From Hyphomicrobiales bacterium (GTDB lineage Bacteria; Pseudomonadota; Alphaproteobacteria; Rhizobiales; Rhizobiaceae), in the NCBI GenBank assembly GCA_900471515.1, contig UCFC01000024.1:186001-250000 (forward strand): a stretch of 64,000 bases of DNA. Reading direction: 5' to 3'. Below the pieces are notes generated by a model that saw only the letters and a program-made list of their open reading frames with translations, did not search any database and was not told the origin of the DNA. Shown piece by piece: positions 1 to 64,000 of the stretch; position 1 is the first letter of the stretch, and every line of letters begins with the position of its first letter. The translations under genes were made by a program, and so were the position numbers.

Positions 1-2
1 AA

Positions 3-1043
3 AGTGCGGCTGCCGTGCCAAAGATCCGCGAACGCCTGCTGCGCCTTGGCATGGACGTGCCGCTGATCGGCGATTTCCACTATATCGGCCACAAGCTGCT
101 GGCCGACCATCCGGCCTGCGCGGAAGCGCTGGCGAAATATCGCATCAATCCCGGCAATGTCGGCTTCAAGGACAAGAAGGACAAGCAGTTCGCCGAAATC
201 ATCGAGATGGCGATCCGCTACGACAAGCCGGTGCGCATCGGCGTCAACTGGGGTTCGCTCGATCAGGAACTGCTGACCCAGCTGATGGACAAGAACCAGG
301 CGGAGGGCTCGCCGCTTTCGGCGCGCCAAGTGACGCATGAGGCGATCGTGCAGTCGGCGTTGCTTTCAGCCCAGCTTGCCGAAGAGATCGGTCTGCCGCG
401 CAACCGCATCATCCTGTCGGCCAAGGTCAGCCAGGTGCAGGATCTGATCGCGGTGAATTCCATGCTGGCCGAACGCTCCAACCATGCGCTCCATCTCGGC
501 CTGACCGAGGCCGGCATGGGCACGAAGGGCATCGTCGCCTCTTCGGCTGCCATGGGCTATGTGCTGCAGAACGGCATCGGCGATACGATCCGCATTTCGC
601 TGACGCCGGAACCGAACGGCGACCGCACGCGCGAGGTGCAGGTGGCGCAGGAGCTGCTGCAGGTCATGGGTTTTCGCCAGTTCGTGCCTGTTGTTGCGGC
701 CTGTCCCGGCTGCGGACGCACGACCTCGACGGTATTCCAGGAGCTTGCCCAGAACATTCAGAACGACATCCGCAAGAATATGCCGGTCTGGCGCGAGAAA
801 TATCCGGGCGTGGAAGCGCTGAACGTCGCCGTCATGGGCTGCATCGTCAACGGTCCGGGCGAGAGCAAGCATGCCGATATCGGCATCTCGCTGCCCGGCA
901 CCGGCGAGACGCCGGCCGCTCCGGTCTTCATCGACGGCAAGAAGGCGCTGACGCTGCGCGGGCCGAACATCGCTTCGGATTTTGAAGCGCTTGTCATCGA
1001 CTATATCGAGAAGCGTTTCGGCAGGAAGACAGCGGCGGAGTAA
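3..1043 (+). CDS. ispG: 4-hydroxy-3-methylbut-2-enyl diphosphate synthase (IspG/GcpE), 5'-truncated
   Basis: Catalyses the penultimate step of the MEP isoprenoid pathway, converting cyclic methylerythritol diphosphate to HMBPP, using a [4Fe-4S] cluster. The open frame runs from the window edge (first full codon at 3) for 346 codons. The visible part holds the GcpE core, including [15 protein letters not shown] and the C-terminal cluster region with CPGCGRTTS and the conserved CIVNGPGE Cys/Glu. Alphaproteobacterial IspG is usually about 415-420 residues, so some 70 N-terminal residues lie outside the window. The stop codon abuts the stop of the convergent TetR gene. The family assignment is certain; only the start is missing. 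Confidence 0.97.
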
Positions 1044-1655
1044 TCACTCCGCCTTCGTGCTTTCTGCCAACGCGCCGGCAAGCAAGGTCCTTGCGGCCCA
1101 GCGCAGGGTCTTTTCGGCTTCCTTCGGCTCCAGCTCGCAAATATCGCGCATCACCACCACCGACTCTATGCCCATGACGAGCGAGAGCGCGTTGACGAGG
1201 CGCTTGAACTCCTTTGGCGGTATTTCGCCTTCCAAAGGCGCCATCGCCTGTTTCAGCCAGTCGATGCGGCGGCCGCCACGACGAACCTGGCTGTCGCCGA
1301 CCGCCGAGCTGCCGAGCAGCGCGCGGAAGACGCTCTCATTGCCGAGCACCATCTGAAAGACGTCCGCAACCAGCTTGTCCAGCCGGTCCGCGACGGTTGC
1401 CGCGCCGGCATTGTCAGGCGCGGGCGCAACCTTGATCACATCGGCCACGCCATCCAGTACCGCTTCGCGGATGATCTCGTCCGGTGTCGAGAAGTAGCGA
1501 TAGGCGGTTGCCCTGGAGATCCCGGCCAAGTCGGCCACCTCGGCGACCGAGGGATGCCCCCCTTTTTCAATGATCTGTCGCGCCGCCCGCAACAGTTCCG
1601 TGCGGGTACGGCGCTTCTGGTTCACGCGCTCGAACTTTTTTTCTTGACTGTCCAT
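1044..1655 (-). CDS. TetR/AcrR family transcriptional regulator
   Basis: A 203-residue repressor-type protein. The N-terminal helix-turn-helix lies near residues 30-65 (VAEVADLAGISRATAYRYFS), followed by a ligand-binding all-helical domain I cannot assign to a ligand. I start it at the ATG at 1655 because GAGG sits 5 nt upstream (1661-1664). An in-frame ATG at 1685 would put the palindrome 1668-1685 inside the coding region. It diverges from the cupin and DoxX genes, so it probably represses itself and that pair. The effector is unknown. Confidence 0.9.
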   Translation of the reverse strand: MDSQEKKFERVNQKRRTRTELLRAARQIIEKGGHPSVAEVADLAGISRATAYRYFSTPDEIIREAVLDGVADVIKVAPAPDNAGAATVADRLDKLVADVFQMVLGNESVFRALLGSSAVGDSQVRRGGRRIDWLKQAMAPLEGEIPPKEFKRLVNALSLVMGIESVVVMRDICELEPKEAEKTLRWAARTLLAGALAESTKAE

Positions 1656-1667
1656 TTTTGCCTCGTT

Positions 1668-1685
1668 ATGAGATTTTAGTCTCAT
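1668..1685. promoter_or_regulatory. Palindromic operator candidate between TetR gene and cupin gene
   Basis: ATGAGA and TCTCAT form perfect 6-bp inverted arms around a 6-bp spacer in the 71-bp divergent gap. The position just upstream of the TetR start and 42 bp before the cupin start suits autoregulation plus control of the divergent cupin-DoxX unit. Binding by this TetR is inferred from position only. Confidence 0.55.
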
Positions 1686-1726
1686 TAAGAGTTGAGTGTA
1701 TCACAAACTATTTGGAGCACAAGGCA

Positions 1727-2212
1727 ATGAATTCCACACCTTCCTTCAAGACGGGCGCAGCGGCACCGATGACCGTCCACTTCCTCGGCAACATCCTCAC
1801 CTTCCGCGCCCGCTATGCGGATACGAAAGGCAGCTTTACCGTGATCGAAGTCTATACCGCGCCGAATGCCGGCCCGCCGCCGCATACGCAGACCGATCAG
1901 GAAGCCTTTCTGGTTCTCGAAGGCCGCTACGAGATCATCGTCGGCGACGAGACGAAGCATTGCGGCCCGGGCGATTTCGTTCATGTCTCGCCGGGCGTCA
2001 TGCACAGTTTCCGCAATATCGACAACAAGCCGTCGCGCATGCTGCTGATCAATTTCCCCGGCGACCTGCACGAGGAATTCTTCGTGGCCGTCGGCGATCC
2101 GCTCGCGCCGGGAACGACGACCTTCCCGCCCATGGGCGTTCCCGATGTCGGCAAGATCGTCGAGACGGCCGCCAGGTTCGGCATCGACATTCCGCTTCCG
2201 CCCATGGGCTGA
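1727..2212 (+). CDS. Cupin domain-containing protein
   Basis: A 161-residue single-domain cupin. The first motif is seen as PPPHTQTDQEAFLVLEG (about residues 46-62) and the second as GDFVHVSPGVMHSFRN (about residues 85-100), giving His and Glu/Gln side chains for a metal site. The substrate is unknown; such small cupins are often quercetinase-like or sugar-binding. I start at the ATG at 1727 because GGAG lies at 1714-1717, 9 nt upstream; an upstream in-frame start at 1658 would overlap the operator. It is followed after 22 bp by the DoxX gene, and the two probably form one TetR-controlled transcript. Confidence 0.85.
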   Translation: MNSTPSFKTGAAAPMTVHFLGNILTFRARYADTKGSFTVIEVYTAPNAGPPPHTQTDQEAFLVLEGRYEIIVGDETKHCGPGDFVHVSPGVMHSFRNIDNKPSRMLLINFPGDLHEEFFVAVGDPLAPGTTTFPPMGVPDVGKIVETAARFGIDIPLPPMG

Positions 2213-2234
2213 GCATCATCGAAGGGGAGCGATC

Positions 2235-2672
2235 ATGACACCCGATTTCATCAACCGGCTGCTGGCATCTGCCATCACCAGGCTTTTCGCCCGCATTCTC
2301 CTGACCCTGATGTTCTGGTCGAGCGGGCTTGCCAAGCTTTTCGACTTCAACACGGCGCTTGCCGAGATGGAGCGCTACGGGCTTTCGCCGGCAGCGCCGG
2401 TCGCGCTTGCCGTCATCTTCGTACAGCTCGTCGGATCGGCGCTGGTCATATCAGGGCGCTACGTCTGGCTCGGGGCCGGCGCCCTCGGCGTCTTCACCGT
2501 GCTGACCATTCCGATCGCTCACGCCTTCTGGGGCATGAGCGGCGAGGCGGCGTTTCTCGAGATGATGTTTGCGATCGAGCATCTGAGCGTGATCGGCGGA
2601 CTTGTGGTCGTGGCGATCCTGATGCGGCAGTCCTCACCCGCGAAAGAAACGGGGCATTTCGCACGCGCCTGA
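2235..2672 (+). CDS. DoxX family integral membrane protein
   Basis: A 145-residue inner membrane protein with four predicted hydrophobic helices. The pattern is typical of DoxX: an N-terminal LTLMFWSSGLAKLFDF segment, a central AVIFVQLVGSALVISG helix and a C-terminal pair. The family has been linked to quinone or thiosulfate redox chemistry and thiol stress, but no function can be read from the sequence. The ATG at 2235 is preceded by GGGGAG at 2225-2230. Its partner is the upstream cupin gene; both are probably controlled by the divergent TetR. Confidence 0.85.
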   Translation: MTPDFINRLLASAITRLFARILLTLMFWSSGLAKLFDFNTALAEMERYGLSPAAPVALAVIFVQLVGSALVISGRYVWLGAGALGVFTVLTIPIAHAFWGMSGEAAFLEMMFAIEHLSVIGGLVVVAILMRQSSPAKETGHFARA

Positions 2673-2697
2673 CAGGCAATGGGTGGGGCAGGGAGGG

Positions 2698-2726
2698 GGC
2701 GTCGCGCAAGCGGCGCCTCTTCTGTT
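2698..2726 (+). terminator. Weak intrinsic terminator after DoxX
   Basis: GGCGTCGC and GCGGCGCC pair over 8 bp (one GU) around a GCAA tetraloop at 2698-2717, followed by a broken T-rich run TCTTCTGTT. It lies between two convergent genes. The T tract is poor, so efficiency is uncertain. Confidence 0.4.
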
Positions 2727-2729
2727 GCG

Positions 2730-3644
2730 TCAGCTTTTTCGTTCGGCGATGAAACGGGCCGTGGCAACCAGCGCCGCGGCATGTTCGCCATAGGGGGAAA
2801 GCAAAGTTTCCGCATCCTCGACATGCCGGCGCAGCTGTTTTTCAGCCCATTCCATCCCGTGCATCGCCACCAGTGTTCCCTTGCCGCGGGCAGCGTCCTT
2901 GCCGGTTGCCTTGCCCATCGTCTTGATGTCCGAGGTCAGGTCGAGGATATCGTCGGCAAGCTGGAAGGCGAGGCCGATCTTCTCGCCGAAACGGCGCAGG
3001 CGCTGCCGGTCGTCTGCGGAAGCGCCGGCGACGATGGCGCCGGCCTCGCAAGCAAAGCGGATCAGCGCCCCCGTCTTCATGGCCTGCAGGCGGATGATGC
3101 CGGCCTCGTCGGGCGCCTGTTTTTCCGCCGCGAGATCGAGCGCCTGGCCGCCGGCCATGCCGCCGAGGCCGGCAGCACGGGCGAGCGCCAGCACGAGTTC
3201 CGTCTTGGCCCGGTCCGGCAGGTCCGTTTCGGGCGCGGCAATGACATCGAAAGCGTAGGTCAGGAGGCTGTCGCCGGCGAGGATCGCGGTCGCCTCGTCG
3301 AACTGGATATGCACGGTCGGCTTGCCGCGTCGCAGATCGTCATCGTCCATCGCCGGAAGGTCGTCGTGAACGAGCGAATAACAATGAATGCATTCGAGGG
3401 CCGCTCCGACACGCAAGGCCGCCTGCCTGTTGCCGCCGAGAAGGGCCGCACTTTCCACGACAAGGAAGGGTCGCAGGCGCTTGCCGCCGTTGAGCACGGC
3501 ATAATGCATGGCGCCGCGCAGGAGATCCGGACGGGCGATCTCGTCGGACAGGACCGCCGCAGACAGCAACTCGTCAAGCAGCGCCTCGACCTCGGCAGCG
3601 CCGCTTTTCAACCGTGTCTCGAATGTTTCCCGTTTGGCGTCCAT
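2730..3644 (-). CDS. ispA: Farnesyl diphosphate synthase (polyprenyl synthetase family)
   Basis: Condenses IPP with DMAPP and GPP to make farnesyl diphosphate. The protein is 304 residues. The first Asp-rich motif is DDLPAMDDD at residues 94-102 and the second is DDILD at 231-235, with GGKRLRP at about 53-59. The sequence before the first motif (YSLVHDD) is that of the bacterial short-chain enzyme rather than of longer-chain synthases. I use the ATG at 3644; an upstream in-frame codon would add 12 residues not typical of the family. It stands alone, convergent with DoxX and divergent from mtgA. GGPP synthesis cannot be excluded. Confidence 0.9.
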   Translation of the reverse strand: MDAKRETFETRLKSGAAEVEALLDELLSAAVLSDEIARPDLLRGAMHYAVLNGGKRLRPFLVVESAALLGGNRQAALRVGAALECIHCYSLVHDDLPAMDDDDLRRGKPTVHIQFDEATAILAGDSLLTYAFDVIAAPETDLPDRAKTELVLALARAAGLGGMAGGQALDLAAEKQAPDEAGIIRLQAMKTGALIRFACEAGAIVAGASADDRQRLRRFGEKIGLAFQLADDILDLTSDIKTMGKATGKDAARGKGTLVAMHGMEWAEKQLRRHVEDAETLLSPYGEHAAALVATARFIAERKS

Positions 3645-3778
3645 GCGCGCTCTTTGGCACGACGGAACGGCTGCTGGCAACGGAATTGTCGATCACCGCT
3701 CCAAGATTTCAGCTGTGCTCTGGCAATGCGGGTTTACAGGCGGTATGACAACGGCGAGGGCGAAAACGGACTGGGACA

Positions 3779-4516
3779 TTGGATATAGCGCCGGAGACAG
3801 AGGAGAGCGCCGAGGCGCCGGTTCGCCGGCGCTGGTTTGGAGACCGCCAGGTGCTGAAGCGCATCGTTCTTGCCGTGCTGGCCGTGCTGCTTTTGCCTTA
3901 CGTCCTGATCTTCCTCTATCTTCTGCCCTTCATCCATCCGGTTTCGACGCTGATGTTGCGGGATTTCGTGCTCCTGCGCGGTTATGACCGGCAGTGGGTG
4001 TCGATCGACGATGTCGCGCCTGTTCTCGTCCAATCAGTGATGATGTCGGAGGACGGCCAATATTGTTTCCACGGCGGCGTCGACTGGGGCGAGATGCGCA
4101 TGCTGGTCGAAGATACGCTGCAGGGCCAGGAAACGCGTGGCGGCAGCACGATCCCCATGCAGACGGCGAAGAACCTCTTCCTTTGGAACAGCCGCTCCTT
4201 CATCCGCAAGGGATTGGAACTGCCGCTCGCGGTTGCCTCCGACTTCGTCTGGTCGAAGCGGCGGCTGATGGAGATCTACCTCAATATCGCCGAGTGGGGT
4301 CCCGGCATTTACGGCATCGAGGCCGCGGCGCAGCATCACTTCAAGGTGCCGGCCGCCAAGCTCACCCGCCGGCAGGCATCGCTTCTGGCGGTTTCCCTGC
4401 CGAATCCGATCGACCGCAATGCCGGAAAACCCGGGCGGGGTCTGCGGCGGCTGGCGGGCGTGATCGAGCGACGGGCTCAAGGTTCGGGCGATTACATCAA
4501 ATGCATCTATGATTGA
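3779..4516 (+). CDS. mtgA: Monofunctional peptidoglycan transglycosylase
   Basis: A GT51 glycosyltransferase that polymerises lipid II into glycan strands at the inner membrane. The 245-residue protein has a basic N-terminus, one transmembrane helix at about residues 24-46, then GT51 motifs: [14 protein letters not shown] with the catalytic Glu, [14 protein letters not shown], and [24 protein letters not shown]. There is no transpeptidase domain, so it is MtgA rather than a class A PBP. No ATG or GTG lies between the upstream in-frame stop at 3746 and the membrane helix that would keep the full N-terminus, so a TTG start at 3779 is the best choice. No strong Shine-Dalgarno sequence is visible. 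Confidence 0.9.
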
Positions 4517-4612
4517 TATCAGAACTTGTCGTTGGAAGCGGCAAGCGTCATCTGACATTCTTGGTCCTGCCATAAGGGTGAAAGCAGCACCAACGGAAGC
4601 CCTGAGTCGCCC

Positions 4613-5335
4613 ATGACGTCAACGATACTTTCCCCCGAACTTCTTCAATATTCCAGGACGCACAATCCCCATCCGCCGGCGCATCTGGGCACGCGCTACC
4701 GCAAGGTCGGCGGCTTCCTGCCGGAGCAGGGCAACACGATCGTCTGCCACCCGGTAAAGGGCTCGCAGACACAACGGACGCTGATCGCGGCGCGCGAAAA
4801 ATATCTGGCGATGCCAGAAGCGCCGCAGTTTCTCTTCACGCCGATCACAAGCCTCCACATGACGCTTTTCGAGGGCGTTATCGAGGGCCGCCGTGCGGAG
4901 AATTTCTGGCCCGCCGACATTCCCCTGGAAACGCCGATCGACGACATGACCGAGCTTATGGCGGCGCGGCTCGAAGGGTTCTCGGTGTTCGAGCCTTTCA
5001 AGGTTGCCGTCGTCAATGCACGGCCGACCGGCCTGCTCGTCGAAGGGGCAACGGCGGCAGACCGCAAGGTGATGCGCGCCTGGCGGGATGCGTTTGCCGA
5101 TCTTCTGGGTTATCGTCAGCCCAACCACGACGACTACAAGTTCCACATGACCTTCGCCTACGCGATCGAGCGACTGGAAGACGAGGCGCTGGCGCGCTGG
5201 CAGGCCATGCTCGACGAGGTGACGGAGGATATCCGCCGGCAGGCTCCGGTATTCGAGCTGATGCCCCCGGCCTTCTGCGTGTTCGAGGACATGAACCATT
5301 TCCACGAACTGCTGATTTTCGATTTCGAACCCTGA
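4613..5335 (+). CDS. DUF1868 protein, 2H phosphoesterase-like
   Basis: A 240-residue cytoplasmic protein with two HxT motifs, SLHMTLFEG (about 82-90) and FHMTFAYAIE (about 178-187). These are the signature of the 2H phosphoesterase fold (cyclic phosphodiesterase or RNA ligase type). The domain matches what I know of DUF1868, for which no substrate is established. It is followed 11 nt later by the GST gene, with which it may be cotranscribed. The start at 4613 is the first ATG after mtgA; the ribosome-binding site is weak. Confidence 0.8.
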   Translation: MTSTILSPELLQYSRTHNPHPPAHLGTRYRKVGGFLPEQGNTIVCHPVKGSQTQRTLIAAREKYLAMPEAPQFLFTPITSLHMTLFEGVIEGRRAENFWPADIPLETPIDDMTELMAARLEGFSVFEPFKVAVVNARPTGLLVEGATAADRKVMRAWRDAFADLLGYRQPNHDDYKFHMTFAYAIERLEDEALARWQAMLDEVTEDIRRQAPVFELMPPAFCVFEDMNHFHELLIFDFEP

Positions 5336-5346
5336 CAGGAAATCAC

Positions 5347-5994
5347 ATGGACAAGCTGACGCTTTATATCGCCAACAAGAACTATTCTTCCTGGTCCTTC
5401 CGGCCATGGATGGCGCTGACGGGCGTCGGCATCGATTTCGAAGAGGTGCTGATCCCCTTCGATTATCCAAACGGCAATCCCAACATCAAGGCCGTATCGC
5501 CGAGCGGCCATGTGCCCTTGCTGCAGCATGGCGGACTGAGGATCTGGGAATCCTTCGCCATCATCGAATATGCGGCGGAGCTTTTTCCTGAAGCCGGATT
5601 GCTGCCGGAGGACCGTGCCGGTCGGGCGCTTGCGCGGTCGGTTTGCATGGAGATGATGTCGAGCTTCCGGGCGCTGCGCAGCGCCTGCCCGATGAATATC
5701 CGCCGGCCGAAGGGCAGGATTGCGCTGCCGGACGGCGTTTCGGCCGATGTCATCAGGATCGAAACGATCTGGCGCGACCTGCTGCAGGCATCCGGCGGGC
5801 CTTTCCTGTTCGGTGCCTTCAGCGGCGTGGATGCGATGTTTGCGCCCGTCGTCAACCGCTTCGATGTCTACGATCTCGTCGGGAGCGCCGATATCCTGGC
5901 CTATATGGATGCGATGAAGGCGCACCCGGCCTGGCGGAAATGGGAAGAGGCCGCGCGTGCCGAGCCGTGGATCGTGCCGGAAGACGAGGTCTGA
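5347..5994 (+). CDS. Glutathione S-transferase family protein
   Basis: A 215-residue protein with an N-terminal thioredoxin-like domain (about 1-80) containing NKNYSSWSFRPWMAL, where the Ser/Ser pair stands at the usual catalytic position. The cis-Pro and glutathione-binding region follow as SGHVPLLQHGG and WESFAIIEYAAE, then an all-helical C-terminal domain. Role is presumably conjugation or reduction of an unknown electrophile. AGGA immediately before ATG (5336-5340) gives a plausible start. It lies 11 nt after the DUF1868 gene. Confidence 0.9.
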   Translation: MDKLTLYIANKNYSSWSFRPWMALTGVGIDFEEVLIPFDYPNGNPNIKAVSPSGHVPLLQHGGLRIWESFAIIEYAAELFPEAGLLPEDRAGRALARSVCMEMMSSFRALRSACPMNIRRPKGRIALPDGVSADVIRIETIWRDLLQASGGPFLFGAFSGVDAMFAPVVNRFDVYDLVGSADILAYMDAMKAHPAWRKWEEAARAEPWIVPEDEV

Positions 5995-6150
5995 ACGGGG
6001 AATCAGCGGCATCGCAAAAAATACATCTGGGGACTGGTCAAGACCGCGCCTTGCATGTATAAGCGCGCAAAATTTCCGAAATCGCGACATGTCCGTTTCG
6101 GCCGCCAGTCTGGCCGTGGAGATGTTTTGCCCGCAAGTGGAGTAAGAGAA

Positions 6151-6336
6151 ATGGCTGTACCGAAGAGAAAAACAAGCCCGTCCAAGCGCGGTATGCGCCG
6201 TTCGGCTGATGCACTGAAGGCTCCGACCTATGTCGAAGACAAGAACTCCGGCGAACTGCGTCGCCCGCATCATATCGATCTGAAGACCGGTATGTACCGT
6301 GGCCGTCAGGTTCTGACGCCGAAGGAAAACGCATAA
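6151..6336 (+). CDS. rpmF: 50S ribosomal protein L32
   Basis: A 61-residue basic protein beginning [18 protein letters not shown], the L32 N-terminus found across alphaproteobacteria. It is a component of the large subunit near the peptidyl transferase exit region. This lineage form lacks the zinc-binding Cys pairs seen in some L32 proteins. The start at 6151 follows GAGA with short spacing; a longer in-frame reading from 6055 would add an unconserved basic tail. A strong terminator follows at 6368. Confidence 0.97.
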
Positions 6337-6367
6337 TTCCTTATGCGGCTTGTCCGATGAAGTTTTG

Positions 6368-6397
6368 AAGGCCGGCTCGACGCCGGCCTTTTCTTTT
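6368..6397 (+). terminator. Intrinsic terminator of rpmF
   Basis: AAGGCCGGC and GCCGGCCTT form a perfect 9-bp stem (6368-6376 with 6382-6390) around TCGAC, followed by TTCTTTT. This is a textbook rho-independent terminator 31 bp after the rpmF stop. Confidence 0.9.
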
Positions 6398-6479
6398 CAG
6401 GATATTATAACCTTCGGTGTCTTGAAGTGCGGCGGTGATGTCGGGCAGTATTCCCGACAGTTCAGGGAGATCAGGCCGC

Positions 6480-6887
6480 ATGATGACCGTAATACCGCTG
6501 ATGGTTATACCTTTTATTCTTTACAATCTGGCGATGTTGGGCCTGTTGGGCGGCGGCGGTATTCCCGCGCTCCAGCACGACGTTATCGTGCTGTCGATGC
6601 TCTCGGGTGCGATCTGGAGCATGGCGCTCGGCGACCTCTTCATCGTCGTGGCGCTCGTCGTGCTCTTCTTCGAAATATTGAAGGCAACCCGGAACGGTTC
6701 CGGCAACCTCGTCAATCACATGCTGTCGATGCTGGTCTTCATCGCCTTCCTGGTCGAGTTTCTGCTCGTCCAGGATGCGGCGACCCAGGTCTTCTTCATT
6801 CTGATGACCATTGCGCTGATCGACGTGATCGGCGGCTTTGCGGTGTCGATCCGCAGCGCCGGCCGCGACGTCTCGATCGGCCTATAG
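6480..6887 (+). CDS. Small integral membrane protein of unknown function
   Basis: A 135-residue very hydrophobic protein with four predicted helices: about residues 2-24, 35-60, 75-97 and 102-122. I do not recognise a named domain. The start at 6480 (ATGATGACC) follows GGGAG at 6464-6468. An upstream in-frame ATG at 6435 is less likely because it lies over an inverted repeat (TGTCGGG and CCCGACA, 6439-6459). Its last two codons overlap the end of phaR on the other strand by 6 bp (CTATAG), so no terminator separates the convergent pair. Confidence 0.7.
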   Translation: MMTVIPLMVIPFILYNLAMLGLLGGGGIPALQHDVIVLSMLSGAIWSMALGDLFIVVALVVLFFEILKATRNGSGNLVNHMLSMLVFIAFLVEFLLVQDAATQVFFILMTIALIDVIGGFAVSIRSAGRDVSIGL

Positions 6888-7454
6888 GCTGTCGAGCTTG
6901 TTCTGCAGCGCGCGAAGCTGTTCCTTCAGCTCGTCGATATCCTTGGCCTCCGCCTTGCGCGTTTCCTTGGGCGGCGGCGTCATGAAGGGCGAGAACATCT
7001 GCATGGCCTGCTGGAACATTTCGGTGTTGCGGCGGACCTGATCCTCGACCATCTGCATGGGAAGCTGCAGGTTCTTGCCGAGCGGCGTTTCGCCGAAGGC
7101 GCGGTTCACCTGCTCGCGGATCTGTGCCTGCTGTTCGGTGAAGGCGCGCATGGAATGTTCAAGAAAGCTCGGAACGACCATCTGCATCTGGTCGCCGTAA
7201 TAGGTGATGAGCTGGCGGAGAAAGGAGATCGGAAGCAAGGTGTTGCCGGTCTTCGATTCCTGCTCGAAAATAATCTGGGTCAATACCGAATGCGTGATGT
7301 CGTCGCCGCTCTTTGCGTCCTGGACGACAAAGTCCTCCCCCTTCTTCACCATCTCCGCCAGGTCTTCCAGCGTCACGTAGGTGCTGGTGCCTGTATTATA
7401 GAGGCGGCGATTGGCATATTTTTTGATGACGATTTGACCTTCGGTCTTTGCCAT
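6882..7454 (-). CDS. phaR: Polyhydroxyalkanoate synthesis repressor PhaR
   Basis: A DNA- and PHB-binding regulator that controls phasin and PHB genes. The 190-residue protein begins with the PHB/PHA accumulation regulator domain (IVIKKYANRRLYNTGTSTYV, about 8-27), followed by FVVQDAKSGDDITHSVLTQII. A Met/Gln-rich middle and a C-terminal coiled coil (DELKEQLRALQNKL) follow. The start at 7454 is preceded by GGGAG; an in-frame reading from 7517 would add residues not part of the family. It is divergent from phaA with a 233-bp gap, the usual rhizobial arrangement. phaC is not in the window. Confidence 0.95.
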   Translation of the reverse strand: MAKTEGQIVIKKYANRRLYNTGTSTYVTLEDLAEMVKKGEDFVVQDAKSGDDITHSVLTQIIFEQESKTGNTLLPISFLRQLITYYGDQMQMVVPSFLEHSMRAFTEQQAQIREQVNRAFGETPLGKNLQLPMQMVEDQVRRNTEMFQQAMQMFSPFMTPPPKETRKAEAKDIDELKEQLRALQNKLDSL

Positions 7455-7669
7455 TATCAGTCTCCCGAACCCCGTCTGATTGTATGGATACTCCTCCGGT
7501 TGCGACTGTAGACGCAAAAGAAGGGTGGTGACAATCTCTTTGTGCGATGCGGCAAGCCCTTTCCTTTACGAGCAAATTCATTCTGGCGCGCTGCAACAAT
7601 GTGCCCCCGCCGTCTTGGCATTTGACTTGGGCCTGCAGCTTTGTCAGTTTCGACTTATATGTGTGATGA

Positions 7670-8869
<1,200 letters not shown>

Positions 8870-8894
8870 ATAGCGTACGATGCATGTTTCTTGA

Positions 8895-8914
8895 GGCCCG
8901 CCCGAGAGCGGGCT
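8895..8914 (+). other. Intercistronic hairpin between phaA and phaB
   Basis: GCCCGC and GCGGGC pair (8896-8901 with 8908-8913, plus a GU at the base) around CCGAGA. No T tract follows, so it looks like a processing or stability element rather than a full terminator. Confidence 0.45.
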
Positions 8915-8936
8915 GACAACAAAAGGGGAGCGGAAC

Positions 8937-9662
8937 ATGAGCAGAGTGGCTCTGGTCACTGGGGGTACGCGCGGCATTGGCGCGGCAATTTCGATGGCGC
9001 TCAAGAATGCCGGCTATCGAGTGGCCGCCAACTATGCCGGCAATGAGGAAAAGGCGAGAGCATTTCACGATGCCACCGGTGTTCCGGCCTTCAGGTGGGA
9101 CGTCTCCGACTACGACGCCTGCGGCGAGGGCATAGCGAAAGTCCAGGCCGAACTCGGGCCGGTCGAGATCCTCGTCAACAATGCCGGCATCACGCGCGAC
9201 GCGATGTTCCACAAGATGACGCCGCAGCAATGGCACGAGGTCATCAACACCAATCTCACCGGCCTGTTCAACATGACGCACCATGTCTGGAACGGCATGC
9301 GTGACCGCAGCTTCGGCCGTATCGTCAACATATCTTCCATCAACGGCCAGAAGGGTCAGATGGGGCAGGTGAACTATTCGGCCGCAAAAGCCGGCGACCT
9401 TGGATTTACCAAGGCGCTTGCCCAGGAAGGCGCCGTCAAGAACATCACCGTCAATGCCATCTGCCCCGGTTATATCGGGACGGAGATGGTGCGTGCGGTG
9501 CCGGAAAAGGTGCTCAACGAGAAGATCATTCCGCAAATCCCGGTCGGGCGCCTGGGCGAACCCGAGGAGATCGCGCGCTGCGTAACCTTCCTCGTTTCCG
9601 ATGATGCCGGTTTCATTACCGGTTCGACGCTGACGGCCAATGGCGGCCAGTTCTTCGTCTGA
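8937..9662 (+). CDS. phaB: Acetoacetyl-CoA reductase
   Basis: NADPH-dependent reduction of acetoacetyl-CoA to (R)-3-hydroxybutyryl-CoA, the PHB monomer. The 241-residue short-chain dehydrogenase has TGGTRGIG (residues 8-15) for cofactor binding, NNAG at 81-84, catalytic Ser134, Tyr147 and Lys151 (YSAAK), and the PhaB-type CPGYIGTEMV. AGGGGAG lies 7 nt before the ATG. It is cotranscribed with phaA, probably through the intervening hairpin. Confidence 0.96.
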   Translation: MSRVALVTGGTRGIGAAISMALKNAGYRVAANYAGNEEKARAFHDATGVPAFRWDVSDYDACGEGIAKVQAELGPVEILVNNAGITRDAMFHKMTPQQWHEVINTNLTGLFNMTHHVWNGMRDRSFGRIVNISSINGQKGQMGQVNYSAAKAGDLGFTKALAQEGAVKNITVNAICPGYIGTEMVRAVPEKVLNEKIIPQIPVGRLGEPEEIARCVTFLVSDDAGFITGSTLTANGGQFFV

Positions 9663-9664
9663 GC

Positions 9665-9790
9665 CTATTTCTTCTGGCTGTGGGCATAGCTGTTCGGGAA
9701 GCTGCCGGTACCGTCATAGGGGCCGGCAGACGCACCATAGGCCGCAAGGGCGATGGTGATGAGGGCAGCGATTGCGATGATCCTGTTCAT
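9665..9790 (-). CDS. 41-residue exported peptide
   Basis: A short frame with start ATG at 9790 and a strong GGGGAGAA ribosome-binding site 7 nt upstream. The product begins MNRIIAIAALITIALAAYG and has a signal peptide with a likely cleavage after ASA, leaving a mature peptide of about 19 residues rich in Gly, Ser, Tyr and Lys. It resembles the many tiny secreted proteins of rhizobia, but I cannot assign a family. It lies 2 bp from the end of phaB in the opposite direction. The ribosome-binding site and signal sequence are the case for it being real. Confidence 0.6.
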   Translation of the reverse strand: MNRIIAIAALITIALAAYGASAGPYDGTGSFPNSYAHSQKK

Positions 9791-9857
9791 ATTCGCTTCT
9801 CCCCGGGGACGGCTGCTCGGATAGCAGCTGCCACGCTGCTCCGGTTTCGTCGATAGG

Positions 9858-10004
9858 TCAGGCGTTTGGATGATGGCGCCTGCCGGCTCTGACGGGCACT
9901 TTCTGGATAGCGCGGTCCCGGCTGCGGAAGGCAGCGACTGCCGTCGTCAGAAAAGCCGAGGCGATCAGGACCGCGACGGCGGAATTGAGGAAAATCTGGG
10001 CCAT
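9858..10004 (-). CDS. 48-residue single-helix membrane peptide
   Basis: Start ATG at 10004 with AAAGGA 7 nt upstream. The first 26 residues (MAQIFLNSAVAVLIASAFLTT and on) form one hydrophobic helix, followed by a basic tail of RSRDR and RAGRRHHPNA. No family is recognised. It lies 67 bp upstream of the 41-residue peptide gene on the same strand, so the two may share a transcript. Because both are short, expression needs to be shown; the evidence is the ribosome-binding site and clear helix-plus-basic-tail layout. Confidence 0.45.
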   Translation of the reverse strand: MAQIFLNSAVAVLIASAFLTTAVAAFRSRDRAIQKVPVRAGRRHHPNA

Positions 10005-10141
10005 GGTAGCGTTCCTTTGCGCTCGCGGGCGGCATGTGCTCGGTCCCTGCGATGTCGGAAGGAATATGGGCCCGGCCCTGGCGACGCGCTAGATTTGACT
10101 TCGGCGACCCATCGTCAACGCAGCGTTGACGACGAAAAGGC

Positions 10142-10171
10142 GGAAGAAAAACGGGCGCCGAAGCGCCCGTT
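10142..10171 (-). terminator. Intrinsic terminator of glycine-zipper lipoprotein gene
   Basis: On the minus strand AACGGGCGC and GCGCCCGTT form a perfect 9-bp stem around a UUCG tetraloop (10150-10171), followed by TTTCTTCC. It starts 27 bp after the lipoprotein stop. Confidence 0.85.
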
Positions 10172-10197
10172 GAAAATTTCTGATGGGCCGATGCCGA

Positions 10198-10452
10198 TTA
10201 GCGGCAACGCGCTTCGTAGCGGCGGCCGTAGCGGTCGCGATAGATGCAGTAGCCGCGGCGTTCGACCGACTGGCCGATCAGGGCGCCTGTCAGGCCGCCA
10301 GCGACTGCGCCGACTGCCGCGCCGCCCCAGCTGTTGGTGACAGCGCCGCCGATGATGGCGCCCGTGCCGGCGCCGATCGCCGTGCCCTGCTCCGTCGGTG
10401 TGCAGGACGCGAGAGCGCCGATGAGAGCGCAGCTAAGAACAATCTTCTTCAT
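10198..10452 (-). CDS. Glycine-zipper lipoprotein
   Basis: An 84-residue lipoprotein. The signal peptide MKKIVLSCALIGALASC carries a lipobox LASC with the lipidated Cys at residue 17. A Gly/Ala-rich segment follows (AIGAGTGAIIGGAV, GGAAVGAVAGGLTGALIG, about 25-62), the glycine-zipper pattern of YMGG/Rick_17kDa-like outer membrane proteins, and then a basic C-terminus ending YEARCR. GGGGAG lies 9 nt upstream of the ATG at 10452. Probably outer membrane or periplasmic; function unknown, perhaps envelope stress. It has its own terminator at 10142. Confidence 0.85.
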   Translation of the reverse strand: MKKIVLSCALIGALASCTPTEQGTAIGAGTGAIIGGAVTNSWGGAAVGAVAGGLTGALIGQSVERRGYCIYRDRYGRRYEARCR

Positions 10453-10477
10453 GTCTAAACTCCCCAGGTTCTGGCCT

Positions 10478-10633
10478 TTAAATTCGGCCCATCAGGACAA
10501 GAATGATAATGATGACGAGAACTAACCCCAAACCTCCGGAAGGTCCATAGCCCCATCCGCGGCTATAACCCCAATTCGGCAAGGCGCCGATCAATAATAG
10601 AATAAGGATAATAAGAAGTATCGTGCCAAGCAT
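10478..10633 (-). CDS. DUF3309 family protein
   Basis: A 51-residue miniprotein starting at ATG 10633 with AGGA upstream. Two hydrophobic helices (LGTILLIILILLLIGALP and GLGLVLVIIIILVLMG) flank the conserved NWGYSRGWGYGPSGG turn, which I recognise as DUF3309, common in proteobacteria and often stress-induced. No biochemical role is established. It is shorter than usual gene-calling cutoffs. It lies 25 bp upstream of the lipoprotein gene on the same strand and may be cotranscribed. Confidence 0.85.
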   Translation of the reverse strand: MLGTILLIILILLLIGALPNWGYSRGWGYGPSGGLGLVLVIIIILVLMGRI

Positions 10634-10875
10634 GGTGTTTGTCCTGCCTCATCCTCATTTCGACTGGACTAGTAACACGCATCCGCGATTTTTGTTCCCG
10701 GCTAAGCTCTCGGAATATCACGCCGGCGTTATCGGCCACCATGACAGAACCGGATTTCGCCGGTTTCGAGGAAAGCAGGTCGGCAAACCGATGTCGACCA
10801 TTTCCTGTTATGGTTAAAATTCCATTTAAATACAATATGTTGTAGCGAACAAAGCCGGAAAATGAAGATGTCTCT

Positions 10876-10893
10876 GATTCGTCGGTGATTCGT
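10876..10893 (+). repeat. Paired GATTCGT repeat, copy A
   Basis: Two GATTCGT heptamers at 10876-10882 and 10887-10893, spaced exactly 11 bp, followed by TCCGGCTTTG as in copy B. Confidence 0.7.
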
Positions 10894-11090
10894 TCCGGCT
10901 TTGATCGGCGGTGACTCCTAAGCCGATTGCCGGCAGCGGCCGGCTTAAAGCATCGTGAATTCGACATGTAAAAGATTAATGCGGTCATACGGCTTTGAAC
11001 GGCGGCAGCAAAATCGGAATCCGTATCTTGGGATCAGAGACCACAGCGCTCACAAGATCTCGCCGTGAACGAAAAGGGAAAACCTCGACA

Positions 11091-11123
11091 TCAGCGATTC
11101 GTCTCCGATTCGTTCCGGCTTTG
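11091..11123 (+). repeat. Paired GATTCGT repeat, copy B
   Basis: GATTCGT at 11096-11102 and 11107-11113, 11 bp apart, preceded by TCAGC and followed by TCCGGCTTTG. It lies 220 bp after copy A. Confidence 0.7.
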
Positions 11124-11294
11124 GTCGAACTGTTAATTTTGGGCTTGACCTTGCGTTTTCTGCGGTGCATGCCACAAGCGTTAATCGCGGTTGCCGGCAT
11201 TTGTTCTCGGTCGTATCGGCAGATTCAGCATCTAGTGTAAAAAAGTGATTCAAAATCAATACTTAGCCGTGAACAAAAGCTGAATCAGCGGGAG

Positions 11295-11317
11295 TCAGCG
11301 ATTCGTCTCCGATTCGT
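11295..11317 (+). repeat. Paired GATTCGT repeat, copy C
   Basis: GATTCGT at 11300-11306 and 11311-11317, 11 bp apart, preceded by the same TCAGC as copy B. It lies 204 bp after copy B and 177 bp before the helicase start. Confidence 0.7.
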
Positions 11318-11493
11318 TCTCAAGCTGTTCCGAATCTTAAATCAAGCACTTAGCTACTGTGGCTTCCACGCTCAATCCAAAGTCTATTTCAAATCTGCCC
11401 TTGCGTTTGGTGCTTCGGCTGTCCATGTGTTCTGTGCCTCTCCCGCAGGAGCCGACTTGACCCCGGGGCGTTCGCGCCTCACTTGCATGGACC

Positions 11494-14400
11494 ATGACCC
11501 TGACTTCGCAGCCGATGATACTGAGCGGGCGCGGCGTGACCGCGGTGCTCGGGCCGACCAATACCGGCAAGACCCATTATGCGATCGAACGCATGGTGGC
11601 GCACGGCACGGGTGTCATCGGCCTGCCGCTGCGTCTGCTGGCGCGCGAGGTCTATACGCGGGTGGTCGAAAAGGTCGGTGCCCAGAACGTGGCGCTGGTG
11701 ACAGGCGAAGAAAAGATCTCGCCGCCGAATGCGCGTTTCTCGGTGTGCACGGTCGAAGCAATGCCGCGGGAGACCAAGGCGGCCTTCGTCGCAATCGATG
11801 AAGTGCAGCTCGCGGGCGATCTCGAGCGCGGCCATATCTTTACAGACCGGATCCTGCATCTGCGCGGCCGCGAGGAGACGCTTCTGCTTGGCGCTGCCAC
11901 CATGCGGCCGATCCTGCAGCAGCTCCTGCCGGGGATTACGGTTACGGAGCGGCCGCGGCTTTCCCACCTTCTTTATGCCGGGCAAAAAAAGATTACCCGG
12001 CTGCCGCAGCGCTCGGCGATCGTCGCCTTCTCGGCGGACGAGGTCTATGCGATCGCGGAGCTGATCCGACGCCAGCGCGGCGGGGCAGCCGTCGTGCTCG
12101 GCGCACTCAGCCCGCGCACCCGCAATGCGCAGGTGGCGCTCTATCAGGCCGGCGATGTCGAATATCTCGTTGCGACCGATGCGATCGGCATGGGCCTCAA
12201 TCTCGACGTCGACCATGTGGCCTTCGCCCAGGACCGGAAATTCGACGGCTACCAGTTCCGCAACCTCAATCCCGGCGAACTCGGCCAGATCGCCGGCCGT
12301 GCCGGCCGGCACGTGCGCGACGGTACCTTTGGCGTCACCGGCCAGGTCTCGCCCTTCGACGAGGAGCTCGTGCAGCGCATCGAGGGCCATGAGTTCGACA
12401 ATATCAAGGTTCTGCAGTGGCGCACCAAGGATCTCGATTTTTCCTCGATACAATCCCTGCGGGCAAGCCTGGAGACCGGCCCCCGCGTGCCGGGCCTCAC
12501 GCGGGCGCTGCCGGCAGTCGACCAGCAGGCGCTCGAACACCTGTCGCGCTATCCGGAAATCATTGATCTCGCTGACACGCCGGCGCGGGTCGAAAAGCTC
12601 TGGGAGGCTTGCGCTCTGCCGGACTATCGGCGCATAACGCCTGCGCAACATGCCGATCTTATCTCTACCCTCTTTTCCGATCTGGTGCGCTATGGCACGG
12701 TGAACGAGCAATTTCTTGCGGAGCAAGTTCACCGCTCTGATCGGACAGATGGGGAAATTGACACGCTTTCGGCGCGAATCGCGCAGATAAGAACCTGGAC
12801 CTATGTATCGAATCGGCCCGGCTGGCTTGCCGATCCGACACACTGGCAGGAAAAGACGCGGGAAATCGAAGATCGATTGTCCGATGCGTTACATGAAAGG
12901 TTGACGAAACGCTTTGTTGATCGCAGGACATCTGTGCTCATGAAGCGCCTGAGAGAGAATGCGATGCTGGAAGCTGAAATCAGTGTGAATGGCGATGTCT
13001 TCGTTGAAGGACATCATGTGGGGCAGTTGACCGGGTTCCGTTTCACGCCTGTCGGGGGAACGGACGGGCCGGACGCCAAGGCGGTTCAGGCTGCGTCGCA
13101 AAAGGCGCTCGCGCTCGAATTCGAAGCTCGCGCAGCGCGCCTGCATGCCGCAGGCAATGCCGATCTGGCGATCGGCTCGGACGGGCTGGTGCGCTGGCTC
13201 GGCGATCCCGTCGGCCGTCTTTCCGGCAGCGACCATGTGATGCGGCCGCGTGTCATCCTGCTTGCCGACGAGCAGCTCACGGGCAATGCGCGCGATCATG
13301 TCGCCGCCCGTATCGAACGGTTCGTCAACCACCATATCAGCACGGTACTGAAGCCGCTGGATGACCTGTCGCGCGCCGAGGACCTGCAGGGTCTTGCCAA
13401 GGGGCTCGCCTTCCAGCTCGTGGAAAATCTCGGCGTGCTCTTCCGCCGCGACGTGACGGAAGAGGTGAAGTCCCTGGATCAGGATGCCCGCGCCTCCATG
13501 CGCCGTTACGGCATCCGCTTCGGCGCATATCACATCTTCGTACCGGCGCTTCTCAAGCCGGCGCCGGCGGAACTCATCACCCTGCTCTGGGCGCTGAAGA
13601 ACGACGGCCTCGAAAAGCCCGGCTATGGCGATCTCATCCCGGTGCTGGCCGCCGGCCGCACGTCCGTCGTTACCGATCCGAGCTTCGAGCGCATGTTCTA
13701 CAAGCTCGCGGGCTTCCGTTTCCTCGGCAAGCGCGCGGTGCGTATCGATATTCTCGAGCGTCTTGCCGACCTCATCCGTCCGTTGCTGCAGTGGAAGCCG
13801 GGTCAGGGCACGCGCCCGGACGGCGCCTATGACGGCCGCCGCTTCACGACGACGACGGCGATGCTGTCCATTCTCGGCGCGACACTGGAAGACATGGAAG
13901 AGATCCTCAAGGGTCTCGGCTACCGTGCCGACGCGGTAAAGGCCGAAGAGGCGACCGCATTCCTTGCGACGCAGGATGCGGCATCCGCACCGGCGGCGGT
14001 TGCGGCCGAGCCTGCGGCCGAAGAAACGGCTGAGAAGGCCGACCATGACGACGCCGACGGCGCTTCGGAAGAGGCGCCCGCCGTCGAAGCCGCGCCGGCG
14101 GCCGCGGAAGCGCCGGCCGTTGCCGAAGCTTCGGCCGAGGCCGGCGAGGCTGCGGAGCCCAAGCCGGTTCTCCTTTGGCGTCTCGGGGGACGCAACGAAA
14201 ACCAGCGTCAGGCGCGCGGCCATGGCGAGCGCCGTGGCGGACAAGGCCAGGGGCAGGACCGCGCAGACCGCAACAATCGCCGCCATGGCGGCGAAGGCGG
14301 CGAAAGCCGGGACGGCAATCGCAACAACAACCGCAACCGGGACGGCGGCAATCGCGACGGCAACCGCGAAGGCGGCAATCGTGACGGCGGGCGTCCTCAA

Positions 14401-14610
14401 CATGCGCGCAATGACCGCAACGAGCAGCGCGGCGATCGTCAGGATCGCGGCGACCGCAAGGATCGTGGCGATCGCAACGACCGCAACAACAACCGCGGCA
14501 ATTCGCAGCCGCTGCGCTTCGAGGCCAAGCCGCCGCGCAAGGAGAAGCCGATCGATCCGGATTCTCCCTTTGCCAAGCTTGCTGCGCTCAAGGAGCAGAT
14601 GAAGAAGTAA
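11494..14610 (+). CDS. SUV3-like superfamily 2 RNA helicase with disordered Arg/Asp/Asn/Gly-rich tail
   Basis: A 1038-residue helicase. Walker A is GPTNTGKT at 20-27, TGEEK at 70-74, the DEVQ box at 102-105, and the second RecA domain carries VATDAIGMGLNLD and QIAGRAGR (about 225-275). This is the layout of the mitochondrial SUV3 / alphaproteobacterial helicase group that works on RNA with exoribonucleases. Residues from about 835 are low complexity: first Ala/Glu-rich, then NRDGGNRDGNREGG and DRQDRGDRKDRGDRNDR repeats, a likely RNA-binding disordered tail. The S4 gene begins 2 nt after the stop, so they are cotranscribed. The start ATG has no clear Shine-Dalgarno sequence. Confidence 0.9.
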   Translation: MTLTSQPMILSGRGVTAVLGPTNTGKTHYAIERMVAHGTGVIGLPLRLLAREVYTRVVEKVGAQNVALVTGEEKISPPNARFSVCTVEAMPRETKAAFVAIDEVQLAGDLERGHIFTDRILHLRGREETLLLGAATMRPILQQLLPGITVTERPRLSHLLYAGQKKITRLPQRSAIVAFSADEVYAIAELIRRQRGGAAVVLGALSPRTRNAQVALYQAGDVEYLVATDAIGMGLNLDVDHVAFAQDRKFDGYQFRNLNPGELGQIAGRAGRHVRDGTFGVTGQVSPFDEELVQRIEGHEFDNIKVLQWRTKDLDFSSIQSLRASLETGPRVPGLTRALPAVDQQALEHLSRYPEIIDLADTPARVEKLWEACALPDYRRITPAQHADLISTLFSDLVRYGTVNEQFLAEQVHRSDRTDGEIDTLSARIAQIRTWTYVSNRPGWLADPTHWQEKTREIEDRLSDALHERLTKRFVDRRTSVLMKRLRENAMLEAEISVNGDVFVEGHHVGQLTGFRFTPVGGTDGPDAKAVQAASQKALALEFEARAARLHAAGNADLAIGSDGLVRWLGDPVGRLSGSDHVMRPRVILLADEQLTGNARDHVAARIERFVNHHISTVLKPLDDLSRAEDLQGLAKGLAFQLVENLGVLFRRDVTEEVKSLDQDARASMRRYGIRFGAYHIFVPALLKPAPAELITLLWALKNDGLEKPGYGDLIPVLAAGRTSVVTDPSFERMFYKLAGFRFLGKRAVRIDILERLADLIRPLLQWKPGQGTRPDGAYDGRRFTTTTAMLSILGATLEDMEEILKGLGYRADAVKAEEATAFLATQDAASAPAAVAAEPAAEETAEKADHDDADGASEEAPAVEAAPAAAEAPAVAEASAEAGEAAEPKPVLLWRLGGRNENQRQARGHGERRGGQGQGQDRADRNNRRHGGEGGESRDGNRNNNRNRDGGNRDGNREGGNRDGGRPQHARNDRNEQRGDRQDRGDRKDRGDRNDRNNNRGNSQPLRFEAKPPRKEKPIDPDSPFAKLAALKEQMKK

Positions 14611-14612
14611 CC

Positions 14613-15017
14613 ATGGGCGAAGAAACACAGCCAGGAAGCGGTTCGCGCCAGCGCATCGACAAATGGCTGTTTTTCGCCCGCATGGTGAAGTCGCGCTCGC
14701 TGGCGCAGAGCCATATCCAGTCCGGTCACGTCAGCATCAACGGCACGCGCTGCGCGCAGCCCAGCCAGACGGTCAAGGCGGGCGACCGTGTCGAGCTGAC
14801 GCTGGAGCGGCGAGATGTCGTCCTGGTCGTCCGTCTGCCCGGCGACCGGCGCGGACCTTATGAGGAGGCGAAGCTGCTCTACGAGGATCTGTCGCCGCCC
14901 CCGGATGAGGCAAAACGTCTCACCCCCTATGAGCAGGCCATTCGCGCTAGCGGTTCCGGAAGGCCGACGAAAAAGGAACGCCGTGCAATCGACAGGCTGA
15001 TGTCGGACGAGGATTAG
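14613..15017 (+). CDS. RNA-binding S4 domain protein (Hsp15/HslR-like)
   Basis: A 134-residue protein. The S4 domain is at about 14-62 (RIDKWLFFARMVKSRSLAQ ... GHVSINGTRC) with the arrangement of Hsp15, which rescues 50S subunits with stalled nascent chains after heat shock. A charged C-terminal tail ends in RPTKKERRAIDRLMSDED. The start is 2 nt after the helicase stop, so translation is probably coupled. Pairing with an RNA helicase, and the rpoH2 gene 2 kb away, fits a role in RNA or ribosome handling under stress; that link is inference. Confidence 0.88.
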   Translation: MGEETQPGSGSRQRIDKWLFFARMVKSRSLAQSHIQSGHVSINGTRCAQPSQTVKAGDRVELTLERRDVVLVVRLPGDRRGPYEEAKLLYEDLSPPPDEAKRLTPYEQAIRASGSGRPTKKERRAIDRLMSDED

Positions 15018-15213
15018 AAAACTCTTCCCGCCGTCAGCCTTTCAGAGATCGTTTGTCCTTGAAATCCTGCTGTAAAGCCGATACGTCACACGCAGCCTGC
15101 CGGGTAGCGTGCTTGCCTCCCAAGCCTGTCCACGCTTTCTCTCCGGCTCAGGGGACAGGCGCGACGTTCCAGGTTGCCCGACCCCCGCCCGCATGGACAT
15201 CCTGGAGTTCTTC

Positions 15214-15552
<339 letters not shown>

Positions 15553-15570
15553 AAATATCCGCGTGCCGTG

Positions 15571-15592
15571 CCGTTGAAACCGGGTTCAACGG
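15571..15592 (+). terminator. Possible fdxA terminator hairpin
   Basis: CCGTTGAA and TTCAACGG form a perfect 8-bp stem around ACCGGG, 19 bp after the fdxA stop, followed by TAGGTTAAACGTTT. The T tract is poor, so this may be rho-assisted. Confidence 0.45.
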
Positions 15593-15949
15593 TAGGTTAA
15601 ACGTTTCAAATTACGCGTGAATCACATGGGGGCTATGTGTTGCCTACATGACTCACGTTCAGCAAATTATTGATTTCCTCATATTTTTGTGATACGTTCA
15701 CCACACTGTTCCATTTGTGGCATGACGCATGCCCAAAACCATCACGAAAGTAGAACAAATCCGTACGCGGTTTCCGTGACATATCAATAACTTGAGCTGT
15801 CGGATCCCAAGATCGCGCGCAAGGATAGCTTTTGCTTCTGTCTGGTGGAACCAGAGTGAAGTCACCCGACGGATTTAACCGTCTCATCCGGGCCTGACTG
15901 ACCCGGCTCCGGCCGCTGCCGGAAGCGTAACAGGGAGTTTTTGATTAGA
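15593..15949. other. Leader and promoter region of carD
   Basis: About 360 bp without a supported gene between the fdxA hairpin and carD. It is AT-rich from about 15655 to 15720. A minus-strand frame at 15633-15887 has no ribosome-binding site and no recognisable domain. The carD Shine-Dalgarno GGGAG is at 15933-15937. I could not place a promoter with confidence. Confidence 0.4.
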
Positions 15950-16522
15950 ATGACCACCCAGCAGAAAAAACCTTCTACCGCACGTCACGGCTTCAAGACT
16001 GGTGAATCGATCGTGTATCCCGCACACGGCGTCGGTACCATCACGGCTATCGAAGAGCAAGAAGTCGCAGGCATGAAGCTTGAACTTTTCGTCATCGATT
16101 TTGAAAAGGACAAGATGCGTTTGAAGGTTCCGGTCGCGAAGGCCATGAGCATCGGCATGCGCAAGCTTTCCGAGACCGACTTCGTTGAGCGTGCCCTCAA
16201 GGTCGTGCAGGGCAAGGCTCGCGTCAAGCGCACCATGTGGTCCCGCCGCGCCCAGGAATATGATGCGAAGATCAATTCCGGCGACCTGATTTCCATCGCA
16301 GAAGTCGTTCGCGACCTTTACCGTGCAGAGAACCAGCCGGAACAGTCCTATTCCGAGCGCCAGCTTTACGAGGCCGCTCTCGACCGCATGGCCCGCGAAA
16401 TCGCGGCCGTCAACAAGATGTCGGAAACCGAAGCCGTTCGCCTCGTCGAGACCAATCTCAACAAGGGTCCGAAGCGCGGCAAGGCAATCGAAGAGGACGA
16501 CTCGCAGGACGAAGCCGCTTAA
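15950..16522 (+). CDS. carD: CarD family transcriptional regulator
   Basis: A 190-residue RNA polymerase-binding transcription factor. The N-terminal Tudor-like interaction domain (about 12-70) starts GFKTGESIVYPAHGVGTITAI, and a helical DNA-contacting domain holds KARVKRTMWSRRAQEY and ISIAEVVRDLYRAE. CarD proteins stabilise open complexes, notably at rRNA promoters. The C-terminus is acidic (EEDDSQDEAA). I use the ATG at 15950; a TTG at 15941 is too close to GGGAG. A strong terminator follows. Confidence 0.95.
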   Translation: MTTQQKKPSTARHGFKTGESIVYPAHGVGTITAIEEQEVAGMKLELFVIDFEKDKMRLKVPVAKAMSIGMRKLSETDFVERALKVVQGKARVKRTMWSRRAQEYDAKINSGDLISIAEVVRDLYRAENQPEQSYSERQLYEAALDRMAREIAAVNKMSETEAVRLVETNLNKGPKRGKAIEEDDSQDEAA

Positions 16523-16544
16523 CAGCGCATTGTTTTTGCTGATG

Positions 16545-16574
16545 AAAAAACCCGGCCTTGGTGCCGGGTTTTTT
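16545..16574 (+). terminator. Intrinsic terminator of carD
   Basis: AAAAAACCCGGC and GCCGGGTTTTTT pair over 12 bp around CTTGGT, 23 bp after the carD stop. The A/T flanks make it potentially bidirectional. Confidence 0.92.
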
Positions 16575-16689
16575 ATTGGAACTTTTTCGACGCTCCAGCG
16601 TTCATACACAGTGATGCGGACTTAAGCCGGAGCCTTGAAGCTCGGCCCGATGTCCGCCAAAGCTGTCAATGTTCGATGAGGAGCGGATC

Positions 16690-16761
16690 ATGATCTCCAG
16701 AATTTGCCTTTCCGGCAATCTCAAGAAACTGATCCAATCCAGCCGCTTCGGCGGCACATGA
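16690..16761 (+). CDS. Possible 23-codon leader peptide upstream of rpoH2
   Basis: ATG at 16690 is preceded by GAGGAG at 16678-16683 with a 6-nt spacer, an ideal ribosome-binding site. It encodes MISRICLSGNLKKLIQSSRF plus GGT before a TGA stop. The peptide is basic and has no known family. A 14-bp hairpin begins 8 nt after the stop and a second one follows, before rpoH2 at 16904. This layout suits translation-dependent control of the rpoH2 transcript. It could equally be part of a small RNA or a chance frame. Confidence 0.4.
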   Translation: MISRICLSGNLKKLIQSSRFGGT

Positions 16762-16769
16762 TGAGAGAT

Positions 16770-16805
16770 AGGGCCTCCTCCTGAAAAGTCCAGGAGCGAG
16801 GCCCT
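16770..16805 (+). other. Long hairpin in the rpoH2 leader (first)
   Basis: AGGGCCTC pairs with GAGGCCCT and CTCCTG with CAGGAG, a 14-bp stem with one bulged C (16797) and an AAAAGTC loop. No T tract follows directly. It may be a regulatory RNA structure or the end of a small RNA. Confidence 0.6.
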
Positions 16806-16829
16806 TATGCATTCAGGATCCGAGTTTGC

Positions 16830-16851
16830 TCCGGAACAGCGATGTTCCGGA
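16830..16851 (+). other. GNRA-capped hairpin in the rpoH2 leader (second)
   Basis: TCCGGAACA and TGTTCCGGA form a perfect 9-bp stem around a GCGA tetraloop. It ends 52 nt before the rpoH2 ATG. A T-rich run (TTGCTTGTTCATTTTT) begins about 8 nt later, so it might act as an inefficient terminator or attenuator. Confidence 0.6.
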
Positions 16852-16903
16852 AACGATGTTTGCTTGTTCATTTTTAGGCACGTGGCCCGTTTAGGAGAGC
16901 GAT

Positions 16904-17767
16904 ATGAAGAACATGTCTGCAGATCGGCGCATGATCAAAATAGCAATGGCGGCTCCCTATCTCGCCCGTGAAGAAGAGCATAACCTGGCCATCCGCTGGA
17001 AAGACCATGAGGACCGCGGTGCCCGCAATCAGATCGCTATGGCGCATATGCGCCTCGTGATTTCCATGGCCGGCAAGTTCCGCAATTTCGGCCTGCCGAT
17101 GAGCGATCTCGTGCAGGAAGGCTATGTCGGGCTCCTGGAGGCCGCGGCTCGTTTCGAACCGGCGCGCGATGTGCGGTTTTCCACCTATGCAAGCTGGTGG
17201 ATCCGTGCCTCGATCCAGGACTATATCCTGCGCAACTGGTCGATCGTGCGCGGCGGCACGAGTTCGGCCCAGAAGGCGCTGTTCTTCAACCTGCGGCGCC
17301 TGCGCGCCAAGCTTGCCAAGGGCGATACGCAACTGACGCTGCAGTCCATTCATCAGGAAATCGCCGCTGCTCTCGGTGTCAGCCTCGCCGACGTGCAGAC
17401 GATGGACGCGCGCCTTTCCGGCAACGACGCTTCGCTGCAGGCGCCTTCCGTGTCGGGTGATGCCGACAGCGCCGAAAAGATGGATTTCCTCGTCAGCGAC
17501 GAACCGCTGCCGGATGAGCAGGTCTCCAACATGATTGACGGCGAGCGCCGCCGCGTCTGGCTTGCGTCTGCCCTCAAGCATCTCAACGAACGGGAAATGA
17601 AGATCATCAGCGCGCGCCGGCTCGCCGAAGACGGGGCAACGCTCGAAGAGCTCGGCGCCGACCTCGGGATTTCCAAGGAGCGCGTGCGGCAGATCGAAAG
17701 CCGGGCGATGGAAAAGCTTCGTACGGCGCTCGTCAGCGCCGACCCGCATATGGCAACCTACGCCTGA
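16904..17767 (+). CDS. rpoH: RNA polymerase heat-shock sigma factor RpoH (RpoH2 type)
   Basis: A 287-residue alternative sigma factor. Region 2 holds MRLVISMAGKFRNFGLPMSDLVQEG and RFSTYASWWIRASIQDYILRNW (about 49-112). The RpoH box QKALFFNLR is at 123-131. Region 4 has the helix-turn-helix TLEELGADLGISKERVRQIE near the C-terminus. Rhizobia usually carry two or more rpoH genes; sequence details such as NWSIVRGGTSSAQ match the RpoH2 group as I know it. AGGAG lies 6 nt before the ATG. The 380-bp leader contains two strong hairpins and a small ORF, suggesting post-transcriptional control. Confidence 0.92.
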   Translation: MKNMSADRRMIKIAMAAPYLAREEEHNLAIRWKDHEDRGARNQIAMAHMRLVISMAGKFRNFGLPMSDLVQEGYVGLLEAAARFEPARDVRFSTYASWWIRASIQDYILRNWSIVRGGTSSAQKALFFNLRRLRAKLAKGDTQLTLQSIHQEIAAALGVSLADVQTMDARLSGNDASLQAPSVSGDADSAEKMDFLVSDEPLPDEQVSNMIDGERRRVWLASALKHLNEREMKIISARRLAEDGATLEELGADLGISKERVRQIESRAMEKLRTALVSADPHMATYA

Positions 17768-17797
17768 CCAGGAATTACTCCCCAGCAGCACAGACTG

Positions 17798-17826
17798 GCC
17801 CGGTTTAAAGCCGGGCTTTCTTTTAT
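17798..17826 (+). terminator. Intrinsic terminator of rpoH2
   Basis: GCCCGG and CCGGGC pair around TTTAAAG, followed by TTTCTTTT. It ends over the stop codon of the convergent M48 peptidase gene. Confidence 0.8.
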
Positions 17827-19340
17827 TCGGAGATAATCTTCACCCGGTCGCCCGGAGACACGGCGGCACCCGTCGGCAGGGCGTTGATCAGCTTGAAGAG
17901 ATCGAGCTTGCGATCGGTGCCCATCATGCGGGAGGCGAGCGTGGTGATGTTGTCGCCGGGGCGGACCGTCACCACCCGCACGCGCAGCGGCTTCAGCGAA
18001 GCGGCTTCGCTCGGCGTCATCCGGCGGAAGCTCGCGCGCAGAACGTTTGCCGTCGGCTCCAGCGACGGGCTGCCTTTCGGCACTGCCGTCAGAAAACGGA
18101 AAATCTGGTTGTTGTTTCTGATGACCGTGACATCGAAGTCCCAGCGGTCGGCGGTGGCGCGTGCGGTCGCGGCCTCCATGCCGTTGACGTTGATCGGCTG
18201 GATGGTCGAGGGGTCGAGGCCGGTCACCCAGCCGCTGGAAATGTAATTCGTCAGGCTCTGGTTCTGGTTGTCGGCCACACCGTCGAAGCGGATGGCGATA
18301 TCGTTCGGGCCGGTTGCCATGACCGCTTCGACCTTGTTGTCGATGCTGAAGTCGGGCGGCACGTCGAAGCGGATGCCGAGGCCGCCGTGCAGGAAGGTCT
18401 GGCCCCGCACATACCCCTCTTCCGGACTGTCGCCATAGAGGAGGCCGTCGATACCGTCGAGATAATAGTCCCGGCCCTTGTCGCCGACCGAACCTTCCTG
18501 GCCGAAGGCGCGGGCATGGCTGCGGGCAAGCTCGATGCGCTGGGCGGAATTCGGATGGCTCGACAGGAAGTCCAGGCTCTGGTCGGCTTCCGGATCGACC
18601 GACATGAAGCGGCTGTAGGCGGCCATGGAATCGAGGAACCGGGCGGCCGCATAGGGATCATAGCCGGCTTCGCCGAGCATGCGCACGCCGATGACGTCGG
18701 CCTGCAGTTCCTGCTGGCGGGAGAAGGCGGCAAGGCGCAGTTTGCCACGGGCAAGCGCCTGTTTGCCGGCGATATCGCTCGACAGAACTTCGGCGACGAC
18801 GCGGCTGGCGATCACTTCCGCCTCTTCGCGCTTCTGGCGTTCGATGCCGTGGTTTGCGGTGACATGGCCCATTTCGTGCGAAAGAACGGCGGCCACTTCC
18901 GAGGCGTCGTTGGCAAGCGCAAGCAGGCCGCGGGTGACATAGAGATAGCCGCCCGGCAGTGCGAAGGCGTTGATGGCAGGCGAGTTGAGGATGGTGATGC
19001 GGTAGGACTGGCTCGGGTTTTCCGAGACGGCCGTCAGCGCGCCGGCAATGCGGGCGACAAGGCGCTCGGTCTTGGCGTCCTTGTATTCACCGCCGTAGCT
19101 CGCAACGATGCGCGGATGTTCGCGCGCGCCCATGGCGGCACGCGGATCGTTCTTCTGCACTTCGTCGACGATTTGCGGGTTGGACGAGGGGCCGACGGTT
19201 GGCTGATAGGACTGCTCGATCAGCGACTCGCAACCGTTCAGCGCCACGGCGCAGGCCGAAAGCAGCAGGAGGCGGCGCGCCCAACGGCGTGGCGCAAGAA
19301 AGGCATTCCTGGAAAGCGCGGGCGATTTCCACGTCGTCAT
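17823..19340 (-). CDS. M48 family metallopeptidase lipoprotein with C-terminal LysM-like domain
   Basis: A 505-residue exported zinc protease. A basic N-terminus with RRWARR and a hydrophobic stretch leads to a possible lipobox ending at Cys37. The catalytic HEMGH is at 155-159 (AVLSHEMGHVTANHG), with the third ligand Glu in QQELQADVIG. This resembles BepA/LoiP-type periplasmic proteases involved in outer membrane quality control. The last 50 residues (VTVRPGDNITTLASRMMG ... VSPGDRVKII) look like a LysM-type peptidoglycan-binding module. An in-frame ATG at 19367 is an alternative start; neither has a strong ribosome-binding site. Confidence 0.88.
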   Translation of the reverse strand: MTTWKSPALSRNAFLAPRRWARRLLLLSACAVALNGCESLIEQSYQPTVGPSSNPQIVDEVQKNDPRAAMGAREHPRIVASYGGEYKDAKTERLVARIAGALTAVSENPSQSYRITILNSPAINAFALPGGYLYVTRGLLALANDASEVAAVLSHEMGHVTANHGIERQKREEAEVIASRVVAEVLSSDIAGKQALARGKLRLAAFSRQQELQADVIGVRMLGEAGYDPYAAARFLDSMAAYSRFMSVDPEADQSLDFLSSHPNSAQRIELARSHARAFGQEGSVGDKGRDYYLDGIDGLLYGDSPEEGYVRGQTFLHGGLGIRFDVPPDFSIDNKVEAVMATGPNDIAIRFDGVADNQNQSLTNYISSGWVTGLDPSTIQPINVNGMEAATARATADRWDFDVTVIRNNNQIFRFLTAVPKGSPSLEPTANVLRASFRRMTPSEAASLKPLRVRVVTVRPGDNITTLASRMMGTDRKLDLFKLINALPTGAAVSPGDRVKIISE

Positions 19341-19748
19341 GCTGTCCAGTCTGTCTCTCCGCGTCATTTTAAGTCGCCGGTCCGCCGCATCTTCGGGCCG
19401 GCCGTTGCCAGGAAAATTCAATAGGCTTCCGCCTCGGTTCTCGCGCTGCACAATCGGCCAATCCAAGTCTTTGCTGTAGCTGATTTCCGCGTGGGTTGCA
19501 TAGCGAGACTCTATCTAAATGTGGCGCCGTTGCATTTCGGCAATGCCTCGCCCGTCGAGGCACTTCTCGCTCCGATGAAATTATGGCGAAAGTTCCATCG
19601 CAAGTGCAGATTCCGACCGCACTGCGGAAAAAATCGGCCATTACGGCGACCGATGCGGGCAAGCGTAACGCTTGCGCGAAGAATGCAATTAAAGGTAGTG
19701 TTTCGTCTCTGCTGAAATGAGAGAGGGCAGGCGAGCGCGCGCCTGTGC
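19341..19748. other. Gene-free region between M48 peptidase and MFS genes
   Basis: About 400 bp with no supported gene. It should contain the M48 promoter and the MFS 3' end. The one clear structure is a palindrome GCAAGCG TAA CGCTTGC at 19659-19675. Short frames at 19491-19720 on the plus strand have no ribosome-binding site and no recognisable product. Confidence 0.45.
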
Positions 19749-21290
19749 CTATTCTGCGGCTTCCGCAGCGAGATTGGCCGGGTCGCTCTTGCGTTCGCCG
19801 GCGCGCGGCAGCTGCACCGGTTTCAGCATGATGGCGGCCACCAGACCGATCAAAGCAATGCCGCAGGAGGTCATGAACAGCGGCGAGAAGGCGGCGGCAT
19901 AAGCGTCGGCCACGGCCTGGCGGCTGGCCTCGGGAAGTGCTGCCATCATTTTCGGCGTTAGCTCCTCGATATTGGCAACACCGGGAATGGAGGAGCCGAG
20001 CCTGCCGAGCTGTGATGCGATGATCGCGCCGTAGATGGAAATGGCAATCGAGGCGCCGCCCATGCGCGACAGCGTGACCGAGCCGGTCGCCGCGCCGACA
20101 TCGCGGGCCGGCGCGGCGTTCTGAACGCCGATGACCGGAACCTGCTGTGCAAGGCCGATACCGATGCCGTGCAGCAGCATGATGGCGCCGATGAAGGCGA
20201 TCGGCGTTCCGGCATGAACTTGCGAGATCAAGGCGAAGGCAATGGCGCTGCAGGTGAGGCTGGCGATGGCGAAGGGCTTGTAGCGGCCGGTCTTCGAAAT
20301 GATGCGGCCGGCATTCAGGGAGCCGCAGACGAGGCCGCCTGTCAGCAGGATGAAGAGCAGGCCGGCGCCGGAGGGCGAAAGGCCCGTCGTCGTCTGCAGG
20401 AACAGCGCGAGATAGTTGACCATGCCGATGGCGATCGCGCCGCCCATGATGGAGATCACCAGCAACAGGCTGAAGGTTGAATTGCGGAAAAGCTGCAGCG
20501 GTACGATCGGCTCCGGCGCGCGGCGCTCGACAAACACCCAGGTGACGGCACACACCACGCCGAAGGCGACGATGCCGATGCTTTGCGGCGAGATCAGTGC
20601 GCCGAAAAGCTCGCTGCTGTCGGTCGCAACCACGATGCTGGTCGTCGTCAGCGCCAGCAGGAGCGCGCCGGCATAATCGATCTTCGGCCGGCGATGCGGC
20701 TTGCGGTAGGGCAGCATGAAGGCGAGACCGGTCAATACGATGAAACCGATCGGCACGTTGACGAGGAAGATCGAGCGCCAGCCGAAGAGATCGCTCATCG
20801 TGCCGCCGAGGACCGGGCCGATGGCGCCGGAGGCCATCAGAACGAGGCTGGAATAACTCTGGTAGCGGGCGCGCTCGCGCGGCTCGAACAGGTCGGCGTT
20901 GACGGCGAAGATCGAAACCATGATGCCGCCGCCGCCGAAGCCCTGCAATACGCGGGCGGCAATCAGCGTGTTCATGGAGACGGCAAGGCCGCAGACGGCA
21001 GAGCCCGCCGTGAAGATCGCGATCGCCGTCATCATCACATATTTGCGGCCGAAGAGATCGCCGAGCTTGCCGTAGAGCGGCATGACGGCGCTGAGCGCCA
21101 GCAGATAGGCAGAACCGACCCAACCGAAGCGATCCAGATGGCCGAACTCGCCGACGATGGTCGGCAGAGCGGTGGAGACGATCTGGTTGTCGAGCGTTGC
21201 CATGAACATGGCGGTCATCAGGAAGAGGAAAAGGATGAGACGCTTGCGGGGATCCGTCACGAGCGGTGCGGGGGCAGGTTGCATATCCAT
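19749..21290 (-). CDS. MFS transporter, DHA2 family (EmrB/QacA type)
   Basis: A 513-residue proton-driven drug exporter of the inner membrane with about 14 predicted helices. Family motifs are visible: LDNQIVSTALPTIVGEF in helix 1, GKLGDLFGRKYVM in the first cytoplasmic loop (motif A), RVLQGFGGGGIM (motif B) and GPVLGGTMSDLFGWRSIFLVNVPIG (motif C). No adaptor or outer membrane partner is adjacent. It diverges from a MarR gene with an operator-like palindrome between them, so it is probably the regulated target. An ATG two codons downstream (21284) is an equally possible start. Confidence 0.92.
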   Translation of the reverse strand: MDMQPAPAPLVTDPRKRLILFLFLMTAMFMATLDNQIVSTALPTIVGEFGHLDRFGWVGSAYLLALSAVMPLYGKLGDLFGRKYVMMTAIAIFTAGSAVCGLAVSMNTLIAARVLQGFGGGGIMVSIFAVNADLFEPRERARYQSYSSLVLMASGAIGPVLGGTMSDLFGWRSIFLVNVPIGFIVLTGLAFMLPYRKPHRRPKIDYAGALLLALTTTSIVVATDSSELFGALISPQSIGIVAFGVVCAVTWVFVERRAPEPIVPLQLFRNSTFSLLLVISIMGGAIAIGMVNYLALFLQTTTGLSPSGAGLLFILLTGGLVCGSLNAGRIISKTGRYKPFAIASLTCSAIAFALISQVHAGTPIAFIGAIMLLHGIGIGLAQQVPVIGVQNAAPARDVGAATGSVTLSRMGGASIAISIYGAIIASQLGRLGSSIPGVANIEELTPKMMAALPEASRQAVADAYAAAFSPLFMTSCGIALIGLVAAIMLKPVQLPRAGERKSDPANLAAEAAE

Positions 21291-21322
21291 GGGAGGGCCA
21301 TTTTCGTTGTGCCAGTGCTTTA

Positions 21323-21354
21323 TGTGCTAATGTCATATATTTGTCAATGGCACA
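21323..21354. promoter_or_regulatory. MarR operator candidate between efflux pump and marR
   Basis: TGTGC and GCACA are perfect outer arms of a 32-bp imperfect palindrome that is symmetric at 24 of 32 positions and centred on ATAT. It lies 32 bp upstream of the MFS start and 52 bp upstream of the MarR start, in AT-rich sequence likely to contain both promoters. Confidence 0.55.
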
Positions 21355-21406
21355 TTATTGACATCGGCATGTTTTATTTTCGACTCCCGTCTGTTATGGT
21401 TCCGTC

Positions 21407-21934
21407 ATGAACGAGACCCTGACCAAGACAAGACCGATCGCGCTTGACGATGCTTCCATGGACAGCGTGCCACGCATCGGCCGCACCATGACGCGCATGC
21501 GAATGATGACAGGCCGCCGGCTGATCGGCCGCCTGGCGATCCAGAGCGTGGCGCCGGATCTGGAGCTTTCGCATCTGGACGTGCTCGATGCCGTGCGCCG
21601 CGCGCAGGAAAACGGCGAGGTGACGGTCGGGGCCATTGCCGAGATGCTGCGCATCGACCCATCGCGGGCAAGCCGGGTCGTGTCCGATATGGTCGGCCGC
21701 AACGTCCTGCGCCGCGAGGCTTCGCAGGCGGATGCGCGCCGTATCGTCGTCGTCATGACGCCGGTCGGGCAGAATCTGCTGGCGGAAATCCAGGCCCAGA
21801 AGCTTGCCTTCGTTTCCGAGGTCGTGCGGGACTGGCCGCAGGAAGAAGTCGAAACTTTCTCGCTGCTGTTCGAGAAATTCATCGGCGGCTATGAGGCGAT
21901 CTTCCTTTCCCGCGACAAGGATACGCCGGGCTGA
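21407..21934 (+). CDS. MarR family transcriptional regulator
   Basis: A 175-residue winged-helix regulator. The recognition region is VTVGAIAEMLRIDPSRASRVVSDMVGRNVLRR with the wing SQADARRIVVVMTPVG (about 72-122), flanked by dimerisation helices. It lies head to head with a DHA2 exporter, the usual arrangement in which a MarR repressor senses a toxic ligand and releases the pump gene. The ligand is unknown. Confidence 0.93.
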   Translation: MNETLTKTRPIALDDASMDSVPRIGRTMTRMRMMTGRRLIGRLAIQSVAPDLELSHLDVLDAVRRAQENGEVTVGAIAEMLRIDPSRASRVVSDMVGRNVLRREASQADARRIVVVMTPVGQNLLAEIQAQKLAFVSEVVRDWPQEEVETFSLLFEKFIGGYEAIFLSRDKDTPG

Positions 21935-22027
21935 GGAAAATAGGCGGAGCGTTTGATCTCGCTCAAGCCGGCCCGTCCAAGGCAAGCCTAAGTCTCTCCT
22001 CGTTCGACGACATCAGGAGAGATTCAC

Positions 22028-22702
22028 ATGAAACATCATCGGCTTCGGCTGAGAGGCATGTTTGCCGCCATTGTTTTCACATCCTTCGGGCAGGCGGCGC
22101 TTTGCGCCGATCTGACGCCTCCGGCAGACGCGCCGGCGGCCGCGCAAAGCCCATGGCAGGTGCGCCTGCGCGCGCTCGGGGTGATCACGCGCGACAACGG
22201 CTCGGTCGACGGCATCTCCGGATCGGGTCTGTCCTATTCGGACACTGTGGTTCCGGAAGTGGATATCTCCTATTTCTTCACCGACAATATTTCCGCCGAA
22301 CTCATTCTCGGCACGACCTATGCCAATGTGCATGGCGAAGGTTCGATTGCCGGGCTCGGCGAAATCGGCAAGACCTGGCTGCTGCCGCCGACGCTGACGC
22401 TGCAATATCATTTCACCGATTTCGGTGCCTTCCAGCCCTATCTCGGCGCCGGTGTGAACTACACGGTCTTCTACAACCAGTCCGGCAAGAGCGCCGACAG
22501 CCTCGACGTGAAGAACACGTTCGGCGTCGCCCTGCAGGCGGGCTTCGACTATATGTTCGACGAGCACTGGGGCGCGAACGTGGATGTGAAGAAGATCTTC
22601 CTGCGCCCGGATTTCGATGCGACAGTCGGCGGTGCCGACGTCAGCGGCAAAGCGAAACTCGATCCCTGGCTGATCGGCGCCGGCGTGACCTACCGCTTCT
22701 AG
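22028..22702 (+). CDS. OmpW-family outer membrane beta-barrel protein
   Basis: A 224-residue exported protein. The signal peptide runs to about residue 27 (FGQAALCADL). The mature part shows alternating strands typical of an eight-stranded OmpW barrel: WQVRLRALGVITRD, VDISYFFTDNISAELILG, TLQYHFTDFGAFQPYLGAGVNYTVF, FDYMFDEHWGANVDVKK, and a C-terminal GVTYRF ending in Phe as required for BAM insertion. Probably a channel for small hydrophobic molecules; the ligand is unknown. AGGAGAG lies 6 nt before the ATG. Confidence 0.92.
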   Translation: MKHHRLRLRGMFAAIVFTSFGQAALCADLTPPADAPAAAQSPWQVRLRALGVITRDNGSVDGISGSGLSYSDTVVPEVDISYFFTDNISAELILGTTYANVHGEGSIAGLGEIGKTWLLPPTLTLQYHFTDFGAFQPYLGAGVNYTVFYNQSGKSADSLDVKNTFGVALQAGFDYMFDEHWGANVDVKKIFLRPDFDATVGGADVSGKAKLDPWLIGAGVTYRF

Positions 22703-22774
22703 GAGAAAGGCGCCGGATGCCCGGCCGGATGTCTGGCGCCCCTTCCCCTTCACCCCCCGTTTGCGCTATGGGCA

Positions 22775-23431
22775 ATGCCCATGAGCCAGTCCACCTTCAC
22801 CATCCTGCTCGGCGGGGCACTCAGCCTGACGGATCGCCTGCGCGACGCCGTTCGGGACAGCCGCTTCATTGCGGCCGATGGCGGCATGCGCCATGCGGCG
22901 GCTCTCGGCGTGGTGCCGGAACTGTGGGTCGGCGATTTCGATTCGACGCCGCCCGATCTCGACGGGGCCTTTCCCACCGTGCCGCGCCAGCCCTATCCGG
23001 CCGCAAAGGCTGCGACCGATGGTGAAATCGCCGTTGCCGAGGCGATCGAGCGCGGCGCAAAACGCCTGATCCTTGCAGGCGCGCTGGGCGGCGAACGTTC
23101 CGACCATGCGCTTCAACATTTGCTTTACGGGGTCGAACTGGCACAGCAAGGTTTCGACGTGCTGCTCACCTCGGGCAGCGAGGAGGCGGTACCTTTGCTT
23201 CCCGGTGCGCTGGAGATCGACCTTCCGCCCGGCAGCCTGTTTTCGGTGCCGGGCTTTAGCGAACTCAACGGGCTGTCCATCGAAAATGCCCGCTATCCGC
23301 TCATCGACTTCCATTTGCCCTTCGGCTCGTCGCGCACCATTTCCAATGTGGCGGAAGGCCGCGTGCGCTTCTCGCTTGCCAGCGGCAGGGCCATTGTGCT
23401 CGCGCGGCCCTATGATCTTTCCGGAGTCTGA
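22775..23431 (+). CDS. thiN: Thiamine pyrophosphokinase
   Basis: Transfers pyrophosphate from ATP to thiamine to give the active cofactor. The 218-residue protein has the family motifs AADGG (33-37), GDFDS (53-57), the ATDGEIA substrate motif, and GALGGERSDHALQH. The C-terminal beta-rich domain ends with GRAIVLARPYDL. A second in-frame ATG (22781) is a possible start. The ABC-F gene follows with 3 nt between stop and start, so the two are cotranscribed. Confidence 0.93.
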   Translation: MPMSQSTFTILLGGALSLTDRLRDAVRDSRFIAADGGMRHAAALGVVPELWVGDFDSTPPDLDGAFPTVPRQPYPAAKAATDGEIAVAEAIERGAKRLILAGALGGERSDHALQHLLYGVELAQQGFDVLLTSGSEEAVPLLPGALEIDLPPGSLFSVPGFSELNGLSIENARYPLIDFHLPFGSSRTISNVAEGRVRFSLASGRAIVLARPYDLSGV

Positions 23432-23434
23432 TAG

Positions 23435-25258
23435 TTGGCGCCTCCCATCCTGAAACTCGACGATATCTTCCTGAGCTTCGGCGGCACGCCGCTGCTTGCC
23501 GGTGCTGCGCTACAGGTGGAGCCCGGCGACAAGATCTGCCTCGTCGGCCGCAACGGCTCGGGCAAATCGACGCTGCTGAAGATTGCCGCCGGCCTCGTCG
23601 ATGCCCAGTCCGGTGAGGTATTCCGTCATCCGGCATCGACGGTGCGCTACCTGGAGCAGGCACCGGATTTTGCCGGCTTCGAGACCGTGCAGGCCTATGC
23701 CGAAGCGGGGCTCGGGCCGGGTGACGATCCCTACCGTGTCACCTATCTCCTGTCGCATCTGGGGCTTACCGGCGAGGAAAACCCGAAAAATCTTTCCGGC
23801 GGCGAGGCGCGTCGCGCAGCCCTTGCGCGTGTGCTGGCGCCGGAGCCCGACATTCTGCTGCTCGACGAGCCGACCAACCATCTCGACCTGCCGACCATCG
23901 AATGGCTGGAAGGCGAACTGCAGAAGACGCGCAGCGCGCTGGTCCTGATTTCGCACGACCGCCGTTTCCTGGAAAAAGTCTCGACGGCGACCGTCTGGCT
24001 GGACCGCGGCACCTCTCGCCGGCTCGACAAGGGTTTTGCGTTTTTCGAGGCCTGGCGCGATCAGGTGCTGGAGGCGGAAGAGCTTGAACAGCACAAGCTC
24101 GGCAAGGCGATCGAGCGGGAAGAACATTGGCTGCGCTACGGCGTGACGGCGCGGCGCAAGCGCAATATGCGCCGCCTGGGCGAGCTGCAGACGATGCGCG
24201 CGCAGTATCGCGGCCACAAGGGGCCGCAGGGAACGGTACAGGCGAGCGTTTCCGACGCGCAGGAATCCGGCAAGCTGGTGATCGAGGCCGACAAGATCAC
24301 CAAGAGCTACGACGACAGAGCGATCGTCGCGCCGTTTTCGATCCGCGTGCATCGCGGCGACTGCATCGGTCTCGTGGGACCCAACGGTGCCGGCAAGACG
24401 ACGCTTCTGAAGATGCTGACCGGCCAGCTTGCGCCGGACAGCGGCACGGTCAAGCTCGGCACCAATCTCGAGATTGCTACCCTCGACCAGAAGCGCGAGG
24501 ATCTCGATCCCGAGGATACGCTCGCCAATTACCTGACGGACGGGCGCGGCGAGAACCTGCTCGTCAATGGCGAGCAGCGGCATGTGACCGGCTACATGAA
24601 GGAATTCCTGTTCCAGCCGGAGCAGGCACGCACGCCGATCAAGAACCTCTCAGGCGGTGAGCGCGCTCGGCTGATGCTGGCGCGCATCCTGTCGCGGCCG
24701 GCGAACCTTCTCATCCTCGACGAACCGACCAACGACCTCGACATCGAGACGCTGGATCTGTTGCAGGAGATTGTCACGGGCTTTCCGGGCACGGTCATCC
24801 TCGTCAGCCACGATCGTGATTTCCTCGACCGGACGGTGACGTCAACGATCGCTCCGGCCAATCCGGAAGCGCCCGATGGACGCTGGATCGAATATGCCGG
24901 CGGTTATTCCGACATGCTGGCACAGCGCAAGGGTGCGGCCGAAGAGCGCCGGAAGGCCGAGAAGGCTGCGGACAAGCCCAAGACACAGGAGACTGCGGCT
25001 GCCGCTCCTTCCGCCTCCAAAGGCAAGCTTTCCTACAAGCAGAAGTTCGCGCTCGAAAACCTGCCCAAGGAAATGGCAAAAGCCGAAGCCGAAATCGCCA
25101 GGCGCGAAGAGAAGATGGCAGACCCGAACCTCTTCACAAAGGACCCCGCAACCTTCAGCCGGATGGCATCGGAGATGGAAAAGCTGCGCGACAGCCTGAC
25201 CCGAATGGAAGAGGAGTGGCTGGAACTGGAAATGCTGCGCGAGGAACTGGAAGGCTGA
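23435..25258 (+). CDS. ABC-F family ATPase (Uup-like)
   Basis: A 607-residue soluble protein with two ATPase cassettes and no membrane helices. Cassette 1 has GRNGSGKS, LSGGEARRAAL and LLLDEPTNHLD; cassette 2 has GPNGAGKT, LSGGERARLML and LILDEPTNDLD. The C-terminal segment (about 520-607) is Ala/Lys-rich then coiled coil, as in Uup. ABC-F proteins act on ribosomes or, for Uup, on DNA stability and ribosome assembly. I use TTG at 23435, because no ATG or GTG occurs before the first conserved strand; GGAG is 10 nt upstream. It follows thiN directly. Confidence 0.92.
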   Translation: MAPPILKLDDIFLSFGGTPLLAGAALQVEPGDKICLVGRNGSGKSTLLKIAAGLVDAQSGEVFRHPASTVRYLEQAPDFAGFETVQAYAEAGLGPGDDPYRVTYLLSHLGLTGEENPKNLSGGEARRAALARVLAPEPDILLLDEPTNHLDLPTIEWLEGELQKTRSALVLISHDRRFLEKVSTATVWLDRGTSRRLDKGFAFFEAWRDQVLEAEELEQHKLGKAIEREEHWLRYGVTARRKRNMRRLGELQTMRAQYRGHKGPQGTVQASVSDAQESGKLVIEADKITKSYDDRAIVAPFSIRVHRGDCIGLVGPNGAGKTTLLKMLTGQLAPDSGTVKLGTNLEIATLDQKREDLDPEDTLANYLTDGRGENLLVNGEQRHVTGYMKEFLFQPEQARTPIKNLSGGERARLMLARILSRPANLLILDEPTNDLDIETLDLLQEIVTGFPGTVILVSHDRDFLDRTVTSTIAPANPEAPDGRWIEYAGGYSDMLAQRKGAAEERRKAEKAADKPKTQETAAAAPSASKGKLSYKQKFALENLPKEMAKAEAEIARREEKMADPNLFTKDPATFSRMASEMEKLRDSLTRMEEEWLELEMLREELEG

Positions 25259-25362
25259 TCCAACAATAATTTCCCGAAATGTCGGATCGGGTGGTTTTGC
25301 GCCGTCCTTGGGCCGAACGTGATCGACGGCATGGTGCCGCCACCTCATAAGGGAGATTTTTC

Positions 25363-25761
25363 ATGCGCATGATTTTCGTGAACCTGCCGGTCAAGGACCT
25401 GGTCAAGTCGAAGGAATTCTTTTCGGCGCTCGGCTTTTCCTACAATCCCGCCTTCACCAACGACGATGCCGCCTGCATGATCGTCGAGGAAAATATCTAT
25501 GTAATGCTACTGACGCACGGCCACTTCCGGCAGTTCATCGACGGCGAGATCGCCGACACGTCGAAGGGCAAGGAAGTGCTGACCTGCCTTTCGGCCGGCA
25601 GCCGCGCCGAGGTGGACGATTACCTGAAGAAAGCGCTGGCAGCCGGCGGCAAGCCCTGGAAGCCGATACTCGACATGGGGCCGATGTACGGGTGCAGCTT
25701 CCAGGATCTCGATGGTCATGTCTGGGAAATCATGTACATGGACATGTCTGCAGCCGGCTGA
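25363..25761 (+). CDS. VOC family (glyoxalase/bleomycin resistance-like) protein
   Basis: A 132-residue single-domain protein with the paired beta-alpha-beta-beta-beta modules of the vicinal oxygen chelate fold: FVNLPVKDLVKSKEFFSALGF at the N-terminus and SFQDLDGHVWEIMYMD with the metal-ligand Glu at the C-terminus. The N-terminal half lacks an obvious His ligand, so activity is uncertain. GGGAG lies 8 nt before the ATG at 25363. No partner gene gives a clue to substrate. Confidence 0.85.
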   Translation: MRMIFVNLPVKDLVKSKEFFSALGFSYNPAFTNDDAACMIVEENIYVMLLTHGHFRQFIDGEIADTSKGKEVLTCLSAGSRAEVDDYLKKALAAGGKPWKPILDMGPMYGCSFQDLDGHVWEIMYMDMSAAG

Positions 25762-25925
25762 GCGGGCCTTTCACAGGCTTTTCGCGGACTTCCGGCGGCC
25801 AAGACCGGGCATCGGGGTCCGCCTTCCTCACTTTTCCTTGATTCGCCGGCGCCACGTCATGCGGCATAGAGTGCCGCTCCGGCAGCCGGGGATCGTGCCG
25901 ACCAATGGCGACAAGGAAGAGCCAC

Positions 25926-26555
25926 ATGCCTCGCAGATTCTATACCGGATTATTCATGGCGCTTGCCGCCAGCAGCTTTGTCGCCTTCGGTCTTTCGCAG
26001 GCGGCGAGCGCGCAGGAAAACCAGCGCGTGCGGGTGCGCGGCACGGTGGAAAGCTTCAGTGGCGATACGCTCGTCGTCAAGACCCGTGAAGGCAGCGATG
26101 CGACGATTGCGCTCAAGTCCGGCTGGAAGGTCGCCGGCATCAGGAATGCGTCGGTCGACGACATCAAGGTCGGCGATTTCGTCGGCGTCGCCTCGCTTCC
26201 GAAAGGCACGGGGCCTGACGGCGCAATCGAGGTGCTGATCTTCCCCGCGGCGATGAAGGGGGCCGGCGAAGGCAGCCGCCCCTGGGATGTGCAGCCGAAC
26301 AGTTCGATGACGAACGCGACTGTCAGCAATGCGGTCAAGGCGGTCGACGGGCATACGATCACGCTGACTTATCAGGGCAAGGAAAAGACCATCTCGATTG
26401 CCGACGGCACGCCGATCGTCACTTTTGCGCCGGCGACGAAGGATGACCTGAAGCCCGGTGCCGGGGTCATCGTCATGGCGGAAAAGGCGGCCGACGGGCG
26501 CATTTCGGCTGCGCAGGTCAGCGTCGGCATCAATGGCGTGATGCCGCCGATGTGA
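25926..26555 (+). CDS. Exported DUF5666-like protein
   Basis: A 209-residue protein with a signal peptide cleaved near residue 29 (SQAASAQE). The mature part contains two beta-rich repeats with RVRVRGTVESFSGDTLVVKTREG and ISIADGTPIVTFAPATKDDLKPGAGVIV, resembling the DUF5666 / OB-like periplasmic fold. The start at 25926 has GGAAGAG upstream; an in-frame start 21 bp earlier is weaker. No function is known and the neighbours do not suggest one. Confidence 0.7.
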   Translation: MPRRFYTGLFMALAASSFVAFGLSQAASAQENQRVRVRGTVESFSGDTLVVKTREGSDATIALKSGWKVAGIRNASVDDIKVGDFVGVASLPKGTGPDGAIEVLIFPAAMKGAGEGSRPWDVQPNSSMTNATVSNAVKAVDGHTITLTYQGKEKTISIADGTPIVTFAPATKDDLKPGAGVIVMAEKAADGRISAAQVSVGINGVMPPM

Positions 26556-26622
26556 ATTTGTCTGGCGCCTCGGCTTTACGCCATTCCGGGCGAAGGGCCG
26601 CGGCCGCGTTTCTTGAATTGGC

Positions 26623-28464
26623 TTAGAGTGCCGGGGCAGGAGCCGCCGCGGCGCTCGATCCCGGAGCCGACGCTGCCGGTTCTCCCTGGGGTTTGGAAGG
26701 CAGCGCCTCCAGATGCAGCGTGCGCGGATGCAGCGTCTCCAGATAGGTCTCCGAGCGGCCGATATAGATCATGCCGGTTTCCGGCAGGGTGGCGAGCAGC
26801 TTCGTCATCGTGTGCTGCCATTCCGGTTCCATGCCTTCGAGCACTTCGTCGAAAACGGCCCAGCGCGGCTTGACGAGAAGCAGGCGGGCAAAGCCGATCG
26901 CTTTCTGCTCATCGGCATCGAGAAGCTTATCCCAGCGCGCGCGGCTGTCGAGGCGGGCGACCAGCGAATGCAGGCCGGCAGCCTCCAGCGCGGCCTCGAC
27001 CGCGGCCGTGTCGTAGGCTTCAGGCTTTTCGGGGAATGCGATCGCCTCGCGCAGCGTGCCGCCCGGGACATAGGCGAGCTGCGGGATGAACATCATATCC
27101 TTGATCGGCGGCAGGCCCATGGTGCCGTGACCGGAGGGCCAGAGACCGGCCATTGCCTGGAAGAGCAGGCGGCGGTTCACGCTGTGATCGCCGTTGATCA
27201 TGACCTTCTCGCCGGCCTTGATCGTCACGTCGTTCTCACGCATCCGGAAGCCGCCGCACTCGTCGATATCCTCGCCAAGCTTGGCAACGATAACGATGTC
27301 CTTCAGCGTCAGCGTATCGGAAGCCGTTTCCTCATAGGCGATGGCGTCCTCTACTTCGAAGCCGTCGTCCATGTCCTGAAGCGCCTGGCGAAAATCGGTG
27401 ACGCGCATCAGTGTCGCGCGCCATTCGGCGATCGGGCCGAAATTGGCGACATACCAGCGCAGCGCCGTGTTGACCTGGTTGAAGGCGCCGACCGACATCA
27501 TCAGCTGGCCGAAGGTCAGCCCGCCGGAAAAATAGGCGGGTGCTGCGACGATGATCGGTATGACGATGACCAGCCAGCCGTAACCTGCCGAAACCCAGGT
27601 GAGGTTGGTATTGGCCATGGCAAGCCGCTTGATGACCGAGAGAACGTTGGTGATATCACCGTTGATGCGCTTGCGCTCGTTCTCTTCGCCACGCGCCACC
27701 GTGATCGCCGGCATGTTCTCGTTGGCGTGCATCAGCGCGAAGCGTAGCTCGGCTTCCTTCGAGAACCGGTCGGCATTGAGCTTGACGAGCTTGCGGCCAA
27801 CGACCTGGCTCAAGACCGAGGCAGATGCGGCGTAAAAGATTGCCGCCCAGACCATGTAGCCGGGGATGGTGAAGCTGTAGCCGTTGATGCGGAAGATGAA
27901 GCCGCTCGAAAGCTCCCACAAGACACCGATGAAGCTGACGAGCAGGATGGTCGACTGCAGGAGGCCGAGGGCAAGGTTGGTGGTGCTTTCGGCGAGATTG
28001 CGGGAATCCTCGTGAAGGCGCTGGTCGGGATTGACGCCGAGGATGCCGATGGTGGAGAGCTTGAGGGCGCGCTTGCGCTCCAGCCACTGATCGACGAGAT
28101 CGCGCGACAGTCCTTCGCGCATATAGAGGGCCGTCATCTGGTTCAGCCATGCCTGCAGCACGTTGAGCAGCAAGAGCGCGCCGGCGATCATCGCGAAGAC
28201 TTCAAGCTGGCGGAAGAACTCGCCGAGATCACGACGCTCCAGCGAATCGTAGAAAGGGGCGTTCCATTCGTTGAGGATCACCTGTCCATAGGCAGTCGCC
28301 AGGATGATGACGACAAGCAGGATCGCAAGCGCAACGACCTTGCCGCGAACCTGCGAATTCCAGAATGCGGAGAACATTACCCCAAGCCGATACGTCAGGC
28401 TGAGATCGTATCCCACCCGGTCCTGGTGCTGGATGTCCTTCCTCCCGTTGACGTCATTCTTCAT
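26623..28464 (-). CDS. SbmA/BacA- and YddA-like ABC protein with degenerate nucleotide-binding domain
   Basis: A 613-residue fusion of a six-helix membrane domain (about 25-330) and an ABC domain (about 370-590). The membrane part (AYGQVILNEWNAPFYDSLERRDLGEFF, NPDQRLHEDSRNLAE) is that of the BacA/YddA group. The ABC domain has INGDHSVNRRLL where GxxGxGKS/T should be, so the Walker A Lys and Gly residues are missing. DADEQKAIGFARLL replaces the LSGGQ signature, while the Walker B Asp-Glu survives in WAVFDEVLEG. A Pro/Ala-rich tail follows. It may be a pseudo-ATPase. The ATG at 28464 follows GGA; the substrate is unknown. Confidence 0.85.
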   Translation of the reverse strand: MKNDVNGRKDIQHQDRVGYDLSLTYRLGVMFSAFWNSQVRGKVVALAILLVVIILATAYGQVILNEWNAPFYDSLERRDLGEFFRQLEVFAMIAGALLLLNVLQAWLNQMTALYMREGLSRDLVDQWLERKRALKLSTIGILGVNPDQRLHEDSRNLAESTTNLALGLLQSTILLVSFIGVLWELSSGFIFRINGYSFTIPGYMVWAAIFYAASASVLSQVVGRKLVKLNADRFSKEAELRFALMHANENMPAITVARGEENERKRINGDITNVLSVIKRLAMANTNLTWVSAGYGWLVIVIPIIVAAPAYFSGGLTFGQLMMSVGAFNQVNTALRWYVANFGPIAEWRATLMRVTDFRQALQDMDDGFEVEDAIAYEETASDTLTLKDIVIVAKLGEDIDECGGFRMRENDVTIKAGEKVMINGDHSVNRRLLFQAMAGLWPSGHGTMGLPPIKDMMFIPQLAYVPGGTLREAIAFPEKPEAYDTAAVEAALEAAGLHSLVARLDSRARWDKLLDADEQKAIGFARLLLVKPRWAVFDEVLEGMEPEWQHTMTKLLATLPETGMIYIGRSETYLETLHPRTLHLEALPSKPQGEPAASAPGSSAAAAPAPAL

Positions 28465-28618
28465 TATTTTTTCCAAAATCGCCCATCCTCCATTATTAAC
28501 ATGGGGACGTTACTGGTCCATCAACAGATTCCACCACCCATAAAGAAAGCGTGATGGTTTGCGCAGCCGTCCGTATTGACAGTTGATTCGCGGGCGGACT
28601 GGCGCTAATTAAGATGCC

Positions 28619-28675
28619 TCGTGGTGATTTGGCCGGCCGGCTTGCAGCCACGTTAAATAAGTCGCTAAAGGGCCG
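28619..28675 (+). promoter_or_regulatory. SAM-II riboswitch upstream of metA
   Basis: The conserved SAM-II landmarks are present in order: CGTGG at 28620-28624 with GTGATTT, a G/C-rich segment, GCTTGCAGCCACG (CCACG at 28648-28652 pairs with CGTGG), TTAAA, and AAGTCGCTAAA for the pseudoknot. This is the metA-motif aptamer typical of rhizobia, which binds S-adenosylmethionine and lowers metA expression. It sits about 60 nt before the metA start and directly before an intrinsic terminator. A TTGACA at 28576 could belong to the promoter, but I found no well-spaced -10. Confidence 0.92.
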
Positions 28676-28682
28676 CGTGCGG

Positions 28683-28719
28683 ACCGGTAGCGATTCTTTC
28701 GCCGCCGGTTTTTTATTTT
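28683..28719 (+). terminator. Riboswitch-linked intrinsic terminator upstream of metA
   Basis: ACCGG pairs with CCGGT and GCGA with TCGC across a 2-nt internal loop (28683-28709), followed by TTTTTATTTTG. It lies between the SAM-II aptamer and the metA start, suggesting that SAM controls transcription termination here. Confidence 0.75.
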
Positions 28720-28735
28720 GATCGAGTTGACCGCA

Positions 28736-29659
28736 ATGCCCATCAAGATCCCCGATACGCTGCCCGCCTTCGAAACCCTCGTGAACGAGGGCGTGCGGGT
28801 GATGACCGAAACGGTGGCAATCCGTCAGGATATCCGCCCGCTGCAGATCGGGCTGCTCAACCTCATGCCGAACAAGATCAAGACCGAAGTGCAGATGGCG
28901 CGCCTGGTCGGCGCTTCGCCGCTGCAGGTGGAATTCTCGCTTGTCCGCGTCGGCAATCACAAGGCCAAGAATACGTCCGAAGAACACCTGCTCGCTTTCT
29001 ACCAGACCTGGGAGGAAGTGAAGCACCGCAAGTTTGACGGCTTCATCATCACGGGCGCGCCAATCGAGACGCTGCCCTACGAGGATGTTACCTATTGGAA
29101 GGAAATGCAGCAGATTTTCGACTGGACGCAGACAAATGTCCATTCGACCATGAATGTCTGCTGGGGCGCGATGGCCGGAATCTATCATTTCCACGGCGTG
29201 CCGAAATACGAGCTGAAGGAAAAGGCCTTCGGCGTCTACCGCCACCGCAACCTCAAGCCTTCCTCTGTCTATCTCAACGGTTTCTCCGACAATTTCGAGG
29301 TTCCGGTGTCGCGCTGGACCGAAGTGCGCCGGGCCGATATCGAGAAGGTCGATGGCCTTGAGATATTGATGGAATCGAGCGAGATGGGTGTCTGTCTCGT
29401 CCACGAGCCGAAGGGGCGGCGGCTCTATATCTTCAATCACGTCGAATATGATTCCACGTCGCTTTCGGACGAATATTTCCGCGACGTGAATGCCGGCGTG
29501 CCGATCAAGATGCCGCATAACTACTTCCCGCATAACGATCCGGCGCTTCCGCCGCAAAACCGCTGGCGCAGCCACGCGCATCTGCTTTTCGGCAACTGGA
29601 TCAACGAGATCTATCAGACGACGCCCTACGATATCGAGGAGATCGGTTCGGACATCTGA
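28736..29659 (+). CDS. metA: Homoserine O-acetyltransferase (MetA family)
   Basis: Acylates homoserine in methionine synthesis. The 307-residue protein has catalytic Cys142 ([12 protein letters not shown]), His235 and Glu237 (FNHVEYDS). Residue 111 is Glu (TGAPIE), which in characterised MetA proteins selects acetyl-CoA, whereas Gly111 selects succinyl-CoA. The enzyme is therefore probably an O-acetyltransferase although homologues are often labelled O-succinyltransferase. The ATG at 28736 starts the conserved MPIKIP N-terminus. Control is by the SAM-II riboswitch and terminator upstream; a terminator follows at 29686. Confidence 0.95.
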
Positions 29660-29685
29660 GCGTCATCGGCCGGGTTTGCGAACGG

Positions 29686-29718
29686 CGCCGTCGCATTTCT
29701 GCGACGGCGTTTTGTTTT
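29686..29718 (+). terminator. Intrinsic terminator of metA
   Basis: CGCCGTCGCA and TGCGACGGCG form a perfect 10-bp stem around TTTC, followed by TTTTGTTTT. Confidence 0.93.
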
Positions 29719-29799
29719 CCGGTTCCGCCCGGTTGCGGTTTGCGGCGAAAGGGGGCAGGTTCCGGTTTCTGAAACCCAGGGGCGGAGTGAGCGTCGATC

Positions 29800-30822
29800 A
29801 TGGCGGACAAGTTGGAACGGGAAGTTTTCGGCCAGACGAAAGAGGGAGAGACCGTTCATCGCGTCGCCATCAGCGGCGGCGGACTGACGGTCAAGGTGTT
29901 GAACTGGGGCGCGGTCATCCAGGATATCAGGCTCGACGGGCACGATGCGCCGCTGGTGCTCGGCTTCGAGAATTTCGACAGCTATCTCGACCATTCGCCA
30001 TTCTTCGGCGCAACACCGGGACGCTGTGCCAACCGCATCGGCGACGGCAAGTTCACGCTCGATGGCAAGGCCTACCAGCTTGAGCTCAACGAGAAGGGCG
30101 TCACGCACCTTCATGGCGGCAGCAACAATATCGGCAGGCTCGTCTGGACGATCGTCGAACACGAGGCCGACCGGGTCGTGCTGAAGATCGTCGATCCCGA
30201 TGGCCGCGCCGGCTACCCCGGCAATTGCACCATCCAGGCCAGCTATCATGTGCATGGTAATGGCGTGCTTTCCGTCAACTACGAGACGGTGACGGACCAG
30301 CCGACGCTTGCCAATGTCTGCCAGCATTCCTATTTCAATCTCGACGGTCGGGAGGATGCGCTGGCGCATGACATCATGATCGCCGCCGACCACTATCTGC
30401 CGACCAACGAGAAGCAGATACCGACCGGCGAGATCCGCCCGGTCGAGGGCACCGCGTTCGATTTCCGGACGATGGCGCCGATGAAGCGTTTTTCCGGACA
30501 GGAGCAGGCGCTTTACGACCACAATTTCTGCTTCTCGAACGCGCGCACGGCCAAACGTTCCGTCGTGCTTGCCCGCAGCCTGCATTCCGGCGTTTCGCTG
30601 GAAGTGCGCACGACGGAGCCTGGCGTTCAGTTCTATGCCGGCTTCAAGCTCGGTGTTCCGGTTCCAGGCCTAGACGGCCGTAAATACGGCCCCTTCGCCG
30701 GCTTCTGCTTGGAAACGCAGGTCTGGCCCGACGCCGTCAACCATGCTGGCTTTCCGAACGCGGTTCTGCGCCCGGGCGAAGTGCTGCGGCAGGAAACGGA
30801 CTACATCTTCACGAAGGGCTGA
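29800..30822 (+). CDS. galM: Aldose 1-epimerase (mutarotase)
   Basis: Interconverts alpha and beta anomers of aldoses such as galactose and glucose. The 340-residue protein shows GalM motifs: FFGATPGRCANRI (about 68-80), THLHGG (102-107), the general-acid His in CQHSYFNLDG, and the catalytic Glu in FCLETQVWPDAVNH near residue 305. It stands between two terminators, so it is a single-gene unit. The specific sugar cannot be read. Confidence 0.95.
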   Translation: MADKLEREVFGQTKEGETVHRVAISGGGLTVKVLNWGAVIQDIRLDGHDAPLVLGFENFDSYLDHSPFFGATPGRCANRIGDGKFTLDGKAYQLELNEKGVTHLHGGSNNIGRLVWTIVEHEADRVVLKIVDPDGRAGYPGNCTIQASYHVHGNGVLSVNYETVTDQPTLANVCQHSYFNLDGREDALAHDIMIAADHYLPTNEKQIPTGEIRPVEGTAFDFRTMAPMKRFSGQEQALYDHNFCFSNARTAKRSVVLARSLHSGVSLEVRTTEPGVQFYAGFKLGVPVPGLDGRKYGPFAGFCLETQVWPDAVNHAGFPNAVLRPGEVLRQETDYIFTKG

Positions 30823-30848
30823 GCTCGCTCATCCTGTCGGGATCTATG

Positions 30849-30882
30849 ACCCTCGCGGCCTTCCCGCGAGGGTTTTTCTTTC
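30849..30882 (+). terminator. Intrinsic terminator of galM
   Basis: CCCTCGCGG and CCGCGAGGG form a perfect 9-bp stem around CCTTC, extended by an A-T pair and followed by TTTTTCTTT. Confidence 0.93.
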
Positions 30883-30919
30883 TGCGAAGCGAATCCGACT
30901 TGCTGAATGGTCCTAGATA

Positions 30920-30948
30920 GGTTCTATTGTATCCTCATGGATAGAACC
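30920..30948. promoter_or_regulatory. GntR operator candidate overlapping the start of the amino-sugar operon
   Basis: GGTTCTAT and ATAGAACC are perfect 8-bp inverted arms separated by 13 bp, and the right arm extends into the first codons of the GntR gene. A related half, GGTCCTAGAT, lies at 30910-30919. The position suits autorepression of the whole operon. Confidence 0.55.
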
Positions 30949-31710
30949 AGTCTGATAGCAGAGCTGAACGGCCGCGGGCTGCGCGACGAGGCGGCAACGG
31001 GTCCGCTTTACAAGCGGCTGGCGCAGGCCCTGACGGGCCTCATTCAGGAAGGTCTCCTGAAACCCGGCGCCGCGCTGCCGGGCGAGCGCGATCTGGCAGA
31101 AGCGCTCAAGCTCGGCCGCGTGACGGTGCGGACAGCCTATCGCGATCTCATGACGTCAGGTGCGCTGGAGTCTCGCCACGGCAGCGGCACCTTCGTTTCC
31201 AGCAAGGTGGAGCGGATGGAGCAGTCGCTGTGGCGGCTTTCCTCCTTTTCGGCGGATATGCGCTCGCGCGGGCGCTCGCCGGCGGCGAAGATCCTGTCGC
31301 GTACGGTCAACAACCCTTCGCCGGAAGAATCCTTCCTGCTCGGTCTTGGAGTCGACGAACCGGTGTTGCGGCTCGACCGCCTTCGTCTCGCCGACGGACT
31401 GCCGCTCGCAATCGAGCGCGCCGTCGTACCGGTCAAGTTTCTGGGCGAGGATGCCGGCGGCGAAGGTTCGCTCTATGATGCGCTCGCGGCCCGAGGCCAC
31501 AAACCGGTACGCGCCATGCAGCGGCTGACCGCCGTCACGCTCGATCCTTCGTCGGCGGCTATCCTGAACGTCAAATCCGGCGCGCCGGCCCTTCTGATCG
31601 AACGCGTCTCGCGCCTGGAAGACCAGCGCGTCGTTGAATACACCCGCTCGCACTATCGTGGCGACGCCTATGATTTCGTCGCCGAACTGAGAATTGGAGA
31701 TGACCTATGA
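30937..31710 (+). CDS. GntR family regulator (HutC/NagR subfamily) of amino-sugar genes
   Basis: A 257-residue repressor. The N-terminal winged helix (about 25-90) includes LPGERDLAEALKLGRVTVRTAYRDL and LESRHGSGTFVS, followed by a UTRA effector domain ending VVEYTRSHYRGDAYDFVAEL. Its operon partners (SIS deaminase, nagA) make an amino-sugar phosphate the likely effector, as for NagR. I start at ATG 30937; an ATG at 30907 would place the perfect inverted repeat inside the gene. Its stop overlaps the start of the next gene by 4 bp. Confidence 0.88.
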   Translation: MDRTSLIAELNGRGLRDEAATGPLYKRLAQALTGLIQEGLLKPGAALPGERDLAEALKLGRVTVRTAYRDLMTSGALESRHGSGTFVSSKVERMEQSLWRLSSFSADMRSRGRSPAAKILSRTVNNPSPEESFLLGLGVDEPVLRLDRLRLADGLPLAIERAVVPVKFLGEDAGGEGSLYDALAARGHKPVRAMQRLTAVTLDPSSAAILNVKSGAPALLIERVSRLEDQRVVEYTRSHYRGDAYDFVAELRIGDDL

Positions 31711-32738
31711 GTGAGAACCAGTCGCTGATGCTGCAGGAGGCGGGCCAGTCGCCCGAGGTGGTCGCTACCCTGCTCGAAAAGGAAAAACCGGTCTTTGCCG
31801 AAATTGCCCGGCTGTTCTCCGCCTCCCGCCCAAGCGTCGTGACGACTGCGGCACGCGGCTCCTCCGACCATGCGGCGACCTTTTTCAAATATCTCTTCGA
31901 GATCACCTGCGGCGTGCCGGTCGCCTCGATCGGTCCGTCGATCGCCTCGGTCTACGGCGCGCCCCTGCATCTGAAGGGCGGCATCCATTTCACCGTTTCC
32001 CAGTCGGGCGCGAGCCCCGACATCGTGGCGCTGCAGGAAGCGGCCAAGAAAGGCGGGGCGACGACGATCGCCATCGTCAATGTCACCGACAGCCCGCTTG
32101 CCAAGCAGGCCGATATCGTTCTCGGCCTCAATGCCGGCGCCGAAAAGAGCGTGGCGGCGACGAAGTCCTTCATCGCATCGGTTGCCGCGCTCGCTGGCGT
32201 TACGGCTGCGATTGGCGGCAAGGCCGATCTGCAGGCGGCGCTCGAAAAGCTTCCGGCCGCCCTTTCCCAGACGTCCGGTATCGACACCAAGGCGGCCGAG
32301 GACGTGCTGTTCAATGCCGCTTCGCTCTATACCGGTGGCCGCGGCACCGCTTTCGCCATTGCTCTCGAAGCTGCGCTGAAAGCCAAGGAAACGGCCGGCC
32401 TTCATGCAGAAGCTTTCTCTCTTGCGGAACTGATGCATGGCCCGATGCGCCTTGTACAGCCTGGCTTCCCGATTGTCGGCTTCGTGCCTGACGATGCCGC
32501 CTTCGACAACAATGTGAAAGCGCTTGACCGGCTGCAGAAGCTCGGCGCCACCACCGTACCCTTCTCGACAAAGGCGCTCGCCGGCGTCAATCTGCAGGTT
32601 CCGACGACCGGCAACGGCCTTGTCGATCCCCTGGTTTCGCTGCTCGTCTACTATCGCCTGATCGAGTCCGTCACCCGCCGCAAGGGCTTCGATCCGGACA
32701 AGCCGGCAAACCTGCTCAAGGTGACGGAGACCGTCTGA
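31707..32738 (+). CDS. SIS-domain glucosamine-6-phosphate deaminase (NagB-II type)
   Basis: A 343-residue protein with two SIS domains like the isomerase half of GlmS but without the glutaminase domain. Seen motifs are TAARGSSDHAA, VSQSGASPDIVALQ, AEKSVAATKSF and the second-domain GGRGTAFAIALEAALKAKETAGLHAEAF. In this context it most likely converts glucosamine-6-phosphate to fructose-6-phosphate and ammonia. ATGA overlap with the GntR gene and 1-bp overlap with nagA show an operon. Confidence 0.88.
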   Translation: MSENQSLMLQEAGQSPEVVATLLEKEKPVFAEIARLFSASRPSVVTTAARGSSDHAATFFKYLFEITCGVPVASIGPSIASVYGAPLHLKGGIHFTVSQSGASPDIVALQEAAKKGGATTIAIVNVTDSPLAKQADIVLGLNAGAEKSVAATKSFIASVAALAGVTAAIGGKADLQAALEKLPAALSQTSGIDTKAAEDVLFNAASLYTGGRGTAFAIALEAALKAKETAGLHAEAFSLAELMHGPMRLVQPGFPIVGFVPDDAAFDNNVKALDRLQKLGATTVPFSTKALAGVNLQVPTTGNGLVDPLVSLLVYYRLIESVTRRKGFDPDKPANLLKVTETV

Positions 32739-33889
32739 TGACCCGCAAGATCTTCACCGGAGCCCGTATCTTCGATGGCGAACGCTTCCATGACGAGCGG
32801 GCGCTGATCGTCAAGGACGGACATGTCGAGGCGATCGTCGGCCTGAACGATCTGCCCGAGGGCGAGGTCGCAAGACTGGCGGGCGGCGTGCTGTCCGCCG
32901 GCTTCGTCGATGCGCAGGTCAATGGCGGCGGCGGCCGCATGCTGAACGACGAACCATCGCCGGATTCCATGTACATGATCGCCGACGGGCATCGCCCTTA
33001 CGGCACGACGGCATTGCTGCCGACGCTGATCACCGACACGGCCGCGGCGACGGCCGCGGCGATCGAAGCGGCCAAGGTTGCGGTGAAGAGCAATCGCGGC
33101 GTGGCCGGCCTGCATCTGGAAGGTCCGCATCTGGCGCCGGCCCGCAAGGGCGCGCATCTGGCCGAACTGATGCGTCCGGTCGAGGATCGGGACGTCAAGG
33201 CCTTCATTGCCGCGCGCGAGGCGATCGGCACGCTGCTCGTGACCATGGCGGCAGAGCAGGTGACGGTTGCGCAGGTGCGTGAACTGAGCGAAGCCGGCGT
33301 CATCGTCAGCATCGGCCATTCCGACAGCACCAGCGAGGCGGCGGAAGCTCGCTTCGATGCCGGAGCTCGGGGTGTGACGCACCTCTTCAACGCCATGAGC
33401 CAGCTGGCGCACCGGGCGCCGGGGCTGGTTGGCGCTGCGATCGACCATCCGGCGGTCTGGTGCGGCATCATCGCCGACGGCCACCATGTTGATCCCAAGG
33501 CCCTGCGCACGGCGCTGCGCGCCAAACGTGGCGAGGGCCGGCTTTTCTTCGTGACCGATGCGATGTCGCTGGTCGGCTCGCAGACGGATACGTTCACTTT
33601 GAACGGCCGCACCGTGCGGCGCGAAAGGGGCGGTTTCTGCTCGAAGCTCGTGCTTTCGGACGGCACGCTTGCAGGTTCGGATGTCGATATGGCATCGACT
33701 ATCCGCTATGGCGTCACCTATCTGGATCTGACGCTTGCCGAGGCGCTCAGGATGGCGACACTCTACCCGGCGCGTTTCCTGCGGCTTGCCGATCGCGGCC
33801 ACCTGTCGCCGGGCGCACGCGCCGATCTGGTGCATTTCACCGATGCGATCGAAGTCACTGCGACCTGGCTCAGCGGCGAGCCGACGTAA
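32738..33889 (+). CDS. nagA: N-acetylglucosamine-6-phosphate deacetylase
   Basis: Removes acetate from GlcNAc-6-phosphate to feed the deaminase encoded just upstream. The 383-residue amidohydrolase contains GFVDAQVNGGGG, the metal-site Glu in HLEGPHL, His residues in IGHSDST and THLFNAMS, DGHHVD, and the catalytic Asp in FVTDAMS. It overlaps the preceding gene by one base. No GlcNAc transporter or kinase lies in the window, so the phosphorylated sugar must come from elsewhere. Confidence 0.95.
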   Translation: MTRKIFTGARIFDGERFHDERALIVKDGHVEAIVGLNDLPEGEVARLAGGVLSAGFVDAQVNGGGGRMLNDEPSPDSMYMIADGHRPYGTTALLPTLITDTAAATAAAIEAAKVAVKSNRGVAGLHLEGPHLAPARKGAHLAELMRPVEDRDVKAFIAAREAIGTLLVTMAAEQVTVAQVRELSEAGVIVSIGHSDSTSEAAEARFDAGARGVTHLFNAMSQLAHRAPGLVGAAIDHPAVWCGIIADGHHVDPKALRTALRAKRGEGRLFFVTDAMSLVGSQTDTFTLNGRTVRRERGGFCSKLVLSDGTLAGSDVDMASTIRYGVTYLDLTLAEALRMATLYPARFLRLADRGHLSPGARADLVHFTDAIEVTATWLSGEPT

Positions 33890-33901
33890 GGAGGACGGTG
33901 G

Positions 33902-34630
33902 ATGAGCGACATCACCGACGCCTATTTCTCCAATCTCATCGGCCGGCTGGAGGAATTGAAGCGGGCACTTGCCGAACCGATGGCGCAGGCCGCCGAAGCG
34001 ATCCTCGCAGCCGCCCGCGCCGACAAGCGTGTCTATGTCTTCGGTACCGGCCATTCGCATATGCTGGCGGAAGAGGTGCATTACCGCGCCGGCGGGCTTG
34101 CTTTCACCGTGCCCGTTCTCGTCGGCTCGGCCATGCTGCATGAGGGTGCCGTCATCAGTTCGGTCTATGAGCGCACACAGGGCCTGGTGCGGCCGATGCT
34201 GGAGCGTTACGGCATGCAGCCGGGCGATGTCATCATCATCGCTTCCAATTCAGGCGTGAATGCTGCACCGATCGAGGCGGCCGACTACGCGCGCGAAATC
34301 GGCGCCAAGGTGATCGCCATTACTTCGATCGCCTATTCGACGGCGATCGCCAACGGGCGCCGCCGGCTTGCCGACGTGGCCGATGTGGTTCTGGACAACG
34401 GGCTGCCGCCGGGCGATGCCGTTCTCGGTCTTGACGGCACGGGGCTCCGGGTCGGGCCGGTCTCGACGGCGGTGGGCGTCACCGTCATCAATGCCATCTT
34501 CGCGGACGTCGCCTCCGAGCTTTCGAAATTGGGCGATGCGCCCGTCTATCTCAGCGCCAACATGCCGGGTGCGGCCGAGATCAACCAGAAGCTCGTGAAG
34601 AAATACAGGCCGCGCAACCCGCATCTTTGA
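33902..34630 (+). CDS. SIS domain protein, UPF0309 type
   Basis: A 242-residue sugar-phosphate-binding SIS protein. The core shows [22 protein letters not shown] (about 44-65) and [18 protein letters not shown] (about 109-126), with a long helical tail. UPF0309 proteins are related to MurNAc-6-phosphate etherase-like or isomerase SIS proteins, but no activity is established. GGAGG lies 7 nt before the ATG, 12 nt after nagA, so it is the last gene of the amino-sugar operon. This suggests an amino-sugar phosphate substrate. Confidence 0.85.
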
Positions 34631-34702
34631 ACCGGAGGCTCGCGCTTTTGCCTGCCTCCCACTGTCTGGCATCGGCGCTGCCGGAAGCGAGCGGATATTT
34701 CC

Positions 34703-34743
34703 GAACAAACGAAAACGGCCCGAAGCGCGTGCTCCGGGCCGTT
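34703..34743 (-). terminator. Intrinsic terminator of efp
   Basis: On the minus strand AACGGCCCG and CGGGCCGTT form a 9-bp stem, with an inner AGC/GCT pairing in the loop, followed by TTTCGTTTGTT. It begins 23 bp after the efp stop. Confidence 0.88.
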
Positions 34744-34766
34744 CGAATCCCCGAAAAGCGATGCGC

Positions 34767-35336
34767 TCAGTCCTTGGCGCGCTCGACGTAGGAATTGTCT
34801 TCGGTCGCGATGACAACGCGCGTGCCGGCGTCGATATGGGGCGGAACCGAGGTGCGGATGCCGTTGGAGAGGATCGCTGGCTTGTAGGAAGAGGAAGCCG
34901 TCTGGCCCTTTACGACCGGCTCGGTCTCGACGATCTCGAGGGTCACGTGGCGCGGCAGTTCGAGAGCGAGCGGGACGCCTTCGTGGATCGACAGGATGCA
35001 GGTCATGCCTTCCTGGAGATAGGCCTTCTGGTCGCCCATGGTTTCCTCGCTGACGACCACCTGGTCGTAGGTCGCGGGGTTCATGAAGTGGAAGCCTTCA
35101 CCATCCTCATAGAGGTACTGGAAGTTGACGTCTTCGACGAAGGCGCGCTCGACCTGCTCGGTCGTGCGCCAGCGTTCGGAAACCTTCACGCCGTCGACGA
35201 TGCGGCGCATGTCGACCTGCGTGACCGGCGTGCCCTTGCCCGGGTGGAAATTCTGGGCGGTGAGAACGACGTAGAGCTTGCCGTCGACATCGAGAACGTT
35301 GCCCTTGCGGACCGAAGAGGCGATGATCTTGACCAT
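34767..35336 (-). CDS. efp: Elongation factor P
   Basis: Relieves ribosome stalling at polyproline stretches. The 189-residue protein has the three-domain EF-P layout; domain I carries NFHPGKGTP with Lys34 at the tip, the residue that receives beta-lysine. The C-terminal signature is [22 protein letters not shown]. The lysylation enzymes epmA and epmB are encoded divergently 150 bp away, so Lys34 is very likely modified. It has its own terminator. Confidence 0.97.
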
Positions 35337-35486
35337 AAGACTTCCTTGTAAGTCGGCTTTCGGCGTCGTAGAGGACTGTCGGAATGGCCCTGAAGACGCA
35401 AATGATTTTTTCTTCGGGGGCGCACTAACCTAAAATCGCGGAAATAGCCACCCCATCCCGGCCGATTCCGGCAAGGAAAGCGTTGA

Positions 35487-36551
35487 ATGAACCTTACAAG
35501 CACCAAAGCGTCTCCCTGGTGGACGCCATCAGTGCATTCCGATCGCCGCCCGTTCCTCATCGGGCGCAACGCGATCCAGGCGGCATTGCGCGGTTATTTC
35601 GCTCGTGAGGACTTCGTCGAGGTCGATACCGCCACGCTGCAGATCTCGCCGGGCAACGAGGCCCACCTGCACGCCTTTGCTACGGAGGCGCTCACGACCG
35701 ACGGACAGGCCGCAGCCTTCTACCTGCATACGTCGCCGGAATTTGCATGCAAGAAGCTGCTGGCGGCCGGCGAGCAGCGCATTGCCTGTTTTGCGCATGT
35801 CTACCGCAACCGCGAGCGCGGGCCGCTGCACCATCCCGAGTTCACGATGCTCGAATGGTATCGGGCAGGCGAGAGCTATGAGAGCCTGATGATGGACTGC
35901 GTGCGTATGCTGGCGCTCGCCGCTGAAACGGTAAAGACGGCGAAACTCACCTATCGCGGCGCCGAGTGCGATCCCTTTGCGGGGCCGGAGCGGCTGAGCG
36001 TCGCGGAAGCCTTCGGCCGCCATGCCGGTATCGATCTTCTGGCTTCGGTTGGTGCCGACGGCTCGACGGATCGCGAACATCTGGCCGCAGAAATGCGGCG
36101 GGCGGGCATGCGGGTTGCCGATGACGATCATTGGGCCGATCTCTTCAGCCGGGTCCTTGTGGAAAAGGTCGAGCCGCATCTCGGCTTCGGTCGCGTTACC
36201 ATTCTCGACGAATACCCGGTTTCGGAAGCCGCCCTTGCGCGGCCTTCGGCAGGCGATCGGCGGGTAGCGGAACGCTTCGAGCTCTATGCCTGCGGGGTCG
36301 AGCTTGCCAACGGCTTCGGGGAACTGACCGATGCTGCCGAGCAGCGGCGGCGTTTCCAGATCGAGATGGCCGAGAAGATGCGGGTCTATGGCGAGACCTA
36401 TCCGCTCGATGAGGATTTTCTGGCAGCACTCTCGGTCATGCCCGAGGCAAGCGGTATCGCGCTCGGTTTCGACCGGCTGGTGATGCTGGCGACAGGAGCC
36501 TCGCGGATCGATCAGGTGCTCTGGGCGCCTGTCGCGGAGTATGGCCGATGA
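35487..36551 (+). CDS. epmA: EF-P--(R)-beta-lysine ligase
   Basis: A LysRS-like class II enzyme without the anticodon-binding domain, which attaches beta-lysine to EF-P Lys34. The 354-residue protein shows motif 2 (YRNRERGPLHHPEFTMLEWYRA) and motif 3 (SGIALGFDRLVML). The stop overlaps the start of epmB by 4 bp (ATGA), and efp lies divergently upstream. The N-terminal 12 residues precede the conserved RPFLIGRNAI and may be shorter in vivo. Confidence 0.95.
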   Translation: MNLTSTKASPWWTPSVHSDRRPFLIGRNAIQAALRGYFAREDFVEVDTATLQISPGNEAHLHAFATEALTTDGQAAAFYLHTSPEFACKKLLAAGEQRIACFAHVYRNRERGPLHHPEFTMLEWYRAGESYESLMMDCVRMLALAAETVKTAKLTYRGAECDPFAGPERLSVAEAFGRHAGIDLLASVGADGSTDREHLAAEMRRAGMRVADDDHWADLFSRVLVEKVEPHLGFGRVTILDEYPVSEAALARPSAGDRRVAERFELYACGVELANGFGELTDAAEQRRRFQIEMAEKMRVYGETYPLDEDFLAALSVMPEASGIALGFDRLVMLATGASRIDQVLWAPVAEYGR

Positions 36552-37600
36552 ATGTCATGCGTCCTCTCAAGAGCGTCGACGATCTCGTCAGGACAGGCCT
36601 GATCGATGAGGCCGAGCGGCTGGCGCTCGAGGAGGTCGCTGCGCGCTATGCCATCGCGCTGACGCCCGCGATGGCACGGTTGATCGATCATGCCGATCCG
36701 GCCGATCCGATTGCGCGGCAGTTCGTGCCCGATACGGCGGAGCTTGTCACAAGGCCCGAGGAGCGGTCCGATCCCATCGGGGACCATGCCCACAGTCCGG
36801 TGGAGGGTATCGTCCATCGTTATCCGGACCGCGTATTGCTGAAGGCCGTGCATGTCTGCCCGGTCTATTGCCGCTTCTGTTTCCGGCGCGAGATGGTGGG
36901 GCCGCAGGGGCTCGGCACGCTCGATCCCGCGGCCCTGTCGGCGGCCTTCGACTATATCCGTCGCCACGGTGAAATCTGGGAGGTGATCCTGACCGGCGGC
37001 GATCCGCTGGTGCTTTCGCCGCGCCGTCTCGGCGAAATTCTGAGCGAGCTTGCAGCGATCGAGCATGTGAAGATCGTGCGCTTCCATACACGCGTGCCCG
37101 TCGTCGATCCGCAGAAGATCGATGCGGATCTGGTCGCGGCGCTGAAAGCAAGCGGCAAGACCGTCTATGTTGCGCTTCACGCCAATCATCCGCGCGAGTT
37201 GACGGCGGAAGCGCGCGCCGCCTGCGCCCGGCTCGTCGATGCCGGCATCGTCATGGTCAGCCAGTCGGTCCTGCTCAAGGGTGTCAACGATGATGCCGAT
37301 GTGCTGGCGGAATTGATGCGGGCCTTCGTTGAGACGCGGGTGAAACCTTATTATCTGCACCATCCGGATCTTGCGCCCGGCACCAGCCATTTCCGGCTGT
37401 CGATAGAGGAGGGGCAGACGATCGTCGCCGCGCTTCGCGGCCGTATCTCCGGCCTCTGCCAGCCTACCTACATCCTGGATATTCCCGGCGGCTACGGCAA
37501 GGCCGTGATCGGCCAAAGCGCCCTGAAGGCGACCGGCGAGGGTTGCTACTCGGTCTCGGACTATCGCGGAGGCGAGCATTCTTATCCGCCGGCCGGTTAA
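36548..37600 (+). CDS. epmB: EF-P lysine 2,3-aminomutase
   Basis: A radical SAM, PLP-dependent aminomutase that converts lysine to (R)-beta-lysine for EpmA. The 350-residue protein has the cluster motif Cys104-x3-Cys108-x2-Cys111 (CPVYCRFC), ILTGGDPL for SAM binding, and a C-terminal IPGGYGKAVIG that carries the likely PLP Lys. It overlaps epmA by 4 bp. The EpmC hydroxylase found in some gammaproteobacteria is not present here. Confidence 0.95.
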   Translation: MNVMRPLKSVDDLVRTGLIDEAERLALEEVAARYAIALTPAMARLIDHADPADPIARQFVPDTAELVTRPEERSDPIGDHAHSPVEGIVHRYPDRVLLKAVHVCPVYCRFCFRREMVGPQGLGTLDPAALSAAFDYIRRHGEIWEVILTGGDPLVLSPRRLGEILSELAAIEHVKIVRFHTRVPVVDPQKIDADLVAALKASGKTVYVALHANHPRELTAEARAACARLVDAGIVMVSQSVLLKGVNDDADVLAELMRAFVETRVKPYYLHHPDLAPGTSHFRLSIEEGQTIVAALRGRISGLCQPTYILDIPGGYGKAVIGQSALKATGEGCYSVSDYRGGEHSYPPAG

Positions 37601-37688
37601 CGCAGAAGCGTGGCCCCGGCGTACCATTTCTGCACTCGACGCAGCCAAAGCCATTTGCCGCCGGCTTTCTCAGGTCATGTCAAGCTAT

Positions 37689-37707
37689 TGATAGATATTA
37701 ATTATCA
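37689..37707. promoter_or_regulatory. AT-rich inverted repeat upstream of the carrier protein cluster
   Basis: TGATA and TATCA flank a 9-bp AT-rich spacer in the 264-bp gap between epmB and the carrier protein gene. The gap is markedly AT-rich (37680-37805), unlike its neighbours, and probably contains the promoter of the cluster. A regulatory role is inferred from position only. Confidence 0.3.
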
Positions 37708-37864
37708 GTCATCGTGCGGGCAAGATCTGTAAAATGCAAAGTGTGAGTCATAGTCATATTTAACCAGTTGTATTAGCGGAATGTTCTGTTTTCCGTACTA
37801 AAAGCACTCCCATGAAAAGGCGATGAATGCCGGCTCAGGATCATGAAAATCTGGAGTGAATGGG

Positions 37865-38116
37865 ATGAACAAGACAATCCGCGACCTCGTAGCCAAGTTC
37901 GGTAAGCTTCCTGTACCCGTCGATCAGGTTGCCGACGATGCGGATCTCTACGCTGCGGGCCTGACGTCCTTCGCCTCGGTGCAGCTCATGCTCGGCATCG
38001 AAGAAGCATTCGACATCGAATTTCCAGACAATCTCCTGAACCGCAAGTCTTTCGCGAGCATCTCGGCGATTGCCAAGACGGTCGATCTCATTCGGGATAG
38101 CCGAAAGGTCGCCTGA
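37865..38116 (+). CDS. Stand-alone acyl/aminoacyl carrier protein
   Basis: An 83-residue carrier protein. The phosphopantetheine site is Ser35 in DLYAAGLTSFASVQLMLGIE, in place of the DSL of fatty-acid ACP. The rest is a four-helix ACP pattern ending FASISAIAKTVDLI. Its neighbour two genes on is an amino acid:carrier protein ligase, so it is most likely charged with an amino acid. GGAG at 37853 with an 8-nt spacer sets the ATG at 37865. Its stop overlaps the next start by one base. A phosphopantetheinyl transferase is not in the window. Confidence 0.92.
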   Translation: MNKTIRDLVAKFGKLPVPVDQVADDADLYAAGLTSFASVQLMLGIEEAFDIEFPDNLLNRKSFASISAIAKTVDLIRDSRKVA

Positions 38117-39297
38117 TGAACGTCCCGGTCAAAATCACGGAAGACAGCCTGGTCGCAAGGGCTGCCCGCGTCGCCGAAATTGCGGCAAGACATGCGGATG
38201 CCGTCGATTTCGAAGGCCGGTTCCCGCAAGAGGCCGTCAACGCGATGAAGGCCGAGCGCCTGCTCGGCATCCAGATTCCGCGCCATCTCGGCGGCGAGGC
38301 CGCTTCCACGACCGATATTGCCGAATTGTGCTCGATGCTCGGCCAGGCCTGCGCGGCAAGCGCGATGGTCTTCGCCATGCACCAGATCAAGCTTTCGAGC
38401 CTCGTCGAACACGGCGCCGACAGCGAGTGGCATAGCGCCTTCATGCGCCGCATCGTTGCCGAACAGCTGCTGATCGCTTCCGCCACCACCGAGGGCGGGA
38501 TCGGCGGCAACCTGCGCAACAGCATCTGCGCCATCGAAATCGACGGCGACATCTGCCGGCTGCAAAAGGATGCGACCGTCATTTCCTACGGTTCGCACGC
38601 CGATGCCATTCTCATCACTTCGCGCAGCCATCCGCAGGCGGCTTCGTCCGATCAGGTGCTGACTGCTTTCCTGAAGGATCAGTATACGCTCGAAAAGACG
38701 CATGTCTGGAACACGCTCGGCATGCGCGGCACCTGCTCCGATGGCTTTCTCTTCAGGGGCGAGGCGCCGGCCAAACAGATTCTGCCGAAACCCTTCGCGG
38801 AAATCGCCGCGCAATCGATGCTCGCCTCCTCGCACCTTCTCTGGAGCGGTGTCTGGTACGGCATCGCGGTCGATGCCGTTTCCCGTGCGCAGGCCTTCGT
38901 GCGCGCTGCCGCCCGCAAGTCTCCCGACGCCACGCCGCCCGGCGCGCTTCGTCTTGCGGAGGTCTCCAACCTTCTGCAGATGGTGAAATCGAATGTGGTT
39001 GCCGGCCTCAAGGCCTATGAAGAGGCAAAGGCGGACGGCGATAAGCTCTCCTCAATGGGCTTTGCCGTGGCGATGAACAACGTCAAGATTGCCTCTTCGG
39101 AAACGATCCTCGAGATCGTCAATCATGCCATGCTGATCTGCGGCATCATGGGCTACAAGAACGGCACGCCCTTCAGCCTCGGACGCCATCTGCGCGACGC
39201 TCATTCCGCGCAGCTCATGATTTCGAACGACCGCATCCTCGGCAACACGTCGAGCATGCTTCTTGTCCATAAGCAGGACACTAGCCTACTGGGGTAA
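38116..39297 (+). CDS. Acyl-CoA dehydrogenase-like flavoprotein
   Basis: A 393-residue protein with the acyl-CoA dehydrogenase fold: N-terminal helices, a middle beta domain ([18 protein letters not shown] ... [29 protein letters not shown]) and a C-terminal four-helix domain. Between a carrier protein and an aminoacyl-CP ligase, the natural substrate may be an amino acid bound to the carrier protein rather than acyl-CoA, as for the prolyl-S-PCP oxidases. I cannot identify the catalytic base with confidence. It overlaps the carrier protein gene by one base, showing tight coupling. Confidence 0.88.
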
Positions 39298-39301
39298 AGC
39301 C

Positions 39302-40210
39302 ATGGATATGCAGACATCGTTTCTGGACCGGCTCTTCGAGTCCGGCCTGCTGATCGATACCGGCGTTGACGGCCTTTATGGCCGCAGCGGCCAGTTCGAA
39401 GACGTTATTGCCGCCTTCGAGCGGTTGATCGACACGTTCGGCGGCGCAGACGGCGCCGAGGCGATGCGCTTTCCGCCCGGCATGAACCGCGCGCTTTTCG
39501 AAAAGAGCGGCTACATGAAGAGCTTCCCGCAGCTTGCCGGTACGGTACACAGCTTCTGCGGCAGCGAACTCGACCACATGAGCCTGCTGCAATGCATGGA
39601 AGTCGGCGACGATTGGACCAAGGGCCAGGAAGCGACGGATATCGTGCTGACGCCGGCCGCCTGCTATCCGCTCTATCCGACAGTTGCCAAACGCGGCAAC
39701 CTGCCGGCCAAGGGTGGTCTTTTCGACCTGCAGTCCTATTGCTTCCGCCATGAGCCTTCCAAGGATCCTGCCCGCCAGCAGCTCTTCCGCATGCGCGAAT
39801 ATGTCTGCATGGGCACCGAGCAGCATGTGACCGATTTCCGCCAGAGCTGGATGGACCGCGGCGTCGAAATGATGAAACAGGTCGGTCTCGATGTGACGAT
39901 CGACGTTGCCAACGACCCGTTCTTCGGACGCGCCGGCAAGATGATGGTCAACAACCAGCGCGACCAGAACCTGAAGTTCGAACTGCTGATCCCGATCACA
40001 TCTGCGGCAAAGCCGACGGCCTGCATGAGCTTCAACTATCATCAGGACTCGTTCGGCCTGAAGTGGGGCCTGAACCTTGAAGACGGCAGCGTGGCCCATA
40101 CGGCCTGCGTCGGTTTCGGCCTCGAGCGTATCGCGCTCGCCCTGTTCCACACCCACGGCCTCGACGTGAAGGAATGGCCTGCAAGCGTGCGGAAAGTGCT
40201 GTGGGGCTGA
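39302..40210 (+). CDS. Amino acid:[carrier protein] ligase (SerRS-like)
   Basis: A 302-residue class II synthetase catalytic core without a tRNA-binding domain. The fold is that of atypical archaeal-type Ser[11 protein letters not shown] with Cys121, motif 2 in [22 protein letters not shown] with Glu166, and motif 3 in [15 protein letters not shown] with Cys269. The Cys-Glu-Cys triad is the zinc site of this group. Characterised homologues from Bradyrhizobium and Agrobacterium load glycine or alanine onto a neighbouring carrier protein. I start at ATG 39302; the longer reading overlaps the previous gene. Amino acid choice here cannot be read. Confidence 0.92.
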
Positions 40211-40218
40211 GCGGTTCC

Positions 40219-41181
40219 ATGACGTCGGTCTTCGCGGGTATCGATCCCGATACCTACAAGACGCATGCGCTGCATTCGGGCGAGCGCATGTGGCCGGAGA
40301 CCAATTGTTATATCGATCTCTGGATCGAGGTGCTCTCGACCTTCGGCGTTGCGCCGGAGGCCATGCTCGGCTTCACGCTGACGCAGGATTTCGAAGGCGA
40401 CCAGTTCACCTTCTTCAAGGTGCCGCTCGAAGATCTCGAAGCGCTTTACGGCATCCGCGCCACCGAGCTTGCGATCTATGACCGTGTCGAACGGCATGTC
40501 GAGGTGCAGATCGCCCGCGGCCGGCTCTGCCTGATCGAGATGGATTCCTTCTACATGCCGGATACGCGCGGCACGGCCTATCGGCAGGAACACGGCAAGA
40601 CCACAGTTGCGATCAACCGGCTGGATTTTGCCGGCAAGCGCGTCGATTATTTCCACAATGCGGGCTATTTCCGCATCGAGGGCGAGGATTTCGACGGGCT
40701 GTTCCAGACTCATCTGACGGATGAGGATGCGCCGTTCCTGCCCTATACGGAATTCGCCAAGTTTCCGGAACGTCCGGCTGGCGAAGCGCATCTGCGCGCG
40801 GTTTCCCGACGGCTGCTCAGTTTCCATTTCGGCCGCCGTCCGAGGGCGAATCCGATCCGTGCCTTCGCAGAGGTTTTTCCGCTGCAGGTCGAAGCGGTGG
40901 CCGACCGCCCCTTCGGCTTCTTCCACAAGTACGCTTTCAACACGTTGCGGCAGGTGGGCGCGAATTTCGAGCTTGCCGCCGATCACCTCGCCTGGCTTTC
41001 TGCCGGCGAATTTGGTGCCGCGGTCGAGGAAGCGCGTCGAATCTCGGAAGCGGCGAAGTCGGTTCAGTTCCAGCTTGCCCGCGCCGTCACCCGCCGCAAG
41101 TTCGAGCCGCTGAAGGCTGCTCTTGATCCGGCCGCCGATGCGTGGGATTCGATGATGGCTTCGCTTGCGGAGCGACTCTGA
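40219..41181 (+). CDS. DUF1839 family protein
   Basis: A 320-residue cytoplasmic protein of the DUF1839 family, which as far as I know occurs next to aminoacyl-CP ligases. Seen features are WPETNCYIDLWIEVLSTFG, FEGDQFTFFKVPLEDLEALYGI, LIEMDSFYMPDTRGTAY and NRLDFAGKRVDYFHNAGYF, suggesting a papain- or transglutaminase-like fold with Cys/His, but I cannot prove catalytic residues. It begins 9 bp after the ligase gene. A role in taking the aminoacyl group from the carrier protein is plausible but unproven. Confidence 0.82.
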   Translation: MTSVFAGIDPDTYKTHALHSGERMWPETNCYIDLWIEVLSTFGVAPEAMLGFTLTQDFEGDQFTFFKVPLEDLEALYGIRATELAIYDRVERHVEVQIARGRLCLIEMDSFYMPDTRGTAYRQEHGKTTVAINRLDFAGKRVDYFHNAGYFRIEGEDFDGLFQTHLTDEDAPFLPYTEFAKFPERPAGEAHLRAVSRRLLSFHFGRRPRANPIRAFAEVFPLQVEAVADRPFGFFHKYAFNTLRQVGANFELAADHLAWLSAGEFGAAVEEARRISEAAKSVQFQLARAVTRRKFEPLKAALDPAADAWDSMMASLAERL

Positions 41182-41197
41182 CGCCGGAGATCTGACC

Positions 41198-43672
41198 ATG
41201 CGGGGGCGGTTGGCAAGCATCGGGGCTGAGGAAAGCCTGCTTTCCGAAGGCTGGAATCTGGTTCTGACCGAGCCTGACGCCTGCGCGACCCCCCACGATA
41301 TCCATCTTTCCGCACAGTTCATTCCGGCGCCCGTCCCGGGCACTGTCGCAGCCGCGCTCGAAAGAGCCGGTCTCTTTGACCGCGAAAATCCGCAGGCATT
41401 GAACACCAGGGATGCCTGGTATCTGACCCGCCTCTTCGACGCGGAGCCGGGCGAGGCGATCCTGCGCCTCCAGGGGCTTGCGACGGTTTGCCATGTCTTC
41501 CTGAACGGCCAGGAGATCCTGTTTTCCGAGAGCATGTTCACGGCCCATGAGATGCCGGTGACGTTGACAGGCGGTGATGAGCTGGCGCTTTGCTTCCGGG
41601 CTCTCGGCCCCCGTCTGGCGGAACCCGGGCCGCGTGCGCGCTGGCGGCCGCAAATGATCACGCCCCAAGGGCTGAAGAACGTGCGCAACACGTTGCTCGG
41701 CCACATGCCCGGCTGGTGCCCGGAAATCCACGCAGTCGGCCCATGGCGGCCGATTTCGCTGGTGCGCCGGGGCGCGGCCTCGGTCGATAACGTCGCGGTA
41801 CGCGCCGTGCTGGAGGAAAACGGCACGGGGCGGCTCAGCGTCTCGCTTTACACAGCCGGTGAAGAGCCTGTCATGCTGCTGCGCTGTGCCGGCGCTGAGC
41901 AGGGTTTCGAAAAGATCGGCGACCGGCACTATTCGGCGATCCTCAAATTGCCTGACGTCGAGACATGGTGGCCGCACACGCATGGCGCACCGCGTCTCTA
42001 CGACGTGACGCTCGTTCTGGACGGTGAAGAACATTCGCTCGGCAAGACAGGCTTCCGGCGGATCGAGGTCGACCATGGCGCGGATGGCAATGATTTCGCG
42101 CTTGTCGTCAACGGCGAGCGGGTCTTCTGCCGCGGCGCCGTCTGGACGACGGCCGATATCGTAAGGCTGCCGGGCGAACGGGCCGATTACGAGCCCTTCC
42201 TGCGGCTGGCCGCCGAGGCTGGAATGAACATGATCCGCGTCGGCGGTACCATGGCCTATGAGACGCCTGAATTTTTCGCGCTCTGCGACGAACTCGGGCT
42301 GATGGTCTGGCAGGACTTCATGTTCGCCAATTTCGACTATCCGAAGAATGACAAGACTTTCATCGGCCATGTTCATGCCGAGGTGGAAGAGTTCCTGCAC
42401 GGCGTACAGCTTTCACCTTCGCTTGCGGTTCTCTGCGGCGGCAGCGAAATGCACCAGCAGGCGGCGATGTTCGGGCTGCCCGCGGATTTCTGGAGCGGAC
42501 CGATCACCGACGAGATCATCCCCGCGATCTGCCAGCGCATGCGGCCCGATGCGCCCTATGTGCCGAATTCACCCTATGGCGGGGCCATGCCCTTCTCGCC
42601 CAATGCCGGCGTGACGCACTATTATGGCGTCGGCGCCTATATGCGGCCGCTCGGCGATGCGCGGCGCGCTGACGTGCGCTTTGCGGCCGAAAGCCTCGCT
42701 TTCGCTCACGTGCCGCAGCAAAGGACCCTGCAGCGGCATCTCGACGTACCCTCTGTTCACAGTCCGCTCTGGAAGGAGCGGGTGCCGCGCGACCGCGGCG
42801 CTTCGTGGGATTTCGAGGATGTCAGAGATTTTTATCTCGGCCTTCTCTACGATGTCGATCCGGCCAGGCTGCGCCGCGAAGACCCCGAACGCTATCTTGA
42901 GCTTTCGCGCGCCGTGACCGGCGAGGTGCTCGAGGAAACGTTTGCCGAATGGCGGCGCAAGGGATCGTCCTGCAACGGCGCACTCGTCTGGACCCTGCAG
43001 GATCTGCTGCCAGGTCCAGGCTGGGGCGTGATCGATTCCACCGGCGAGCCGAAGCCCGTCTGGCATGCCATGCGCCGCGCCTTCCGCCCTGTGCAGGTTA
43101 TCTTCACGGATGAGGGAACAAACGGCCTCTACGCACATGTCATAAACGAAACCGACAAGGTCGTTGCTCTCGAACTCGATGTCGCGTGCCTGCGCGACGG
43201 GCGGCAGCAGGTCGCGAGCGGCAGCAAGGCCTTCAATCTGGAACCCAGAAGCACCGAGCGTATCGCCTGCACCGATCTCTTCGGCGGCTTTTTCGATGCG
43301 GCCTATGCCTTCCGCTTCGGGGCGCCCTCGCATGATGTCAGCGTTGCCTGGCTGCGCTCGACGATAGATGGCGCGTTACTCGCACAAGCTTTCCATTTTC
43401 CGCGCGGCCGGGCCGAAGCGTTCCACGAGGCGACGATCGAGGCATCCTTCATGCGAGAGGGCGACGATTGGTTCGTCACGCTTGCGACCGACAGGCTCGC
43501 CCAATCGGTGCATATCGACGTTGAAGGCTATCGAGCGGAAGAGGACTGGTTCCATCTGGCGCCAGGTCCATCCAAGCGGGTGAGGCTGATCGCGGCTGCA
43601 GGCATCGACGGCGATGCGTTGCCGGCGGGCGAAATCAGGAGCGTCGGCGCGTCGCGCCGTTTCGCGCTTTAA
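41198..43672 (+). CDS. Glycoside hydrolase family 2-like protein (beta-mannosidase type)
   Basis: An 824-residue multidomain protein: jelly-roll sugar-binding domain (about 20-190, with LNTRDAWYLTRLF), immunoglobulin-like domain, TIM barrel (from about 305, RVFCRGAVWTTADIVR ... GMNMIRVGGTMAYE), and C-terminal beta domains. The usual NNE acid/base motif reads LCGGSEMHQQ, keeping Glu, and a candidate nucleophile is Glu in RFAAESLAF. No signal peptide is present, so it acts in the cytoplasm. GGAG lies 8 nt before the ATG at 41198. In this cluster it may trim or remodel a glycan intermediate. Confidence 0.85.
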   Translation: MRGRLASIGAEESLLSEGWNLVLTEPDACATPHDIHLSAQFIPAPVPGTVAAALERAGLFDRENPQALNTRDAWYLTRLFDAEPGEAILRLQGLATVCHVFLNGQEILFSESMFTAHEMPVTLTGGDELALCFRALGPRLAEPGPRARWRPQMITPQGLKNVRNTLLGHMPGWCPEIHAVGPWRPISLVRRGAASVDNVAVRAVLEENGTGRLSVSLYTAGEEPVMLLRCAGAEQGFEKIGDRHYSAILKLPDVETWWPHTHGAPRLYDVTLVLDGEEHSLGKTGFRRIEVDHGADGNDFALVVNGERVFCRGAVWTTADIVRLPGERADYEPFLRLAAEAGMNMIRVGGTMAYETPEFFALCDELGLMVWQDFMFANFDYPKNDKTFIGHVHAEVEEFLHGVQLSPSLAVLCGGSEMHQQAAMFGLPADFWSGPITDEIIPAICQRMRPDAPYVPNSPYGGAMPFSPNAGVTHYYGVGAYMRPLGDARRADVRFAAESLAFAHVPQQRTLQRHLDVPSVHSPLWKERVPRDRGASWDFEDVRDFYLGLLYDVDPARLRREDPERYLELSRAVTGEVLEETFAEWRRKGSSCNGALVWTLQDLLPGPGWGVIDSTGEPKPVWHAMRRAFRPVQVIFTDEGTNGLYAHVINETDKVVALELDVACLRDGRQQVASGSKAFNLEPRSTERIACTDLFGGFFDAAYAFRFGAPSHDVSVAWLRSTIDGALLAQAFHFPRGRAEAFHEATIEASFMREGDDWFVTLATDRLAQSVHIDVEGYRAEEDWFHLAPGPSKRVRLIAAAGIDGDALPAGEIRSVGASRRFAL

Positions 43673-43688
43673 GGTCTGGAGAACGGCA

Positions 43689-44897
43689 ATGACCATCAGG
43701 GTGCAGGCGGAAGAAGCTTTGCGGGGCGTCTATCGGAGCGTGCGCGGGCATCTGCTGCAGCGGCTCATTGTGAGGTCGCGGCTCGCTTTCAATCCGCGCC
43801 GGCCGGTGGAGATCGTCGGCTATCTGTCGATGGCAGCCGGCGTCGGGGAATCGGCAAGGCTTTGCGCGGCCGCGCTTTCGCATGCGGGCCGGGAAATCAT
43901 GCTTGCCGATGTCAGCACGCATCCGGACGAAGGCAAGCTGGTGGAGTGGGCGTTCGCCCACGTCTCCGGCGGCCAGCCGGGAAGCCGCATATGGCATCTC
44001 AATCCGCCCATGCTGCCGCGGGCGATCCTGAAGAAAGGCCTCGGCAATTTTGCCCGCGCCTTCAATATCGGTTACTGGGCCTGGGAGCTCGAGGTGGTGC
44101 CGGCGGAATGGCGCAATGCCATGCATTACATGAATGCCGTCTTCGTTCCCTCAGAGTTCACCCGGCGGGCAATCGCGCCGCATACGACAGCACCTGTCAT
44201 CGTCGTGCCGCATCCGGTGAGCGAGCGGCCGGCGGCTGACGGGACCAGGCAGAAATTCGGGATCGCCGAGGATGCTTTCCTCGTATCGTTCATCTTCAGT
44301 GCCGGCTCCTCGATCAACCGCAAGAACCCGCAGGCGGCGATCGAGGCCTTCAGGCTTTTCAGCGCCGAATGCCCCAATGCCTTCCTGCTGATGAAGGCCA
44401 GTGGCCATCCTGACCGCGATGAGGCGCTTCGGGCGCTCGTGCAGTCCGTGGAAGGCGACCGCAACATCAGGATCGTCACCGACAATCTGGCAAGTTCGGA
44501 GATCAACGGCATTCTTCGCGATTCCAACGCCTATCTCTCGCTGCACCGTTCCGAGGGCTTCGGCCTGACGGTGGCCGAAGCGATCATGCACCGCACGCCC
44601 GTCGTATCGACCGGATGGTCCGGCACGGCCGATTTTTGCGATCCCGACAATACCTGGCTGGTCGAGCCGGCGCTCATTCCCGTCGTCGACAGCCATCCGG
44701 AATTTGCCGATCTCAAGGACGCCGTTTGGGCCGATCCCTCGCCGAGGGCAGCTGCGGCCCATCTGAGGAACATCCATTCCGATCCTGATGCCGCACGGCG
44801 GAAGGCGGAGGGAGCGCGGGCCTATCTGATACGTCATCTCGCCGAGCACAGCTACGACAAGGCGCTTTCAAGGCTTTCGGCGATGCAGGCGAGCTAA
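43689..44897 (+). CDS. Glycosyltransferase, GT4-like
   Basis: A 402-residue GT-B protein. The N-terminal half has PVEIVGYLSMAAGVGESARL and IGYWAWELEVVPAEW; the C-terminal nucleotide-sugar half has FSAGSSINRKNPQAAIEAF and the HRSEGFGLTVAEAIMHRTPVV motif with the two Glu of GT4 enzymes (about 300-320). Donor and acceptor are unknown. It begins 16 bp after the GH2 gene, with GGAG 8 nt upstream of the ATG at 43689. It probably extends the glycan exported by the next gene product. Confidence 0.9.
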   Translation: MTIRVQAEEALRGVYRSVRGHLLQRLIVRSRLAFNPRRPVEIVGYLSMAAGVGESARLCAAALSHAGREIMLADVSTHPDEGKLVEWAFAHVSGGQPGSRIWHLNPPMLPRAILKKGLGNFARAFNIGYWAWELEVVPAEWRNAMHYMNAVFVPSEFTRRAIAPHTTAPVIVVPHPVSERPAADGTRQKFGIAEDAFLVSFIFSAGSSINRKNPQAAIEAFRLFSAECPNAFLLMKASGHPDRDEALRALVQSVEGDRNIRIVTDNLASSEINGILRDSNAYLSLHRSEGFGLTVAEAIMHRTPVVSTGWSGTADFCDPDNTWLVEPALIPVVDSHPEFADLKDAVWADPSPRAAAAHLRNIHSDPDAARRKAEGARAYLIRHLAEHSYDKALSRLSAMQAS

Positions 44898-44985
44898 GCC
44901 GGGGCCTCACTCCCCTTTATTTTAATATTTCCACTCTAGAGATGGCTTGTTTTCGGCCGCGATGCGGCCCCCAGCGGATGGACGG

Positions 44986-47900
44986 ATGTCGAAGGGCATT
45001 ATCGCAAACTCAGTGATGAATGCGGCAGCGGGCATGTTGCTTCTGATAACGGGGTTCGTGTCCTCGATCATAACCGCGCGCCTGCTCGGACCTGAGGCCA
45101 ACGGTATCGTCGCCTTCTCGCTCTGGCTCGTCGTCACCGGCGCCTCGATTGCCGAACTCGGCTCCAGCATCACGCTTCTGAAGACGCTACCGCAGCTCTC
45201 GGCGCAGGGCTACAGCCTCGATCAGCGGAGGGGCTTCGCCTCGATCCTGGTCACGTTCATGGTCTGCTCCACGCTGGTCTTGCTTGGGCTTTATGCCCTG
45301 TTCTTCCTGACATCGGAGGAAATGCACTGGGCCGATACCGCCCCCTCGGTGGCGCTTGTGACGGGCGTCCTCTTCTTCATTCAGGCAATCGGCTCTTTCG
45401 TCAAGTTCTACCTCATCGGTGAAAAGCGGCTCGGCACTTTCTTCCAGCTGACGCTGATCGTCTCGGTTTTCCAGCTTGCGGGCGTGGCCGTCGGTGCGGT
45501 CTTCTACGGGGTCGAGGGTGTGCTCGTCGGTTATGCGCTCGGCCAGCTCGTGCTTTTCGTCGCCACGCTGCCCATTCTCCTTGCCCGGCGCGATCGTTGC
45601 GGCGTTTCCCTCAAATACCTGGCCTCGTCTTCGGTAATCCTGTCGATGCAATTCATCATCGATTCGATCTTCCTCAACCGTATCGAGCTGCTTTTTCTGC
45701 AGCAGTTCTGGTCCGTGGAAATGGTCGGCTTCTATGCCGCGGGCCTGTCGATTGCCAATATCGCGCTGCAGCTTCCGATCCAGATGAGCGGCAGCCTGCT
45801 GCCCTATTATTCGGAACGGCGGCATACCAGCGCCGATCTGAAATTCCCGGTCGAAGCCTTTGCCGCCGTCATCCGCAGCATGGCCTATATCGTGCTGCCC
45901 ATGAGCCTCGGCCTTGCGGCGATCTCCGGCCAACTGGTGCATGTGGTCTTCGGCGAAGCTTTCGACCGAAGCGGCGGCGTTGTCGCCCTGCTTGCGCTCG
46001 TCGCACCGGCCTATACGTTCATGCAGGTTCTCAGCCTATACCTGCTTTCCATCGAGAAGGCCAATGTGCGGTTGAAAATCAGTGTGATAGGTGGCCTCCT
46101 GATGGTAGTGGGTTGTTTACTCATCGTACCTAGTCTGGCTGCCGAGGGTGCCGCGCTCGTGCGCATAGCCGTATTTGTTGCGATGTCGGTAATGATGGTC
46201 AGACAAACGGGCTTCGGAACTCAGCTTTCCGGCCTATATCTCAGCCTTGCGAAGATTTTTGTCGCCGCTCTATTCTGCGCTTGCGGCGCTATTGCTGCGC
46301 TCGAGCTTGCGCAGGGGCCGATCGGTCTTGTCGCGGCGATCGTCGCCGGCACGTTCGCCTATTTTGCTGCGCTGAAAGTCCTTCGTGCCGTTCCGGCCGA
46401 AGACATCCACGTGCTGCGCTCGATCCTCGACAAGATGCCCGCGCTGTTGCAGGGACCGGCAAGGCGCGCGGTCAATTTCATCACCCCGTCGCCAGAAGGG
46501 GAAGAGAAGAAGCCGCTCAACGAAGAATTCTCGCGCGAGCCCGCAGAAGGCGCCGGCCGCGCGGCCGCTCTTCCTGTTGTCTTCGACGGGACGATCGGCC
46601 TCTTCATGCCGGAAAAGGCTGGCGTGGCGAAACGTTCGGCTGCCGTTCTCTTCGTCAGCCCCTGGGGTTTCGAGGAAATGTGCACACGGAAATTCTATCG
46701 TGTGGCAGCCGAGCATTTTTCCGACATTGGCGTGCCGAGCCTGCGTTTCGACTATACGGGCACGGGTGACGCGCTCGATTTCGGCGACGAGACACCCAGC
46801 CTTGCAATCTGGAAGAATTGCATTGGCGCGGCCGCCGCGCGGCTGAAGGCGCTCAGCGGTTGCTCGCAGGTCATTCTTGTCGGCCAGGGTCTCGGCGGCA
46901 CGCTTGCCCACCTGACCGGCCATGAGATCGAGGGCGTCGACAGCATCGTTCTGCTCGCGCCGGTTCTGAGCGGCAGAGGCCATCTGCGCGAAATCAACAT
47001 GTGGTCGCGGATCATCCATGCCGACCTCGGTCTCGGCAAGGAGCATGCGCCGAGCGCCCAGGTCCAGATCGCGGGCCTGACCCTGCCGGACACGATCGCA
47101 GCGGAAATCGGCAAGCTCAACATCAGCTCGCCGCAGGGCCTGGGAGCGCCGAACTACCTCATCCTCGAACGCCCGGTTCGGGCCGACGACACGGCCTTCG
47201 CCGATGCCCTGAAGGCGCTTGGCGGCAATGTCGAGCAGCGCGTCTTCGAAGGTTACGACGAGCTGGTCACCAACCCGCTCTTTGCCAAGACGCCGATGGC
47301 GGTCGTCAAATTGCTCAGCGAATGGCTCGTCGAAACGACGACGCTTGCAGCGTCTGCCGGGCACTCGGCCCAGGCGATCGAAAACCCGCCGCTCGTCGGT
47401 GACGGCTTTGAGGAAATCCCCGTTCGTTTCGGCGCTTTCCAGCATCTCATCGGTGTCGTCAGCCGGCCTCGGGGCGAGATCAAGGGCAATGCCGTGCTCT
47501 TCATGTCGACGGCCTATGACCGGCATGCCGGTTGGGGTCGCACGACCGTCGATATGGCGCGTGAGCTTGCGCGTCAGGGCGTCGTTTCCCTGCGTTTCGA
47601 TTCCGCCAATGTCGGCGACAGCGTTCCGCGCCCGGATGCGCCCGAACAAGTTCTCTATTCCGCGACGCAGACGGAAGATGCGCTCGCCTCGCTCGATCTC
47701 CTGGAAAGCTTCGTGGCCGGACCGATCATGGTTGCGGGCCGCTGCAGCGGCGGTTATGTGGCGCTGCGCGCAGGCATCGAGGATGAGCGGCTGAAGGCGA
47801 TCGTTTCCATCAATCCCTTCGTCTACTACTGGGACCCCGAGATGCCGGTGCGGCGCGAGCATGTCGTCTCCGTCCCGCGAAGCGTCGACGATTACGGCCA

Positions 47901-48294
47901 GCGGATGATGCGGCTCGACACGGTCAAGCGGCTGTTCCGTGGCGAGGTCGATGTGATCGCAGCCCTGCAGAATATCTTCATTGCAGTCGGGCGCCGGCTG
48001 TCGCCGCGTATTGCGCCGCTCGTCGAGCTTATCCCGGGCCGCCGCCACGTCGCACGCCAGGTGCGCCAGTCTTTCGCGGTGCTCGGCAGACGCAAGGTGC
48101 CGCTGACGCTGATCTACAGCGAAGGCGATGTCGGCCTCGACCACATGTACTTCCATTTCGGTCCACGCGGTCACAAGTTTGCCCGGCATCCGAATGTGCG
48201 GCTGGTGATGCTGCAGGACGCCGATCACAACCTGACGCCGCCGGAATCGCGCAAGCTGGTGCTGGACGAGATCGTCCGGCTGGCGAAGGCCTGA
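44986..48294 (+). CDS. Polysaccharide flippase fused to tandem alpha/beta-hydrolase domains
   Basis: A 1102-residue fusion. Residues 1 to about 485 are a Wzx/MATE-like oligosaccharide flippase with about 14 helices (NSVMNAAAGMLLLITGFV ... ARLLGPEANGIVAF). After a charged linker come two alpha/beta-hydrolase domains, about 525-790 and 810-1102. Both have the LRFDYTGTGDA / LRFDSANVGDS strand-loop. The first nucleophile elbow reads GQGLG, with Gly instead of Ser; the second reads GRCSG, with Cys at the nucleophile position. The second domain keeps DADHN for the catalytic His. ATG 44986 is the best start; others at 44947 and 44962 lack ribosome-binding sites. Confidence 0.88.
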   Translation: MSKGIIANSVMNAAAGMLLLITGFVSSIITARLLGPEANGIVAFSLWLVVTGASIAELGSSITLLKTLPQLSAQGYSLDQRRGFASILVTFMVCSTLVLLGLYALFFLTSEEMHWADTAPSVALVTGVLFFIQAIGSFVKFYLIGEKRLGTFFQLTLIVSVFQLAGVAVGAVFYGVEGVLVGYALGQLVLFVATLPILLARRDRCGVSLKYLASSSVILSMQFIIDSIFLNRIELLFLQQFWSVEMVGFYAAGLSIANIALQLPIQMSGSLLPYYSERRHTSADLKFPVEAFAAVIRSMAYIVLPMSLGLAAISGQLVHVVFGEAFDRSGGVVALLALVAPAYTFMQVLSLYLLSIEKANVRLKISVIGGLLMVVGCLLIVPSLAAEGAALVRIAVFVAMSVMMVRQTGFGTQLSGLYLSLAKIFVAALFCACGAIAALELAQGPIGLVAAIVAGTFAYFAALKVLRAVPAEDIHVLRSILDKMPALLQGPARRAVNFITPSPEGEEKKPLNEEFSREPAEGAGRAAALPVVFDGTIGLFMPEKAGVAKRSAAVLFVSPWGFEEMCTRKFYRVAAEHFSDIGVPSLRFDYTGTGDALDFGDETPSLAIWKNCIGAAAARLKALSGCSQVILVGQGLGGTLAHLTGHEIEGVDSIVLLAPVLSGRGHLREINMWSRIIHADLGLGKEHAPSAQVQIAGLTLPDTIAAEIGKLNISSPQGLGAPNYLILERPVRADDTAFADALKALGGNVEQRVFEGYDELVTNPLFAKTPMAVVKLLSEWLVETTTLAASAGHSAQAIENPPLVGDGFEEIPVRFGAFQHLIGVVSRPRGEIKGNAVLFMSTAYDRHAGWGRTTVDMARELARQGVVSLRFDSANVGDSVPRPDAPEQVLYSATQTEDALASLDLLESFVAGPIMVAGRCSGGYVALRAGIEDERLKAIVSINPFVYYWDPEMPVRREHVVSVPRSVDDYGQRMMRLDTVKRLFRGEVDVIAALQNIFIAVGRRLSPRIAPLVELIPGRRHVARQVRQSFAVLGRRKVPLTLIYSEGDVGLDHMYFHFGPRGHKFARHPNVRLVMLQDADHNLTPPESRKLVLDEIVRLAKA

Positions 48295-48407
48295 GATTTC
48301 CTGATCTTCCGGATCACGCCGGCAGACCTGCCGTGCGCCCTGCGTCTGGAATCCCATGAAAAGACGGAGATGGAGCGCTTCCGTGGCTTGACGAAAGCGG
48401 AACTGTT

Positions 48408-49574
48408 CTAGGCGATGATCCCGATTGACCGATAAAGGTCGATATAGCGCTCTGCGACCGCATCCCAGGAATAGGCGTTTGCGGCTTCCATGAGGCTCCT
48501 GCGCAGGGCCAGACCCTCGGCGGCAACCTTCTGATAGGCTTCTTCGATCGCGCTCGCGGCTGCGTCCGGTCGCGTGAAGTCGGCAAGGACGATCGCCTCA
48601 TGCCTTCCCGCCAACGACCGATAGGCGTCGTTGGCATTCAGGACCGGCAGCAGGCCGGCACTCATCGCTTCCAGCGCGACGAGGCCGAAACCTTCATATT
48701 CCGAGGCGGAAGCAAAGAGAGACGCCCTGGCAATGATGTCGCGGATCGCCTGGTTGTCGGGCGAGATGGCGAGCGTGACGGCGTCCTGCAGCGACCGTTC
48801 GGCGATTTCACGCCTGAGATCGGCGGCATTGAGATCGGATTCGGCGCCGACGATATCGAGATGCCAGCCGGGATGGCGTTTGACGAGCACGGCTGCGGCA
48901 TCCAGCAGGTGATCGAGCCGCTTGTTCACGGAGAAGCGCCCGATCGTGACGATGCGCCTTTCGGGCTGGCGCGAGGCAACGTCGGCAAACTTGCCGATGT
49001 CGGCGCCATTTTCGATGGTAATGCCGTCAGGAACGATCCGGATGAACTGGTTGAGGTCGGACGCGCTGCAGCAGACGACCTGCCGATAGGCCATTGCCGA
49101 GAGCCGCGTCAGCGTCGTGAACCAGACCTTCTTGATGACAAGGTATTTCTTCGTGTGAAAGAAGCCGCCATGGGTGGTCACGACCATCGGCTTGCGGTGC
49201 AGGAAGCTGCCCCAGGCAAGTGCGTCGAAAAAGAAGTCTATGGCATGAACATGGATGAGGTCGGCATCGCCGATATGGCGAAAGACCTGCGGCGCCAGCG
49301 GATAGCGGCTGCTGCCGGACCAGGGGATACGGACGACGTCGATGCCGTCAATCGTTTCGCGTGCCGGAAGCCTGTTTTCCGGAGCCACGAAAAGAGAATC
49401 GAGCGTGACGACGCGAACGCGAAATCCGCGTTTCAACGTCTGGCGCGCGAGATTGGCGACCACATCCTCCATCCCGCCGCGGTTCGGCAGGAATTGCCGG
49501 ACGACATGCACGATGAGGGGGGCAGCTTTTGGCTGCGCCCTGTTTTGAAGGGTCTCTATCATGGAGACGGACAT
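48408..49574 (-). CDS. Glycosyltransferase family 4 protein
   Basis: A 388-residue GT-B enzyme. The N-terminal GT4 acceptor domain shows VVRQFLPNRGGMEDVVANLAR and DADLIHVHAIDFFFDA; the donor domain has VTIGRFSVNKRLDHLLDAAAVL and SASEYEGFGLVALEAMSAG with the conserved Glu pair. AGGTGGG precedes the ATG at 49574. It converges on the flippase-hydrolase gene with a 113-bp gap, and so belongs to the same polysaccharide neighbourhood but is transcribed separately. Confidence 0.92.
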   Translation of the reverse strand: MSVSMIETLQNRAQPKAAPLIVHVVRQFLPNRGGMEDVVANLARQTLKRGFRVRVVTLDSLFVAPENRLPARETIDGIDVVRIPWSGSSRYPLAPQVFRHIGDADLIHVHAIDFFFDALAWGSFLHRKPMVVTTHGGFFHTKKYLVIKKVWFTTLTRLSAMAYRQVVCCSASDLNQFIRIVPDGITIENGADIGKFADVASRQPERRIVTIGRFSVNKRLDHLLDAAAVLVKRHPGWHLDIVGAESDLNAADLRREIAERSLQDAVTLAISPDNQAIRDIIARASLFASASEYEGFGLVALEAMSAGLLPVLNANDAYRSLAGRHEAIVLADFTRPDAAASAIEEAYQKVAAEGLALRRSLMEAANAYSWDAVAERYIDLYRSIGIIA

Positions 49575-49677
49575 TTCCCACCTGTTTTTTGTGGGAATTA
49601 TCAGCCATGACCGTGCTTAAGGCGCAGTTTATAAGGGCGTTTCGGGGCCGGGTTTATTAGCAAAAGGGTTAACCGGT

Positions 49678-49914
49678 TCAGAACGCCTTGAAGGTCAATG
49701 TCGTCAGGGAACGAACGATGCCGGGGATGTTGGCGATGTTGTCGTTGATGAACTTGCCGATATCCTGGCCCTCTTCGATGTAGACCTTGAGCAGCAGGTC
49801 GTAATTGCCTGATGTCGAGTAGAGCTCCGAGACCAGTTCGGTCTTGTAGATGGCGTCGGCAACTTCGTAGGTCTTGCCCGGGGCGCACTGGAGCTGGACG
49901 AAGATCGGCTTCAT
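49678..49914 (-). CDS. Stand-alone Lrp/AsnC ligand-binding (RAM) domain protein
   Basis: A 78-residue protein that is only the alpha-beta sandwich effector domain of Lrp/AsnC regulators (MKPIFVQLQCAPGKTYEVAD ... SGNYDLLLKVYIEEGQDIGKF ... IVRSLTTLTF), with no DNA-binding helix-turn-helix. Such proteins form oligomers that bind amino acids and may modulate full-length Lrp proteins. The ATG at 49914 has AGGAA upstream. It lies 70 bp downstream of the LysR gene on the same strand and next to lysine catabolic genes, so an amino-acid sensing role is plausible. Confidence 0.9.
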   Translation of the reverse strand: MKPIFVQLQCAPGKTYEVADAIYKTELVSELYSTSGNYDLLLKVYIEEGQDIGKFINDNIANIPGIVRSLTTLTFKAF

Positions 49915-49984
49915 GGGAATTTCCTGCATCGAATTCTGATGGCGCGCATAATGGTCGAAACCGCCGCCGCGATGCAAGCCTTCC

Positions 49985-50893
49985 TTACGTTTCAGAACCC
50001 GAATGGGCCTCTGTGACGATCCAGTCGCGGAAGGCGGCAAGCGGGGCGTAGTCGGCGCGTTCCGGCGGAAAGGCGAGATAGTAGCGCTCGCGGCTTTCCG
50101 TCTCCCTGTCGATGGCGGCCACGAGATCGCCGCGCTTGAGTTCCTCCTGCATGAGGAAAGTCGGCAGCAGGGCAATGCCAAGGCCGGCGATCGCCGCCTG
50201 CGCTGCCGTGGCAAACTGGTCGAACAGCATGCCGTGTACGCTTTCGAAGGCGACGCCATTGTCGGCAAACCAGCGTTCCCAGGCGTCGGGGCGGGTCGTC
50301 AGATGCAGGAGCGGCACCGTCAGCAGGTCTTCCGGCCGGGAGATCGCATTGCGCTTCAGGAAATCCGGGCTGCAGGCGGGCAGCGTGCGTTCCGACATCA
50401 GGAAGGCGAGTTCCGCACCCGGCCAGTGGGGATGGCCGAAATGGATGGCGGCATCGATGGAATCGAGGCGGAAATCGAAGGAGGACAGCCGGGTGACGAG
50501 ATTGATCGTCACACCCGGATTGGCGGAAAGGAAGCGGCCGAGGCGCGGCGCCAGCCAGCGCGTACCGAAGGTCGGCAGAATGGCCAGGTTCAGCGTGCCG
50601 CCGTGCGGGTTGGCGCGCAGGTTAAGCGAAGCGCTGGAGATGCGCCGCAGCGCCTCGCGGATTTCCCGCGCATAGGCATCGCCGGCAAGGGTAAGCCGCA
50701 CCGTCTGGCGCTCGCGCAGGAAAAGTTCGACGCCGAGCTGCTCCTCCAGTGCCTTGATCTGGCGGCTGACGGCGCTCTGCGTCAGGTCGAGTTCTCGCGC
50801 GGCTGCGGTTACGCTGCCGTTGCGGGCGACCGCCTCGAAGGCGGCCAGATGGGACGTCGACGGCAAAAAGCGCCTGGGTGCAAGCATAATCAT
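49985..50893 (-). CDS. LysR family regulator of the lysine/pipecolate cluster
   Basis: A 302-residue LysR protein. The N-terminal helix-turn-helix is FEAVARNGSVTAAARELDLTQSAVSRQIKALEEQLG (about 19-54), followed by the periplasmic-binding-like effector domain. It is divergent from hglS with a 103-bp gap containing a T-N11-A type site, the normal setting for activation of the divergent genes by a pathway intermediate. In Pseudomonas putida a LysR gene lies in the same position among amaA, amaB and hglS. Confidence 0.9.
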   Translation of the reverse strand: MIMLAPRRFLPSTSHLAAFEAVARNGSVTAAARELDLTQSAVSRQIKALEEQLGVELFLRERQTVRLTLAGDAYAREIREALRRISSASLNLRANPHGGTLNLAILPTFGTRWLAPRLGRFLSANPGVTINLVTRLSSFDFRLDSIDAAIHFGHPHWPGAELAFLMSERTLPACSPDFLKRNAISRPEDLLTVPLLHLTTRPDAWERWFADNGVAFESVHGMLFDQFATAAQAAIAGLGIALLPTFLMQEELKRGDLVAAIDRETESRERYYLAFPPERADYAPLAAFRDWIVTEAHSGSET

Positions 50894-50906
50894 TCCATAT
50901 CAGAAT
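50892..50906. promoter_or_regulatory. LysR-type binding site candidate
   Basis: ATTC and GAAT flank 7 bp and satisfy the T-N11-A rule for LysR regulators. It overlaps the lysR start and lies 91 bp before hglS. Related GGAATGAA sequence at 50974-50981 could be a second half-site. Confidence 0.4.
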
Positions 50907-50996
50907 GAACTATTTCCGAAACGTCGATATTCATGGGATGAGCGCGCTTGTAAAGAACTTCATCCTGCAAAATTGGAATGAACGCGGAGTTCCCCC

Positions 50997-52403
50997 ATGC
51001 CCGGCGCTTTCGTCTCGACCGACCGCATCCGTTCGCTCTTCACGGAAGCCATGTCGCAGATGTACCGGACGGAAGTGCCGCAATACGGAACGCTGATCGA
51101 GCTTGTGGGGGAGGTCAACGCCGAAGTCCTCGCGAAAGACCAGGAACTCAGCGAGCGACTTCGGCGTGCAGGCGAACTCGAGCGCATCGATGTCGAGCGC
51201 CATGGCGCAATCCGTCTTGGAACGGCCGCAGAGCTTTTCACTATCCGCCGCCTCTTTGCCGTGATGGGCATGCGGCCGGTCGGCTATTACGACCTCTCGG
51301 TGGCCGGCGTCCCCGTGCATTCCACCTGCTTCAGGCCGGTCGAGGAAGCGGCGCTGAACGTCAATCCGTTCCGTGTCTTCACCTCGCTTCTGCGGCTGGA
51401 GCTGATCGAGGATCAGGCGTTGCGGGCAGAAGCCGCGGCCATTCTCGGCAAGCGGCAGATCTACACGCCGCGCGCCATCGCCCTCATCGAGCAGTATGAG
51501 AAGGCCGGCGGGCTGACGGAGGCGGAGGCGACGGAATTCGTCGCCGAGGCACTGGAAACCTTCCGCTGGCATGGTGCGGCGACCGTTAGCGCCGAGACTT
51601 ACAAACGCCTGCATGATGCGCATCGCCTCATCGCCGATGTCGTCAGCTTCAAAGGGCCGCATATCAACCACCTGACGCCCCGCACGCTCGATATCGACGA
51701 GGTGCAGCGGCGCATGCCGGAACGCGGCATTACGCCCAAGGCCGTCATCGAAGGCCCGCCGCGGCGCAATTGCGATATCCTGCTGCGGCAGACGAGCTTC
51801 AAGGCTCTGGAAGAGCCGATCGCTTTTTCCGGCGCGACCGGGACAACATCAGGCACGCATACCGCCCGTTTCGGCGAAATCGAACAACGTGGCGTGGCAC
51901 TGACGGCCAGGGGCCGGGCGCTCTACGACCAGTTGCTTGCCTCGGTGCGCGGCGAAGTGCAGGTCGGCGCATCCGGTGCCAAGGCCGGCGATTACGATGC
52001 CGAGCTTGCCGAACGGTTCAAGGCGCTGCCGGACAGCTGGGGGGACCTCAGGCGCGAAGGGCTTGCCTTCTTCCGCTATTCGGCCACGCCCCAAGGCATC
52101 GCAGCAAAGGGGCAGCTGCCATCCGATCCGGACGTCCTGATTGCCAGGGGTTATCTGCGTTTCGATCCTATCGTCTACGAGGATTTCCTGCCGGTCAGCG
52201 CGGCCGGTATCTTCCAGTCGAATCTCGGCACGGACCAGCAGCAGAATTACGCGACGCGCTCCAACCGCGCCGCCTTCGAGGCAGCGCTTGGGGCCGACGT
52301 GCAGGACGAACTCGCGCTCTATGGCGCGCTGCAAGCCGCCTCGCTTGAAACGGCGATGGAAGAGCTTGGCCTTTCCGGCCCGAAGCTGAAGACCGTGGCC
52401 TGA
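50997..52403 (+). CDS. hglS: 2-oxoadipate dioxygenase/decarboxylase (DUF1338, HglS)
   Basis: A non-haem Fe(II) enzyme that turns 2-oxoadipate into D-2-hydroxyglutarate in lysine catabolism. The 468-residue VOC-fold protein has candidate metal ligands His69 (ERHGAIRLGT, with substrate-binding Arg73), His225 (GPHINHLTPR) and Glu294 (ARFGEIEQRG), matching the pattern of the characterised Pseudomonas enzyme. The gene leads an operon with an FAD oxidase and amaB, the other steps from pipecolate to 2-aminoadipate. The aminotransferase that makes 2-oxoadipate is not in the window. Confidence 0.92.
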   Translation: MPGAFVSTDRIRSLFTEAMSQMYRTEVPQYGTLIELVGEVNAEVLAKDQELSERLRRAGELERIDVERHGAIRLGTAAELFTIRRLFAVMGMRPVGYYDLSVAGVPVHSTCFRPVEEAALNVNPFRVFTSLLRLELIEDQALRAEAAAILGKRQIYTPRAIALIEQYEKAGGLTEAEATEFVAEALETFRWHGAATVSAETYKRLHDAHRLIADVVSFKGPHINHLTPRTLDIDEVQRRMPERGITPKAVIEGPPRRNCDILLRQTSFKALEEPIAFSGATGTTSGTHTARFGEIEQRGVALTARGRALYDQLLASVRGEVQVGASGAKAGDYDAELAERFKALPDSWGDLRREGLAFFRYSATPQGIAAKGQLPSDPDVLIARGYLRFDPIVYEDFLPVSAAGIFQSNLGTDQQQNYATRSNRAAFEAALGADVQDELALYGALQAASLETAMEELGLSGPKLKTVA

Positions 52404-52472
52404 TATTTGGCCGCTTCCGCCGGTGCGGGAGCGGCGTTAGAGTGCCGAATTCGATCCTGACTGGACTGTCCG

Positions 52473-53756
52473 ATGCTCAATGATCCGCGCTCCCACGGCC
52501 TGTGGGAAAAGACCGCTCCTCAGCCGCCGCGTACATCCGCGCTGGAAGGCGTTGCAGAGGCCGATGTCGTCATCGTCGGCGGTGGCTATACCGGCCTTTC
52601 CTCGGGGCTGCACCTGGCGCAGGCCGGATCGCGGGTCGTGCTGCTCGAAGCCAAGGAAATCGGCTTCGGCGGAGCCGGTCGCAATGTCGGCCTCATCAAT
52701 GCCGGCATGTGGGTCATGCCCGACGATTTGCCGGGTGTTCTTGGTCCTGTTTATGGCGAACGACTGCTCGACCTGCTCGGCAACGCGCCACGGCTGGTGA
52801 TGGACCTGATCGAAAAGCACGGTATCGCCTGCGAGCTGGAGAAGCAGGGCACGCTGCATTGCGCGGTTGGCGCCGATGGGCTGAAGGAAGTCGAGGAGCG
52901 TTACAAGCAGTGGTCGGCGCGGGGCGCGCCGGTCACGCTTCTGGATGCGAACGAGACGGCAAAGCGTATCGGCACGAATGCCTATGCCGGGTCGCTGCTC
53001 GACATGCGGGCCGGCACGCTGCAGCCGCTGGCCTATGCGCGCGGGCTTGCCCATGCCGCGCAGAAGGCGGGCGTCGTGCTGCACACCGCAAGCCCCGTCA
53101 TTGCAACCGAGCGGCAAGGCAGCCGCTGGGTGGTGAAGACGGCGCGCGGACAGGTGAGCGCCGACTGGATTGTCGTGGCGACCGATGCCTACAGCACCGG
53201 CCCCTGGGAGCTGGTGCGCAACGAACAGGTATTCCTGCCCTATTTCAACTTCGCCACCGTGCCGCTCGGCCACAATCTGCGCCGGTCGATCCTGCCCAAT
53301 CGCGAAGGCGTGTGGGACACGAAGGAAATCCTTTCCTCCTTCCGCATGGATCAGGCGGGCCGGCTCGTCTTCGGCAGTGTCGGGGCGCTGCGCAATACCG
53401 GCCTTTCCGTGCACAAGGGCTGGGCCAAACGCGCGCTGAAGCGGCTCTTTCCCGAGATCGGCGATGTCGATTTCGAATGCGAGTGGTACGGGCAGATCGG
53501 CATGACCGACAATGCCCTGCCGCGCTTCCACAAATTCGCGCCCAACGTCATCGGGTTTTCGGGCTATAATGGCCGCGGGATCGCGCCCGGCACGGTATTC
53601 GGCCGCACTTTGGCGCAGCATATTCTTGGCCACATGGCCGAGGCGGATCTGCCCTTGCCGCTGACCGACCCCCGTGAGCCGAGCTTCCGCGGGCTTAAGG
53701 AATTGTGGTACGAAGCCGGCGCTCAGGTCGCCCATTTCGCCGATGCCCGTTTCTGA
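52473..53756 (+). CDS. FAD-dependent oxidoreductase, probable L-pipecolate oxidase
   Basis: A 427-residue DAO-family flavoprotein. The dinucleotide motif GGGYTG is at 36-41 (VVIVGGGYTGLSSGLHLA), a second FAD contact is AGRNVGLINAGMW, and the C-terminal motif is FSGYNGRGIAPGTVFGR. Between hglS and amaB, the expected role is oxidation of L-pipecolate to piperideine-6-carboxylate, as for AmaA. Other amino acid substrates such as N-methylated or gamma-glutamylated compounds cannot be excluded from sequence alone. A gap of 69 bp separates it from hglS. Confidence 0.85.
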   Translation: MLNDPRSHGLWEKTAPQPPRTSALEGVAEADVVIVGGGYTGLSSGLHLAQAGSRVVLLEAKEIGFGGAGRNVGLINAGMWVMPDDLPGVLGPVYGERLLDLLGNAPRLVMDLIEKHGIACELEKQGTLHCAVGADGLKEVEERYKQWSARGAPVTLLDANETAKRIGTNAYAGSLLDMRAGTLQPLAYARGLAHAAQKAGVVLHTASPVIATERQGSRWVVKTARGQVSADWIVVATDAYSTGPWELVRNEQVFLPYFNFATVPLGHNLRRSILPNREGVWDTKEILSSFRMDQAGRLVFGSVGALRNTGLSVHKGWAKRALKRLFPEIGDVDFECEWYGQIGMTDNALPRFHKFAPNVIGFSGYNGRGIAPGTVFGRTLAQHILGHMAEADLPLPLTDPREPSFRGLKELWYEAGAQVAHFADARF

Positions 53757-53781
53757 GAACAACAAGACTGGAACCAAGACA

Positions 53782-55320
53782 ATGAACATCGCCGTCCTCG
53801 ATCTCGCCACCGAAACCGCCAAGCTGCTTGCCGATCTCGGCGTCGATGCCAGGAGCTATGGCGGCGGCACGCTTTCCGTCACCTCACCGATCACGGGCAA
53901 GGAAATCGGCAAGCTGAAGGAACATTCCGTCGCGGATGCCAAGGCGGCGATCGACGCGGCGCATAAGGCCTTCCTCGAATGGCGGGCGGTTCCGGCGCCG
54001 AAGCGCGGCGAGCTGGTGCGCCTGCTCGGCGAAGAATTGCGCGCCTCCAAGACGGCACTCGGCCGGCTGGTCTCGATCGAAGTCGGCAAGATCACCTCCG
54101 AAGGCCTCGGCGAAGTGCAGGAAATGATCGATATCTGCGATTTCGCGGTCGGCCTTTCCCGCCAGCTCTACGGCCTGACCATCGCCACGGAGCGTGCCGA
54201 GCACCGCATGATGGAAAGCTGGCATCCGCTTGGCGCCATCGGCATCATCTCGGCCTTCAATTTTCCGGTCGCCGTCTGGTCGTGGAATGCGGCACTCGCC
54301 ATCGTCTGCGGCAATTCCACCGTCTGGAAGCCTTCCGAAAAGACGCCGCTGACCGCCCTTGCCGTGCAGGCGCTGTTCGAGAAGGCGCTGAAGCGGTTCG
54401 TTGCCGAAGGCGGCTCTGCGCCGGCCAATCTCTCGACGCTTTTGATCGGCGGCCGCGAGATCGGCGAAGTGCTTGTCGATCATCCGAAGATCCCGCTCGT
54501 TTCCGCTACCGGCTCCACCGCCATGGGCCGTGCCGTCGGCCCGCGCCTGTCCCAGCGTTTTGCCCGCGCTATCCTGGAACTCGGCGGCAACAATGCCGCG
54601 ATCGTCTGCCCGACCGCCGATCTTGACCTGACGTTGCGCGGCGTTGCCTTCGCGGCCATGGGTACGGCCGGTCAGCGCTGCACGACGCTGCGCCGTCTTT
54701 TCGTGCATGAGAGCGTCTATGACCAGCTCGTGCCGCGTCTGAAGAAGGCCTACGGTTCGGTCACGATCGGCAATCCGCTGGAAGCCGGCACAGTGGTCGG
54801 GCCGCTGATCGACGGGCAGGCCTTCGAGAAAATGCAGGCGGCCCTCGACCAGGCCAAGGCTGCCGGCGGCACCGTCGTCGGTGGCGAGCGGGTCGAGAAC
54901 GGGTCGGCGGAAGCCTTCTATGTTCGCCCGGCTCTCGTCGAAATGCCGGAGCAGACCGGCCCGGTAGAGCACGAAACCTTCGCGCCGATCCTCTATGTCA
55001 TCAAATACAGTGATTTCGACGCCGTGCTGGAGCTGCACAATGCCGTGCCGCAGGGCCTGTCGTCCTCGATCTTCACCAACAACATGCGTGAGGCCGAGAC
55101 CTTCCTCTCCTCGCGCGGTTCGGATTGCGGGATCGCCAACGTCAATATCGGCCCTTCCGGCGCCGAAATCGGCGGCGCCTTCGGCGGCGAGAAGGAAACC
55201 GGCGGCGGTCGCGAATCCGGTTCGGACGCCTGGAAGGCCTATATGCGGCGTTCCACCAACACCGTCAATTACGGCCGGACCCTGCCGCTGGCGCAGGGCG
55301 TCAAGTTCGACGTCGAGTAA
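53782..55320 (+). CDS. amaB: Aldehyde dehydrogenase, L-aminoadipate-semialdehyde dehydrogenase type
   Basis: Oxidises L-2-aminoadipate 6-semialdehyde (piperideine-6-carboxylate) to 2-aminoadipate. The 512-residue ALDH7-like protein has catalytic Cys300 (GTAGQRCTTLRRLFVHE), Glu266 (ILELGGNNAAIV) and cofactor Lys183 (VWKPSEKTPL). The substrate-specific C-terminus contains NIGPSGAEIGGAFGGEKETGGGRESGSDAWK. ATG 53782 is used; an in-frame reading from 53674 overlaps the oxidase gene. It ends the hglS operon and is followed by a terminator. Confidence 0.94.
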   Translation: MNIAVLDLATETAKLLADLGVDARSYGGGTLSVTSPITGKEIGKLKEHSVADAKAAIDAAHKAFLEWRAVPAPKRGELVRLLGEELRASKTALGRLVSIEVGKITSEGLGEVQEMIDICDFAVGLSRQLYGLTIATERAEHRMMESWHPLGAIGIISAFNFPVAVWSWNAALAIVCGNSTVWKPSEKTPLTALAVQALFEKALKRFVAEGGSAPANLSTLLIGGREIGEVLVDHPKIPLVSATGSTAMGRAVGPRLSQRFARAILELGGNNAAIVCPTADLDLTLRGVAFAAMGTAGQRCTTLRRLFVHESVYDQLVPRLKKAYGSVTIGNPLEAGTVVGPLIDGQAFEKMQAALDQAKAAGGTVVGGERVENGSAEAFYVRPALVEMPEQTGPVEHETFAPILYVIKYSDFDAVLELHNAVPQGLSSSIFTNNMREAETFLSSRGSDCGIANVNIGPSGAEIGGAFGGEKETGGGRESGSDAWKAYMRRSTNTVNYGRTLPLAQGVKFDVE

Positions 55321-55340
55321 GACAGGCAACAAAATTGTTG

Positions 55341-55371
55341 AAGGCGTCGTTCCCGGAACGTCGCCTTTTTT
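55341..55371 (+). terminator. Intrinsic terminator after amaB
   Basis: AAGGCG-T-CGTT and AACG-T-CGCCTT form a long stem with one T-T mismatch (55341-55367), followed by TTTTTT. It lies 20 bp after the amaB stop. Confidence 0.88.
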
Positions 55372-55448
55372 GGCGAAATCTGGATTTATTCCCGCCAAGA
55401 TGAAAAATTGAGTCAAGATAATGTGATGCCTATTTTGCCGTTGAAACT

Positions 55449-55463
55449 TGAAGTAATCAGTCA
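55449..55463. promoter_or_regulatory. RirA-like iron-responsive operator candidate
   Basis: TGA-N9-TCA, extended to TTGA...TCAA, fits the IRO consensus bound by RirA in rhizobia. It lies 63 bp before the start of an iron-transport operon, where iron repression would be expected. Confidence 0.45.
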
Positions 55464-55525
55464 ACAAAAATATACGGCTGCCATCACCCCTGGGGAATTC
55501 GGGTGACATCGCTACGGAGGCCATC

Positions 55526-56551
55526 ATGAAAATTGCTCTTAACCGTCTTTCCGGCGCGTTCGCGCTTGTCGCTTCGCTTCTTGCCGCCACCGCGCTTGCA
55601 GGCAGCGCCAATGCGCAGGAGTCCGAAGGCATTGTCGTTTACAACGCCCAGCACGAAAGCCTCGGCCGTGAATGGATCGATGCCTTCACCAAGGAGACCG
55701 GTATCAAGGTCACCATGCGCCAGGGCAGCGACATGCAGTTCGCCAACCAGATCATCCAGGAAGGCGACGCCTCGCCTGCGGACGTGTTCCTGACCGAAAA
55801 CTCGCCGGCCATGACGCTGGTCGACGGCGCCGGCCTGTTTGCGCCGATCGAGAAGGATACGCTGGATCAGGTTCCGGAGCAGTATCGCCCCGCCGACGGC
55901 ATGTGGACCGGCATTGCCGCCCGCACGACTGTTTTTGCCTATGACAAGACGAAGCTTTCCGAAGACAAGCTGCCGAAGTCGATGCTCGACCTTCAGGACC
56001 CGGCCTGGAAGGGCCGCTGGGGTGCAGCCCCGGCCGGTGCCGACTTCCAGGCCATCGTGGCAGCCCTGCTGCAGCTGAAGGGCGAGGATGCCACCAAGGC
56101 ATGGCTGAAGGGCCTCAAGGACAACGCCACCCCCTACAAGGGCAACAGCGTTGCCATGAAGGCCGTCAATGCCGGTGAGGTCGAAGGCGCGATCATCTAT
56201 CACTACTACTGGTTCGGCGATCAGGCGAAGACCGGCGAAAACAGCAAGAATGTCGGCCTGCATTATTTCAAGAACCAGGATCCGGGCGCTTTCGTTTCCG
56301 TTTCGGGCGGCGGTATCCTGAAGTCCACGCAGCACATGAAGGAAGCCCAGGCCTTCCTGAAGTTCCTTACCAGCAAGGCGGGCCAGGCGATCCTCAAGGA
56401 CGGCGATTCCTATGAATATGCCATCGGCAAGGATGCGGCCTCCAACGACAAGCTCACACCGCTTGCCGATCTCGACGCACCGAAAGTCGAAGCTTCGACG
56501 CTGGACAGCAAGAAGGTCGTGGAGCTGATGACGGCCGCCGGCCTCATCTAA
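55526..56551 (+). CDS. fbpA: Ferric iron ABC transporter substrate-binding protein (FbpA-like)
   Basis: A 341-residue periplasmic protein with a signal peptide cleaved after SANA (about residue 30). The mature part begins EGIVVYNAQHE with His43 near the ligand site and carries the Tyr cluster IYHYYW (Tyr225, Tyr227, Tyr228) that coordinates Fe3+ in FbpA/FutA proteins. GGAGG lies 8 nt before the ATG. It leads fbpB and fbpC, with an attenuator-like terminator after it, which would make the binding protein the most abundant product. Iron control is suggested by the upstream RirA-like site. Confidence 0.93.
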   Translation: MKIALNRLSGAFALVASLLAATALAGSANAQESEGIVVYNAQHESLGREWIDAFTKETGIKVTMRQGSDMQFANQIIQEGDASPADVFLTENSPAMTLVDGAGLFAPIEKDTLDQVPEQYRPADGMWTGIAARTTVFAYDKTKLSEDKLPKSMLDLQDPAWKGRWGAAPAGADFQAIVAALLQLKGEDATKAWLKGLKDNATPYKGNSVAMKAVNAGEVEGAIIYHYYWFGDQAKTGENSKNVGLHYFKNQDPGAFVSVSGGGILKSTQHMKEAQAFLKFLTSKAGQAILKDGDSYEYAIGKDAASNDKLTPLADLDAPKVEASTLDSKKVVELMTAAGLI

Positions 56552-56627
56552 GCCTTTCTGCCGCAGGCTATTTCCCGCCAAAACTATTGCTTTTGGCTCA
56601 AGAAAACCTTAGGGCATGACGAAATCC

Positions 56628-56662
56628 GGCAACCGCCATGAAAGGCGGTTGCCTTCCTTTTT
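56628..56662 (+). terminator. Intrinsic terminator between fbpA and fbpB
   Basis: GGCAACCGCC and GGCGGTTGCC form a perfect 10-bp stem around ATGAAA, followed by TTCCTTTTT. It ends 7 bp before the fbpB start. It probably lets only part of the transcripts continue into fbpBC. A weaker CCAAAA/TTTTGG hairpin precedes it at about 56578-56596. Confidence 0.85.
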
Positions 56663-56668
56663 CAGCGT

Positions 56669-58282
56669 GTGAAGGCATCGGCCTTGCTGCAGGACAATAG
56701 ATTGCTTGCATCCGGCAATAGGGCGCCGGCGGCACCCAGGGCCACGCGACTGGTTTTGCCGCGTGGACGCATGCCGCACGCTTCCGTCGTTCTCCTCGCG
56801 TCCGTTGTGGCGATCTTCAGCCTCGTGCCGCTCGGCTTCATCGCCTGGGTGACTTACGATGTGGGCTGGGAAACAGTGAAGACGCTGGTCTTCCGCCCGC
56901 GCGTCGGCGAGCTTCTCGTCAATACGGTGCTTCTGGAATCGATCACTATTCCGCTGTCGATCGTCCTTGCCGTCACGCTCGCCTGGCTGACGGAACGTAC
57001 GGACATTCCCTTCGCGCGGCTCTGGGCATGGCTCGCCATCGCGCCGCTCGCCGTGCCGGCCTTTGTGCATTCCTATGCCTGGGTGAGCCTGCTTCCGGGC
57101 ATGCGCGGGCTGCAGAGCGGCGTCTTCGTTTCGGTACTTGCCTATTACCCCTTCCTCTACCTGCCGGTTGCTGCGGCACTGCGCCGGTTCGACCCGGCAA
57201 TCGAGGATGCCGCCGCCTCGCTTGGCCTCGATCCGTGGCGCGTGTTCTTCCGCACGATCCTGCCACAGCTTCGCCTTGCGATTTGCGGCGGCTCGCTGCT
57301 GATTGCGTTGCACCTCCTGTCGGAATACGGGTTGTTCGTGATGATCCGCTTCGACACGTTTGCAACCGCGATCGTCGATCAGTTCCAGTCTTCCTATAAC
57401 AGCCCGGCTTCCAACATGCTCGGCGGCGTGCTTGTCGCTTGCTGCCTGTTCCTGCTCGGCGTCGAGATCCTGCTGCGCGGTACCGAGCGTTATGCGCGTG
57501 TCGGCTCCGGTTCGGCGCGTCCTGCCGATCGCCGCCGGCTCGGCTGGTTCGTGGTGCCCGCCGTAGCGCTGCCGATCGCCCTTGCGGTACTGACGCTCGG
57601 CGTGCCGCTGGTGACACTCGGGCGCTGGCTCTATCTCGGCGGGCTCGGCATCTGGCGCATCGACCTGGTGAGCGCCTTCGTGCAGACCATTGTCCTTGCT
57701 CTTGCCGGCGGTGTGCTGACGACGATCGTTGCGGCCCCCATGGCCTGGCTGTCGGTGCGTGCGCCGGGCCGCCTTCAGCGTATCCTTGAGGCCTGCCACT
57801 ATTATGTCGGTTCGCTGCCGGGCGTCGTTGTGGCGCTGGCGCTGGTTTCTATTACCGTTCGCCTTGTCCTGCCGCTCTACCAGACCTTCGCGACGCTGCT
57901 CGTCGCCTATGTGCTGCTCTTCCTGCCGCGCGCAATGGTCGGCCTGCGCGCCAGCATCGCGCAGGCGCCCGTCGAACTGGAGCGGGCGGCGATGGGGCTT
58001 GGCCGTACGCCCGGACAGGCGGTCAGGCAGATCACCATGCGGCTCGCGGCACCGGGAGCCGCCGCCAGCGTGGCGCTTGTCGCGCTCGGCATCACCAATG
58101 AATTGACGGCGACGCTGATGCTGTCGCCGAACGGTGTCGATACGCTGGCGACGAAATTCTGGTCGCTGACGAGCGAGATCGATTATGTCTCTGCGGCGCC
58201 TTACGCGTTGATGATGGTCGTGCTGTCGTTCCCGCTTACCCTCATGCTCTATGCCCAATCGAAACGGACTGCCGGCCAATGA
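56669..58282 (+). CDS. fbpB: Ferric iron ABC transporter permease (FbpB-like)
   Basis: A 537-residue inner membrane protein with two homologous permease units, about 12 helices in all. Each unit has an EAA loop: [32 protein letters not shown] and [30 protein letters not shown]. This duplicated form is typical of Fe3+ transporters. I use a GTG start at 56669, directly after the terminator; an ATG at 56771 would remove a basic 34-residue N-terminus and is possible. It overlaps fbpC by 4 bp. Confidence 0.92.
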
Positions 58283-59316
58283 CGCTGCTTACGATCGATA
58301 CTATCAGCAAGCGCTACGGCACGGTTCAGGCGCTGAAGGATATCTCGCTTGAAGTGCAGGCGGGCAGCCGCACTGCTGTCGTCGGCCCCTCCGGTTCCGG
58401 CAAGACGACGCTCTTGCGCATCATTGCCGGCTTCGAACAGCCTGATGCCGGCCGCGTGACGCTGGATGGCGAAGTGCTGGCCGACGGTCCGGCCTGCGTG
58501 CCCGCCCATAAGCGCGGCATCGGCATCGTTTCCCAGGATGGTGCCCTTTTTCCGCATCTGAGTGTCGCAGAAAATATCGGCTTCGGCTTCGAGCGTGGTG
58601 CGCCGGATCGCGAAAGGCGCATTCGCGAGCTTCTCGAGATGGTGGAGCTGGAAAACAGCATGCTGGATCGCCGCCCGCACCAGCTTTCGGGCGGTCAGCA
58701 GCAGCGTGTGGCGCTTGCCCGTGCGCTCGGCCGCCGGCCGCGCCTGATGCTGCTCGACGAGCCGTTTTCGGCATTGGATACGGGGCTCAGGGAAAACATG
58801 CGCAAGGCGGTCGCCCGCGTGCTGCAGGCGGCAGGTATCACGGCCGTTCTCGTCACCCATGACCAGGGTGAAGCGCTGTCCTTTGCCGATCAGGTGGCGG
58901 TGCTGCGCGAAGGGAAACTGGTGCAGGCCGGAACGCCGCAGACGCTCTACCTCAAGCCGAGGGATCGCGAGACCGCCCTTTTCCTTGGCGACGCCGTGAT
59001 GCTGCCGGCGATCATCAAGAATGGTTTTGCCGATTGCGCGCTCGGCAACGTGCCGGTCGAAGGAGCCCATCAGGGCAAGGCGGAAATCATGCTGCGGCCG
59101 GAGCAGATCCGCGTCGTCGTCGACGAGGCCAACGCGAAATATGGCGGGCGTGTCGTGGACGTGGAATTCGGTGGAGCGACCTGCACGGTGGCGGTGTCGC
59201 TTGCGGCTGTCGCCCTTCCGCCGATCCTGATCAAGACCTCAAGCGTCGCATTGCCGGCGCGGGGCGATCTTGTCCGCCTCGATATCGCCGGCAAAGCACA
59301 TGTCTTTGTGCGGTAG
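58279..59316 (+). CDS. fbpC: Ferric iron ABC transporter ATP-binding protein (FbpC-like)
   Basis: A 345-residue ATPase. Walker A is GPSGSGKT (about 36-43), the signature is [15 protein letters not shown], Walker B is [12 protein letters not shown] and the switch His is in [10 protein letters not shown]-terminal TOBE-like domain (about 255-340) includes [15 protein letters not shown]. It overlaps fbpB by ATGA. With the Tyr-rich binding protein this makes an FbpABC Fe3+ importer rather than a spermidine or sugar system. Confidence 0.93.
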
Positions 59317-59320
59317 GGTC

Positions 59321-59416
59321 AGAGTATTTCCGTTTTTCTCGAAACCCGAAAATGCTCTTTCTTTTGTTTAACGCAATTCCGGACGCAAAACCGCTGCACG
59401 CTTTTGCTGGAATTGC
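59321..59416. repeat. Rhizobial palindromic intergenic element (RIME-like), with bidirectional terminator potential
   Basis: Two adjacent imperfect palindromes fill the gap between convergent genes. The first pairs AGAGTATTT with AAATGCTCT (59321-59359) and is followed by TTCTTTTGTTT. The second pairs GCAATTCC with GGAATTGC (59373-59380 with 59409-59416) with inner GCAAAA/TTTTGC arms. The AATTCCGGACGCAAAACCGC type core is familiar from dispersed repeats in Rhizobium genomes. No second copy was noticed in this window. Confidence 0.6.
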
Positions 59417-60748
59417 TTAGCCTGCCTTCAGAGCCAGTTCTTCCGATTCCTCGCCGGCCAGCCAGCCGCCGGTGAAGCCGGCCCGCTCGAGGCCGAGGCG
59501 GATGATCGGGTTCTTGCGCATCAGCTTCCAGATGAAGTCGGAACGGTCGTTCTCGACGGTCATGACGAGAAGGCCCTGATCGATGGCGACGGTGCGGTCG
59601 TCGACCCAGCCTTCCGGCCGCTTGGTCTGGACTGTCGGGTTGAAGCCGCCAGGGAAGCCGCCTTCCAGCAGCAGGTTCGGATAGGTGGTCAGCAGTGCCT
59701 TGGTGCCGTCGATAGCGGCCTGCCGGTCGTAAGGCAGGCAGGCAAGGGCCGCCCAGGGCGCGATCGTGCCGTCATCGGGACCGAGCGGAGCGCCACGGGC
59801 AGCATAACCCAGCACTTTCGGGCTGCGGCCGCCGCGCATGCGCCGCGTCGGCGGCGGACCATCGCAGGCGGTAAAGCCCCAGATATCCTTGCTGTAGCCG
59901 ACGAACTGGCCGGGGTTGCGTTCGGCATAATCGCGCTGGACGTTGATGACGACCTGCGTGTTGCGGAAATAATCCCAGTTCCTCTCGAGCATCGGCTTGT
60001 CCTGGATGCCGCGGAAGTCGATCCAGGCATGGGAGAAGAGATGGATGAAGAGCGGGCCGGCGTAGAGATAGGGTTGCTCGTTGAAGATCATCCACGAATA
60101 GCTTGCCGTGAAGGCATCGTAGGACGACTGCGGGATCGGGTGCGTCGGCGAAGCCAGTGCGAGCGTGTAGAGGATGATCGCCTCGTCGAAGCCGTGATAG
60201 CGCCAGCGCAGGAAGCCGGAAGACGGCTTCCAGCCCATCGAGATGCAATCGCCCTTGTTCAGCGCCCAGCGCCAGTCGATGCGCTCATAGATGAATTTCG
60301 CGAGCGCGCGGATCTCGGTTTCGGTCTGATCTTCGCCGTCGAAATATTGTGCGGCGGTCAGGATGCCGGCGACGAGCAGAGCGGTATCGATGGTCGAAAG
60401 TTCGCTGTTCCAGGCGCGATTGCCGGTGTCCACGTGCAGGAAGTGGTAGAAGAAGCCGCGATGCCCGGTCGCGTGGCGTTCCGTGCCCTGCTTGGCGTTG
60501 GCGAAGAAATGCAGCGTGTTGAACACACGCTCGGCGGCCTCTTCGCGGCTGATCCAGCCGCGCTCGACGCCAACCGGATAGGAGGAAAGCCCGAAGCCGA
60601 CTGCGGCAATGCTGGCCGGGACGCCCGGGATCGACGTGTCCGGTACAAGGCCGTTTTCAGGATTGGAATATTTCAGGAAATATTTGAACGCTGAATGCTG
60701 CAGCCTGTCGACTAGCGCGGCATCAATGTCTTCAATCCGTTGCAGCAT
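59417..60748 (-). CDS. Glucoamylase family protein (glycoamylase-like domain)
   Basis: A 443-residue protein of the glucoamylase-like (alpha/alpha)6 barrel family. Recognisable segments are FKYFLKYSNPENGLVPDTS, SIAAVGFGLSSYPVGVERGWISREEAAERV, GFFYHFLHVDTGNRAW, ELSTIDTALLVAGILTAAQYF, WRYHGFDEAIILYTLALASP and CDGPPPTRRMRG. This group acts on beta-glucans or related oligosaccharides (GH144-like), so the name glucoamylase may mislead. No signal peptide is seen. The ATG at 60748 has AGGAG just upstream; a longer reading to 60844 would carry an unconserved N-terminus. Confidence 0.85.
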   Translation of the reverse strand: MLQRIEDIDAALVDRLQHSAFKYFLKYSNPENGLVPDTSIPGVPASIAAVGFGLSSYPVGVERGWISREEAAERVFNTLHFFANAKQGTERHATGHRGFFYHFLHVDTGNRAWNSELSTIDTALLVAGILTAAQYFDGEDQTETEIRALAKFIYERIDWRWALNKGDCISMGWKPSSGFLRWRYHGFDEAIILYTLALASPTHPIPQSSYDAFTASYSWMIFNEQPYLYAGPLFIHLFSHAWIDFRGIQDKPMLERNWDYFRNTQVVINVQRDYAERNPGQFVGYSKDIWGFTACDGPPPTRRMRGGRSPKVLGYAARGAPLGPDDGTIAPWAALACLPYDRQAAIDGTKALLTTYPNLLLEGGFPGGFNPTVQTKRPEGWVDDRTVAIDQGLLVMTVENDRSDFIWKLMRKNPIIRLGLERAGFTGGWLAGEESEELALKAG

Positions 60749-60941
60749 GTGCTCCTGCCCAACTGTTCTATCGCCCCATGGTTCAACATGGTGGCTGCCC
60801 CCACGCAAATCAAACCTTTTTGATTCGTAGGGATAAGAGAACACAAACGGCCGCCATTGGCGTTAATAATTCTCAGTGAAATAATATCTGGAATAAATAA
60901 TATAAGCGATGCAGCAAAACGGATTACATAGCATCCTCCAG

Positions 60942-60997
60942 GGGCGGTCCATTTCCTGCTTTTACCTGCCCTCTTCGGGCAGCCGCCTAGACCGCCC
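60942..60997. other. Nested inverted repeats downstream of the peptide ABC ATPase gene
   Basis: Outer arms GGGCGGTC and GACCGCCC (8 bp, perfect) enclose an inner hairpin CTGCCC-TCTTC-GGGCAG. It begins 9 bp after the stop of the minus-strand ATPase gene. No T tract follows, so it could be a rho-assisted terminator or a 3' stabiliser. Confidence 0.5.
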
Positions 60998-61005
60998 GGA
61001 CTAAT

Positions 61006-62844
61006 TCAGGCGGCTTCCTCCATCCGGACCAGATGGCCGGTCGCGACTTCGCGATACTGGCGTTTCGGCGGGACGTAACCCACTGGACGGACAGGGCTTT
61101 TCAGCTCGTCGGTGCCGAGGTTGCGGCGGATGCCGCGGCGCGCGGGGTCGGGTACGGGGACAGCTGCCATCAGCTTTTTGGTGTAGGGGTGCTGCGGATT
61201 GCGGAACAATTCTTCGCGCGGACCGATCTCGACGATCTCACCGAGATACATGACGGCAACACGGTGGCTGACACGTTCGACGACGGCCATGTCATGGGAA
61301 ATGAACAGGAAGGCGAGATTCAGGCTCTGCTGCAGGTCCATCAGCAGGTTGCAGACCTGCGCCTTGATCGAGACGTCGAGAGCCGAGACGCTCTCATCGG
61401 CGACGATGACCTTCGGGTCGAGAGCAAGGGCGCGGGCAATGCAGATGCGCTGGCGCTGGCCGCCGGAGAATTCATGCGGGTAGCGCTTCATCATATCCGG
61501 CTTCAGGCCAACGCGTTCGAGCAGGTCGGCCGCCTTGTCCCGCGCCTGCGCGCGGGTGCCAAGGCCATGTTCGGTGAAAGGTTCGGCGACGGCCGCACCG
61601 ACCGTCATGCGCGGATTGAGGCTGGCGAAGGGGTCCTGGAAGATCATCTGGATGCTGCGGCGCATATTGCGCAGGCTGATCGCATCGAGGTTCAGCACGT
61701 CATAGCCGTCGAGGCTGACGGAGCCGGCGTTCGGCTGCACGAGGCGGGTAATCGACCGGCCGGTCGTGGACTTGCCGCAGCCGGATTCGCCGACGAGCGC
61801 CAGCGTCTCGCCCTGGAAGAGGTCGAAGGAAACGTCCTCCACGGCATGGATGGCGCCGGTCCTGCGGCCGAAGAGACCGCCGCGAATGTCGAAACGGGTC
61901 ACAAGGTTCTTCACTTCGAGGATCGGTGTCTTGCGACGGTCGACGGTTTCGGCGACCTCCGCCGGCTCACGCCGCTCGCCGGTTGCCGTATCGACAACGG
62001 GGAAGCGCAACGGCCACTTGCGGCCGTCCATCGAGCCGAGGCGCGGCACGGCAGAAAGCAGGGCGCGCGTATAGGGATGTTTGCCACGGTTGAAAATGTC
62101 GTCGGTCGTGCCGGTTTCGACGGCCTCGCCGCGATACATGACAATCGTGCGGTCGGCGATCTCGGCGACAACACCCATGTCGTGGGTGATGAAGAGAACG
62201 GACATGCCCTCTTCTTCCTGCAGTATCTTGATGAGGTCGAGGATCTGGCCCTGGATGGTGACGTCGAGCGCGGTGGTCGGTTCGTCGGCGATCAACAGTT
62301 TCGGCCTCGAGGCGAGCGCCATCGCGATCATCACACGCTGGCGCATGCCGCCGGAGAACTGGTGCGGATATTCGTCGAACCGGGACGCGGCGTTGGGGAT
62401 GCGCACCTTCTCCAGAAGGCGGATGGTTTCGGCGCGCGCGTCAGCCTTGCTGATGTCGCCGTGGCAGGTGAGCGCCTCCGAAATCTGCCTGCCGATGGTG
62501 AAGATCGGATTCAGGCTGGTCATCGGCTCCTGAAAGATCATCGCCGCATCCTTGCCGCGTATTGCCCGCATCTCCTTGTCGGAAAGCGAAAGGATATCGC
62601 GGCCATTGAGCCTGATGCTGCCTTCGACGCGGCTCGAGCCTTTGGCGAGCAGGCGCATGATGGAAAGCGAAGTGACGCTCTTGCCGGACCCGCTTTCACC
62701 GACGATCGCGACCGTTTCGCCCGGCATGACATCGAAGGAGACGTTGCGGACGACGGATTTCCATTCGCCGTCAGCGAGAAACGAGGTCGTCAGGTTCCGG
62801 ACGGAAAGAACCGGAGAGATGGATGCTGCAGGCTGATCGGTCAT
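61006..62844 (-). CDS. Double ATPase of a dipeptide/oligopeptide or glutathione ABC importer (DppD-DppF fusion)
   Basis: A 612-residue protein with two ABC domains. The first has GESGSGKS, FSGGMRQRVMIAMAL and LLIADEPTTALDVTIQ; the second has GESGCGKST, FSGGQRQRICIARAL and VIVADESVSALDVSI. Each is followed by the oligopeptide-permease C-terminal segment (HPYTRALLSAVP, HPYTKKLMAAVP). This layout is that of GsiA and similar fused ATPases. Permeases and binding protein are not in the window. Upstream genes encode a DUF1028 protein and gamma-glutamyltransferase, so gamma-glutamyl peptides or glutathione are plausible substrates. Confidence 0.93.
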   Translation of the reverse strand: MTDQPAASISPVLSVRNLTTSFLADGEWKSVVRNVSFDVMPGETVAIVGESGSGKSVTSLSIMRLLAKGSSRVEGSIRLNGRDILSLSDKEMRAIRGKDAAMIFQEPMTSLNPIFTIGRQISEALTCHGDISKADARAETIRLLEKVRIPNAASRFDEYPHQFSGGMRQRVMIAMALASRPKLLIADEPTTALDVTIQGQILDLIKILQEEEGMSVLFITHDMGVVAEIADRTIVMYRGEAVETGTTDDIFNRGKHPYTRALLSAVPRLGSMDGRKWPLRFPVVDTATGERREPAEVAETVDRRKTPILEVKNLVTRFDIRGGLFGRRTGAIHAVEDVSFDLFQGETLALVGESGCGKSTTGRSITRLVQPNAGSVSLDGYDVLNLDAISLRNMRRSIQMIFQDPFASLNPRMTVGAAVAEPFTEHGLGTRAQARDKAADLLERVGLKPDMMKRYPHEFSGGQRQRICIARALALDPKVIVADESVSALDVSIKAQVCNLLMDLQQSLNLAFLFISHDMAVVERVSHRVAVMYLGEIVEIGPREELFRNPQHPYTKKLMAAVPVPDPARRGIRRNLGTDELKSPVRPVGYVPPKRQYREVATGHLVRMEEAA

Positions 62845-62882
62845 GTCGTTCCCTTGTTGTCTTGCGCCTGGTGATCGGGCTT

Positions 62883-63638
62883 TCAGGTCTTCAAAGGTGT
62901 GGCGAAGGAGGCTGACGGGCGCCCCTCCGCAACACGCGCCGCCTCCAGCGCTGCGATCTTTTCATCGATCTCGCACCTGTCAATCATCCCGTTCGGATTG
63001 GCCTTCGTCGCCATGGTTTCGGCCACGTGCATGTAACGCTCCTGTGCCACCGCATAGAGCCGGCGCAGTTCGGCGAGCGGATCGGGGTGGTCGTCGGCAC
63101 GGATGCTGAGCCAGGGATAGTCCTGATCGCGATGGACGAGGAGGGCTGCGGATTGTCTGCCACGTTTGTCGCCGCCGGCATCCTCGCCGGCCTGCATGGC
63201 TTCGAGCAGGCGCTCGATGAAGGGCTTGTCCATCGCCTTCTTGTAGGTGGCAAGCGTTTCGGCAACGACATCGGGGCCGGCCAGCATATTGCCGGCGACC
63301 GAGACATTGTCATCAAGCAGGTGACCGGCCCAGTCTATGCATCTTGCGCCGGTAAAGGCTGCGTTGCGGCCCTTGCCGTCAATCAGGTGCAGCTGGCGCT
63401 GGTCGCGGCCGGCATCGCGAGCGGTCAGTTCGGTAATGATATCGCCCGGCGCCTTGCCGGCGGCCAATAGAGCCAGTCCGTCGGTGCCGTAGAGCGGGCT
63501 GACGAAGGCCTGGGTCGCGACCGCGCCGATGCCGCCGCGAATATGCGGCACCAGGCCGCCAACCGCAAAGAAGCGGGTGGCGACGGCAATGCCGAGGTAG
63601 CCGGTGTCGGGATCGCGGGCAACGATGGACCAGGTCAT
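62883..63638 (-). CDS. DUF1028 family protein
   Basis: A 251-residue protein with an N-terminal Ntn-hydrolase-like DUF1028 domain: TWSIVARDPDTGYLGIAVATRFFAVGG, GAVATQAFVSPLYGTDGL and GAGEDAGGDKRGRQSAALLV type signature near residue 165. The ATG at 63638 has GGAGG 6 nt upstream and follows the gamma-glutamyltransferase stop by 2 nt. A second short helical region with DHPDPLAELRRLYAVAQERY follows. DUF1028 proteins often accompany peptide transporters and peptidases; an amidohydrolase or peptidase role is suspected but not shown. Confidence 0.9.
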   Translation of the reverse strand: MTWSIVARDPDTGYLGIAVATRFFAVGGLVPHIRGGIGAVATQAFVSPLYGTDGLALLAAGKAPGDIITELTARDAGRDQRQLHLIDGKGRNAAFTGARCIDWAGHLLDDNVSVAGNMLAGPDVVAETLATYKKAMDKPFIERLLEAMQAGEDAGGDKRGRQSAALLVHRDQDYPWLSIRADDHPDPLAELRRLYAVAQERYMHVAETMATKANPNGMIDRCEIDEKIAALEAARVAEGRPSASFATPLKT

Positions 63639-63640
63639 GC

Positions 63641-64000
63641 CTACCTCCCGACCGCATAGGCCTGCATCAGGCGCGGCGTTGCCGCGGCACGTAACAGGCC
63701 GTCGGCATCGCGGCGCGCTGCGGTCAGGCGGCCAATGGTCCAGGGTTCGGAGACGGTCAGCCTGTGGCCGCGGGCGCGCAAGTCGTCGAGCACGGCGGCG
63801 CTGAAATTGCCTTCCGCCATCAGGCCGCCCGGCTCGCGCGTGCGGGGGTAGAAGGAGCCGGGGAAATGCGAGGTGTGGAAGAGCGGCTGGTCGATGGCCG
63901 CCTGCAGGTTCATCCCGTGGTGCACGTAACGCAGGAAGAAGGAAAGCTGCCACTGTTCCTGCTGGTCGCCGCCCGGAGTGCCGAAGGCGAGCGTGGGGCG
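63641..64000 (-). CDS. Gamma-glutamyltransferase, C-terminal part (cut by window end)
   Basis: The frame is open to the window edge and gives 119 residues: the C-terminal end of the small subunit of a gamma-glutamyltranspeptidase family protein. It shows LAFGTPGGDQQEQWQLSFFL, VHHGMNLQAAIDQPLFHTSHFP and LDDLRARGHRLTVSEPWTIG. The catalytic Thr lies upstream outside the window. The stop is 2 nt before the DUF1028 start, so these genes and the ABC ATPase form one operon for use of gamma-glutamyl compounds. Confidence 0.88.
   Translation of the reverse strand, partial: RPTLAFGTPGGDQQEQWQLSFFLRYVHHGMNLQAAIDQPLFHTSHFPGSFYPRTREPGGLMAEGNFSAAVLDDLRARGHRLTVSEPWTIGRLTAARRDADGLLRAAATPRLMQAYAVGR

Follow-up and report, generated by a model that had tools for sequence, protein, structure and literature searches.

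A conserved five-gene cassette built around an amino acid:carrier protein ligase and DUF1839 probably joins carrier-bound amino acids to amino sugars

What is an amino acid:carrier protein ligase, an enzyme of unclear role, doing in a run of seven genes on one strand? The question is raised by a locus in a Rhizobium genome, of which we analysed a stretch of 64,000 nucleotides (the window). A preliminary description had listed seven same-strand genes separated by short gaps or overlaps, all of which are indeed present (37865-48294, plus strand; Table 1), and had read them as one pathway in which an amino acid is charged onto a carrier, oxidised there, moved to a glycan and exported. The central part of this idea was already in print. 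The available text of Iyer, Maxwell, Burroughs and Aravind (2010; PMC2922099, note added in proof) describes the gene neighbourhood of a StRS paralogue and outlines a scheme in which the ligase charges a carrier, a redox enzyme modifies the load by monooxygenation, and Atu2574, as an amide ligase, amidates a surface amino sugar. By its position, Atu2574 corresponds to DUF1839. Our analysis agrees with the charging and transfer parts of the idea and not with export as a part of the core. The probable task of the cassette is to charge a carrier with a small amino acid, modify that amino acid and attach it to an amino sugar.

Table 1. Features of the locus, with window coordinates and the models or structures matched
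Feature	Position	Strand	Evidence
Carrier protein	37865..38116	+	PF00550; NF005480 124.4 bits, cut-off 72
Acyl-CoA-dehydrogenase-fold flavoenzyme without the usual catalytic glutamates	38116..39297	+	PF02771/PF00441
Amino acid:carrier protein ligase, class II aaRS-like, type I clade	39302..40210	+	NF005479 523.6 bits
DUF1839, papain-fold amide synthase candidate	40174..41181 (start maybe 40219)	+	PF08893 E 4.3e-136
GH2 glycosidase, beta-mannosidase type	41198..43672	+	5n6u, 2vjx, other GH2 beta-mannosidases
GT4 glycosyltransferase, lineage addition	43689..44897 (start also 43614)	+	PF20706/PF00534
Flippase (MOP/Wzx) domain of fusion	44962..46446	+	PF13440 residues 43-340
First alpha/beta-hydrolase domain (hydr2-like)	46552..47379, border approximate	+	TIGR03101 below cut-off; model
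Second alpha/beta-hydrolase domain (hydr1-like)	47380..48294, border approximate	+	TIGR03100 below cut-off

Gene order was compared across the DNA of 297 genomes of the order; 77 genomes matched the ligase, two of which (G047 and G044) were left out as partial, weak matches. DUF1839 is found in 52 of the 297, and in all 52 the genes for carrier protein, flavoenzyme, ligase, DUF1839 and GH2 follow one another in identical order and on the same strand. Sixteen further stretches were compared: 15 show the same arrangement, nine of these coming from outside the order (Azospirillum and Burkholderiaceae), and the sixteenth, L244, contains just a second DUF1839 copy, the operon of the same genome being in L243. 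The seven-gene run is not a product of chance, since the order and strand of genes one to five are unchanged in every one of the 52 genomes. The conserved unit is smaller than the run: it comprises five genes, while GT4 and the flippase fusion are extras of a lineage and the tandem hydrolase is a frequent companion (35/52). No amino-sugar biosynthesis gene lies within the cassette. The 16-base gap between DUF1839 and GH2 (41181-41198) contains no terminator-like site; the whole 64-kb window has nine such sites against a mean of 10.2 in shuffled sequences, which is no excess.

Charging of the carrier by the ligase is supported by sequence comparison, as both proteins are close to those of a solved ligase-carrier complex (4h2w). 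The window carrier shares 63 of 83 aligned residues with the carrier chain of this complex and matches Atu2571 (structure 2jq4) with an E-value of 2.3e-37, making it a carrier of the Atu2571 type. The serine for pantetheine attachment (S38, counted from the start of the open reading frame at 37856) is conserved in all 69 aligned carriers, that of the window among them. NF005479 aligns over its full length with residues 12-315 of the ligase, which scores above the curated cut-off of 357 bits; matches to the Bll0957 structures have E-values of 3.6e-95 and 6.5e-100. Residues C134, E179 and C282, which we take to be the Cys-Glu-Cys zinc ligands, are kept in 70/70 ligases. A clade test divides the ligases into type I, with DUF1839, and type II, without it. 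Bll0957 groups with 18 type II ligases, which lack both DUF1839 and GH2. A pattern search found no convincing carrier protein beside the weak ligases L139-L143, and a cluster of DltB-like MBOAT proteins adjoins these five relatives.

For the transfer step the most informative protein is DUF1839. Its predicted structure (pLDDT 92.4) resembles carrier-dependent amide synthases, which suggests that it could carry out the transfer that the preliminary description had assigned to it or to the hydrolase domains. The best structural matches are CcbD (Z 18.9 over 284 residues), CtaG (17.9) and AziU3 (17.7); the top 14 all belong to CcbD, CtaG or AziU3/U2 (Z 15.8-18.9, 272-287 residues), the next, unrelated structure reaches only Z 8.0, and papain-like proteases stay below Z 7 among the 50 matches listed. 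We take CtaG and AziU3/U2 to be enzymes of closthioamide and azinomycin biosynthesis, respectively. The likeness is one of fold only, with 11-15% sequence identity, and a 49-sequence profile (A1, built from 49 of the 52 proteins, leaving out L097, which is split in two, L071 and L082) found no CcbD or CtaG chain up to an E-value of 10. No published link between DUF1839 and CcbD was found among the publications listed, and the available part of the DUF1839 paper (PMC10318531) mentions neither lincosamide nor CtaG; the match of the predicted DUF1839 fold to CcbD, CtaG and AziU3 is new here.

CcbD is reported to transfer proline from its carrier, through a cysteine, to the amino group of the lincosamide sugar, a thiooctose, to use a Cys-His-Glu triad and to dock its carrier through Arg312, Arg316, Gln319, Arg323 and Arg324 (2025 review, PMC12945683, in part). 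The triad of DUF1839 is given as C-(T/S)-H in the available part of PMC10318531, so the chemistry of the two may differ. Conservation was counted in 146 distinct sequences, out of 151 rows that included repeats of one assembly. C45 (143), T144 (143) and H161 (146) would fit the C(T/S)H order as putative triad residues; T143 beside T144 is also marked. A long helix near the C-terminus carries R303 (145), Q298 (142), R307 (138) and K295 (137), a likeness to the docking helix of CcbD drawn from numbering offset only; in several betaproteobacterial copies K295 and Q298 are Met and Glu. C45 is the candidate catalytic cysteine and the putative counterpart of Cys19 of CcbD. The three proteins that lack it are operon copies, from Cupriavidus metallidurans and two genomes of one genus, probably Cupriavidus, and each of these genomes has an intact second copy.

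The earlier proposal that the amino acid is oxidised on the carrier is weakened, as a dehydrogenation, by the active site of the flavoenzyme. The positions of the catalytic base in SCAD/MCAD and in IVD are occupied by I369 and S/A/T/C239, respectively, and neither bears a carboxylate in any of 70 homologues; the IVD position is a presumed one. Since both base positions are empty in 70/70, plain desaturation is unlikely, and we reject the reading of this protein as an ordinary acyl-CoA dehydrogenase. H240 is invariant among the 70 (alignment A2 holds 53 of these proteins). In profile searches the relatives include group D flavin monooxygenases or N-oxygenases, namely the nitrososynthases DnmZ (71.5 bits) and KijD3 (70.0), as well as DszC (63.4), but true dehydrogenases score higher, up to 96.0, and are the best matches, which leaves N-oxygenation as a candidate activity. 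The likely substrate of the enzyme is the aminoacyl group on the carrier, or else the product.

GH2 is a constant neighbour in the cassette, linked in 52/52 DUF1839 loci. Its E428 and E509 align with the corresponding motifs of 2vjx, are both Glu in 51 of 52 proteins and are presumably the acid/base and the nucleophile; no signal peptide was seen by eye. GT4 and the flippase are not constant neighbours in the gene-order check that the preliminary description had proposed. Among 80 named Rhizobium loci GT4 is present in 32 and the flippase-hydrolase fusion in 48; order-wide, the fused flippase occurs in three of 52 loci, all in Rhizobium, the genus of the window, and a different flippase family in eight. 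The flippase and GT4 profiles are narrow (5 and 4 loci), and other flippases and transferases were counted through single-linkage protein clusters, ten of which were annotated by family. In the window, the flippase domain spans about residues 6-500 of a reading frame that starts at 44947, and the whole fusion ends at 48294. We therefore reject the flippase and GT4 as core genes, a fused flippase being present in only 3/52 loci and neither gene being annotated beside the cassette in four records; since flippase linkage is not constant, export of a glycan as a core feature is unsupported and falls outside the core.

The two hydrolase domains differ in their active sites. In the first, the nucleophile position is Gly or Arg, with Ser or Cys in none of 35 proteins. 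The second has Cys933-Asp1061-His1094, with C933 in 35/35 motifs and D1061 and H1094 in at least 94%, so that a catalytic triad is kept in this domain only (both domains were aligned together; A3 holds 33 of the 35 proteins). A fold search returned ordinary alpha/beta hydrolases and thioesterases and was uninformative. The hydrolase is missing from the available DNA of 17 of 52 loci, three of which have less than 5 kb of sequence downstream of GH2. Against the exosortase A-associated hydr1 and hydr2 models the window protein scores 80.7 and 63.8 bits, missing the cut-offs of 168.45 and 202.75. Two of four true hydr1 loci were scanned by family: one combines hydr1 with an exosortase-type AMP-ligase and a PLP decarboxylase, and in the other hydr2 and a PLP decarboxylase adjoin hydr1. 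By eye, no carrier protein was recognised in true hydr1 loci.

From gene content, linkage, conserved residues and the predicted fold we infer the catalytic steps, amino acid, acceptor and product of the cassette as follows. We somewhat favour a reading in which the five genes, often joined by the tandem hydrolase, act in the manner of a lincosamide synthetase assembled from different components. The ligase would activate a small amino acid, by analogy glycine or alanine, and load it on the phosphopantetheine of the carrier. The flavoenzyme would modify the carrier-bound aminoacyl group or the product; since its active site lacks the base of acyl-CoA dehydrogenases, desaturation is less likely than an oxygenation, perhaps of the amine. 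DUF1839 would dock the carrier, take the aminoacyl group onto Cys45 and transfer it to an amino sugar, forming an amide with the amine of the sugar. GH2, a retaining enzyme of beta-mannosidase type, would free or trim a glycoside serving as acceptor or product, and the hydrolase, with its single Cys site, may edit mischarged carrier or remove an acyl group. In Rhizobium GT4 and the flippase have been added, and therefore the product there probably ends on a surface glycan.

Surface polysaccharide might also be the target throughout: the aminoacyl group would be placed on a lipid-linked repeat unit exported by the flippase, with GT4, flippase and hydrolases as integral parts. The fusion in the window and in more than half of the named Rhizobium loci speaks for it, as does the prediction made in 2010 that the ligation target is a sugar of the cell surface (PMC2922099, available part). 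Polysaccharide genes (GT4-like, GT2, WcaJ, Wzz, flippase) lie near 36 of 52 DUF1839 loci, against five of 18 type II loci (Fisher p 0.005, uncorrected for kinship), and the Mycetohabitans stretch contains an LTA-synthase-family gene and an acyltransferase. However, 27 of 78 named Rhizobium loci with a complete core lack GT4, flippase and hydrolase of these types in the available DNA, the counted polysaccharide clusters are all missing from 16 of the 52 order-wide loci, and no annotated glycosyltransferase or flippase accompanies the cassette in Azospirillum lipoferum, Caballeronia sp. M1242, Mycetohabitans rhizoxinica and the R. leguminosarum Vaf10 plasmid, for which the PLSDB gene tables are incomplete (on the Vaf10 plasmid the GT4 profile detects a weak GT4 fragment, 62 bits, following GH2). 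With no annotated polysaccharide gene in these four records, a surface polysaccharide need not be the target, and we regard this explanation as possible but doubtful.

The same enrichment of polysaccharide genes counts against a stand-alone pathway for a soluble N-oxidised aminoacyl glycoside, like an antibiotic, a signal or a cofactor, that GH2 would release or activate. Such a pathway would agree with the nitrososynthases among the flavoenzyme relatives, with the antibiotic enzymes that have the folds closest to DUF1839, and with the compact cassette in 59 plasmid records, including transposases in the same stretch of the Vaf10 plasmid; however, 40 of the 59 are predicted to be non-mobilizable and several are chromosome-sized. 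We consider it unlikely. Finally, DUF1839 could be a cysteine hydrolase (a deaminoacylase or peptidase) in a cassette that strips or recycles glycine from glycans rather than adding it. Peptidases and amidases abound in the papain-like superfamily (PMC10318531, available part), and the structurally characterised relatives of GH2 are glycosidases. On the other hand, the presence of a dedicated carrier and ligase is easier to understand in a synthetic pathway, and the closest folds all belong to biosynthetic enzymes, with papain-like proteases ranking far below them among the matches listed, which makes removal improbable.

Returning to the lincosamide-like synthesis, we tentatively suggest that the cassette represents a new type of synthetase, in which an aaRS-like ligase replaces the adenylation domain, a base-less flavoenzyme oxygenates N or C of the carrier-bound aminoacyl group, and a papain-fold amide synthase whose triad is rearranged yields an N-modified aminoacyl glycoside in alpha- and betaproteobacteria; it might have spread as a cassette and become linked to surface polysaccharide in some lineages only. 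Kept in one order by soil bacteria that differ considerably, the five genes would provide an enzyme of unclear role with a function that can be tested: the DUF1839-bearing ligase clade and the lincosamide-synthetase-like fold point to a single in vitro reaction of aminoacyl-carrier, amino sugar and DUF1839. If the reading is right, carrier-dependent amide synthesis on amino sugars would reach beyond the antibiotics of Streptomyces into proteobacteria, plant-associated ones and others, and the study of amino acid substituents on bacterial glycans may gain a genetic handle.

Among known systems, D-alanylation by Dlt proteins (DltA, DltC, DltB) is likewise a carrier-based aminoacylation, of an envelope glycan; it differs in that no DltB-like gene was seen at type I loci in ten annotated neighbour clusters. 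The neighbourhood in PMC2922099 shares with ours the ligase, carrier, redox enzyme, Atu2574 reading frame, glycosidase and polysaccharide genes; unlike the present analysis, its available text neither assigns a fold to Atu2574 nor divides the ligases into two clades, mentions no copy without the Cys and does not count core against additional genes, and it discusses BtrH-type papain-fold transacylases for another (MtRS) system. BtrH of butirosin biosynthesis, a papain-like acyl carrier protein:aminoglycoside acyltransferase (PMC10318531, in part), is comparable to DUF1839 by its description. Bll0957 and Atu2573 are amino acid:carrier protein ligases (Mocibob 2010, 2013, as cited in the available part of PMC9437257) of the same family as the window ligase, but Bll0957 is of the type II clade. 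CtaG and AziU3/U2 share the predicted fold of DUF1839, with different substrates. The lincosamide synthetase (LmbC/CcbC, the LmbN/CcbZ carrier domain and LmbD/CcbD) activates with an adenylation domain instead of an aaRS-like ligase; the cassette adds a flavoenzyme and GH2, has a triad reported as C-(T/S)-H and shows no detected sequence similarity. Both systems, as far as the available literature on lincosamides describes them, would combine stand-alone activation and carrier loading with joining to an amino-sugar amine by a papain-fold protein, LmbD/CcbD in one and, on the basis of its predicted structure, DUF1839 in the other.

Profile and open reading frame scans of the window, part of a Rhizobium genome, recovered all seven genes of the aminoacylation and glycan export system proposed in the preliminary description, with the families stated there. 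When 297 genomes of the order were searched for the ligase and for DUF1839, the ligase scored over its curated cut-off in 70 and DUF1839 was found in 52, all of them among the 70. Of the 76 ligase matches besides that of the window, 74 were covered by stretches of up to 20 kb; these and the window were then scanned using profiles built on the window's own proteins. At all 52 DUF1839 loci the carrier, flavoenzyme, ligase, DUF1839 and GH2 genes stand in the same order on one strand. In a named-collection sample (80 loci kept of 548 DUF1839 relatives, all titled Rhizobium or Rhizobiales) the core is complete at 78 loci, and the exceptions, L160 and L189, lie on short or cut contigs. On L160, a 6.4-kb contig of Rhizobium leguminosarum Vaf-46, DUF1839 is present and the carrier, flavoenzyme and ligase profiles are unmatched despite 4.5 kb upstream.

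The row acyl carrier protein, acyl-CoA dehydrogenase family, ligase, DUF1839 and GH2 is also annotated in Azospirillum lipoferum, Caballeronia, Mycetohabitans and a Rhizobium leguminosarum plasmid. Profile searches found all five genes, ordered and on one strand, in 15 of 16 further stretches. Nine of the 15 are from outside the order: four belong to one other family of the phylum, and the rest are from Azospirillum, Caballeronia, Mycetohabitans, Cupriavidus and Burkholderia. The remaining stretch, L244, holds a second DUF1839 copy alone. A phylum-wide search of 397 genomes matched DUF1839 in 20, and 59 plasmid records also carry a match.

The preliminary description had looked to constant linkage of GH2 and flippase-hydrolase genes as a sign of one pathway. 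GH2 is linked throughout (52/52 loci); the flippase-hydrolase fusion is not, being found at three of the 52 order-wide loci, all from the window's genus, and at 48 of the 80 named loci. A tandem hydrolase lies within the stretches covered (up to 20 kb) at 35/52 DUF1839 loci, downstream on the same strand in 19, downstream on the opposite strand in 12 and upstream in four; three of the 17 loci without it cover less than 5 kb downstream of GH2. The genome of one such locus in the window's genus, L077, has a hydr1-like match elsewhere (table). GT4 occurs at 32 of the 80 named loci, and at 27 complete-core named loci the stretch covered lacks any GT4, flippase or hydrolase of these types. Among the four annotated records, whose gene tables are incomplete, none has an annotated glycosyltransferase or flippase beside the cassette; an alpha/beta hydrolase comes next after the row in Azospirillum and Mycetohabitans. 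Counting against such an absence are an LTA-synthase-family gene in the Mycetohabitans stretch and a weak GT4 piece (62 bits) that profile search found behind GH2 on the plasmid. A polysaccharide gene (Wzz, WcaJ, flippase, GT2, GT4-like) lies in the stretch covered at 36/52 DUF1839 loci versus 5/18 loci of ligases unlinked to DUF1839 (Fisher p 0.005 without correction for kinship; single-linkage clusters). The polysaccharide link is thus real yet variable, and glycan export is not borne out as a feature of the core.

Both catalytic glutamates of GH2 are kept in 51/52. The first hydrolase domain has Gly or Arg at the nucleophile position (35/35), while the second has a GxC motif with Asp and His; they resemble exosortase-A-associated hydrolases 2 and 1, respectively, in 33/33 members scanned, and the window protein scores below both cut-offs. 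Since a family scan of two loci with true members found an AMP-ligase and a PLP decarboxylase at one and a PLP decarboxylase at the other, amino acid chemistry may be common to the cassette and the exosortase-A-associated hydrolase loci.

Upstream of the cassette, a separate theme is formed by EpmA and a gene resembling lysine-2,3-aminomutase, which matches TIGR03822 and scores below the EpmB cut-off. Downstream come an opposite-strand GT4 and then a LysR regulator with genes for catabolism and transport, including a row adjoining the regulator that is probably for lysine catabolism.

Coordinates of neighbouring genes, Cys-less DUF1839 copies and the separate hydrolase match
Record	Coordinates	Strand	Feature
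Window	34767-35336	-	189-aa ORF, presumed EF-P candidate (may be EF-P); overlapping + strand ORF without family
Window	35487-37600		EpmA and lysine-2,3-aminomutase-like gene, immediately upstream of cassette
Window	50997-55320		HglS-like 2-oxoadipate dioxygenase, DAO-type oxidase, aldehyde dehydrogenase, consecutive
L227	14732-15712		DUF1839 operon copy, Cys to Arg or Gln
L246	7901-8878		DUF1839 operon copy, Cys to Arg or Gln
L243	7935-8918		DUF1839 operon copy, Cys to Arg or Gln
G187:C109 (genome of L077)	72124-72927		hydr1-like match, 606-aa ORF

A FastTree phylogeny of 90 ligases and the printed Bll0957 stretch, rooted on five weak relatives, has two clades. One (support 0.83) takes in 67/67 DUF1839-linked ligases and the other (0.91) unites Bll0957 with the 18 unlinked ligases, so results for Bll0957 are not simply transferable to the window. 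Unlinked loci still have the flavoenzyme, with the carrier on the opposite strand in 16/18. The window carrier matches Atu2571 and the carrier chain of 4h2w (63/83 residues), and the ligase chain of that complex is the structure nearest to the window ligase. Five distant ligase relatives (L139-L143, in G052, G309, G271, G251 and G113; 150.8-163.8 bits) have one neighbour cluster in common, beside ORFs without family. Its member at L141 is a DltB-like MBOAT (TIGR04091, 179.7 bits, below cut-off), and these loci may encode an aaRS-like path to glycan modification of the D-alanylation type.

By sequence, the flavoenzyme has an acyl-CoA dehydrogenase fold. In 70/70 flavoenzymes the SCAD/MCAD glutamate position is isoleucine, and the presumed position of the isovaleryl-CoA dehydrogenase base is Ser, Ala, Thr or Cys. 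No variation is seen at H89, S157, H240, W243, W247 and N371. Nitrososynthases and DszC are among the profile matches, but true dehydrogenases score higher. Oxygenation appears more likely than desaturation; monooxygenation by the redox enzyme was a guess of Iyer et al. (PMC2922099).

The DUF1839 model, built from a 49-sequence alignment (mean pLDDT 92.4), has as its 14 best structural matches CcbD (Z up to 18.9), CtaG (up to 17.9) and AziU3/U2 (17.7); the next match has Z 8.0. Among 146 distinct rows, C45 is conserved in 143, T144 in 143 and H161 in 146. Towards the C-terminus lie R303 (145), Q298 (142), R307 (138) and K295 (137), whose positions, as estimated by numbering offset, resemble those of the carrier-docking residues of CcbD. 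The three rows lacking the cysteine are operon copies, from Cupriavidus metallidurans CH34 (L227) and from two genomes of one genus, probably Cupriavidus, arranged in the same way (L243, L246). Each genome also has a full-set second copy, in L227, in L246 and, for L243, on another contig (L244), the pattern to be expected were one cysteine-bearing copy per cell required; the two copies may form an active-inactive pair.

The overall idea was already in print in 2010 (Iyer et al., PMC2922099). That account, in the portion consulted, does not give the CcbD-type fold, note that the flavoenzyme has lost the dehydrogenase base, divide the ligases into two clades, report copies lacking the cysteine or tell core genes from extras. 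Among the matches listed, with most subscription journals outside the scope, no literature links DUF1839 to CcbD. The accessible text of PMC10318531 treats DUF1839 as papain-like, with the triad C(T/S)H, and guesses that it processes glycans at the cell wall. CcbD, according to the part of PMC12945683 seen, acts via a cysteine thioester to join carrier-bound proline to a thiooctose amino group as an amide, and the cassette is predicted to be a variant of such carrier-dependent amide synthesis, a testable reaction.
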